This document shows, in pieces, positions 1 through 38,515 of a stretch of DNA of 38,515 nucleotides. This DNA is from Chitinophagaceae bacterium (lineage in GTDB: Bacteria > Bacteroidota > Bacteroidia > Chitinophagales > Chitinophagaceae). The stretch spans positions 1 to 38,515 of the forward strand of contig SEAD01000032.1 in assembly GCA_004173355.1 (NCBI GenBank), given 5' to 3'. The notes below the pieces were generated by a model. It was not told the origin of the DNA and searched no databases. It saw only the letters and a program-made list of their open reading frames with translations. The translations under genes were made by a program, and so were the position numbers. Numbering within the stretch: position 1 is the stretch's first letter; every line of letters starts with the position of its first letter.

Positions 1-2280
1 GTACGCCTGCTTGATGGCCCTTTTAAAAAAGCAGCCACACTCAATTCGAAGGTCCTGCTGGAATATGATGCCGATCGCCTGCTGGCGGGTTATCGCAAGG
101 AGGCTGGCCTGGATGAAAAGGCAGCGTCCTATCCCAACTGGGATGGACTTGATGGACACGTTGCGGGGCATTACGTTTCCGCCCTCGCACTCAACACTTC
201 TTCCACCGTTTCGCCCGGGTCGGCGGAGCGATTGCTCTACATGATCGCAGAACTGAAAGCATGCGCCGCAGCAAACAATGCAGCAGGTGGCTGGCGCACG
301 GGATATCTCGGGGCAGTACCCGGAAGCGCGAAAATATGGCCGGCATTCATGACCGGCAATTTTAAGGAATTCCGTTCCGCATGGGTGCCATTTTATAATA
401 TCCATAAAATGATGGCAGGACTGCGGGATGCCTGGCTCTATACCGGCAATAATGATGCACAGGCGTTGTTCCTTGGATTCTGCGACTGGACCATTATGAT
501 CACCAGCCAGCTGTCCGACACACAGATGCAGGAAATGCTGGAGGTGGAACAGGGAGGTATGAATGAAGTACTCGCAGATGCATTCGGCATGACAGCTGAT
601 AAAAAATACCTTGCCGCAGCAAAACGGTTCTCGCATCACCTGCTGCTCGATGCAATGGCGGCGGGAAAAGATAACCTCGATAATAAACATGCCAACACAC
701 AGGTGCCGAAGGCCATCGGATTCGAACGTATCGGCGAGCTCACAGATGACCGGCAGTACAGCGATGCCGGCCGCTTTTTCTGGAACACGGTCGTAAGCAA
801 CCGCACCCTGGCATTCGGGGGCAACAGCCGTCGGGAGTTTTTTCCATCAGCCGCCGCCAGTACCGATTTTATCACCGATGTGGAAGGGCCGGAAACCTGC
901 AACTCCTACAACATGCTCAAACTGACGGAGGACCTCTTCCGGATGGAGCCACTCGCAAAATATGCTGATTACTACGAGCGTACCCTGTACAACCATATCC
1001 TTTCAACGCAACATCCTTTACATGGAGGATATGTCTACTTCACGCCGGTCCGCCCCCGCCATTACCGCGTCTACTCTGCCCCCAACCAGGCCATGTGGTG
1101 CTGTGTGGGCAGCGGCATGGAAAACCATTCGAAATACGGACAGTTTATTTACACCCATACATCCGATTCCCTTTTTGTAAACCTCTTTATCGCCTCCACA
1201 CTGGATTGGGCAAACCAGAAAATCGGGTTGAAACAGGAGACCAGTTTTCCGGAATCCGGCCAGTCAAAAATCATCATCACGGAAGGCAGCGGATCTTTCA
1301 CGATCCTGGTCCGGTACCCGGCATGGATTGCCGATGGAAAAATGGACATCCGCATCAATGGCAAATCCTTTGCCCATGCAGGAAAACCATCTTCTTACAT
1401 CCCGGTCAAACGAAACTGGAAAAAAGGGGATGTACTGACGTTCACCCTTCCCATGACCACACGTATCGAACACCTGCCCGACCAGCCATCCTACATCGCA
1501 TTCATGCGGGGGCCTATCCTGCTGGCAGCGCGGTCAGCGGGCGACAGCTTACCGGGCCTCGTGGCGGATGGCAGCCGCTGGGGACATATCGCTCATGGAG
1601 AACGACTGCCGGTCGAATCCTCCCCGATCATCCTCGATGATGACCTGGATAATATCGCCGACAGGCTGAAATCGGTAAACAATAGCGCACTCACATTCGA
1701 ACCCTCTGGTATAAAAATGCTGAATGCGGTGCCGGTAACCCTCGAACCTTTTTACCGGATCCATGACTCCCGGTATATCATGTACTGGCTGGCACTCGAT
1801 AAAAATGGTTACCAGTCGTACATCGACTCACTAGGCCGGATCGAACAACAACGGCTGCAGCTGGAGAAACAAACGGTGGATGTGGTTGCCCCGGGTGAAC
1901 AACAACCGGAGGCGGATCATTTTATCAAACAGGAAAACAGCAATACCGGTAACCAGTCGAACGAATTCTGGCGATCTGCCGCAAACGGTGGCTTCTTCAG
2001 TTACCAGCTTTCGACCGGTGGACTCACGGACCTCTCACTCGTTGTCCGGTACTGGGGTGCCGAATGGGGCAACCGGAAATTTGAGCTCTACATCGATGAG
2101 GAAAAATTGCTGACCATCGACAATACGGGTAAATGGAACCAGTCGGCTTTTCGCCAGGAAAAATATGAGATACCCGCATCAATGCTCAGGGGAAAAGAAA
2201 AAATCAGGATCCGGTTCCAGTCCGTCCCCGGCAACACCGCAGGGGCAGTTTATAATCTTCGCCTGATAAAAAAACAGTAA
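1..2280 (+). CDS. beta-L-arabinofuranosidase, GH127/GH146 type (DUF1680), 5' truncated
   Basis: Expected to remove terminal beta-L-arabinofuranosyl units from arabinan or arabinoxylan fragments in the periplasm. The frame is open from the first base, so the true start and signal peptide lie outside the window; 759 codons are visible. The opening DGPF and YPNWDGLDGHVAGHY segments are typical of DUF1680. Numbering from the first visible codon, the zinc/thiolate active-site pattern known from Bifidobacterium HypBA1 is present: E279 in GGNSRREFF (likely acid/base), E298 and C300 in EGPETCNSYN, and the C367-C368 pair in MWCCVGSGMENHS, one of which is the nucleophile in the family. The last ~140 residues form a beta-rich accessory domain that looks like the C-terminal domain of such enzymes. 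It leads a run of arabinose/xylose hydrolases, with 19 nt to the next gene. I cannot separate GH127 from GH146 by eye. Confidence 0.9.
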   Translation, partial: VRLLDGPFKKAATLNSKVLLEYDADRLLAGYRKEAGLDEKAASYPNWDGLDGHVAGHYVSALALNTSSTVSPGSAERLLYMIAELKACAAANNAAGGWRTGYLGAVPGSAKIWPAFMTGNFKEFRSAWVPFYNIHKMMAGLRDAWLYTGNNDAQALFLGFCDWTIMITSQLSDTQMQEMLEVEQGGMNEVLADAFGMTADKKYLAAAKRFSHHLLLDAMAAGKDNLDNKHANTQVPKAIGFERIGELTDDRQYSDAGRFFWNTVVSNRTLAFGGNSRREFFPSAAASTDFITDVEGPETCNSYNMLKLTEDLFRMEPLAKYADYYERTLYNHILSTQHPLHGGYVYFTPVRPRHYRVYSAPNQAMWCCVGSGMENHSKYGQFIYTHTSDSLFVNLFIASTLDWANQKIGLKQETSFPESGQSKIIITEGSGSFTILVRYPAWIADGKMDIRINGKSFAHAGKPSSYIPVKRNWKKGDVLTFTLPMTTRIEHLPDQPSYIAFMRGPILLAARSAGDSLPGLVADGSRWGHIAHGERLPVESSPIILDDDLDNIADRLKSVNNSALTFEPSGIKMLNAVPVTLEPFYRIHDSRYIMYWLALDKNGYQSYIDSLGRIEQQRLQLEKQTVDVVAPGEQQPEADHFIKQENSNTGNQSNEFWRSAANGGFFSYQLSTGGLTDLSLVVRYWGAEWGNRKFELYIDEEKLLTIDNTGKWNQSAFRQEKYEIPASMLRGKEKIRIRFQSVPGNTAGAVYNLRLIKKQ

Positions 2281-2299
2281 TACAAAAAACTTCACAAAT

Positions 2300-4009
2300 A
2301 TGATCCGCAAGCTCAAACATCTCACCGTCCGGTTATTGATCCCGGCAATCATGCAACTCCTTGTTTGCAGTAGTCTTTTTGCGCAACAGACCGTTGTTAC
2401 CAATCCCATCCTGAGCGGGTTTTATCCTGACCCGAGTATTGTAAAGGTGGGGCCAGACTACTACCTCATCAATTCCACGTTTTCCTATTTCCCCGGAATA
2501 CCGGTGTTTCACAGTAAGGACCTGAAAAACTGGAAACAGATCGGGAATGTGATCGACCGCACTTCACAACTGGATTTTATGGGCGAACGGATAACACGTG
2601 GACTCTTCGCACCTGCTATCAGTTATCATAAAGGATTGTTTTATGTGACCTGTACCGACATCGACCATGAAGGCAATTTTGTAGTCACCGCTTCCAACCC
2701 CGCAGGGCCCTGGAGTGATCCGGTAAAATTGCCCCAGGTGCGGGGTATCGACCCATCCCTCTATTTCGATGCTGACAAGGCTTATATCATCTACAACAGT
2801 GATGCGCCGGACAACAAGCCGCTGTATTCCGGCCATCGCACGATCCGGATGTACGAATTTGATTATACCAACCTCAAAACTACCGGTGAGGAAAAACAAC
2901 TGGTAAACGGAGGGGTTGATCTCAGTAAAAAACCAGTGTGGATCGAAGGCCCGCATATCCTGAAACGCAACGACTGGTATTACCTCTACGCTGCAGAAGG
3001 TGGCACATCGGTCAACCATTCAGAAGTGGTGCTTCGTAGCAAATCCGTGTGGGGTCCGTATATCCCTTATGAAAAAAACCCGATCCTCACCCAACGCCAC
3101 CTGCCGGAAGACAGGCGATTTCCGGTAACCTCGGCCGGTCATGCCCAACTGGTGGAAGGTCCCGATGGTAAAACCTATTCAATTTTCCTGGCCGTGCGTC
3201 CGTACAAGGGTGACTATTACAACACGGGGCGGGAAACATTCCTGGCACCCGTGGAATGGATCGATGACTGGCCCGTCATTAATCCGGCACAGGCGGAGAT
3301 CAGTTACCAATACAGCTTTAACTATCCTGAAATCAAACAAAAAAACAGCACCCCGCAATCCGGGAACTTCAGCTATACCACGGACTTCCGCAGCCAGTGG
3401 GACCCATCGCTGCTCTTCATGCGCAAACCCGACAGCAGTTCATTCTCCCGCTCAGCAAAGACAGGACTCGTACTCCGGTTAAAACCGGTTACTGTCATGG
3501 ACTTTGCTGATCCCTCCTTTATCGGAAAACGCCAGCAACATCTCAACAGCACGGTGGAAACCCGGATGGATTTCGTAGCAAAAGACAGCAATGAAAAAGC
3601 CGGTCTTGTTGCTTTCCAGAGTGAGACCAATTTTTACTATTTCGCCAGGTCAAAAGCCGATGGCAGGGATATCATCCAGTTGATTCAGGGCACAAAAGAG
3701 GGGAAACAAACCGTGGAACTTGCACGGGCTCCGTTGAAAACAAATGGTGCTACCCTGTTCCTCCGGATTATTTCCGCGGGTGATACCTATTCGTTTTACT
3801 ACTCCACTGACGGAACGAAATGGACAGCACTGAAGGAAAAAGCAGACGCCACTTACCTCAGCACCAGAACGGCGGGTGGTTTTGTAGGTGTGTTGTACGG
3901 AATGTATGCGACTTCATCCGGCAAACCCTCCTCTTCATCCGCATCCTTCCGGCACCTCTCTTACAGCGGCAACGATCCCATGTACATGCAAAAACCCGGA
4001 GTCAAGTGA
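2300..4009 (+). CDS. glycoside hydrolase family 43 (beta-xylosidase / alpha-L-arabinofuranosidase)
   Basis: A 569-residue secreted inverting glycosidase acting on xylo- or arabino-oligosaccharides. Residues 1-29 are a Sec signal peptide ending LFAQ. The five-bladed GH43 propeller starts at about residue 35 with NPILSGFYPDPS. The three GH43 acidic residues are visible: D44 (general base, YPDPS), D151 (pKa modulator, GIDPSLYFD) and E216 (general acid, WIEGPHI). From about residue 350 a beta-sandwich (concanavalin-like) C-terminal domain follows, as in bimodular GH43 beta-xylosidases. The start ATG follows an A-rich leader (acaaaaaacttcacaaat) with no Shine-Dalgarno. The stop codon shares one base with the next start (TGATG), which implies translational coupling with the second GH43. 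Xylosidase versus arabinofuranosidase cannot be decided from the sequence. Confidence 0.92.
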   Translation: MIRKLKHLTVRLLIPAIMQLLVCSSLFAQQTVVTNPILSGFYPDPSIVKVGPDYYLINSTFSYFPGIPVFHSKDLKNWKQIGNVIDRTSQLDFMGERITRGLFAPAISYHKGLFYVTCTDIDHEGNFVVTASNPAGPWSDPVKLPQVRGIDPSLYFDADKAYIIYNSDAPDNKPLYSGHRTIRMYEFDYTNLKTTGEEKQLVNGGVDLSKKPVWIEGPHILKRNDWYYLYAAEGGTSVNHSEVVLRSKSVWGPYIPYEKNPILTQRHLPEDRRFPVTSAGHAQLVEGPDGKTYSIFLAVRPYKGDYYNTGRETFLAPVEWIDDWPVINPAQAEISYQYSFNYPEIKQKNSTPQSGNFSYTTDFRSQWDPSLLFMRKPDSSSFSRSAKTGLVLRLKPVTVMDFADPSFIGKRQQHLNSTVETRMDFVAKDSNEKAGLVAFQSETNFYYFARSKADGRDIIQLIQGTKEGKQTVELARAPLKTNGATLFLRIISAGDTYSFYYSTDGTKWTALKEKADATYLSTRTAGGFVGVLYGMYATSSGKPSSSSASFRHLSYSGNDPMYMQKPGVK

Positions 4010-5574
4010 TGGTTATACAAAAAATATTTACCTGCCTTGCGCTTGCAACTGCCTGCTGCGTCTCCATCAGCGCGCAGCAGGCCGTCAATCCCGTGATCTT
4101 CGCCGATGTACCGGACGCCTCAATCGTACGTGCCGGAAACACCTGGTACATGAGCAGCACCACGATGCACATGAACCCCGGCGTCCCGGTCATGAAATCA
4201 ACAGATCTGGTCAACTGGACAATCGTGCGATACGCATACGATACCCTTGCCAACATCGATGAGATGAACCTGGTGAACAACCGCTCTGCTTACGGCAAGG
4301 GCACCTGGGCCAGCTGTATCCGTTACCACAAGGGACGCTTTTACCTGTCCACATTTGCCCAGACCACCGGCAAAACGTATATCTTCTCGACTGACAATAT
4401 TGAAAAAGGAAAATGGACCACCAGATCTTTTAGTCCATCCTACCACGACCACAGCCTTTTCTTCGACGACGATGGAAAGGCCTATCTCATCTATGGTGCA
4501 GGTACCCTGAAAATAGTGACACTGAATGACGACCTCTCCGGCATCGTACCCGGCTCAGAGCGGATACTGATCGAAGACGCCAGCAAACCCGCGGGGGAAA
4601 ACATCGGACTGCGGGCCGAAGGATCCCAACTCTTCCGGGTACAGGGGAAATACTACCTGTTTAATATCACCTGGCCAAAGGGAGGAATGCGGACAGTGGT
4701 GATCCATCGCGCCGATCGGCTCACAGGCCCATGGGAAGGCAGGGTTGGCCTGCAGGACCTGGGCGTGGCACAGGGCGGACTGATCGACACACCGGACGGC
4801 AGATGGTACAGTTACCTGTTCCGCGACTACGGCGCCGTCGGGCGTATCCCCTACCTGGTGCCGGTCACCTGGACCGGCGGATGGCCGGTACTCGGGGTCA
4901 ATGGCAGGGTACCGGATACACTGGATCTTCCTGTGTCACGTGGACTCATCCCCGGCATCGTATGCTCCGATGACTTCAATCGCAATGGCCCGAAACAGGA
5001 CCTGCCACTGGCCTGGCAATGGAACCATAACCCCGACAACCGGTACTGGTCCCTCCATAAACGGAAGGGGTACCTGCGCCTGCAGACCGGCCGGATCGAC
5101 AGCAGTTTTGTAAAAGCAAGGAACACCCTGACCCAACGGACCTTTGGCCCGGCCAGCACTGCTTCGGTTGCCCTGGACCTGAAAGGCATGAAGGACGGCG
5201 ATGTGGCCGGACTGGGAATCCTCCAGGAATTCTATGGTTTTGTTGCGGTAAAAACCAGCGGCACCACAAAAGAAATTATCATGACCAGTGGAGGGTCGGA
5301 AATGCCGGCTGCCCGGGTAACGGTCCCCGCGTCGAAGTCGAGGGTCTACCTGCGCACCGACTGTAACTTCACGGACAGGAAAGATGAAGCCATGTTCTAT
5401 TTCAGTTTCGATGGGAAACAATGGGAGCCGATAGGCACCACACTGAAAATGCGCTACACACTCACCCATTTTATGGGTGCACGTTTTGCCCTGTTTAATT
5501 ACGCCACAAAAAATACCGGGGGTTATGCCGACTTTGATTATTTCCGGATCAGCGACAATGTAAAACTGAACTAA
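4009..5574 (+). CDS. glycoside hydrolase family 43, second and divergent copy
   Basis: A 521-residue GH43 enzyme. I chose ATG 4009 over the in-frame upstream 3820: it overlaps the stop of the previous gene by one base and is followed at once by a signal peptide (MVIQKIFTCLALATAC...SAQ). An earlier start would lie inside the previous gene and bury the signal. Candidate catalytic acids are D36 (DVPDAS), D147 (YHDHSLFFDDDG) and E204 (LRAEGSQLF). The N-terminal signature YMSSTTMHMNPGVPVMKS resembles the subfamily usually annotated as xylosidase/arabinofuranosidase with a C-terminal beta-sandwich; that domain spans about residues 320-520. It differs clearly from the first GH43, so the pair probably covers different linkages or substituents rather than being a recent duplication. 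Confidence 0.9.
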   Translation: MVIQKIFTCLALATACCVSISAQQAVNPVIFADVPDASIVRAGNTWYMSSTTMHMNPGVPVMKSTDLVNWTIVRYAYDTLANIDEMNLVNNRSAYGKGTWASCIRYHKGRFYLSTFAQTTGKTYIFSTDNIEKGKWTTRSFSPSYHDHSLFFDDDGKAYLIYGAGTLKIVTLNDDLSGIVPGSERILIEDASKPAGENIGLRAEGSQLFRVQGKYYLFNITWPKGGMRTVVIHRADRLTGPWEGRVGLQDLGVAQGGLIDTPDGRWYSYLFRDYGAVGRIPYLVPVTWTGGWPVLGVNGRVPDTLDLPVSRGLIPGIVCSDDFNRNGPKQDLPLAWQWNHNPDNRYWSLHKRKGYLRLQTGRIDSSFVKARNTLTQRTFGPASTASVALDLKGMKDGDVAGLGILQEFYGFVAVKTSGTTKEIIMTSGGSEMPAARVTVPASKSRVYLRTDCNFTDRKDEAMFYFSFDGKQWEPIGTTLKMRYTLTHFMGARFALFNYATKNTGGYADFDYFRISDNVKLN

Positions 5575-5625
5575 AAAACGAATGCCTGCATTCACCTGTA
5601 TATCGTGAACTATTAAAAAGAAACA

Positions 5626-7167
5626 ATGAAAAAATTACTGCTGCTGCCTGCACTGGGTTTATTCGCAAGCGCCACCCTCGCACAGGATGTCATATCCATT
5701 GACGTCACAAAATCAAAAGACCGGATCAACAAAAACATTTACGGCCATTTTTCGGAACATCTTGGCCGTTGCATTTACGATGGGCTCTATGTTGGCGACA
5801 GCAATACCAGCATTCCCAATAAAAACGGGATCCGGCTCGATGTAATCGACGCACTGAAAAAACTGAAAGTCCCGGTACTCCGCTGGCCAGGTGGATGTTT
5901 TGCCGATACCTACCACTGGAAAGACGGCGTAGGCCCAAAAGCATCACGGCCCAGTATGCTGAATGTCTGGTGGGGCAATACCAAAGAAGACAATAGTTTC
6001 GGGACAAACGAATTCCTGGATATGTGCGAAGAGCTGGGAGCGGAACCTTACCTGAGCGGTAACGTTGGCAGTGGCACACCCGGTGAACTCAGCGACTGGA
6101 TCAAATACACCACCCATCCCAACAACAGCAGCCCGATGCCCGAGATGCGCCAGCAGAACGGACGCAGCACCCCCTGGAAAGTGAAGTTCTGGGGATTGGG
6201 CAACGAAGCATGGGGATGCGGTGGCAACATGAAACCCGAATACTACGCGAATATCTACCGGCAGTACGCCACCTTCATGACCGCGGCATCCAGCAAGGAT
6301 ACGATCTACCGGATCGCCAGCGGTGCCAATGGCAGCGATTACAACTGGACCGAAGTGCTGATGCGCGACCTGCCCGCACCGATGTTCGACGCGCTCGGCC
6401 TGCACCACTACAGTGTGATCAACTGGAATAAAAAAGGATCTGCCACCGGTTTTTCGGAACAGGAGTATTTCGCCACCATGAAACAGGCATTGATGATGGA
6501 AGAACTGATCACCAGGCACAGTGCTATCATGGACAAATATGACCCACAGAAAAAGAAACACCTCGCCGTGGATGAATGGGGAGGCTGGTACGACGTTGAA
6601 CCAGGCACCAATCCTGCATTCCTTTACCAGCAAAACACCATGCGTGATGCCATGATCGCAGGGAGCAGTCTCAATATCTTCAACAACCACGCAGACCGCG
6701 TGAAAATGGCAAACCTGGCGCAGATCGTCAACGTGCTGCAGGCGGTTATCCTCACGGAAGGCAACAAGATCCTGCTGACTCCAACCTACCATGTCATGGA
6801 AATGTACAACGTTCACCAGGACGCCATGATGCTGCCTCTCAAAATCACAGGTACCGATTATGTACTGGGCACCGGGAAACTCAAAGCCGTCAATGCATCG
6901 GCGTCAAAAGACGACCGCGGTCTCACCCATGTGAGCCTGGTCAATATTGATCCGAAAAAAGAACATGTAGTGACGATCAGCGTAACCGGCACATCCTACA
7001 GCAACGTCACCGGCCGGATCCTGAAAGCATCATCGATGAATGATTACAATACTTTCCAGGAACCGGGAAAAATCACACCACAGCCATTCAGTGGTGCATC
7101 GCTGCAGGGCACTAAACTTACGGTCAGGATACCGGCCGCAAGTGTCATCGTACTTGAGTTGAAATAA
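5626..7167 (+). CDS. alpha-L-arabinofuranosidase, GH51
   Basis: A 513-residue retaining arabinofuranosidase that frees L-arabinose from arabinoxylan or arabinan fragments. Residues 1-20 are a Sec signal peptide (MKKLLLLPALGLFASATLAQ), so it is exported, unlike many cytoplasmic GH51 enzymes. The (beta/alpha)8 core starts with NKNIYGHFSEHLGRCIYDG and carries RWPGGCFADTYHW at 87-99. The acid/base is E194 in WGLGNEAWGCGG and the nucleophile E317 in LAVDEWGGWYDVE. The C-terminal beta-sandwich that usually closes GH51 is complete, ending VIVLELK. The start follows an A-rich leader (ttaaaaagaaaca). Spacing is 51 nt from the GH43 and 31 nt to the oxidoreductase, on the same strand, so one operon is likely. 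Confidence 0.95.
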   Translation: MKKLLLLPALGLFASATLAQDVISIDVTKSKDRINKNIYGHFSEHLGRCIYDGLYVGDSNTSIPNKNGIRLDVIDALKKLKVPVLRWPGGCFADTYHWKDGVGPKASRPSMLNVWWGNTKEDNSFGTNEFLDMCEELGAEPYLSGNVGSGTPGELSDWIKYTTHPNNSSPMPEMRQQNGRSTPWKVKFWGLGNEAWGCGGNMKPEYYANIYRQYATFMTAASSKDTIYRIASGANGSDYNWTEVLMRDLPAPMFDALGLHHYSVINWNKKGSATGFSEQEYFATMKQALMMEELITRHSAIMDKYDPQKKKHLAVDEWGGWYDVEPGTNPAFLYQQNTMRDAMIAGSSLNIFNNHADRVKMANLAQIVNVLQAVILTEGNKILLTPTYHVMEMYNVHQDAMMLPLKITGTDYVLGTGKLKAVNASASKDDRGLTHVSLVNIDPKKEHVVTISVTGTSYSNVTGRILKASSMNDYNTFQEPGKITPQPFSGASLQGTKLTVRIPAASVIVLELK

Positions 7168-7198
7168 GACCTATTCTTCAAAACCAAAAACGATTCAT

Positions 7199-8323
7199 AT
7201 GGAAACATTTCGAAAGTCACGCCGGACATTTATCAGGAATGCCGGTATTACCGGGGCCGCGCTGCCATTGCTTGGGCCGGTGCAGGCAATCAATGAGTTC
7301 ACCAATGCAATCAGTATGGAAAAAAAGAAAGACAAACTCGGCGTGGCGCTCGTGGGACTGGGCGGTTATGCCACCGGACAGCTCGCCCCCGCGCTGCAAC
7401 AGACCACCCATTGTTACCTCGCCGGCATCGTGACGGGCAGTCCGGAAAAGATTCCCGTGTGGCAGGGAAAATATGGCATCCCCGATAAGAACGTTTACAA
7501 CTATGGCAATTTTGATTCGATCCGTGACAACCCCGATATCGATATTATTTACGTGGTGCTGCCCAACAGCCTTCACGCTGAATATACCATCCGGGCTTTT
7601 GCCGCGGGAAAACATGTGATCTGTGAGAAACCGATGGCCATTACGGTGGAGGACTGCGACAGGATGCTGGCTGCTTCAAAAAAAGCAGGCAAACAACTGT
7701 CGATCGGTTACCGGCTCCATTTTGAACCCTTTAACCTGGAGATGGCAAGACTCGGTTCAAAACAGGTTTACGGCAAACTCAGCAGCATGGAAGGAGCCTT
7801 TGGTTTCAAGGCACAGGCGGGGCAATGGAGGCTGGATAAAAAAATGGCAGGTGGCGGACCTCTGATGGACCTGGGTATTTACGTGGTCCAGGGACTTTGT
7901 TATACCTCCGGAATGGAACCCATCAGCGTCACAGCTCTTGAAGGTGCCAAAACTGATCCCGCCCGGTTCCCGGATGTGGAACAGTCGTTGTCCTGGACCT
8001 TCAGCTTCCCGGGAAAACTGGAGGGAAAAGGAACTGCCAGTTATGATGACAGTTTCAACTTCCTCCGTGCAACAGCGGAAAAGGGGATGATCGAACTGAA
8101 ACCCGCTTATAACTACGGTGGCCAGCGCGGCACAACCCCGGAAGGGCCGATGACATTCCCGAATGTGAACCAGCAGGCCCGGCAGATGGATGCATTTGCC
8201 CAATCTGTAAAAAGCAATACCCCGACCATCGTGCCGGGTGAGCTCGGGAAACGGGATGTGAAATACCTGCAGGCCATCTATGAAGCGATGGCCTCCGGCA
8301 AAACCGTAAAGATCCCTGGCTGA
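7199..8323 (+). CDS. Tat-exported Gfo/Idh/MocA oxidoreductase (GFOR-like aldose dehydrogenase)
   Basis: A 374-residue NAD(P)-dependent sugar oxidoreductase. The N-terminus KSRRTFIRNAG is a twin-arginine signal with a hydrophobic stretch to about residue 30, which implies export already folded with bound cofactor, as for Zymomonas glucose-fructose oxidoreductase. The Rossmann nucleotide loop is VGLGGYATG (52-60); the family catalytic-lysine motif is CEKP (142-145), followed by GYRLHFEPFN and by MDLGIYVVQG in the substrate domain. Length and order match GFOR/aldose-dehydrogenase-type members. It is the last gene of the pentose-releasing operon, just before an intrinsic terminator, so a free pentose such as arabinose or xylose is a reasonable substrate, with an aldonolactone or aldonate as product. 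That role is inference; some Tat-exported homologues are glycosidases (GH109) or have no known activity. Confidence 0.85.
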   Translation: METFRKSRRTFIRNAGITGAALPLLGPVQAINEFTNAISMEKKKDKLGVALVGLGGYATGQLAPALQQTTHCYLAGIVTGSPEKIPVWQGKYGIPDKNVYNYGNFDSIRDNPDIDIIYVVLPNSLHAEYTIRAFAAGKHVICEKPMAITVEDCDRMLAASKKAGKQLSIGYRLHFEPFNLEMARLGSKQVYGKLSSMEGAFGFKAQAGQWRLDKKMAGGGPLMDLGIYVVQGLCYTSGMEPISVTALEGAKTDPARFPDVEQSLSWTFSFPGKLEGKGTASYDDSFNFLRATAEKGMIELKPAYNYGGQRGTTPEGPMTFPNVNQQARQMDAFAQSVKSNTPTIVPGELGKRDVKYLQAIYEAMASGKTVKIPG

Positions 8324-8337
8324 GCTGACGAAATAAT

Positions 8338-11300
8338 TTATTGTGGACGCCGGGTAGCACTACCCGGCGTTTTTTTATCACCGGCCCGCGATTGAACCCG
8401 GAACACTTTCATCGTGTCATTGTTTACTGCCGCCACCACCATCCGTTCCCCATCTTTTAACGATACAAGAGCAAGGTCTTTCACATCGCCGGTAATCAGG
8501 AAACCGGACTCCGATGGAGGGATGGACCGGAACCGTTCTTTATTTTTGCTGCCCTTCAGGAAACATCCATAAGAGGCATCATATGCACCGGTCATGACTT
8601 CCGCCTGGTACTCATTACCGGCCAGCAATAAGTCCATCTCTCCATCCGAATCGAAATCAGCGCAGAGAATGGCATTAACGGGTGAATACTGTGCTTCCAG
8701 CGGGAGGGCATGTTTGATAAAATTCCCGTTGCCTGTGTTTTCAAAATAACAGCTCCGGGTTTCATTACAGGTATAGGTTGTTATTTTTCCCGTTACACCT
8801 TTGAACACCTGTGAGTAACCGGCTGTGGAGAAATCCCTGTTCAGCAGGAATTTCTTTTTCAGGGCGGGCACCTGTTCGGCCATACGGCCCCGGCCATACG
8901 CGGGGTAGGATTGTTTTTTACCCGAATTATCCCGGATATAATAAAATGCAAAAGGGTCTATGCTGCCGTTGCCGTCGTAATCGGCTGCGAAGAGCTGCAT
9001 GGGAGTTGCGGGACTTGCACCATACTCACAATTCAAACCCAGGTTACCTGCCACCAGGTCCAGATCTCCGTCCTGGTCGATATCTGCCGCGATCAGGCTG
9101 CGCCATATCCCCGAGTTGTCGGTAAGTCCGGTGGCATTGGTGACTTCAGCCAATGTTCCTTTTTTCCCGGCAAAAAAACGGACCGGCATCCACTCCCCTG
9201 CTATCACCAGGTCGGGCGATCCGTCATTGTTGAAGTCCGTCCATACCGCGGCAGTGAGCATTCCCGGTTCCTGCAGTGCGGGGCATATTGCCGCAGTCAC
9301 ATCCGTGAAAATGCCCTTCTCGTTACGCAACAGGAACGATCGTGGCGATTGCGGCCAGGCTGCAGACACACGCCCGCCGATAAACAGGTCATCATCCCCG
9401 TCATTGTCAAAATCACAGGCCGTCACAGTTCCTGCCATCACTGACACGCCTGCGGGTATTGCATTGATTGCAATGGAAAAAATACCCTTGCCATTGTTGA
9501 GATAGAGTCTTGGCCGGTAGTAGGGTGAGCCTGCTTCATACTGCATCCCTCCACTGGTTACCAGCAGGTCCTCGTCGCCGTCCCCATCCGCATCAAAAAA
9601 CACACAATCCTCGTCTTCCTCGTATTTTTTGCCGGTGGTAAGTGATGCTGCGCTGAATGTTGAACCTGGTTGCTGTGTAAACACCAGGCCCTTTGAATTG
9701 AATGCGCCACCGATAAACAAATCCTGCCTGCCATCATTGTTGATATCGGCCGTACTGATAAACGGTCCGAGCTGCGAATATTTCTGCGGCAGCAGTCGTT
9801 GTTGTGCATAATCATTGACCGCTGTCTCCGTATGTTTATAGAGAAGCCCCGCAGTGCCGGTTATCTCTTCAAACACGCTCGCATGGCTGCGTCCGGTTGC
9901 CCCTGGTTTTGCCGCGGTTACAGACTGCTTCCAGTCAATGGTCAGCAGTGAATCGGCTGCCGGTCGTTTTATCATCTGTACTTTACCATCGGGCCAGGTA
10001 ACGGAAAGCGAGTCAATGCTGCCGTTTTCACCCAGGCCGAAAAACAGGTCCTGGTCAACGGATGAAAAATAACCGCGGACAGGGTTCTGTTCCTGTGTCA
10101 GTTGCTGGTTGCCGAGGTAACAAACCAGTTTTGCGCCAAAGCCACGCCTGTTCAGCGAGTCCCCATTGAGTTTTACTTTCAGGTAATGATGGGTCGGACG
10201 TTTCTCCCTGATTGTATTGATGAGGATGAATGCCGGTTTGTTGATATTATTTACAATGAGGTCCAGATCCCCATCATTGTCGAGGTCGGCATATGCGGCC
10301 CCGTTCGACATTGATGGTTCATTCACACCGGCCCATTCAGAAGAATCAAGGAACGCCAGCGAGTGGTTATTCAGGTAGAGGTAATTGGGGAGGTTTACGT
10401 TATCCAGCGAAGCCAGTTTCGCGCGGATCGCCTGCTGTCTTGCTTCCTGGTCCTGGTTGGCGGCATAGATTCCCTTGCTGAATTCCAGGAAATCGGCATT
10501 GATAAAATCCCTGCCGATGCCATTGGTCACATGCATGTCTTTCCAGCCATCGTTATCAAAGTCGGCCAGCAGCACGCTCCAGCTCCAGTCGGTAGCATGG
10601 ATCCCCGCCATCCGTCCGATTTCGCTGAAGATTGGTTGCCTGGCAGCGGTCACTCCCCTGTTCAGCTGCAACATATTCCGGGTGAACTCGGGTTCATACC
10701 CCAGCGCGCGTTCCGATTCATAGCGCTCAAAGTTCATCAGTGAATAGGAAGTCTTTTTCCGTTCATTGGTTTCCGGAAGCATGTCAAGTGTGACCAGGTC
10801 CGCCAGGCCATCATTGTTCAGGTCGGCTGCGTCGGAACCCATGCTTGAATAGGACTGGTGCCGCATAGCATCTGAAATGATATTGGAAAAAGTACCGTCC
10901 CCGTTGTTCTGCCAGAGCAGGTCATTGGACAGGAAATCATTTGCCACATAGATATCGGGCCAACCGTCATTGTTGAAGTCGCTCACGGAGACACCGAGGC
11001 CAAAACCATCGTCTTTAATCCCGGCTGCAATGGTATGATCGGAGAACACCGGGTGACCTTTACCGGAACTGTCGCCATCATTGCGGTACAGCCGGTCATT
11101 GGCTGGCGAAAAACCCGAGAGGTCGCGCGGATGCACGGTATTGGCGTTACCCGGGCTTAAGAGATAATTGGTAAGGTACATATCCAGGTCGCCGTCGCGG
11201 TCATAATCAGTAAAAGCGGCCTGTGTGGAAAACCCGGTATCGGCAAGACCATATTCTTCCGCCATCTCACGGAAACCGAGGTTCTGCTGGTTGATGTATA

Positions 11301-11739
11301 ACCTGTTTTTGGATCGGTGGCGAAGGTCTTTTCCAAATACACAGACATAGATATCATCGTATCCGTCGTTGTTGATATCGACTATGCTCACACCCGTGCA
11401 CCAGTCGCTGGTGACAAGGCCTGACTTCTCGGTCACGTCAGTGAACCGGTTACCTCCCTGATTGATGTACAACCGGCAACTCACCTGGTTGCCGGTGAAA
11501 AAAATATCCCTGAGCCCATCGTTGTTAAAATCACCAATACCCACGCCTGCGCCCATGTAGCCGAATTCGTTTATAAACGAAAAGGATGAATCAGCATCAT
11601 GCAGGGTATTTTCAAAAGTTATTCCCGACTCGGATGCGGGGAGTTTTTCAAACAGCGTTTCCTTTGACCGCTGACGGCAGGAGACCATCAGCATCGATAC
11701 TATAATCAAACAGGTAATTGCGGGCTTTCTTGTGTGCAT
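8338..11739 (-). CDS. FG-GAP/VCBS-repeat lipoprotein with ASPIC/UnbV domain (CRTAC1-like)
   Basis: A very large surface or periplasmic lipoprotein of 1133 residues from ATG 11739. This start gives a short n-region and a lipobox MVSC with Cys21; an ATG at 11763 adds eight residues. Fourteen Ca-binding DxDxDG-type loops are visible. Seven precede (GDFNNDGLRD, VDINNDGYDD, TDYDRDGDLD, SDFNNDGWPD, ADLNNDGLAD, ADFDNDGWKD, ADLDNDGDLD) and seven follow (ADINNDGRQD, FDADGDGDED, CDFDNDGDDD, TDFNNDGSPD, ADIDQDGDLD, ADYDGNGSID, ADFDSDGEMD) a central ASPIC/UnbV-like segment at about residues 510-590 (GFGAKLVCYLG to VTWPDGK). Two seven-bladed propellers flanking ASPIC is the natural reading. Proteins of this type are common next to SusCD pairs in Chitinophagaceae and related Bacteroidota; their role is unknown, perhaps glycan binding. 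It lies downstream of SusD but beyond a terminator. Confidence 0.9.
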   Translation of the reverse strand: MHTRKPAITCLIIVSMLMVSCRQRSKETLFEKLPASESGITFENTLHDADSSFSFINEFGYMGAGVGIGDFNNDGLRDIFFTGNQVSCRLYINQGGNRFTDVTEKSGLVTSDWCTGVSIVDINNDGYDDIYVCVFGKDLRHRSKNRLYINQQNLGFREMAEEYGLADTGFSTQAAFTDYDRDGDLDMYLTNYLLSPGNANTVHPRDLSGFSPANDRLYRNDGDSSGKGHPVFSDHTIAAGIKDDGFGLGVSVSDFNNDGWPDIYVANDFLSNDLLWQNNGDGTFSNIISDAMRHQSYSSMGSDAADLNNDGLADLVTLDMLPETNERKKTSYSLMNFERYESERALGYEPEFTRNMLQLNRGVTAARQPIFSEIGRMAGIHATDWSWSVLLADFDNDGWKDMHVTNGIGRDFINADFLEFSKGIYAANQDQEARQQAIRAKLASLDNVNLPNYLYLNNHSLAFLDSSEWAGVNEPSMSNGAAYADLDNDGDLDLIVNNINKPAFILINTIREKRPTHHYLKVKLNGDSLNRRGFGAKLVCYLGNQQLTQEQNPVRGYFSSVDQDLFFGLGENGSIDSLSVTWPDGKVQMIKRPAADSLLTIDWKQSVTAAKPGATGRSHASVFEEITGTAGLLYKHTETAVNDYAQQRLLPQKYSQLGPFISTADINNDGRQDLFIGGAFNSKGLVFTQQPGSTFSAASLTTGKKYEEDEDCVFFDADGDGDEDLLVTSGGMQYEAGSPYYRPRLYLNNGKGIFSIAINAIPAGVSVMAGTVTACDFDNDGDDDLFIGGRVSAAWPQSPRSFLLRNEKGIFTDVTAAICPALQEPGMLTAAVWTDFNNDGSPDLVIAGEWMPVRFFAGKKGTLAEVTNATGLTDNSGIWRSLIAADIDQDGDLDLVAGNLGLNCEYGASPATPMQLFAADYDGNGSIDPFAFYYIRDNSGKKQSYPAYGRGRMAEQVPALKKKFLLNRDFSTAGYSQVFKGVTGKITTYTCNETRSCYFENTGNGNFIKHALPLEAQYSPVNAILCADFDSDGEMDLLLAGNEYQAEVMTGAYDASYGCFLKGSKNKERFRSIPPSESGFLITGDVKDLALVSLKDGERMVVAAVNNDTMKVFRVQSRAGDKKTPGSATRRPQ
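8347..8376 (+). terminator. intrinsic terminator of the glycosidase/oxidoreductase operon
   Basis: A 10-bp perfect stem (ACGCCGGGTA / TACCCGGCGT) with a GCAC loop is followed by seven T residues at 8370-8376. It lies 23 nt after the oxidoreductase stop. The whole hairpin sits inside the last codons of the convergent minus-strand gene that ends at 8338, so coding and termination signals share the same bases. Confidence 0.88.
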
Positions 11740-11791
11740 AGTCTGTAGGCAATTGGTTGGCATGCATGGTTACGCCGTTCCGGAAGATAGT

Positions 11792-11821
11792 AAAAAAGAG
11801 GGCCACAATAAAGTGGCCCTC
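11792..11821 (-). terminator. intrinsic terminator after the first susD
   Basis: Read on the minus strand, a 9-bp perfect stem GAGGGCCAC / GTGGCCCTC with a six-base loop (TTTATT) is followed by six T (A-run 11792-11797 on the plus strand). It stands 37 nt after the SusD stop and before the FG-GAP lipoprotein gene, so it should end or attenuate susCD transcripts. I see no clear Bacteroidota promoter between it and the lipoprotein start. Confidence 0.85.
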
Positions 11822-11858
11822 ATAGTGGACGATAATGATCGGTATAATGATTAATTCA

Positions 11859-13385
11859 TCACTGCAGGGCAGGGTTAGCCGAGATTTCATTCGCAGGGAT
11901 CGGCAGCATATCCACCTGTCCGGGTTTCGGATCTGTCATGATGGAAGGGAAATAACCTTTTTTCCTCCAGCGCAGGATATCGATATTGTTAATTTCTTCA
12001 GCCGCCAGCTCAACCCAGCGTTCATGCATCACAGCACGCAGCGCAGCTTCTTTGGTCGCCGGCGCAACCGGTGGCATATTTACACTTGGCCGGGCGCGTA
12101 CCTGGTTAATATAGATAGCGGCTTGTCCGGGAGTGCCCACTTCCGCTTCACATTCTGCAAGCATCAGCAACACATCCGCGTAACGCAGCAGGCGCTGGTT
12201 GAGGCCACCGTAGTGGTTGCCGGAATTGACCCACTCATAGATATTGTATTTGCGGAAAAAGCGTTTTTTGGTTACACCGTTTTTGACTGAAGTGGTCGTG
12301 TTGATGTCGGCGGCAGTGAGAGCCACCGGGCTCTGGCTGGATGAGCCGGTGAGGATCAGGTCACCCTCTTCCCAGATGGTAAATTTGTAACGGGGATCGT
12401 TTGCTTCATATTCATCGAGCAGGCGGTTGGATGGAATTGTATTACCCCATGTTTTGCCCCAGTCCTGTGTGCGGGCGTTGGCTAGAGCGCTGGTAGAGCC
12501 CTCACCATTATACCCCCAGTTGAAGCTACCATCACCCCTGTCTACAAACACCACTTCAAAAATGGATTCATCGTTGAATTCATGGCCACCGAATGCGGCG
12601 GTACCATCATCATTGGCAACATCACCATCAAAGTTCCACTGGTAATTGTCCACCAGGCTGTATTGTCCAACGAGGTTGAGCAATGCAGTTTTTGCTGCGC
12701 CATAGTCGCCCTTCTGGATCTGCACACGTCCGAGAAGCGCTGTAGCAGCACCGGAAGTGGCCCTTCCATTATCCGATGCGCCATATTCTGAGGGCAGTGC
12801 CGCAGCGGCTTCGGTAAGGTCGTTAATTATCAGCGTGTAGATATCGGCAGCCGGTGTTTTACCCTGGAACTGGGTCGGTGAAGTAACCGGTTCGGTGTAC
12901 ACCGGTACATCACCCCATTGGGATACAAGTTCAAAATATGCCCAGCCACGCAGGAACTTGGCTTCACCCACAATGCGATCGCGGAGACCGGGGTTATCGG
13001 TTACGTCAGGAGCCTTTGCGAGTACTACGTTGGCGCGGTTAATCATATGATAACAACCGGTCCAGATGCTGGTTATTACTGAATTTGTTGCAGCCGGGGT
13101 AGGTGATACCAGCAGCTCCTTACGCGGAGCTTCCAGTTGCTCACCACCGGCATTGTATTCGCCACCACGCATGTCGTGAAGGGTGTACCATTCCCGTGCA
13201 ATCATGTTTCCCGAACGCAGGATGGAATAAACGGCGTTTACACCATTCTGCAGTTCCGCAGCTGTTTTAAAATAACTTTCACTGGTCGGATTGTTTTCAT
13301 CCAGTACATTCAGTCGCTTGTTACAGGCAATGGCTCCAATAATAGCCAGTCCCAGCAGCGACATTTTAATTGTATACGATTTCAT
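11859..13385 (-). CDS. RagB/SusD-family glycan-binding outer-membrane lipoprotein (pair 1)
   Basis: A 508-residue surface lipoprotein that caps the partner SusC channel and binds the incoming glycan. It starts MKSYTIKMSLLGLAIIGAIAC, with lipobox Cys21, followed by the family pattern NVLDENNPTSESYFKTAAELQNGVNAVYS. TPR-like helices and the conserved FLRGWAYFELVSQWGDVPVYTEPV segment (about 145-165) are clear, as is the C-terminal half with LLRYADVLLMLAECEAEVG and INQVRARP typical of SusD_RagB. The start follows an A-rich leader (aaaactgtaaagaa). It is 35 nt downstream of SusC on the same strand. The specific ligand cannot be read from sequence; neighbours suggest arabinoxylan, arabinan or related oligosaccharides. 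Confidence 0.95.
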   Translation of the reverse strand: MKSYTIKMSLLGLAIIGAIACNKRLNVLDENNPTSESYFKTAAELQNGVNAVYSILRSGNMIAREWYTLHDMRGGEYNAGGEQLEAPRKELLVSPTPAATNSVITSIWTGCYHMINRANVVLAKAPDVTDNPGLRDRIVGEAKFLRGWAYFELVSQWGDVPVYTEPVTSPTQFQGKTPAADIYTLIINDLTEAAAALPSEYGASDNGRATSGAATALLGRVQIQKGDYGAAKTALLNLVGQYSLVDNYQWNFDGDVANDDGTAAFGGHEFNDESIFEVVFVDRGDGSFNWGYNGEGSTSALANARTQDWGKTWGNTIPSNRLLDEYEANDPRYKFTIWEEGDLILTGSSSQSPVALTAADINTTTSVKNGVTKKRFFRKYNIYEWVNSGNHYGGLNQRLLRYADVLLMLAECEAEVGTPGQAAIYINQVRARPSVNMPPVAPATKEAALRAVMHERWVELAAEEINNIDILRWRKKGYFPSIMTDPKPGQVDMLPIPANEISANPALQ

Positions 13386-13420
13386 TTCTTTACAGTTTTA
13401 TTGATTAACAGAAGCCATCA

Positions 13421-16400
13421 TTATAACCCGATCTGCAATCCAAACATCACCGATTTTGGCTGTGGATATACAGCGAAATCGATCCCGTTGGTCAGCGATG
13501 AGTTGGGTGTACGGTTTCCCACCTCCGGATCGTATCCGGAGTAGTTGGTAATTGTTACCAGGTTCTGGGCCGACACGTAAACCCGCAGGTTTTTGACGGT
13601 ACCCCTCGTGAGCGAACCCAATGCATTGGAAGGGATATTGTAACTCAACATGATATTCTTAAGCCGGAGATAGGAACCATCTTCAAGGAAGCGTGTCGAC
13701 GGACGTGAATTCTGGTTCGGGTCAGCACCAATGGCCCGGGGGATATCCGTGTTGGTGTTGGTAGGAGTCCATGCATTCAGCACCTGTGTCCCGGCATTGA
13801 AAAACCGGATCATGCCTTCGGTTACCACACGGGTTGCATTGTAAATTTCATTTCCCTGTACACCCTGCAGGAACACACTGAGGTCAAAGTTGTGGTAACT
13901 CGCGCCGAGGTTAACACCATAGCTCACCTTCGGAATAAAACTGCCGAGGAAACTACGGTCCTTCAAATCAATTATGCCATCCTTGTTCAGGTCTTTGAAT
14001 TTCAGGTCACCCGGAGCAGTGCCAATGGTCTGGGTGGCATGCGAGCTCACTTCCGCAGCTGTCTGGAAAATCCCTTCCACTTCCCATCCAAAAAATGACT
14101 GGATTGCCTGCCCTACTCTGGTATTGGTAATGGCAGCAGCACCGAAATCATTATCGGCTCCGGCCTCGATATTGGTCACACCTTCTGCCAGCCTGGTTAC
14201 TTCGTTGGTCACGAAACTTGCGTTGGCAGATACATTCCATTTGAATTTGCCTTCACGCTGGTTGTAACCGACCAGGAACTCCAGACCGGAGTTGGTCATG
14301 GCGCCCACGTTCTGGTTAACCGTTGTATTGATAAAGCCGTAAGACAATGGCAGGGGCACACTCAATATCAGGTTGTCGGTTTTACGCTGGTAATATTCCG
14401 CGGATAATGTGATTTTGTTTTTCAGGAGACCCAGGTCAACACCGATGTTGAGCTGTTTGGTTTTTTCCCATTCAAGATCCTGGTTACCCAGACCCGGGAT
14501 GGAAGAATTTGCACCGGCCGTCTGTACGTTGTTGAATGGATAGTAGGCACTGTTTGCAGCTACACTTACCAGCCATGGAGTATTGCCAAGGATAGCGCCG
14601 TTTAACCCCGTAACACCGTACCCCGCGCGGAGTTTGAGCTCGGAAATTTTCGACTGCTGCTGCATGAATTGTTCCTGGTCAATCCTCCAGCCGACAGAGG
14701 CAGAAGGGAATGTGGCCCATTTTTTTCCTGGCGCCCATACGGAAAGTCCGTCCCTCCTGACTGCAGCGCTGAGGATATAACGGTTTTTGAAATCGTAGTT
14801 GACACGACCCAGGTACGATACCAGTGCGTTCTCACCAACCAATGTCTGCACAAATGCATTGGTAGCGTTGTTCAGCGTGCGCAGCTCGTTGGAAGGCTGG
14901 CGGCCGTTGGCGTTCTCCTGTTTGGTATCCTGGTTCTGCTGTTCGTATACCGCAATGGCATTCACGTGGTGGTCACCAAAGTTGCGGTCGAAAGTCAGCT
15001 GTTGTGTGTACAACATTACAGTCGATATATTCCGGTTGTTTGTCACTGTAGCGAGCGTGGCACTGGATCCGGCCACGGTACCATTGTCGCTGAAAATGGG
15101 TGAAAAACGATAGTCAAGGCTGTTGGCATAATCCACACCGAATGTGGAGCGGAATTTCAGCCAGCTTGCGAGTTTGATATCCAGGTAGGCAGTACCAAAT
15201 ACTTTCACCCTCCTGCGGTTACCCGGGTTTTTCAGCTCGGCATCTTCTACCGGGTTGGTCGGGTCACCACCGTCACGCGGTGCATCCACTCCACGGTATC
15301 CGCCATTTGAGGTGGGATCGTATACAGGGATATGGGGCATCATCTTGATCACGTTGACAAGGTTTGTCCTGGACTGTGTCTCGTTATTATCATAGGCCTG
15401 GTCGCCGTGCGCCACATAAAGGTTCTGGCCGAACGTAAATCTTTTACTGATCACGTGGTCAGAGTTGATCCGGAAATTATAACGACGGTAACCCACCGCA
15501 GGACTGGTTCCTTCCTGATCGGTAAAACCGGCAGATGCATAAAAACGGGACATTTCATTTCCGCCGCTGAGACCGATATTATGCTGGGTCTGGAAACCGG
15601 TACGGAAATAAGCATCCTGCCAGTCGGTATTGGTCTGCCCGTAGGTTTGTGTTGCCCCTTCGTAAATGGGCTCATTGATCTGCGGGTCGGAAAGGCGCGG
15701 GATCTGGCTGCCCCTGTAGGCAAGCGCATACTGCATGAATTGCTGGGTGTTGAGCAGGTCGAGCCGCGAGGTCACTTTCTGTACACCAACGTATGAATCC
15801 AGGTTGATGGCGATTTTACCATCCCTGCGGCCCTTTTTCGTAGTAACCATAATCACACCACTCGAAGCACGGGAACCGTAGATGGCTGCAGCGGAAGCAT
15901 CTTTGAGTACGTCAACCGATTCGATATCCCTGGTATCAATGGTAGCCAGGTCGCCTGTAGGAAATCCATCAACCACATACAATGGATCGGATGCAAAACT
16001 GATGGAACTGATACCACGGATCCGGACAATCGGTTCGGATCCCGGACTACCATTATTGGTAACCGTGATACCGGCTGCACGGCCCTGCAAGGCCTGCGAC
16101 ACGGACAGGACCGGGAGTTCATTGAGTGTCTTGCCATTCACGCTGGAAACAGCACCGGTCACCAATGTGCGTCGCTGCGTACCATAACCGACAACCACCA
16201 CTTCGTCCAGCGATTTATCGGAACTCAGCAGGATCACGGTCACACTGGACTTACCGGCGATGTCCACATCCTGTGTCACCATTCCCACGAAAGACATCCG
16301 CAATGTGCTGGCATTGTCATCCACCGAAATAGAAAATACACCATTGGCATCTGTTGTGGTTGCCACATTTTTACCAGGCACCGTCACCGATACCCCGCCA

Positions 16401-16594
16401 AGTGGTTCTCCGGAAATGTTGGTAACCGTACCCGATACAGTCCGGACATCATTAATACTGTGAATTTTACCTGTACCTGCATGCGCGGCCATCACAACGG
16501 CGAGTAACATGAAGACAGTCAGTTTGATCGTTTTAAGCAGCATCGTTGGAGAGGAGCTGAAGGACCTCCATCCACCGGGTTGTCGTTGTTTCAT
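13421..16594 (-). CDS. SusC/RagA-family TonB-dependent outer-membrane transporter (pair 1)
   Basis: A 1057-residue TonB-dependent importer for oligosaccharides across the outer membrane. The hydrophobic signal (MLLKTIKLTVFMLLAVVMAAHAG) begins at residue 18. I keep the first ATG (16594) because an extended basic N-terminus is common in this group, but ATG 16543 is a fair alternative. A carboxypeptidase-D-regulatory-like domain covers about 52-125 (VSGTVTNISGEPLGGVSVTV), then the SusC signature DEVVVVGYGTQ (130-140), the plug to about 250 (LYVVDGFPTGD, DASAAAIYGSRASSGVIMVT), and the 22-stranded barrel ending VMFGLQIGL. There is no N-terminal STN domain, so no sign of direct sigma/anti-sigma signalling. 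A promoter with an overlapping LacI-type operator lies about 250 nt upstream. Confidence 0.95.
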   Translation of the reverse strand: MKQRQPGGWRSFSSSPTMLLKTIKLTVFMLLAVVMAAHAGTGKIHSINDVRTVSGTVTNISGEPLGGVSVTVPGKNVATTTDANGVFSISVDDNASTLRMSFVGMVTQDVDIAGKSSVTVILLSSDKSLDEVVVVGYGTQRRTLVTGAVSSVNGKTLNELPVLSVSQALQGRAAGITVTNNGSPGSEPIVRIRGISSISFASDPLYVVDGFPTGDLATIDTRDIESVDVLKDASAAAIYGSRASSGVIMVTTKKGRRDGKIAINLDSYVGVQKVTSRLDLLNTQQFMQYALAYRGSQIPRLSDPQINEPIYEGATQTYGQTNTDWQDAYFRTGFQTQHNIGLSGGNEMSRFYASAGFTDQEGTSPAVGYRRYNFRINSDHVISKRFTFGQNLYVAHGDQAYDNNETQSRTNLVNVIKMMPHIPVYDPTSNGGYRGVDAPRDGGDPTNPVEDAELKNPGNRRRVKVFGTAYLDIKLASWLKFRSTFGVDYANSLDYRFSPIFSDNGTVAGSSATLATVTNNRNISTVMLYTQQLTFDRNFGDHHVNAIAVYEQQNQDTKQENANGRQPSNELRTLNNATNAFVQTLVGENALVSYLGRVNYDFKNRYILSAAVRRDGLSVWAPGKKWATFPSASVGWRIDQEQFMQQQSKISELKLRAGYGVTGLNGAILGNTPWLVSVAANSAYYPFNNVQTAGANSSIPGLGNQDLEWEKTKQLNIGVDLGLLKNKITLSAEYYQRKTDNLILSVPLPLSYGFINTTVNQNVGAMTNSGLEFLVGYNQREGKFKWNVSANASFVTNEVTRLAEGVTNIEAGADNDFGAAAITNTRVGQAIQSFFGWEVEGIFQTAAEVSSHATQTIGTAPGDLKFKDLNKDGIIDLKDRSFLGSFIPKVSYGVNLGASYHNFDLSVFLQGVQGNEIYNATRVVTEGMIRFFNAGTQVLNAWTPTNTNTDIPRAIGADPNQNSRPSTRFLEDGSYLRLKNIMLSYNIPSNALGSLTRGTVKNLRVYVSAQNLVTITNYSGYDPEVGNRTPNSSLTNGIDFAVYPQPKSVMFGLQIGL

Positions 16595-16852
16595 ACCTTA
16601 AGTTTGGCGTTTTGATTTAAAGTTTTTTGGGATGAGCTATAAAAAAGGGGAAGTAGATAAGCGGCAGCATATCCCCCGGTAAGAAGTCTGGAGAAGTACG
16701 GAAAGGCAGTATGTGTAGAAAGGATCACCCTGGCAGGTACGGGGCACAGGCTCACACAGAAGGTGCGCACAGACATCAGGCAACGTTGGGTCGTCAGGTT
16801 TTTTGTTTCTTTCATACAGCAATCAAATCGTATCGGCAATACAACTTACTAC

Positions 16853-16884
16853 TAAATGTAATCGATTGCATAAAAATTGTCAAA
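16853..16884 (-). promoter_or_regulatory. Bacteroidota-type promoter for susC (pair 1)
   Basis: On the minus strand TTTG (16884-16881) is separated by exactly 20 nt from TACATTTA (16860-16853). This matches the Bacteroidota sigma-factor consensus TTTG-N19-21-TAnnTTTG except for the last base. Transcription would start near 16846, leaving a leader of about 250 nt before the susC start at 16594. The LacI-type operator fills the spacer and the first bases of the -7 element. Confidence 0.65.
16857..16870. promoter_or_regulatory. LacI/GalR-type operator in the susC promoter
   Basis: TGTAATCGATTGCA matches all ten fixed positions of the LacI/GalR-family (cre-like) palindrome TGNAANCGNTTNCA with its central CG. 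It lies between the -33 and -7 elements and overlaps the -7, the position expected for a repressor. On the minus strand TATG stands directly at its 5' side, the same as at the site 36248-36261. No LacI-family gene is present in the window. Confidence 0.7.
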
Positions 16885-16919
16885 AAAACTTTTCTTCCCC
16901 CTGATAAATCGATTTTGCA

Positions 16920-16953
16920 AAATGCCCCGAAGCAAACAATGTTGCTCCGGGGC
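16920..16953 (-). terminator. probable terminator of the AraC-kinase-RraA-dehydratase operon
   Basis: GCCCCG (16924-16929) pairs with CGGGGC (16948-16953), and after one A/C mismatch AGCAA pairs with TTGCT, leaving a six-base loop. On the minus strand it is followed by ATTTTG, a short T run. It lies 112 nt after the enolase-superfamily stop and directly upstream of the susC promoter, so it would insulate the two units. The T tract is weak. Confidence 0.5.
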
Positions 16954-17065
16954 TGGTTTGTATGGGGTTCTGATGGGTAGTCTTGAGGGGAAATGCGAGT
17001 GAAGTCAGTGTAACCGGTTGCACCACAGCGGTGGATTTTATACATCCGGAAACTGCCCGGCCGGG

Positions 17066-18346
17066 TTACTCAAAGAAAGGTATACCCGGAATTGCGTACT
17101 TCTTCATGGCTTCGATGTTCAGGTCCACCCCTATTCCGGGTTTTTCCGAAAGTGTGATGAAACTATCCTTCACCCACTCGCCATCGAAGTGTACAATCTC
17201 CCGGAACATGGGATCGGTATGGAAATAGGATTGCCATTCGAGGATCAGGAAGTTCGGCACTGAGGCACACACATGGCAGGCGGCCATGCATCCAAGGAAG
17301 GAGGCAACCATATGGGGTGCAAAAGGGGTATAGTAAAGATTTGCAAGGTTGGCGATGCGTTGTCCTTCACCAAGCCCGCCGGCTTTCTGCAGGTCCGGCA
17401 TCACGATGTCCACTGCACCTATTTCCAGCATCTGCCGGAAACCATAAGCCAGGTACTGGTTTTCACCAGCGGCAATCGGTGTGGAGGACGAGTCACGGAT
17501 CGACTTGTAGGCTTCCACATTTTCAGCAGGTGTGGGTTCTTCGAGCCACAACAGGTTGAGAGGTTCCATCCGTTTGGCTACTGCATGGCCGGTAACGGCA
17601 TCATAGCGGCCGTGCATGTCAACCAGTATGTCTACATCAGGCCCGACAGCTTCCCGCGCCGCGGCGATCTGGTCGTACATCCTGCGCAGTTCGCCCGGGC
17701 TGGCGGTCCAGTTGTACCGGTCGTATTTGGCCGGGTCATTTGCCTGGTCGAGATCAAACTTGATGGCGTTGAAACCCATTTGTTTTGACTTCAGCGCCGC
17801 CTCCGCAAAATCCTTAGGCTGCGGCAGGCTTCGCTGGTAAAGGGCTGTGTCGCAATACACGCGGATCTTATCGCGGAACTTCCCGCCGAGCAAACGATAT
17901 ACCGGTACATTCAGCACCTTACCCGCAATATCCCAGAGAGCAGTCTCTATCGCCGACATCACCGCGATATACATTCCCGCCTGCGCTCCCTGGAAGAACC
18001 CTCCCTTGCGGATATCTTCAAACAAACGGTGTACATCGAGCGGGTTGCGACCTTTGAGCCTTGCTTCAAAATTCTTCACGAGATGATAGGTGCCCGTCAC
18101 TGCATCCACGCCTTCCCCGCAGCCATACACTTCCTGGTTGGTAAACACTTTTACCATCAGGCTTCCTTTTATATAACCGCATTTTATGCCGGTGATTTTG
18201 AGGTCGGAGGGCGGTGAATTTTTCTCCGTTTTTTCTATCGCGTTTTCGAAACCCTGACCGAAGGTGGACAGGGAAACCAGTGGCGCCATTGCAGATGCAA
18301 TCGCAGCCTTGCCAAGGAACGAACGTCTTGATGAGGTGTGAGACAT
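17066..18346 (-). CDS. Tat-exported mandelate racemase/enolase-superfamily sugar-acid dehydratase
   Basis: A 426-residue enolase-superfamily enzyme expected to dehydrate an aldonic acid to a 2-keto-3-deoxy acid. The N-terminus SSRRSFLGKAAIASAMAP is a twin-arginine signal, so it should act outside the cytoplasm, which is unusual for this family. Metal ligands are D243 (LVDMHGRYD), E269 (LWLEEP) and E295 (AAGENQ); candidate acid/base residues are H245 and H345 (FAPHMV). The spacing D, H+2, E+26, E+52, H+102 equals what I recall for galactonate and mannonate dehydratases, so a D-x-H subgroup aldonate dehydratase is most likely. Substrate is not determined. It is the last gene of a minus-strand operon, 33 nt after the RraA-like gene. 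Bacteroidota genomes often annotate such proteins only as starvation-sensing RspA-like or galactonate dehydratase. Confidence 0.85.
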   Translation of the reverse strand: MSHTSSRRSFLGKAAIASAMAPLVSLSTFGQGFENAIEKTEKNSPPSDLKITGIKCGYIKGSLMVKVFTNQEVYGCGEGVDAVTGTYHLVKNFEARLKGRNPLDVHRLFEDIRKGGFFQGAQAGMYIAVMSAIETALWDIAGKVLNVPVYRLLGGKFRDKIRVYCDTALYQRSLPQPKDFAEAALKSKQMGFNAIKFDLDQANDPAKYDRYNWTASPGELRRMYDQIAAAREAVGPDVDILVDMHGRYDAVTGHAVAKRMEPLNLLWLEEPTPAENVEAYKSIRDSSSTPIAAGENQYLAYGFRQMLEIGAVDIVMPDLQKAGGLGEGQRIANLANLYYTPFAPHMVASFLGCMAACHVCASVPNFLILEWQSYFHTDPMFREIVHFDGEWVKDSFITLSEKPGIGVDLNIEAMKKYAIPGIPFFE

Positions 18347-18379
18347 GTTGATTTATTTTATCGGGAGTGTAATAATATA

Positions 18380-19324
18380 TTACCAGGTCCTGTCTTTCAG
18401 GAACTCCTGGATCTGTTCTTTTGCCACGGGCAACTCACTGATGTGGTCATTCAGCCATTTCGAAAAATCCTTTTCAATGGCATCCGACCAACGGGTATCA
18501 ATCTGTCCGGCAGTATAAGTACCCTCCCGCAGGCGCTGGTGGCCAAACATATCGCGAAGGCGGACGATCTCCGATGTGGTGACCACTTTCTCCGCCAGCT
18601 GCGGCGGGATAAATACTACCACACCGAGTTTGCCAAGCACCACATCCCCGGGCATAACGGTTACCGTACGGATCCGTGTGGGTTTATTGATACCTACTAT
18701 CACGGTGTTGAGGTCCCCTGGAGGATTGTGATAGGAAGGGTCGTAACTCGTATAAAACGAAGTAAAGGAACCGATCTCTTTCAGCCCGGCAACATCGCGT
18801 AATGCCCCATCATACACAATCCCATTCCCCGTCTTCGCATAAATGGCGTTGCCCACATTATCACCGATAGTGGGACCATTGCGTTTTGCACCAAACTGGT
18901 CGGCCACATACACATCCCCTTTTACGAGCAGGTCAACCGGCCAGGTATTCTGTCCGCGTTTACCCTCTTTTTTCCCGGCGGAATCAATTGCCTTCCAGAG
19001 ATCAGGACGTCCGGGCATAAAGCTGGCGGTCACAGCCCGCCCCACCAGCACACTGTCCGGATTGATCACCTCCCAGCCTTCGGCAACCTGGTAGGCATAC
19101 CCGGCACTTTTCATGACTGCCCATGCTTCCTCCACGCTGACGGATTTCATCCGCTGGAGCAACTGGTCAGACACCTTCGGACGACCGTCGGCAAAACGTT
19201 CGCCTTTCCACTCGGGTGTGAGTGCGATGAGTTCGGTCTTGGTGACCTGCACCTGCTGGCAATCAGCAACCGAAGGGAAACCCATCGTGAGAAGTACGGC
19301 TACTGACAGATATCTTATATACAT
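18380..19324 (-). CDS. exported RraA-family protein (HMG-aldolase / RraA fold)
   Basis: A 314-residue protein with a Sec signal peptide (MYIRYLSVAVLLTMGFPSVADC). The RraA/class II pyruvate-aldolase-like core lies at about 95-240. The family segment GDNVGNAIYAKTGNGIVYDG (154-173) is followed by the R-D pair R176-D177, the residues that bind substrate and metal in HMG/CHA aldolases. Characterised relatives are cytoplasmic aldolases or decarboxylases of oxo-acids, or the RNase E inhibitor RraA; a secreted version is odd, and its reaction is unknown. Its neighbours are a sugar-acid dehydratase and a gluconokinase, so an oxo- or sugar-acid substrate is plausible. At about 310 residues it is longer than classical RraA (~160), with extra N- and C-terminal segments. 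Confidence 0.8.
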   Translation of the reverse strand: MYIRYLSVAVLLTMGFPSVADCQQVQVTKTELIALTPEWKGERFADGRPKVSDQLLQRMKSVSVEEAWAVMKSAGYAYQVAEGWEVINPDSVLVGRAVTASFMPGRPDLWKAIDSAGKKEGKRGQNTWPVDLLVKGDVYVADQFGAKRNGPTIGDNVGNAIYAKTGNGIVYDGALRDVAGLKEIGSFTSFYTSYDPSYHNPPGDLNTVIVGINKPTRIRTVTVMPGDVVLGKLGVVVFIPPQLAEKVVTTSEIVRLRDMFGHQRLREGTYTAGQIDTRWSDAIEKDFSKWLNDHISELPVAKEQIQEFLKDRTW

Positions 19325-19430
19325 ATTGATTTATTTTACAAAGGTGATAACCCGGGGCTACACGCGGGACCAGTCAAGCGTTCCAGCGATTGTACAAGCC
19401 TTAAAGCCTATGAGCCTCCGGGTAAAAACA

Positions 19431-20948
19431 TCACGCCTGCTGCAGTGATGCGAGTGCTGCAAATTCGTCCGTAAGCTTACTGCCCAGCCGTTCAAAAATC
19501 CGGTAGTACTTCATATACATAGCATGGTTGCCCGGATCCGGCAATATCTTTTCCGTCATCAATACCGACTGCACGGCCACATCGAGCGACGGGAAAATAC
19601 CCATCTCGGTGGCGGCAAGGAGATACGACCCGAAACTTACACTGTGGTAACCGGAGCGCAGGGTTACCGGCTTATTATAAATATCCGCGACCATCTGCCG
19701 GAAAAAAGGAAGGCTGCCAAAACTGCCATTGATACACAGGTTATCTATCCGCCGGTGTTCTTCCAGCATCCGGCCAATGCTGTAAATGCCGTACAGTATC
19801 CCTTCAATGGTGGCACGCATGAAATGGGATTTTTCATGTTTGATATTTATGCCGAAGTATACACCCCTAGCATTGGCATTCCAGATAGGCGCCCGCTCCC
19901 CAAGCAGGTAGGGCAGGAAAATAAGACCTTCAGAACAGGCTGGTACGGATGAAGCCGTGTCGAGGAGCTCGAGCATGTTCTGTTCAATATCAAACGGGTT
20001 TTTAAATTCACTGAACTGCCGGGTAAACCATTCGAAAATCACACCGCCATTATTGGTCGGACCACCTGACACATACCGTTTTTCGGTCAGGAGATAATTG
20101 AAAAAACGCTGGCGCTCATCTTCCAGCACCTTATCACCCATCACGCGTACCGCACCACTGTCCTCCACCGTAATAGTGGCACTTCCTTCGCCATACACAC
20201 CATCGCCAAGCGTGGCCATACATCCATCGCTGGACCCGGCAATCAGCCGTACATCACCGGACAGGCCGAGTGATGACTGGTAAGCTTTGCTGAGCTTGCC
20301 GGCCGATGCGAATATCGGCACGAGATCGGGAAGCATTGATTCGCTGATGCCGGCATACTGTAGGGCATTATCCTCCCATTTCACTTCGTGAATATTCAAC
20401 ATCCCGGTAGCTGAAGCAATACTGTGGTCGATGATGTACTCACCCGTCAGCTGGCTCAGGATATAACTTTTAAGTGAAAGGAATTTATATACCTGCCGGA
20501 ATTTGTCGGGTTCATTTTTCCTGATCCATGCAATTTTCAGCAACGGCGACATCGGGTGTATCGGGGTACCGGTGGAACGGTACAACCGGTCGCCAAAGGG
20601 CGATTCCCTCAGTTCAGCTGCCTGGGCAACTGCGCGGTTATCTGCCCAGGTAATAGCATGACCCAATGGTGCACCGCTCCTGTCAATAGCGAGCACGCTG
20701 TGCATGGACGAACTGAAACAGATCCGGGAAACACTGTACTTTTTCGGATGCACCACGTCACTCAGCAGGCTCTTCAGTACATAAAGCATGGTGATAAACA
20801 CCTGGTCCGCATCCTGCTCGCTGTGATGTGGTTCGCTGTGAAAGGTGGGACAATACCCTTTCAGCGATCCGATTGTCCTGCCCTCCAGATCGAATGCATA
20901 CACCCGTACCGCATTGGTTCCAAGCTCAATTGTAATGATACATTCCAT
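19431..20948 (-). CDS. FGGY-family carbohydrate kinase, gluconokinase-like
   Basis: A 505-residue cytoplasmic kinase with both FGGY halves. The N-terminal phosphate-binding segment is TIELGTNAVR. The segment SSMHSVLAIDRSGAPLGHAI followed by TWADNRAVAQ, then TGTPIHPMSPLLKIAWI and DHSIASATGMLNI, is the pattern of gluconate kinases rather than xylulo- or ribulokinases. The C-terminal half has VSGGPTNNGGVIFEW and FLPYLLGERAPIWNANARG. It starts 10 nt after the AraC stop, so the two are co-transcribed, and 106 nt precede the RraA-like gene. The normally Asp residue of the DxGT loop is Glu here. Likely role: ATP-dependent phosphorylation of gluconate or a related aldonate taken up by the GntP-type transporter. 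Confidence 0.85.
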   Translation of the reverse strand: MECIITIELGTNAVRVYAFDLEGRTIGSLKGYCPTFHSEPHHSEQDADQVFITMLYVLKSLLSDVVHPKKYSVSRICFSSSMHSVLAIDRSGAPLGHAITWADNRAVAQAAELRESPFGDRLYRSTGTPIHPMSPLLKIAWIRKNEPDKFRQVYKFLSLKSYILSQLTGEYIIDHSIASATGMLNIHEVKWEDNALQYAGISESMLPDLVPIFASAGKLSKAYQSSLGLSGDVRLIAGSSDGCMATLGDGVYGEGSATITVEDSGAVRVMGDKVLEDERQRFFNYLLTEKRYVSGGPTNNGGVIFEWFTRQFSEFKNPFDIEQNMLELLDTASSVPACSEGLIFLPYLLGERAPIWNANARGVYFGINIKHEKSHFMRATIEGILYGIYSIGRMLEEHRRIDNLCINGSFGSLPFFRQMVADIYNKPVTLRSGYHSVSFGSYLLAATEMGIFPSLDVAVQSVLMTEKILPDPGNHAMYMKYYRIFERLGSKLTDEFAALASLQQA

Positions 20949-20958
20949 GTTAATTATT

Positions 20959-21846
20959 TTATCGGGGCCTTGAATGGTTTTTCCTGAACTGGCTGGGAGT
21001 ATACCCTGTCAGTTTCTTAAATGTGGTGGAGAAATGCTGGGATGAATAAAAACCTGTATCGAGCGCGATATCAGTAAGGCTGACCTCCACATTTTTCAGC
21101 AACTTGATAGCCTCGGAAATCCTGATATTGATCAGGTAACTGAGCGGTGAAAACCCGGAGTATACTTTTACCCTTTCATTGAACAAGGTGGTGCCCATGC
21201 CTACCAATGCAGCCATTTCCTCCACTGTCCACTGGTGCGAAAGGTTGCCCCGCAGTTCTTTTTCGAGCTCCATAAAAGTTTTCGGGAAATTGCGGCCGGG
21301 ATTGGCCAGATGTGAGCACTGCCGGGCTACAAGGATCAGGATATCATCGAGGAGGTGGTTTACACGTGACTGGTAACAGGCCTCCCTCCCAAACAATTCC
21401 TTCTGGATGGACTTCAGGAGATCACCTCCCTCCGTAAACTTGGGCAACACGGCCGGGCGATCCATGAGCAGTGCTTTCAGCACTTCAGCGTTTTCTTTCG
21501 GACTCAGGCTGGTCCAGCTACCGATCCGTGGCTCATCGCCATCAAAGGCTCCCACACAGAGATTGATCCAGAGAAACGTACCGATCTGCAACACCTCATC
21601 CGGATGACCAAGCTCCATACCGGGAAGGATGATCGCTGCATCACCCGGATACAATACATATGAATTGCCGCAGATTGTCCACTCAAACTTGCCGTCCTGT
21701 ATGTAATAAAACCGGAGGTGACCGTCCGCCTGGTTTGGAAAACCGGCAAGCCGGATAGCAGTATTCTTGACAATCCCGATCTCGGCAATGTGTGGAAAAA
21801 GGCGGAGCTCGCCTGCACTTGTATTTCGGAGCACAAACTGATTCAT
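20959..21846 (-). CDS. AraC-family transcriptional regulator
   Basis: A 295-residue regulator from ATG 21846; an upstream in-frame ATG at 21918 adds a phenylalanine-rich stretch that does not look like this fold. The N-terminal half has cupin-like sensor features (RFYYIQDGKFEWTICGNSYVLYPGDAAIILPG). The C-terminal ~100 residues hold the two AraC helix-turn-helices (WTVEEMAALVGMGTTLFNERV and SLTDIALDTGFYSSQHFST, then FKKLTGYTPSQFRK). It is the first gene of a minus-strand operon with kinase, RraA and dehydratase, and is divergent from the aldehyde dehydrogenase/aldonate dehydratase operon. It is therefore the best local candidate to control both sugar-acid operons, with a sugar acid or pentose as possible effector. 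Confidence 0.92.
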   Translation of the reverse strand: MNQFVLRNTSAGELRLFPHIAEIGIVKNTAIRLAGFPNQADGHLRFYYIQDGKFEWTICGNSYVLYPGDAAIILPGMELGHPDEVLQIGTFLWINLCVGAFDGDEPRIGSWTSLSPKENAEVLKALLMDRPAVLPKFTEGGDLLKSIQKELFGREACYQSRVNHLLDDILILVARQCSHLANPGRNFPKTFMELEKELRGNLSHQWTVEEMAALVGMGTTLFNERVKVYSGFSPLSYLINIRISEAIKLLKNVEVSLTDIALDTGFYSSQHFSTTFKKLTGYTPSQFRKNHSRPR

Positions 21847-21911
21847 ATGTAAGCCAGCCGGTTTGCTGTGACGTAAGCAATCGTATCGGATGGAGTAAAG
21901 GAAGAAAAAAA

Positions 21912-21926
21912 AAGTCATTCTGACTT
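21912..21926. promoter_or_regulatory. perfect dyad AAGTCA-N3-TGACTT upstream of the AraC gene
   Basis: A 6+3+6 inverted repeat 65 nt upstream of the AraC-type start. The core GTCA-N3-TGAC recurs at 36274-36288 upstream of the second susC, with different flanks. It could be a binding site for a dimeric regulator; the protein is unknown. Confidence 0.4.
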
Positions 21927-22029
21927 GTAAAATTCAACTGTGTCCGAAATTGGAAGTTTTTGAACAGGCATCCGGATAGTTTTAACAGTTATTAGAAGGA
22001 CCCGGGTGCTGGCCCGGACCTGAACCGTC

Positions 22030-22043
22030 AGAAAACGATTGCT
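22030..22043. promoter_or_regulatory. degenerate LacI/GalR-type palindrome upstream of the aldonate operon
   Basis: AGAAAACGATTGCT keeps the G-N-AA-N-CG-N-TT-N-C core of TGNAANCGNTTNCA and differs only in the two outermost bases, which remain complementary to each other (A and T). It lies about 190 nt before the aldehyde dehydrogenase start. With no promoter mapped, its function is uncertain. Confidence 0.35.
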
Positions 22044-22045
22044 TT

Positions 22046-22222
22046 ATGAAGGACAACCTGCAGCCTCCCTTTACCACTGCGCGCCAGTTGGTATTCCTCA
22101 TTGATTTTTTCCCCATAGCCTTCCGGAGTCCGGGTGGAAACCCCGGACAGGAAAGGATAACCTGCAGCACAGGAGTGTCAGCCAGCAATGAATACCTGGA
22201 TAACAACCAGCAATTAAAATAA
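22046..22222 (+). CDS. possible small ORF, 58 aa, unknown
   Basis: An ATG-started 58-codon frame (MKDNLQPPFTTARQLVFLID...) ends eight nucleotides before the aldehyde dehydrogenase start. A leader peptide or a small protein is possible. I recognise no family or motif, it lacks a clear start context, and it may be chance. Confidence 0.2.
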   Translation: MKDNLQPPFTTARQLVFLIDFFPIAFRSPGGNPGQERITCSTGVSASNEYLDNNQQLK

Positions 22223-22230
22223 GGATCACA

Positions 22231-23814
22231 ATGAAAGAAGAAAAGAACCTGATTGGATTCGCTGAATCAGCAACAGGCAATGAACTATTCCATTCTTATA
22301 ACCCGGCAACATCCGCAGATAACCCATTTCTTTTCCATAAGGCAACGGATCAGGAAGTAAACAATGCCGCAGCGAAGGCAGCAGAGGCATTTCCGGTTTA
22401 TTCCGCGAAATCAGGCCACGAAAAAGCAGCGTTCCTGGAAGCCATTGCGGAAGGGCTGATTGCCTCGGGTGATGTGCTGGTGGAAACCTGTGTCAGTGAA
22501 ACGGGTCTGCCCGGGGCACGGATTGAGGGAGAACGCGGACGTACGGTAATGCAGTTAAGGATGTTTGCATCTTTGCTGAAAGAAGGCTCATGGACGGATG
22601 TACGGATTGACACGGCGCTTCCGGACCGTACACCCTTACCAAGACCCGACCTTCGCTCCATGCAGGTAGCACTGGGCCCAGTGGCCGTATTCGGCGCCAG
22701 CAATTTCCCGCTTGCCTTTTCAGTAGCCGGTGGTGATACTGCTTCAGCACTGGCGGCAGGCTGTCCGGTTATCGTAAAAGCACACAGCGCGCATCCCGCC
22801 ACTTCTGCAATCGTTGGAAAAATCATTACGGAAGCCGCGCGGAAAACAGGGATGCCAGACGGGGTTTTCTCATTGTTATTTGGCGACGGGCATATCACAG
22901 GAACCCAGCTGGTGAGGCATCCACTTGTAAAAGCAGTGGGTTTTACCGGGTCGTATAAGGCCGGGAAATCCATTTTTGACAACGCGGCAGCGAGACCTGA
23001 ACCGATCCCGGTGTATGCAGAGATGGGAAGCAGCAATCCGGTATTCATCCTGCCGGGTGCAGTGGAACAACAAGGCAATAAAATAGCAGCCGCGTACGCA
23101 GGATCTGTAACCCTTGGCACAGGACAATTCTGTACCAATCCCGGGATGCTTTTTTTCCCGGATGATAATAAATCCGATTTCCGGAAATTACTCGAAGCAG
23201 AGTTTGGGAAAACAAGCGAGGGGACCATGCTCGCGCCATCAATCGCTGCCTCCTACCGCCAGGGCGTGGCAGCACACCTCGAAGTGCCCGGCGTGCATGT
23301 GCTCGCCAAAGGAAATGGCATCGGTGCGGGTAACGCCGGCATACCGGTACTACTTATCACGGATGCTTCCACCTTCCAGACACATGCCAGCCTGAGTGAA
23401 GAAATATTCGGACCAGCAAGTCTTGTTGTGCCAACTGCATCAAAGGAACAGCTCCTCGGATTTGCACGCGGACTTTCCGGACATCTCACCGCCACCATCC
23501 ATGGTACGGATGGGGACCTTGCTGAATACCGGGAACTGATAGATATCCTGCGGCATAAAGTGGGACGTATTGTCATCAACGGTTTCCCGACCGGCGTGGA
23601 AGTTTGCAGTGCGATGGTACATGGCGGACCATTCCCGTCCACCAGCGACGGCCGCTCCACATCGGTGGGAACTGCGGCCATACATCGTTTCACGAGACCC
23701 GTTTGTTTCCAGAACATGCCCGGGTCGCTGCTTCCGGAAGAACTGAAAAATTCCAACCCACTTGGCATCTCACGCCTGGTCAATAACGAACGCACTACCG
23801 CCGCAATTAAGTAA
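22231..23814 (+). CDS. NAD(P)-dependent aldehyde dehydrogenase, 2-oxoglutarate semialdehyde (2,5-dioxovalerate) type
   Basis: A 527-residue cytoplasmic enzyme expected to oxidise 2-oxoglutarate semialdehyde to 2-oxoglutarate, the last step of the non-phosphorylating pentose (Weimberg) and hexarate routes. ALDH landmarks are N158 (GASNFPLAFS), K183 (VIVKAHSAHP), the GFTGS nucleotide-loop at about 237-241, E264 (YAEMGSSNPV) and the nucleophile C301 (GTGQFCTNPG). The AHSAHP and AEMGSSNPVF variants and the ~525-residue length are typical of the ketoglutarate-semialdehyde dehydrogenase branch rather than general ALDHs. The start follows an A-rich leader (aattaaaataaggatcaca). It is first in a five-gene plus-strand operon, 18 nt before the IlvD/Edd gene. 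Confidence 0.92.
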   Translation: MKEEKNLIGFAESATGNELFHSYNPATSADNPFLFHKATDQEVNNAAAKAAEAFPVYSAKSGHEKAAFLEAIAEGLIASGDVLVETCVSETGLPGARIEGERGRTVMQLRMFASLLKEGSWTDVRIDTALPDRTPLPRPDLRSMQVALGPVAVFGASNFPLAFSVAGGDTASALAAGCPVIVKAHSAHPATSAIVGKIITEAARKTGMPDGVFSLLFGDGHITGTQLVRHPLVKAVGFTGSYKAGKSIFDNAAARPEPIPVYAEMGSSNPVFILPGAVEQQGNKIAAAYAGSVTLGTGQFCTNPGMLFFPDDNKSDFRKLLEAEFGKTSEGTMLAPSIAASYRQGVAAHLEVPGVHVLAKGNGIGAGNAGIPVLLITDASTFQTHASLSEEIFGPASLVVPTASKEQLLGFARGLSGHLTATIHGTDGDLAEYRELIDILRHKVGRIVINGFPTGVEVCSAMVHGGPFPSTSDGRSTSVGTAAIHRFTRPVCFQNMPGSLLPEELKNSNPLGISRLVNNERTTAAIK

Positions 23815-23832
23815 CAGCAAAAGCATCAGGAA

Positions 23833-25575
23833 ATGGCTACAAATGAACCGGAGAAAATGAAAAAGAAATTGCGAAGCTGGGACTGGTTTGGCCGCAAAGA
23901 CAAAGACGGCATCCTTTACCGCAGCTGGATGAAAAACCAGGGCATGCCTACCGATATGTTCGATGGCCGGCCTGTAATCGGGATCTGTAACACCTTCAGC
24001 GAACTGACACCCTGCAACGCCCACTTCCGCGAACATGCCGAAGCAGTGAAACGTGGGGTACTCGAAGCCGGCGGCTTCCCTGTTGAATTCCCGATCATGA
24101 GCCTGGGCGAAACCCTGCTGAAACCTACCGCCATGCTTTTCCGTAACCTCGCCAGCATGGACACGGAAGAATCTATCCGCGGCAACCCGATCGACGGAGT
24201 GGTACTGCTCACCGGTTGTGATAAAACCACCCCATCCACAGTGATGGGTGCAGCCAGTGTTGGCCTGCCCACTATCGTGGTACCCGGCGGCCCCATGCTC
24301 AACGGACGCTACAAAGGCGAACTGATCGGCAGCGGCACACATGTATGGAAGTTTGACGAAGCCATGAAGACCGGCAAAATGACCCAGGAAGAATGTGAAG
24401 TCGCCGAAAGCTGCATGAGCCGGAGCATCGGGCACTGTATGACCATGGGAACCGCATCCACCATGGCCTGCATGGTGGAATCGCTGGGGCTCACACTCAG
24501 TGGCGCAGCAGCAATACCGGCGGCCGATTCACGGAAAAAAGTAATGGCCCAGCTCAGCGGCCGACGTATCGTGGAAATGGTGCGGGAAGACCTGACCATC
24601 GATAAAATATTAACCCGCGAGGCATTCGAAAATGCTATCAAGGTAAATGCTGCTATCGGTGGCTCATCGAATTTCCTCATCCATCTTATTGCAATAGCCG
24701 GGCGCATCGGTGTGGATCTTGAACTGGATGACTTCGACCGGCTGGGCAGCAAAATCCCGCTCCTGCTCAACCTGATGCCATCGGGCAAATACCTGATGGA
24801 AGACTTTTATTATGCAGGTGGGTTGCCCATCATCCTGCAGGAGCTGGCGGACCAGCTGCATAAAAACGTCATCACGGTAACAGGAAAAAACCACCATGAA
24901 AATATTGAAGGCAAACACGAATGCCACAATAGCGATGTGATCGCCTCACTGCAGCAACCCCTGATCGAAAATGCAGGTTGCGTGGTGGTGAAAGGTAACC
25001 TCGCACTCAACGGCGCAGTGATAAAACCATCTGCAGCCACACCCGCCCTGATGAAACATACCGGTCGCGCGGTGGTTTTTGAAAGCATTGAAGATTACAA
25101 CGCAAGGGTGGATGATCCCGATCTCGATATTGACGAAACCTGTGTAATGGTATTGAAGTATGTGGGACCGGTTGGTTACCCCGGTATGCCGGAAGTAGGC
25201 AATATGGCCCTGCCAAAAAAAATACTGCAAAAGGGGATCCTCGATATGGTTCGCATCAGCGATGGCCGGATGAGCGGTACTGCTTATGGCACAGCCGTAT
25301 TACATGTATCACCCGAAAGTGCCATCGGCGGCAATCTCGCACTGGTACAGGATGGCGACCTGATCGAACTGGATGTGGAACAGCGGAAACTGCACCTCCA
25401 TGTGGATGATGCGGAACTCGCCAGACGGAAAAACGAATGGGAACAACCGGCCCGCAGGGCCACCCGCGGTTATGTCAGTTTGTATATCGACCACGTTATG
25501 GGCGCTGATAAAGGAGCCGACCTTGATTTCCTGCGCGGCAGCAGCGGCAGCCAGGTAACACGTGATTCACATTAA
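23833..25575 (+). CDS. IlvD/Edd-family aldonate dehydratase (L-arabinonate / D-xylonate type)
   Basis: A 580-residue Fe-S dehydratase that converts a pentonate to its 2-keto-3-deoxy acid. The three cluster cysteines are C61 (SELTPCNAH), C129 (LLTGCDKTTPS) and C202 (GHCMTMGTAS). Their spacing of 68 and 73 residues equals that I recall for Rhizobium L-arabinonate dehydratase (C59/C127/C200), which binds a [2Fe-2S] cluster. Other family motifs are AIPAADSRK, AIGGSSNFLIHL and the catalytic-serine segment RISDGRMSGTAYG. The N-terminal LRSWDWFGRKDKDGILYRSW distinguishes pentonate-type members from true dihydroxyacid dehydratase (ilvD), and there are no ilv genes nearby. It sits between the semialdehyde dehydrogenase and the FAH-type dehydratase, which completes the route. 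L-arabinonate or D-xylonate cannot be decided. Confidence 0.92.
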   Translation: MATNEPEKMKKKLRSWDWFGRKDKDGILYRSWMKNQGMPTDMFDGRPVIGICNTFSELTPCNAHFREHAEAVKRGVLEAGGFPVEFPIMSLGETLLKPTAMLFRNLASMDTEESIRGNPIDGVVLLTGCDKTTPSTVMGAASVGLPTIVVPGGPMLNGRYKGELIGSGTHVWKFDEAMKTGKMTQEECEVAESCMSRSIGHCMTMGTASTMACMVESLGLTLSGAAAIPAADSRKKVMAQLSGRRIVEMVREDLTIDKILTREAFENAIKVNAAIGGSSNFLIHLIAIAGRIGVDLELDDFDRLGSKIPLLLNLMPSGKYLMEDFYYAGGLPIILQELADQLHKNVITVTGKNHHENIEGKHECHNSDVIASLQQPLIENAGCVVVKGNLALNGAVIKPSAATPALMKHTGRAVVFESIEDYNARVDDPDLDIDETCVMVLKYVGPVGYPGMPEVGNMALPKKILQKGILDMVRISDGRMSGTAYGTAVLHVSPESAIGGNLALVQDGDLIELDVEQRKLHLHVDDAELARRKNEWEQPARRATRGYVSLYIDHVMGADKGADLDFLRGSSGSQVTRDSH

Positions 25576-25584
25576 AAAAAGAAC

Positions 25585-26415
25585 ATGAAAATTTACAATA
25601 CGCCGAAAGGAATTGTTTTCGAACAGGATGGCAGCTTTTACCTTGCCCCTGAAGCCCGCTGGGATAGTTTTATCAACGATGATAATATCCTTGAAAACGC
25701 AAAGAAGATGGTAAATGGCCTGCAGCCGGGCGATGCCTCACTGATAGAAGTCACCCTGCCTGTAATCGGCAGCCAGCAGGAACTCTGGGCATGCGGGGTC
25801 ACGTATTACCGCAGTATGGTTGGCCGTCAGGAAGAAAGCAAAGCCGGTGGTGGTGCCGACTTCTACGCAAAAGTGTACGAAGCCGAACGGCCGGAATGTT
25901 TTTTCAAATCAACACCTGGCCGGGTAGCCGGTAACAATGCATTTGTACGAATCCGAAAAGACAGCACCTGGGATGTACCCGAACCCGAACTCACACTGGT
26001 AGTCACCTCGTCGGGAAAAATTATCGGTTACACTATCGGCAATGATATGAGCAGCAGGAGCATCGAAGGCGAAAACCCGCTCTATCTCCCGCAGGCAAAA
26101 ACATACGATGGCTGTGCGGCCGTTGGACCCTGCGTATACCTCAGCACTGAACCCATTGACGGATCCACCGGTATACATCTCTCGATCCGCAGGAACAACG
26201 AGGAAAAATTCAGCGGTAGCATCACGATCAGCCAGATGAAAAGGACGCCAGGCGAACTGGTTTCCTTTATTTACCGGGAAAGCAGTTTTCCCCATGGCTG
26301 CCTGGTGATGACGGGTACCGGTATCGTGCCGGGAAATGATTTCACGTTAAAGTCAGGTGATGTCATCAGTATCTCCATCGATGGAATCGGGACCCTCGTC
26401 AACACGGTGAAATAA
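25585..26415 (+). CDS. FAH-family 2-keto-3-deoxy-pentonate dehydratase
   Basis: A 276-residue fumarylacetoacetate-hydrolase-fold enzyme. Expected reaction: 2-keto-3-deoxy-pentonate to 2-oxoglutarate semialdehyde plus water. The Mg ligands E133 and E135 (VPEPELTL) and D154 ([10 protein letters not shown]) have the same spacing (0, +2, +21) I recall for Sulfolobus KdaD (E143/E145/D164). The segments [20 protein letters not shown] and [12 protein letters not shown] are typical of this dehydratase subgroup rather than of true FAH or oxaloacetate decarboxylase. Only 9 nt separate it from the IlvD/Edd gene, so the two consecutive enzymes are probably co-translated. The leader is A-rich (ttaaaaaaagaac). 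Confidence 0.88.
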
Positions 26416-26454
26416 TATCCGGTTATTCCGGCAACGACGTATAATTTTATTCTA

Positions 26455-27621
26455 TTGAAAAAAATCTGGTTCGCGGCACCCGTCCTGTTACTGATGACTG
26501 CCTGTAACGGACCGGCCAAACAAGGTCCGGCAACTGAAAACAGGAGTCTGCGCGAAGTATTCAAAGACGCTTTCCTGATCGGCACTGCCGTTACCCCTGA
26601 TATCACTTCGGGAAAAGACGACAGCTCCCAAGCCATTGTGACAAGGCACTTCAACAGCATCACCGCTGAAAATGTAATGAAGGCTGCACTCATCAATCCC
26701 CGACCCGGGGTGTATGAATTCGGACCAGCCGACGAGTTCGTCAGTTTCGGCCGTAAACACAATATGTTTATCATTGGACACACACTGGTGTGGCACAACC
26801 AGGTACCGGACTGGTTTTTCACCAACTCTTCCGGACAACCCAATACAAAAGCACAGCAACTCGAACGTCTCCGCAGCCATATTGAAATGATTGCAGGCCG
26901 TTATGCGGGCAAGGTGCAGGCCTGGGATGTGGTTAATGAAGTGATCGGGGAAGATGGCGGCTACCGCAGTACAAGTTGGGTCAATGCGGTAGGAAATGGC
27001 GATACACTGGTGAAATATGCATTCAAATATGCCGAACAATACGCTCCCGGAACGGAATTATATTACAATGATTTTAATACCTGGCGACCATCCAAGGCTG
27101 CCGGCATTACCCGGCTGGTAAGAATGCTCAAGGCCGAAGGCATCCGTGTGGATGGCATCGGGATGCAGTGTCACTGGGGACTGAATTATCCGGAAAATAA
27201 ATATATTGAGGCGGCCATCGACAGCTTTGCCGCCTGTGGGGTGAAAGTAATGGTGACGGAAATGGACATTGATGTGCTGCCGCTTACAAAAGAAGGACAG
27301 GTGATCGGGCAGGGAATGATGGACAAACAATTCCAGCTGGAGGAATTCCGGAAATACCTTGACCCGTACCGCAACGGCCTTCCTGATTCGGTGCAGGAAT
27401 TACTGACCCGCAGGTACGCTGAACTGATGGCATTATTCTACCGTAAAAGGGACAAAATCGCAAGGGTGACCTTCTGGGGTATTCACGATGGTATGAACTG
27501 GAAAAATGATTATCCTGTTCCGAACCGGATCAACTACCCGTTGCTATGGGACCGTAACCGCAAGCCCAAACCCGCACTGGACGCCATACTCAGCATACCC
27601 GCTACTGATAACGGGGGCTGA
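26455..27621 (+). CDS. endo-1,4-beta-xylanase, GH10 lipoprotein
   Basis: A 388-residue GH10 endoxylanase anchored as a lipoprotein: lysine-rich start, hydrophobic core and lipobox LMTAC with Cys17. The start codon is TTG (26455). The only nearby ATG lies inside the signal peptide and would remove it, so TTG is required. GH10 motifs: SITAENVMK (68-76), GHTLVWHNQVPDWF (108-121), acid/base E162 in WDVVNEVIG, and nucleophile E269 in VTEMDID. The TIM barrel is complete, ending with the tryptophan-rich WGIHDGMNWKND segment. It is the only polysaccharide-backbone cleaving enzyme recognised here. It is embedded in the sugar-acid catabolic operon (39 nt after the FAH gene, 14 nt before the transporter), which ties xylan to that pathway. 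Confidence 0.95.
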   Translation: MKKIWFAAPVLLLMTACNGPAKQGPATENRSLREVFKDAFLIGTAVTPDITSGKDDSSQAIVTRHFNSITAENVMKAALINPRPGVYEFGPADEFVSFGRKHNMFIIGHTLVWHNQVPDWFFTNSSGQPNTKAQQLERLRSHIEMIAGRYAGKVQAWDVVNEVIGEDGGYRSTSWVNAVGNGDTLVKYAFKYAEQYAPGTELYYNDFNTWRPSKAAGITRLVRMLKAEGIRVDGIGMQCHWGLNYPENKYIEAAIDSFAACGVKVMVTEMDIDVLPLTKEGQVIGQGMMDKQFQLEEFRKYLDPYRNGLPDSVQELLTRRYAELMALFYRKRDKIARVTFWGIHDGMNWKNDYPVPNRINYPLLWDRNRKPKPALDAILSIPATDNGG

Positions 27622-27635
27622 CCAAAACATCAACG

Positions 27636-28946
27636 ATGCAATTAGTGATTATCGGCCTCTCCGTTGCCATACAGATCTTCCTTACTGCGAAGAAAATCAG
27701 CCCGTTTATTTCATTGCTTATCATTGCCATCATGTCGGGGTTGTTGCTGGGCATGGAACCAATGGAAGTAATCCGGTCGGTGGAACGTGGCGTAGCCAAC
27801 ACACTCGGCGGTCTTGCACTGATCATCTGCCTGGGGGCCATCCTGGGGAAATTACTGGAAGTAAGTGGTGCGGCGGAACGGATCTCGGGAACACTTATAA
27901 CAGCATTTGGTACATCCAATATCCAGTGGGCAGTGCTGCTTACCGGTTTCCTGATTGGCATCCCACTTTATTACAATGCCGGTTTTGTTATACTCGTGCC
28001 GCTGGTATTTTCAATTTCGAGGCGGGCATCACTGCCGCTGATGTATGTGGCCATCCCCATGGCCGCATCCCTGTCGACCACCCATTGTTTCCTGCCCCCG
28101 CACCCGAGTCCTGTTTTCCTGGTCAACGCATTCAGGGCAGACATGGGAAAGACACTGGTGTACGGCCTTATGATCACGGTGCCGGTGGTGATCATCGCCG
28201 GTCCCCTGCTTGGCCGGTTACTGCGCAAAATGATTGTGCCCTTACCCGAAATCGATCGTTCGCTACTGCCGGCCACTGAAAGGCAACTGCCACCGGCACT
28301 GCCCAGTTTCCTGCTGGGACTGCTGCCGGTTATACTGATTACCACCTCCGTACTGGCTTCAAGTATACCTGGTACCGGCATCATCAGGACCATCCTGCTC
28401 TTCGCCGGCGATTCCACCATCGCGCTGCTGATCTCCGTACTCTTTGCCATTTATTATTTCGGTGTACGTACCGGCGCAGGCATGCCGGCCACCATGAAAT
28501 GGCTGAATGATGCGATTTCAGGGATATCCGTCATCCTGCTGATCATCACCGCGGGTGGGGTATTCAAACAGGTACTGCAGGATAGTGGCACCGATCGCTA
28601 CATCGCATCCTTCAGCACGGCCTGGAACCTGCCCCCACTGCTGTTCGGATGGATGATTACTGCCCTCTTACGTGTCGCAATAGGGTCGGCTACCGTGGCC
28701 GGCATTACCGCAGCCGGGGTGGTAAGCCCGCTGGTACTCTCGGGTACCGTTTCACCCGAACTGATGGTACTGGCCATCGGTACCGGCAGCGTTTTTGGTT
28801 CACATGTCAATGATTCGGGGTTCTGGATGTTCAAGGAATTTTTCAACCTGACCATGCGACAGACGTTCCTTTCCTGGTCGGTTATGGAAACATCGATCTC
28901 CATCCTCGGATTGATAGGCGTACTGCTGCTGGATCTTTTTATCTGA
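27636..28946 (+). CDS. GntP-family sugar-acid (gluconate/aldonate):H+ symporter
   Basis: A 436-residue inner-membrane transporter with about 11-12 hydrophobic segments. GntP-family signatures include GVANTLGGLALIICLGAILG (about 52-71), the IPLYYNAGFVILVPL segment, AASLSTTHCFLPPHPSP, and the C-terminal GSVFGSHVNDSGFWMFKEFF with conserved HVNDSGFW. The family carries gluconate, ketogluconate, D-serine or glycerate; the neighbouring pentonate dehydratase and keto-acid enzymes suggest an aldonate such as xylonate or arabinonate. It ends the operon and stops five bases before the convergent GH97 gene, with no room for a separate terminator. The start has no Shine-Dalgarno, only an A-rich leader. 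Confidence 0.92.
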   Translation: MQLVIIGLSVAIQIFLTAKKISPFISLLIIAIMSGLLLGMEPMEVIRSVERGVANTLGGLALIICLGAILGKLLEVSGAAERISGTLITAFGTSNIQWAVLLTGFLIGIPLYYNAGFVILVPLVFSISRRASLPLMYVAIPMAASLSTTHCFLPPHPSPVFLVNAFRADMGKTLVYGLMITVPVVIIAGPLLGRLLRKMIVPLPEIDRSLLPATERQLPPALPSFLLGLLPVILITTSVLASSIPGTGIIRTILLFAGDSTIALLISVLFAIYYFGVRTGAGMPATMKWLNDAISGISVILLIITAGGVFKQVLQDSGTDRYIASFSTAWNLPPLLFGWMITALLRVAIGSATVAGITAAGVVSPLVLSGTVSPELMVLAIGTGSVFGSHVNDSGFWMFKEFFNLTMRQTFLSWSVMETSISILGLIGVLLLDLFI

Positions 28947-28951
28947 CCTGT

Positions 28952-30913
28952 TTATTCAACTACAATTACAAAACCTCCTGAAGGTTTGAGCCTGACGGAA
29001 CTGCTGGAAGATATTGGCAGGCTCTCCACGGTAAATGATAATGGTTCTGCCCCATCGTTGTAAAGCACGGCGGTTTTTCCCTTGAAAGCTGCAAGGTCAA
29101 TGTTGATTGTCTTGTTTTCATTTTCCCCGTTCATTGCGGCGATATACCATTTTTTCCCCGACCGTCTTGCCAGCACCACCAGTTTGCCTGGGTATCCCTG
29201 CAGGAAGCGGGATTCATCCCACTGCACCGGCAGCTGCCGGAGATAGTCCTTTACCCGTGGCGACACATGGCTCATACCATCGGGGGACTCTGCATAGTGT
29301 TGTATGCCGGACAGGAATACCACCGATGTGGCCAGTTCAAATGCACTGGTGGTCTTGCGCTGCACACGTGATCCGATCCTGTACAGGTTCATGGAGGTGA
29401 AGTCCATCGGGTCAAACACATTCCTGGTAAACGGCAGCATGGTGCTGTGATTGGCTTCCCGGTCGGCATCCGACTGGTTGAAGGTGACCATTTCAAATCC
29501 CTTCACCGCCTCTGCGGTAACCAGGTGCGGATAAGTGCGGCTCCAGCCCCGCGGCAATGTGGCTCCATGGAAGTTGACCATGATCCCCGCCTTGGCGGCG
29601 TCTTCAAGGATATCGATATAGTAAGCGATAACTGAACGTCCATCGCCGCCAAAAAAATCAATCTTGACACCCCTGATGCCCATCTTCTTAATCCGTGCAA
29701 ATTCCTGCATGCGGCTTTCATGGGTCAGCATCCGGTCTTTGGGTGTCATCTTCACCGTGTTCCAGCTGCCCGCGGAGTTGTACCAGGCCAGCAGACCGAC
29801 ATTTTTGCTGGCAGCATAGGCGGCCAGTTCACCCATCCTGTCATACCCGATCTGACGGTCCCAGTTGGCATCCACCAGGCAGTACTTCCAGTGCATGTCG
29901 GCTGCAAAATCAATGTACCGTTTCTGTTCGCTGTATACTATCGAATCATCCTTCGACATGATCCAGCTCCACGAGGCAACACCGGGATGTACAAATGAGC
30001 GATCCATCCTGATGGCGGGTTCGGCCACATCGGTTCCCAGTGTAGATGATACCACGTCAGACAGCCCACCGATCACTATCACTCTCCAGGGTGTGAGCAG
30101 CGTACCTTTTGACAAAGGCAACAACCCATCTGCGGCAATCACTTCGCGTGGATCCGGAAAACCAACGGTGTAGGTTGCTGACCCGGGTTCATTGATGAGA
30201 CGGGTCGCGCAGTAGTTGCGGTTCAGCGCAGCTTCCGTCAGCAGGATCCAGTTGCTGCCCGAACGGAACAATGCAGGATACACCCAGCCTGCGCCAGATG
30301 GGGACGGCGTTCCTGCCGGTATATCCTGCCGGTAATTGTCTTCGTATGCAGGATTTGTCTGCTCGAAACCGGTCTTGGCTACCTGCATCGGCTGCAGGAA
30401 ACCCCTGGCAGATGTATCCAGCGTAAAATTTGTCAGTTCGCGCAGGACCCTGATGGAATCCTTACCGGGCCTGGAAATTTTGTACCGGAAAGCCACTCCG
30501 TCATTCGACACCTGCAATACAAGGTCAAGCAAGACCTGGCCCTTGCCTGCAACGCGAATTACTTTTTTATTGGCCTGGTATGTCACCAGCCGCTGTTTGC
30601 CAGTGACCAGTTCGTACCGGTCTTTTACCATGGATACCGGACTTTCACTGAGCCAGGCGAGGCCGGATGAGAGATCACCGGAACTGGTTTCGATACCCAG
30701 CCGCGACTGCCGGATCACTTCAACGGCATGATGCGAAACACGGTAACCGAGAAGTCCGGATTTCAACTCAACAGTCACGCTGACTGTTTTGTCGGGACTG
30801 CTGATAGTCGTAGTCTGTGCAAGGGCAGTTGAAAATATAACTGCACAAACCAGCAATAGTCCGGGCGCCTTTAACGGTACTTTTTTACTTCCTGGTTTTA
30901 TAGAACTCTTCAT
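28952..30913 (-). CDS. glycoside hydrolase family 97 (alpha-galactosidase-like or related)
   Basis: A 653-residue secreted GH97 enzyme. I chose ATG 30913 (MKSSIKPGSKK...FSTALAQ, a signal peptide) because the longer frame from 30967 would begin inside the susD terminator hairpin. GH97 layout is visible: an N-terminal beta-sandwich (SSPDKTVSVTVELK, then SDGVAFRY-like NDGVAFRYKI), a (beta/alpha)8 barrel with FAADMHWKYCLVDANWD, and a C-terminal beta domain. Candidate catalytic residues are D419 in VKIDFFGGDG and E468 in VTAEAVKG. An Asp on the KIDF strand is what I recall for the retaining branch (alpha-galactosidase) rather than inverting SusB-type alpha-glucosidases. In a pentose locus, alpha-galactosyl or beta-L-arabinopyranosyl side chains are plausible targets; this is inference. 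It follows the second susCD pair after a terminator. Confidence 0.88.
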   Translation of the reverse strand: MKSSIKPGSKKVPLKAPGLLLVCAVIFSTALAQTTTISSPDKTVSVTVELKSGLLGYRVSHHAVEVIRQSRLGIETSSGDLSSGLAWLSESPVSMVKDRYELVTGKQRLVTYQANKKVIRVAGKGQVLLDLVLQVSNDGVAFRYKISRPGKDSIRVLRELTNFTLDTSARGFLQPMQVAKTGFEQTNPAYEDNYRQDIPAGTPSPSGAGWVYPALFRSGSNWILLTEAALNRNYCATRLINEPGSATYTVGFPDPREVIAADGLLPLSKGTLLTPWRVIVIGGLSDVVSSTLGTDVAEPAIRMDRSFVHPGVASWSWIMSKDDSIVYSEQKRYIDFAADMHWKYCLVDANWDRQIGYDRMGELAAYAASKNVGLLAWYNSAGSWNTVKMTPKDRMLTHESRMQEFARIKKMGIRGVKIDFFGGDGRSVIAYYIDILEDAAKAGIMVNFHGATLPRGWSRTYPHLVTAEAVKGFEMVTFNQSDADREANHSTMLPFTRNVFDPMDFTSMNLYRIGSRVQRKTTSAFELATSVVFLSGIQHYAESPDGMSHVSPRVKDYLRQLPVQWDESRFLQGYPGKLVVLARRSGKKWYIAAMNGENENKTINIDLAAFKGKTAVLYNDGAEPLSFTVESLPISSSSSVRLKPSGGFVIVVE

Positions 30914-30944
30914 GATGGTAATCTGAGAATGGAAAAAATGAAAT

Positions 30945-30973
30945 AAAAAAAGGGTGGCGCTGGCCACCCTTTT
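30945..30973 (-). terminator. intrinsic terminator after the second susD
   Basis: On the minus strand an 11-bp stem (AAAAGGGTGGC / GCCACCCTTTT, four-base loop) runs straight into a T tract (A-run 30945-30951 on plus). It lies 10 nt after the SusD stop and before the GH97 start, the same arrangement as after the first susD. Confidence 0.85.
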
Positions 30974-30983
30974 GATGTGCTGA

Positions 30984-32765
30984 TCAGTATCCGGGGTTCT
31001 GCGGGAATTTTGGTCCTTCAGTAACGAGATCTATCTGCGACTGCGGAATGGGTCGTAACATATTATAGGCCTGCACTCCTGCTGCAGCTTCTGTATTGTA
31101 TGCCTGCACCCGCTGCACCAGTGTTTTGGTGCGTGAGAGGTCCCACCACCTGGTGTCTTCAGCAAACAGCTCCCTGCTGCGTTCGTCAAGGATAAAATCA
31201 ATCGTGATGTCCCCGGCGGATACCTGTTGCGCCGCAAGGGCCACAGAATATTCAGCCGGTGTCTGGCGCGCCTTGGCTGCAGCCCGCGTGCGAAGTACAT
31301 TGATCATGTCGGCCGCTTCCTGCGAGGTAGCGCCACCTTTAAAGGCTGCCTCCGCAGCTACCAGGTATACATCGGAAAAACGGAAGAGGATATACGGCCG
31401 GTCGGAATAATCATTCAGGTGTCCGCGGGTTGAATCATCAAACTTCCGTGTACTCGGGAAGAAACTTGCGGTGTATTTTACGGTAGCTCCTGCCAGATGG
31501 TCCGGTTCAAAAATGATACCCTTGAATGCCGCACGTTCGCCCGCGCTGACAATCCGGTCAGCCATCCAGATGGAAGTATCCACACCGTTGATGAGCTGCC
31601 CTCTTGGAGTGACTGCGCCAAGGGAACCCCTGGCCGACATTTCGGTGCTGTTCGATAACCATACTGTCTGGAACGTGCCTTCATAGCGTGAATCAGTGGC
31701 CCGGTTGGCAAACGCCACATCCAGGATATAACTCGTATTCGGACGGATTCGCTGGAAAGGACGGCCGTTGTTGATATCACGGAGCGTTACGTTTGAGCCT
31801 CCTGTACCCGGATAGTTTGCATTGATCAGCGGGTAATTCGGACGCCACATAAAATTGGATTTGTTTTCCGAAAAACTTCCCGCACCGGTACCCACATCGG
31901 AGTTCTGTCCATACTTGAGGTTTTTTGTGTGGTCAATAACCATCAGCACCTCAGGGCCATACTCATTACCTTCTTTAAATACGTTCCCGAAATAAGGCAA
32001 AAGGTCAAGACCGTAAGTAGCCTTATTATCAATGATCTCTTTGGAGATTGTGTAAGCCAGCTGGAAATCCGTTGGTTGTGCTGCCTCGGACCATCCCCTC
32101 CAGAGATGGGTTTTTGCAAGCAGGTATAATGCGGTTGCCTTGAACCCGGGTTTACCCGTTCCCGCAACCGGCGTGGCAGGCAGGTCGGCCGCAGCTTCTG
32201 TAAAATCCTTGATGATTTGTGCATACACATCGGCCAGCGGCGCAGGTGCATCTGCGGCTGAAGCAGAAGTACTGAATGTGGTATGCAGTGGCACGGCGCC
32301 AAATGTGGTCACCAGGTAATAGTAACAGAAGCCACGGAGGAATTTTGCCTGGGCCAGCAACTGCGTTTTGGTAGCTGCGGGTATCTGTGCATCTGCCCCG
32401 TACTGGAGCACACCATTGGCAGTATTGATATCAATGAACAGGGTATTCCAGAATCCCTCATAATCGTTGGTGGAGGTTTTGATCAGCGGGTTGTTGTACG
32501 TAAACCAGTGCTGGACGTCGGCTGCCCCGCCCCTTTGCGTTTCATCCGTACCACCGTTGTACAACTGGGTAAAGATCTGGTTGCTCCACTGGCCGCGGAA
32601 ACTGGAATAGATCCCCGCGATACCACCCTGGATGCCGTCACTGGTTGTGAAAAATCCAGGAGCAAATGTGGTTCGCGGCTGTTCGTCGAGTAGTTTTTTA
32701 CATCCCGAACCGAGTATAGCGGTAAGCGGGAGGAGTAATGCATATTTTAAAAATGTCTTTTTCAT
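30984..32765 (-). CDS. RagB/SusD-family glycan-binding outer-membrane lipoprotein (pair 2)
   Basis: A 593-residue surface lipoprotein: MKKTFLKYALLLPLTAILGSGC with lipobox Cys22, then KKLLDEQPRTTF. The conserved helical segment FLRGFCYYYLVTTFGAVPLHTT and the C-terminal RPYILFRFSDVYLVAAEAAF and ADMINVLRTRAA match SusD_RagB. The end region RSRELFAEDTRWWDLSRTKTL is also typical. It is larger than the SusD of pair 1 and shares little with it, so the two systems probably bind different oligosaccharides. It starts after an A-rich leader (gtaaaaagaaaagac), 18 nt downstream of the SusC stop, and should be translated from the same transcript. Confidence 0.95.
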   Translation of the reverse strand: MKKTFLKYALLLPLTAILGSGCKKLLDEQPRTTFAPGFFTTSDGIQGGIAGIYSSFRGQWSNQIFTQLYNGGTDETQRGGAADVQHWFTYNNPLIKTSTNDYEGFWNTLFIDINTANGVLQYGADAQIPAATKTQLLAQAKFLRGFCYYYLVTTFGAVPLHTTFSTSASAADAPAPLADVYAQIIKDFTEAAADLPATPVAGTGKPGFKATALYLLAKTHLWRGWSEAAQPTDFQLAYTISKEIIDNKATYGLDLLPYFGNVFKEGNEYGPEVLMVIDHTKNLKYGQNSDVGTGAGSFSENKSNFMWRPNYPLINANYPGTGGSNVTLRDINNGRPFQRIRPNTSYILDVAFANRATDSRYEGTFQTVWLSNSTEMSARGSLGAVTPRGQLINGVDTSIWMADRIVSAGERAAFKGIIFEPDHLAGATVKYTASFFPSTRKFDDSTRGHLNDYSDRPYILFRFSDVYLVAAEAAFKGGATSQEAADMINVLRTRAAAKARQTPAEYSVALAAQQVSAGDITIDFILDERSRELFAEDTRWWDLSRTKTLVQRVQAYNTEAAAGVQAYNMLRPIPQSQIDLVTEGPKFPQNPGY

Positions 32766-32783
32766 GTCTTTTCTTTTTACAGG

Positions 32784-35700
32784 TTAGAATCGCAGGTTTA
32801 ATCCAAACATGACCTGGCGGGTAGGTGGTACACCCATTCCGACAGTAATCGCACGTGTAGGTACAGGCGTGGCTCCCCCACCCTGGATACCTACCGCATT
32901 ACCCGTACCGTTCCCTTCCGGATCGAGGCCGAGGTTATCCCTTACGAGCGGCGCCCAGAGAATGAACGGGTTTTGTGCGGAAACATATGCCCGGAAAGAT
33001 TCGATGCCTGACTTACCGAGAAGGCGGCTGCTGAAAGTGTAGCCCAGCTCGATCGTCCGCAGTTTGATAAACGATCCGTCACGGTAGGTGAGGGTGGACG
33101 TATACTGCAGTGCATCCCTGCTGGCATCCGGTTGCGGGAATTCATTGGTCGGGTTCGTGGGAGTCCAGTAATTCACCTTGTGCTGGCTTACACGGCCATT
33201 CAGGAAAAACGGATATCCTGCCGCACCACCATCTGCAGAGAGGTAAGTCACCGCAACGGTCTGTCCGAAACGTCCGAACATCACGATATTCAGGTCGAAG
33301 TTTTTATATTCGAAACGGTTGGATAAACCAGCTACGAGGTCAGGCTGGAAATCGCCAACGATCTGCCTGTCTGCTGCGGTGATTGCATTGTCCTTGTTGA
33401 TGTCTTCCAGTTTGATATCCCCGGGTGCACTGCCGTAAACGGCTGCCTGCGTTGCTTCATCCAGCTGCCAGATACCGATTTTTTTATAATCGAAAATCGT
33501 GGTTACGGGCTGGCCGACAAACCATCCGTTTCCAAGATCCTGCTGTAAACCGAGCTGGAGCTCCTTGATTTTTTCACGGTTGAAGAATGCATTCACATCG
33601 GTGGTCCAGCGGAATCCGCCAGGTGTCTGGATATTCACACTGCTGATGGTGAATTCCATACCGTTGGTGGCAGTTTTACCCACATTGGTGAGGATGGAGT
33701 TGGTACCGTTGCTGCGTGGAAGGTTACGTTGCAGCAGGATATCGCTGGTAGTGGTTTTGTAGTACTCGATACTACCGGTGATGCGGTTTTTAAACAGTCC
33801 GAAGTCCACACCGATATTCAGACCAGTGGTTTTCTCCCAGCTGAGTGCAGGGTTCGGACTGGTATTGATCAGGTATCCATTGACGAAGTTGGTACCAATG
33901 GTGGTGCCTGCCCCGAAATTATAAAAGTTGCTGCTGAGGCTGCCGAGAGTAGTATATGGATTGATCCCCGCATTCGAGCTGATGCCGAGTCCCGCCCTGA
34001 GTTTCAGGCTGGATACCACTGACACTTTCTGGAAGAATTTTTCCTTGTCTATATTCCAGCCCACGGATGCCGCAGGATAGGTCACCCACTGGTTGCCGGG
34101 TGATAACACCGAAGCACCATCGGTCCTGACGGTAGCCGTCAGCAGGTAACGGTCATCAAACGAATAAATCGCCCTTGCCATGTAGCCGATCACGGCCGAT
34201 TCGCGGTATTCACCACCCTGCGGGTTTACATTGTTCACCAGCTGGAAATTATAGTCCTGCAGGTAATCAGCGGGAACACCCTGCCCGTTGAACTGCTGCG
34301 CCTGGAAACTGTTTTTCTGCACTTCCTGCAGTGCCTGTGCCTGGATGCGGTGTTTGCCGGCGATCAGCGTGCTGTATTCAAGTGAGTTGTTGATCGTATA
34401 CTGCCAGCCTTCTGAGTTGTACTGACTCAGGGTAGATCCAGCCACGGTAGCGTTCTGGTTGAAAACCGTATTGGGTCCGGTGTAGTTGTTATTCATTGTC
34501 TGCGACCAGCCATAACCGAAGGTGGTCCTGAATTTCAGGTCCTTCACTATTTTCACCTCGCCATAAAAATTATGCTGGAACTGGTATCGTCTTGAGGCCG
34601 CCCTGATCAGGTCATTGTTACCGATCGACGTAAGCGGATTGATCTGGGTATTATCCACACCCTGCTGGTAGGCAGGCTGGAAGTTGAGAGTTCCATCGTC
34701 TTTGTACGGTTTATATAAAGGGCTCAGCCTCGTTGCGGCACCATAGGCATTTGTGCCGAGGCGGTTGGATCGGAGCAGTGTATTGAAACTGGTAAAGCCG
34801 ATTTTAATCCGGTCCGATATCTTATGGTCTATATTGACATTGAATGAATACCTGTCCAGCTCCTGGTCGGAGATCACACCCGTTTCGCGGTAATAACCCA
34901 ATCCAAAAAAATACTGCGTCTTTTCATTACCGCCCCGCACATTCACATCATGGCTTGTCCGCATTCCGGTTTTGAGTAAGAGGTCCTGCCAGTCGGTGTT
35001 CACACCGGCTGCAAGGTTATCACGTTCATCATTGGTCAGCTGGTAACTATTACCCACATTCGGATTGGTGGCGAACGCCGGCTGGCCCTGGCGTGCATCC
35101 TCCTTGAACTGTGCATATTCATCACCGTTGAACAGCTCATAGGTACCAATGGCATTTACCATGCCCACGTAACCATTGTAAGTGGTGGAAGCCTTGCCGC
35201 TGGTTCCGCGTTTGGTAGTGATAATAATTACCCCATTCGAACCACGTGATCCGTAAATCGCCGTAGCGGAGGCATCTTTCAGCACATCCAGACTCGCGAC
35301 GTTTTCGGGATTGATATCGTTTACACTACCTCCGTACACCATTCCATCAACAACAATCAACGGGTTGTTATTACCGGTAATCGAGCGGTTGCCCCGGATC
35401 CGGATTTCACCGCCGGCTCCAATCTGTGAGCTGTTATTGACTATATCCACGCCTGCTGCCCTTCCCTGGAGCTGGTTGTACACGTTCGGCGCCTTGATTT
35501 CATTCAGTGTTTCTCCCTTCAGCGACACGGTGGAACCGGTCACATCTTTTTTACGCTGCGTACCGTAACCAATCACCACCACTTCCCCGAGATCACCCGC
35601 AACGGAAACGAGTTTTACATTCAGGGGGCTGTCTGAAGTGACGGTAAGTTCCTGGCTGGTATAATTGACATTGGAAAAGACCAGCACCGAACCCGCGGGC

Positions 35701-35948
35701 ACCGACAGGGTAAAGCTACCGTTACCGTCGGTGCTTGTTCCGGTAGTTGTGGCCGTTTTGAGCGTCACAGACACGCCGGCTACTGGTTCACCTGATTCAT
35801 TTGTCACCTTCCCGCGGGCGGTGATATTCTGCGCTCCTGCATGCAGGAATCCCAGAAGCAGCATAGCTATCAGCATAACTGGCTTGCTTCGTGACAGGCG
35901 GGAATACACTGGTATTTTCCACCCGTCGTTCATGACCGAAAATTTCAT
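32784..35948 (-). CDS. SusC/RagA-family TonB-dependent outer-membrane transporter (pair 2)
   Basis: A 1054-residue TonB-dependent oligosaccharide importer. ATG 35948 is preferred; the open frame reaches back to 36221, but the extra 91 residues are low in structure and would hide the signal peptide (SKPVMLIAMLLLGFLHAGAQ, about 21-40). A carboxypeptidase-D-regulatory-like domain covers about 43-118 (ARGKVTNESGEPVAGVSVTL), then GEVVVIGYGTQ (121-131) and the plug (PLIVVDGMVYGGSVNDINPE, DASATAIYGSRGSNGVIIIT). The barrel ends VMFGLNLRF. No STN domain is seen. Start context is A/T-rich (ttaaaacaactatt). About 300 nt upstream are LacI-type operators in the region shared with the divergent esterase operon. 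Confidence 0.95.
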   Translation of the reverse strand: MKFSVMNDGWKIPVYSRLSRSKPVMLIAMLLLGFLHAGAQNITARGKVTNESGEPVAGVSVTLKTATTTGTSTDGNGSFTLSVPAGSVLVFSNVNYTSQELTVTSDSPLNVKLVSVAGDLGEVVVIGYGTQRKKDVTGSTVSLKGETLNEIKAPNVYNQLQGRAAGVDIVNNSSQIGAGGEIRIRGNRSITGNNNPLIVVDGMVYGGSVNDINPENVASLDVLKDASATAIYGSRGSNGVIIITTKRGTSGKASTTYNGYVGMVNAIGTYELFNGDEYAQFKEDARQGQPAFATNPNVGNSYQLTNDERDNLAAGVNTDWQDLLLKTGMRTSHDVNVRGGNEKTQYFFGLGYYRETGVISDQELDRYSFNVNIDHKISDRIKIGFTSFNTLLRSNRLGTNAYGAATRLSPLYKPYKDDGTLNFQPAYQQGVDNTQINPLTSIGNNDLIRAASRRYQFQHNFYGEVKIVKDLKFRTTFGYGWSQTMNNNYTGPNTVFNQNATVAGSTLSQYNSEGWQYTINNSLEYSTLIAGKHRIQAQALQEVQKNSFQAQQFNGQGVPADYLQDYNFQLVNNVNPQGGEYRESAVIGYMARAIYSFDDRYLLTATVRTDGASVLSPGNQWVTYPAASVGWNIDKEKFFQKVSVVSSLKLRAGLGISSNAGINPYTTLGSLSSNFYNFGAGTTIGTNFVNGYLINTSPNPALSWEKTTGLNIGVDFGLFKNRITGSIEYYKTTTSDILLQRNLPRSNGTNSILTNVGKTATNGMEFTISSVNIQTPGGFRWTTDVNAFFNREKIKELQLGLQQDLGNGWFVGQPVTTIFDYKKIGIWQLDEATQAAVYGSAPGDIKLEDINKDNAITAADRQIVGDFQPDLVAGLSNRFEYKNFDLNIVMFGRFGQTVAVTYLSADGGAAGYPFFLNGRVSQHKVNYWTPTNPTNEFPQPDASRDALQYTSTLTYRDGSFIKLRTIELGYTFSSRLLGKSGIESFRAYVSAQNPFILWAPLVRDNLGLDPEGNGTGNAVGIQGGGATPVPTRAITVGMGVPPTRQVMFGLNLRF

Positions 35949-36247
35949 AATAGTTGTTTTAATGGCAGTGAATCGCTTCCACGGATGTTGTATACTTCCG
36001 GAAAACATATAAGGGATGATTGATTGACGGAGGTGGAGTGTGGGTGCCAGCCCTGGGGATTGGAGCTCCAGGCCAGGAAACCCTGGCTTCGGGATACCCG
36101 ACGCGGACGATGTAAACAAAGGGGATGATGTACGGACGGCAGGCGATGTACCGGCAGAACAGGATGTATTCTCCATAAGCAGCTTTCGTTTTATCAACCG
36201 GCGGCAATACCGGTATCGCAAGACTAAAATAAGAAAGAAACCACTTG

Positions 36248-36261
36248 TGCAATCGATTTCA
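36248..36261. promoter_or_regulatory. LacI/GalR-type operator, susC (pair 2) side
   Basis: TGCAATCGATTTCA matches all ten fixed positions of TGNAANCGNTTNCA. With its TATG flank on the minus strand it equals the site of the first susC at 14 of 16 bases. A weak minus-strand -7 (TATTTTAG, 36231-36224) would put it across the -33 region of the susC promoter. Confidence 0.7.
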
Positions 36262-36273
36262 TACTTTTAATTC

Positions 36274-36288
36274 TTGTCAGATTGACAA
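36274..36288. promoter_or_regulatory. perfect dyad TTGTCA-N3-TGACAA
   Basis: A 6+3+6 inverted repeat between two LacI-type sites. The GTCA-N3-TGAC core is shared with 21912-21926 upstream of the AraC gene. The binding protein is unknown. Confidence 0.4.
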
Positions 36289-36295
36289 AAATTAA

Positions 36296-36309
36296 CGCAA
36301 ACGATTTCG
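36296..36309. promoter_or_regulatory. LacI/PurR-type palindrome
   Basis: CGCAAACGATTTCG (extended ACGCAAACGATTTCGT) is close to the enterobacterial PurR box ACGCAAACGTTTNCGT and keeps the core of the neighbouring operators, with CG instead of TG/CA ends. It lies between the two divergent promoters and may help a repressor bridge them. Confidence 0.5.
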
Positions 36310-36391
36310 TTGATTTTTTTCTTTGGTCCGGATACGGGAATAATTCAAGGTTAAGAGCCGGAATAATAAATGTTTAACTGACAAAAATTAA

Positions 36392-36423
36392 TTTGCTGTA
36401 AGAAACCAAAAACGATAGATTTG
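36392..36423 (+). promoter_or_regulatory. Bacteroidota-type promoter for the esterase operon
   Basis: TTTG (36392-36395), 20 nt, then TAGATTTG (36416-36423): a full match to TTTG-N19-21-TAnnTTTG. Transcription would begin near 36430, about 110 nt before the first esterase start. The -7 element shares its last two bases with the operator at 36422-36435. Confidence 0.75.
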
Positions 36424-36435
36424 AAATCGGTTGCA
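36422..36435. promoter_or_regulatory. LacI/GalR-type operator over the esterase transcription start
   Basis: TGAAATCGGTTGCA matches every fixed position of TGNAANCGNTTNCA. It overlaps the last two bases of the -7 element and covers the expected start point, a classical repressor location. Confidence 0.7.
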
Positions 36436-36454
36436 TTAAAAGCCTTCAGAACGT

Positions 36455-36540
36455 ATGAAAAATATCCCCCTTTTCATCCTGCCCTCCCAGGCTGCCCGGC
36501 CGTGCTTACAGTTCAATACTCCGCATAAAACATTCAATCA

Positions 36541-36544
<4 letters not shown>
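36455..36544 (+). CDS. possible 29-aa leader ORF overlapping the esterase start
   Basis: ATG 36455 opens a 29-codon frame (MKNIPLFILPSQAARPCLQF...) whose TGA (36542-36544) overlaps the esterase ATG (36541) as ATGA. It lies wholly within the predicted leader. The overlap suggests translational coupling or a leader peptide, but the frame is short and may be chance. Confidence 0.25.

Positions 36545-38515
<1,971 letters not shown>

Follow-up and report, generated by a model that had tools for sequence, protein, structure and literature searches.

Do two adjacent genes of a Chitinophagaceae bacterium encode consecutive sugar-acid enzymes that act outside the cytoplasm? In non-phosphorylative Entner-Doudoroff and De Ley-Doudoroff type pathways, aldonates are dehydrated and the keto-deoxy acids cleaved in the cytoplasm; in periplasmic glucose oxidation by PQQ dehydrogenases, the sugar is oxidised before uptake and only this oxidation occurs outside. 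To our knowledge, sugar-acid dehydration and keto-acid cleavage have been described as cytoplasmic steps. The window, i.e. the whole analysed stretch of 38,515 nucleotides, holds the following features of the gene pair.

17066..18346, minus strand: predicted MR/MLE enolase-superfamily sugar-acid dehydratase with Tat signal (426 aa; PF13378/PF02746)
18257..18346, minus strand: Tat signal region of the enolase (residues ~1-30; RR at 7-8)
18380..19324, minus strand: RraA-fold protein with Sec signal, proposed 2-keto-3-deoxy-acid aldolase (314 aa; PF03737)
19256..19324, minus strand: Sec signal region of the RraA protein (residues ~1-23; hydrophobic N-terminus)
18794..18862, minus strand: D155-x20-R176-D177 metal/catalytic motif of the RraA/HMG-CHA aldolase fold (alignment of relatives)

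Export signals and active sites of the two proteins

The enolase open reading frame contains both the capping and the barrel domain (PF02746, PF13378), with Pfam scores above the curated cut-offs (MR_MLE_N 34 bits, MR_MLE_C 191 bits). As its top NCBIfam match, galactonate dehydratase, reached 231 bits and thus stayed under the 311 cut-off, we class the protein as dehydratase-like and not as DgoD; its closest solved relative, 2qq6, is titled only as an MR/MLE-like protein. Aligned to E. coli DgoD (29% identity across 373 columns), residues D243, H245, E269, E295, D318, H345 and E370 correspond to DgoD D183, H185, E209, E235, D258, H285 and E310, and include the D/E/E metal ligands (D243, E269, E295) and the equivalents of H185 and H285, which we take to be the acid/base residues. 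H245 is present in 97/97 distinct type-A enolases and H345 in 95/97, the remaining two being gapped at this position. Type-B enolases carry Y, F or W in place of H at the DgoD H185 position, and the substrates of the two types therefore probably differ. Unlike DgoD, whose residue 1 aligns at residue 49, the window enolase has a 48-residue N-terminal extension bearing the Tat motif, and its gene is partnered with an RraA gene, whereas E. coli dgoD is grouped with dgoA and dgoK.

This N-terminus (MSHTSSRRSFLGKAAIASAMAPLVSLSTFG) had been read in the first-pass annotation as a twin-arginine signal, and the comparison with relatives bears this out. R7, R8 and F10 are invariant in all 97 distinct aligned type-A enolases (100 rows, three of which represent the same genome twice; the distant enolase L136_3, with 26% identity, was excluded). 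Across the rest of residues 1-45 the mean top-residue frequency was 0.51, compared to 0.78 for residues 50-426, indicating that the signal is kept while other N-terminal residues drift. Using a strict, home-made Tat rule, which forbids an acidic residue beside the RR, we matched 27/29 enolases versus 6/311 unclassified open reading frames from the same loci, and none of the FGGY (0/17), AraC (0/16), ALDH (0/8), FAAH (0/6) or IlvD (0/5) proteins. Within a set of 80 listed loci of 416 relatives, mostly Bacteroidota, the same rule matched 72/84 type-A enolases, 6/32 type-B enolases and 18/479 unclassified frames, the low type-B yield being largely due to the ban on acidic residues. The simpler pattern RR-x-[FLIVM] within the first 90 residues was accordingly found in 84/84 type-A and 30/32 type-B enolases, both exceptions being truncated sequences, versus 45/479 unclassified frames. 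The RR motif is followed by a hydrophobic stretch, and one TatC is encoded in the genome, as expected for a Tat substrate. False start codons as a source of false signals were rejected for both proteins, given the in-frame stop three codons upstream of each start and the conservation of the signals.

The RraA-like domain of the second protein scored 53 bits (PF03737), above the curated cut-off; for this protein, as for the enolase, all listed NCBIfam models scored under their cut-offs. Its predicted structure (AF2, pLDDT 80.2) retrieved 5x15 (1.8e-13), 5ir2 (4.0e-13), 3k4i (7.0e-13) and 3noj (1.2e-11) by Foldseek, large RraA-type structures, 3noj among them, heading the list. With the RraA/HMG-CHA aldolase-fold reference the protein has the RraA fold and the D-x20-R-D motif in common, although the two sequences are only weakly alike (profile score 42 bits); it differs in its export signal, longer C-terminus and sugar-acid gene context. 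The motif residues D155, R176 and D177 align to the GD...RD of 3noj. The RD is kept in 43/43 listed relatives and the first D is replaced by S or A in 8/43; within the 80 listed loci of 416 relatives the full motif occurs in 107/117 RraA frames, with S or A at the first position in 10/117. Some RraA frames near DgaE-like genes (L076, L079, L081) carry this replacement as well. The loss of metal-binding residues, which the first-pass annotation had named as evidence against its own proposal, was thus seen in neither protein, the catalytic residues of both being intact.

A Sec signal had likewise been claimed for the RraA protein (MYIRYLSVAVLLTMGFPSVADCQQ), whose alignment to solved RraA structures starts only at residue 50-55. 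A short basic n-region, a hydrophobic core and small residues near the cleavage site satisfy a home-made Sec rule, of which two versions were used, the second looser; 36/43 RraA frames matched the first and 113/117, in the 80 listed loci of 416 relatives, the looser one. As the rule also matches many unclassified frames (119/311 and 191/479), the argument for the family rests on conservation: by eye, a hydrophobic N-terminal stretch is present in the 43 listed relatives, with Q23 in 42/43. On these grounds the claim stands.

The RNase E inhibitor RraA is a small cytoplasmic protein that binds RNase E, and size (314 aa), signal and fold rank make this identity unlikely for the window protein. 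The earlier statement that it cannot be the classical inhibitor is supported in that its size and fold rank lie nearer to the HMG/CHA-aldolase type, with 5x15, 3k4i and 3noj above 1q5x in the Foldseek list, but the title of 5x15 describes an unusual member of the RNase ES inhibitor family.

Conservation of the pair and its genomic partners

Among the 80 listed loci of 416 relatives, an enolase gene adjoins 77 of the 79 scored type-A RraA genes, on the same strand in 76; the two exceptions are L082, where a BASS gene lies in between, and L155, where the contig ends. The enolase and RraA genes are one unit, encountered in records named Chitinophagaceae, Mucilaginibacter, Cyclobacteriaceae, Spirosoma, Runella and Muricauda, among others. 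The genome of the window holds a second exported pair, so that both of its RraA-domain proteins adjoin enolases with RR motifs. Our frame selection missed two RraA genes, those of L047 (the same gene is present in L018) and of L146, the latter having a signal-like start and adjoining its enolase. In a sample across the phylum, with flanks of only ~1.5-3 kb, an enolase lay in the fetched stretch for 14/20 distinct exported-type RraA frames, compared to 1/28 other RraA-domain frames; the remaining 6/20 exported-type frames had none within this short stretch. A signal-less gene run in L216 comprises RraA, enolase, SMP-30 and SDR, and no signal was seen by eye in the cousin pair of L168/L216. No description of the exported pair was found in the open-licence PMC literature searched.

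Twelve loci of the family encode an exported RraA protein without an enolase, and nine of these hold a gene for a DgaE-like PLP protein, together with amidohydrolase (9), BASS (8), RidA (6) and SMP-30 (6) genes by hand count; three (L073, L078, L080) lack the DgaE-like gene as well. RR-x-[FLIVM] near the N-terminus was found in 11/11 DgaE-like and 6/6 RidA proteins, versus 12/373 others, although the strict Tat rule matched only 2/11 of the DgaE-like proteins; 10/14 amidohydrolases matched the Sec rule. In 10 of the 13 genomes with a DgaE-like gene, this gene lies within 10 kb of an RraA gene (hand count). Since the product of either partner, enolase or DgaE-like ammonia-lyase, is presumably a 2-keto-3-deoxy acid, the RraA protein may represent the shared next step, and the substitution would lend independent support to its action on such an acid.

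The window further contains the following neighbours.

19431..20948, minus strand: FGGY kinase, no signal, upstream of the pair in the same orientation (Pfam)
20959..21918, minus strand: AraC-family regulator, first gene of the run (Pfam)
13421..16594, minus strand: SusC-like TonB-dependent transporter, downstream, context (Pfam Plug/CarbopepD_reg_2)
11859..13385, minus strand: SusD-like protein, downstream, context (Pfam SusD_RagB)
7199-8323: Gfo/Idh/MocA oxidoreductase, Tat motif present

Of the 80 listed loci (416 relatives), 17 encode an FGGY protein and 16 an AraC regulator; the window kinase matched gluconokinase (TIGR01314) at 402 bits, under the 649 cut-off. SusC and SusD proteins of another cluster occurred in 39/80 and 35/80, those of the window's own type in only 4/80 and 2/80. 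Cytosolic-type sugar-acid genes are also present in the window (IlvD, FAA hydrolase, ALDH and GntP, by Pfam).

The Tat-exported oxidoreductase had been given a role in the same chemistry, which the comparison did not sustain: despite its Tat motif, Gfo relatives occurred in just 5/80 listed loci (of 416 relatives) and in 5/38 other neighbourhoods, window counted, and we rejected it as the oxidising partner. A better case can be made for exported quinoprotein dehydrogenases and lactonases; they too are uncommon beside type-A pairs (PQQ-DH 4/80, SMP-30 3/80 of the same loci), and proteins of these types with lipoprotein-like N-termini (by eye) are encoded elsewhere in the window's genome. BASS-family carrier genes are found within the fetched stretch in 41 of these 80 loci and next to the second pair in the window's genome, where the carrier is PanS-like; none was found in the window itself. 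Among named families PanS, a ketopantoate transporter, matched the BASS carrier best, at 236 bits against a cut-off of 400, and the nearby carrier may import the keto acid.

A putative extracytoplasmic route and its alternatives

Taken together, these results suggest a model in which the pair catalyses successive steps of a non-phosphorylating sugar-acid route outside the cytoplasm, the RraA protein most likely being a pyruvate aldolase, a reading to which we assign a probability of roughly 0.58. The enolase would leave via Tat, folded with its metal, and dehydrate an aldonate, supplied by the exported quinoprotein dehydrogenases and lactonases, to the 2-keto-3-deoxy-aldonate by DgoD-like chemistry. 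The Sec-exported RraA-fold enzyme would then act on this keto acid, in all likelihood as a metal-dependent, class II pyruvate aldolase that splits it into pyruvate and a short aldehyde, and keto acid would enter the cell through the BASS/PanS-like carrier. Dehydration followed by keto-acid cleavage, as initially proposed, remains the best reading. The sequences show the conserved export signals, the pairing, the intact active sites and the neighbours; from them we infer the periplasmic location, the substrate, the order of the steps, the direction of transport and the aldol cleavage. Several observations weigh against the model: the reaction of FlDet described below, the S or A at the catalytic D in part of the RraA frames, the incomplete rule matches of type-B enolases, DgaE-like proteins and amidohydrolases, the loci with neither enolase nor DgaE-like gene, the exported-type frames of the phylum sample that had no enolase in the short stretch, and, in the window, the cytosolic-type sugar-acid genes and the failure to find a BASS gene. 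The order would be that of the Entner-Doudoroff and De Ley-Doudoroff type pathways, from which the pair differs by its export signals and its RraA-fold last enzyme. As in PQQ-dependent glucose oxidation the chemistry would be extracytoplasmic, with dehydration and cleavage also appearing to lie outside. With regard to the first-pass statement that characterised members of both families are cytoplasmic, one table of an archaeal secretome determined by experiment includes a gluconate/galactonate dehydratase (PMC8345856).

An exported pair could also be reconciled with a different second reaction, in which the RraA protein acts as a dehydratase, with or without decarboxylation, and forms alpha-ketoglutaric semialdehyde or a related product instead of pyruvate. 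Its nearest characterised relative, FlDet of Flavobacterium sp. UMI-01, performs such chemistry as a KDGR (keto-deoxy-glucarate) dehydratase/decarboxylase and, like the activity proposed here, acts on a 2-keto-3-deoxy sugar acid (PMC8563752). A tree of 50 RraA-domain sequences united the exported family with an FlDet-like clade (33 sequences, support 1.0). This clade is so called for the 237-aa frame of L215, which shares 15/19 N-terminal residues with FlDet (by eye) and adjoins genes for an ALDH and a PF14592 lyase. A divergent ALDH of the window had alpha-KGSA dehydrogenase as its best NCBIfam match, at 118 of 770 bits, far under the cut-off. The two clades are nevertheless separate (27 exported sequences, 0.895; six FlDet-like sequences, 0.991), the exported family being the sister of the FlDet-like clade among the sampled Bacteroidota RraA proteins and not nested inside it. 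The D155 position is occupied by S in 5/6 FlDet-like but by D in 22/27 exported sequences. Among the substrates reported in PMC8563752, FlDet accepted only the aldarate-derived keto acid and was inactive on KDG, KDPG, DEHU and HOD, whereas the enolase and DgaE-like partners point to aldonates and 2-amino-aldonates. Also unlike the window protein, FlDet has 237 aa, retained its start Met when purified from cell extract and belongs to an alginate context (PMC8563752). Moreover, the window encodes an FAA-hydrolase-family protein which, from what is known of its family, could already carry out a keto-deoxy-pentonate dehydratase step. Overall, we consider an FlDet-like reaction rather unlikely.

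It is still less probable that the exported enzymes serve another substrate class, such as aldonate groups at the ends of oligosaccharides or a hydroxy acid that is not a carbohydrate, with an oxaloacetate-decarboxylase-like RraA protein lacking any sugar-acid role. Such a reading would suit the sub-threshold NCBIfam scores of both proteins and the unspecific title of 2qq6, but some of the loci couple the enzymes to lactonases, sugar dehydrogenases, SusCD and either BASS or galactonate-type MFS carriers, and RraA genes are associated with two different keto-acid-forming partners. That both N-termini are merely signal-like and the proteins cytoplasmic appears highly improbable: the signals were called by home-made rules, but RR and F are present in 97/97 distinct enolase sequences, and Sec-like N-termini recur in the RraA family and are absent, by eye, from the signal-less cousin pair.

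Implications for Bacteroidota

Returning to the pyruvate-aldolase reading, a broader and more tentative proposal, to which we give somewhat less than even odds, is that in many Bacteroidota the entire sugar-acid pathway is extracytoplasmic, carbon entering as pyruvate or another keto acid via BASS and not as sugar. Quinoprotein oxidation would be followed by lactone opening, dehydration by the Tat-exported enolase and cleavage by the exported RraA-fold aldolase; with amino sugars of chitin-like origin, the enolase step would be replaced by deacetylation and by loss of ammonia through the Tat-exported DgaE-like enzyme with exported RidA.

Because the enolase and the DgaE-like enzyme are interchangeable as partners, the substrate of the RraA protein can be tested directly. 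If the proposal is correct, RraA-domain proteins with relatives named RNase regulators or methyltransferases would gain a catalytic role. Recurrence of the exported pair in many relatives points to a route by which some sugar acids would be degraded outside the inner compartment before the pieces are taken up. Should this hold in many Bacteroidota, it would constitute an unrecognised entry point for carbon uptake in the phylum, and predictions of their diet would change.

Gene layout and conservation of the pair

The window is carried by contig C42 of a 5.36-Mb genome (372 contigs). On the minus strand, AraC, the FGGY kinase, the RraA-fold protein and the MR/MLE enolase are followed by SusC and SusD, and a second run diverges from them.

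20959-21918, minus strand: AraC, first of the run
19431-20948, minus strand: FGGY kinase
18380-19324, minus strand: RraA-fold protein
17066-18346, minus strand: MR/MLE enolase-superfamily protein
22231-28946, plus strand: divergent run of ALDH, IlvD/EDD dehydratase, FAA-hydrolase family, GH10 and GntP

The divergent run, whose IlvD/EDD protein scores over the PRK06131 cut-off, looks like an oxidative pentose route of the cytosol, with arabinoxylan-type glycosidases next to it. The left part of the window has an alpha-L-arabinofuranosidase along with GH127 and two GH43.

An RraA relative at E <= 1e-30 was found in 28/117 family genomes. We also scanned named genomes and retained 80 relatives, the best of 416; nearly all come from records bearing Bacteroidota names. 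The counted relatives cannot be treated as independent, and both locus sets share three genomes. In these 80 of 416, an enolase adjoins 77 of the 79 scored RraA genes of type A (enolase with H at the DgoD H185 position, as in the window; type B has Y, F or W), on the same strand in 76 of the 79, and the RraA gene comes first in 72 pairs. One locus of Bacteroidota type (L095) bears an actinobacterial label, Williamsia sp. isolate E01, and is probably a misbinned or mislabelled assembly. The record Chitinophagaceae bacterium PMG_180 has the same pair, its enolase being identical over the mature part to that of a same-genus genome.

The window's genome encodes a second pair on contig C336 (about 39321-43242; 9322-13243 of neighbourhood L011). 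There an enolase carrying KRRSFL is paired with an RraA protein whose start is Sec-like, and a BASS/PanS-like transporter follows. The region before RR in this enolase is unusually long (about 30 residues), as in type-B relatives. Both RraA-domain proteins of the genome sit in exported-type pairs, and by coordinates none of its other five PF13378 matches lies near an RraA-domain gene. A third MR/MLE protein of the genome (L008, contig C155), starting MNRKDFVRLTGVASAG with a possible but imperfect Tat motif, has no RraA neighbour.

Predicted export of the enolase and RraA proteins

The first-pass annotation had assigned a twin-arginine signal to the enolase and a Sec signal to the RraA-fold protein, and both assignments agree with the sequence comparisons. 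The window enolase, 48 residues longer at its N-terminus than E. coli galactonate dehydratase (DgoD), carries SRRSFL at residues 6-11, and R7, R8 and F10 are unchanged in 97/97 distinct type-A enolases aligned among the matches listed, in which the mean top-residue frequency is 0.51 for the other residues 1-45 vs 0.78 for residues 50-426. A home-made strict Tat rule, which forbids an acidic residue next to RR, matched 27/29 enolases vs 6/311 unclassified ORFs in the first locus set and, in the named loci (best 80 of 416), 72/84 type-A and 6/32 type-B enolases vs 18/479 unclassified ORFs. Many type-B enolases fail because an acidic residue adjoins RR; plain RR-x-[FLIVM] in the same best 80 of 416 matched 84/84, 30/32 and 45/479, respectively. 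The genome has one copy of TatC.

In the RraA family the N-terminus is a short hydrophobic stretch, which ends around A-Q. A home-made Sec rule matched 36/43 RraA ORFs vs 119/311 unclassified ORFs, and a looser version 113/117 vs 191/479 (best 80 of 416); since a good number of unclassified ORFs also match, the Sec argument rests on the conserved start. We infer from sequence that both proteins would be extracytoplasmic. A distant RraA group (L180, L181, L182, L185, L186, L187, L188 and L192) has N-termini that look Sec-like by eye, with no enolase found in the fetched stretches.

Catalytic residues and the RraA reaction

Metal-binding residues, whose loss had been proposed as an argument against periplasmic sugar-acid chemistry, are retained in alignments. 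Aligned with DgoD, the window enolase retains D243, H245, E269, E295, D318, H345 and E370 (its own numbering), and the RraA motif D155-x20-R176-D177 aligns with the HMG/CHA aldolase 3noj. In 3noj, R123 is reported to be catalytic and D124 and E199 to bind metal, and most homologs bear one of two motifs suited to class II aldolase activity (PMC5065237). RD is constant in 43/43 RraA ORFs, and S or A replaces the leading D in 8/43 and in 10/117 of the named set (best 80 of 416). For the AF2 model of the RraA protein (pLDDT 80.2), 5x15, 5ir2, 3k4i and 3noj outrank the small RraA structures. The entry 5ir2 is titled a cellulase from gut microbes, a name that may mislead given its strong RraA-fold match (Foldseek 4.0e-13).

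We favor aldol cleavage by the RraA protein, at a probability of roughly 0.6. A less probable reading, which we consider rather unlikely, is dehydration/decarboxylation as in FlDet, the keto-deoxy-glucarate dehydratase/decarboxylase of Flavobacterium; it arises since the exported RraA family groups with signal-less, FlDet-like proteins in a 50-sequence tree (support 1.0). That clade is read as FlDet-like because one 237-aa member shares 15/19 N-terminal residues with published FlDet (by eye) and its gene has ALDH and PF14592 lyase neighbours. FlDet turns keto-deoxy-glucarate into alpha-KGSA and was inactive on KDG, KDPG, DEHU and HOD (PMC8563752). However, at the D155 position of the tree alignment, 5/6 FlDet-like sequences have S whereas 22/27 exported sequences have D, a difference that may go along with differing chemistry.

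Possible substrate supply and alternative partners

In the window's genome there are GSDH proteins, an SMP-30 protein and a PQQ dehydrogenase split among contig ends, several with lipoprotein-like N-termini (by eye), so that aldonates could be made outside by these proteins; substrates, step order and transport of the route we infer. BASS genes occur within 41/80 named loci (best 80 of 416). The Gfo/Idh/MocA oxidoreductase that the first-pass annotation had joined to this chemistry (7199-8323) does carry a Tat motif, SRRTFI, but rarely accompanies the pair (5/80 named loci, best 80 of 416).

The comparison of neighbourhoods covered 36 loci plus the window and the C336 pair, 38 in all. An enolase was present in 16/16 loci chosen as close orthologs; among 20 further loci, 8 had a longer type-B enolase and 12 none. 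In 9/12 enolase-less loci (L070, L071, L072, L074-L077, L079, L081) we found a DgaE-family PLP protein (TIGR01437, 184 bits, under its 385 cut-off), accompanied by hand count by amidohydrolase (9), BASS (8), RidA (6), SMP-30 (6), GSDH/cytochrome c protein (4), PQQ dehydrogenase (3) and GH20 (2); L073, L078 and L080 had neither partner in the compared neighbourhoods. By coordinates read by hand, the DgaE-like gene lies <=10 kb from an RraA gene in 10/13 family genomes having it, the exceptions being G053, G055 and G059. RR-x-[FLIVM] stands near the N-terminus of 11/11 DgaE-like and 6/6 RidA proteins and 12/373 others; the strict Tat rule matches 2/11 and 5/6, respectively, and the Sec rule 10/14 amidohydrolases and 5/6 SMP-30 proteins. 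In the nine loci, the RR-marked DgaE-like ammonia-lyase and the exported-type RraA stand with an amidohydrolase/deacetylase that starts Sec-like, and GH20 genes in L070 and L074 suggest, from gene content, extracytoplasmic N-acetylglucosamine oxidation. In L216, a signal-less counterpart, a distant RraA gene stands in a row with enolase, SMP-30 and SDR genes.

DgaE-type enzymes acting on an unphosphorylated 2-amino-aldonate and DgoD-type enzymes acting on an aldonate would yield the same product class, a 2-keto-3-deoxy acid. Because both partners would give this class, RraA is the apparent shared next enzyme.
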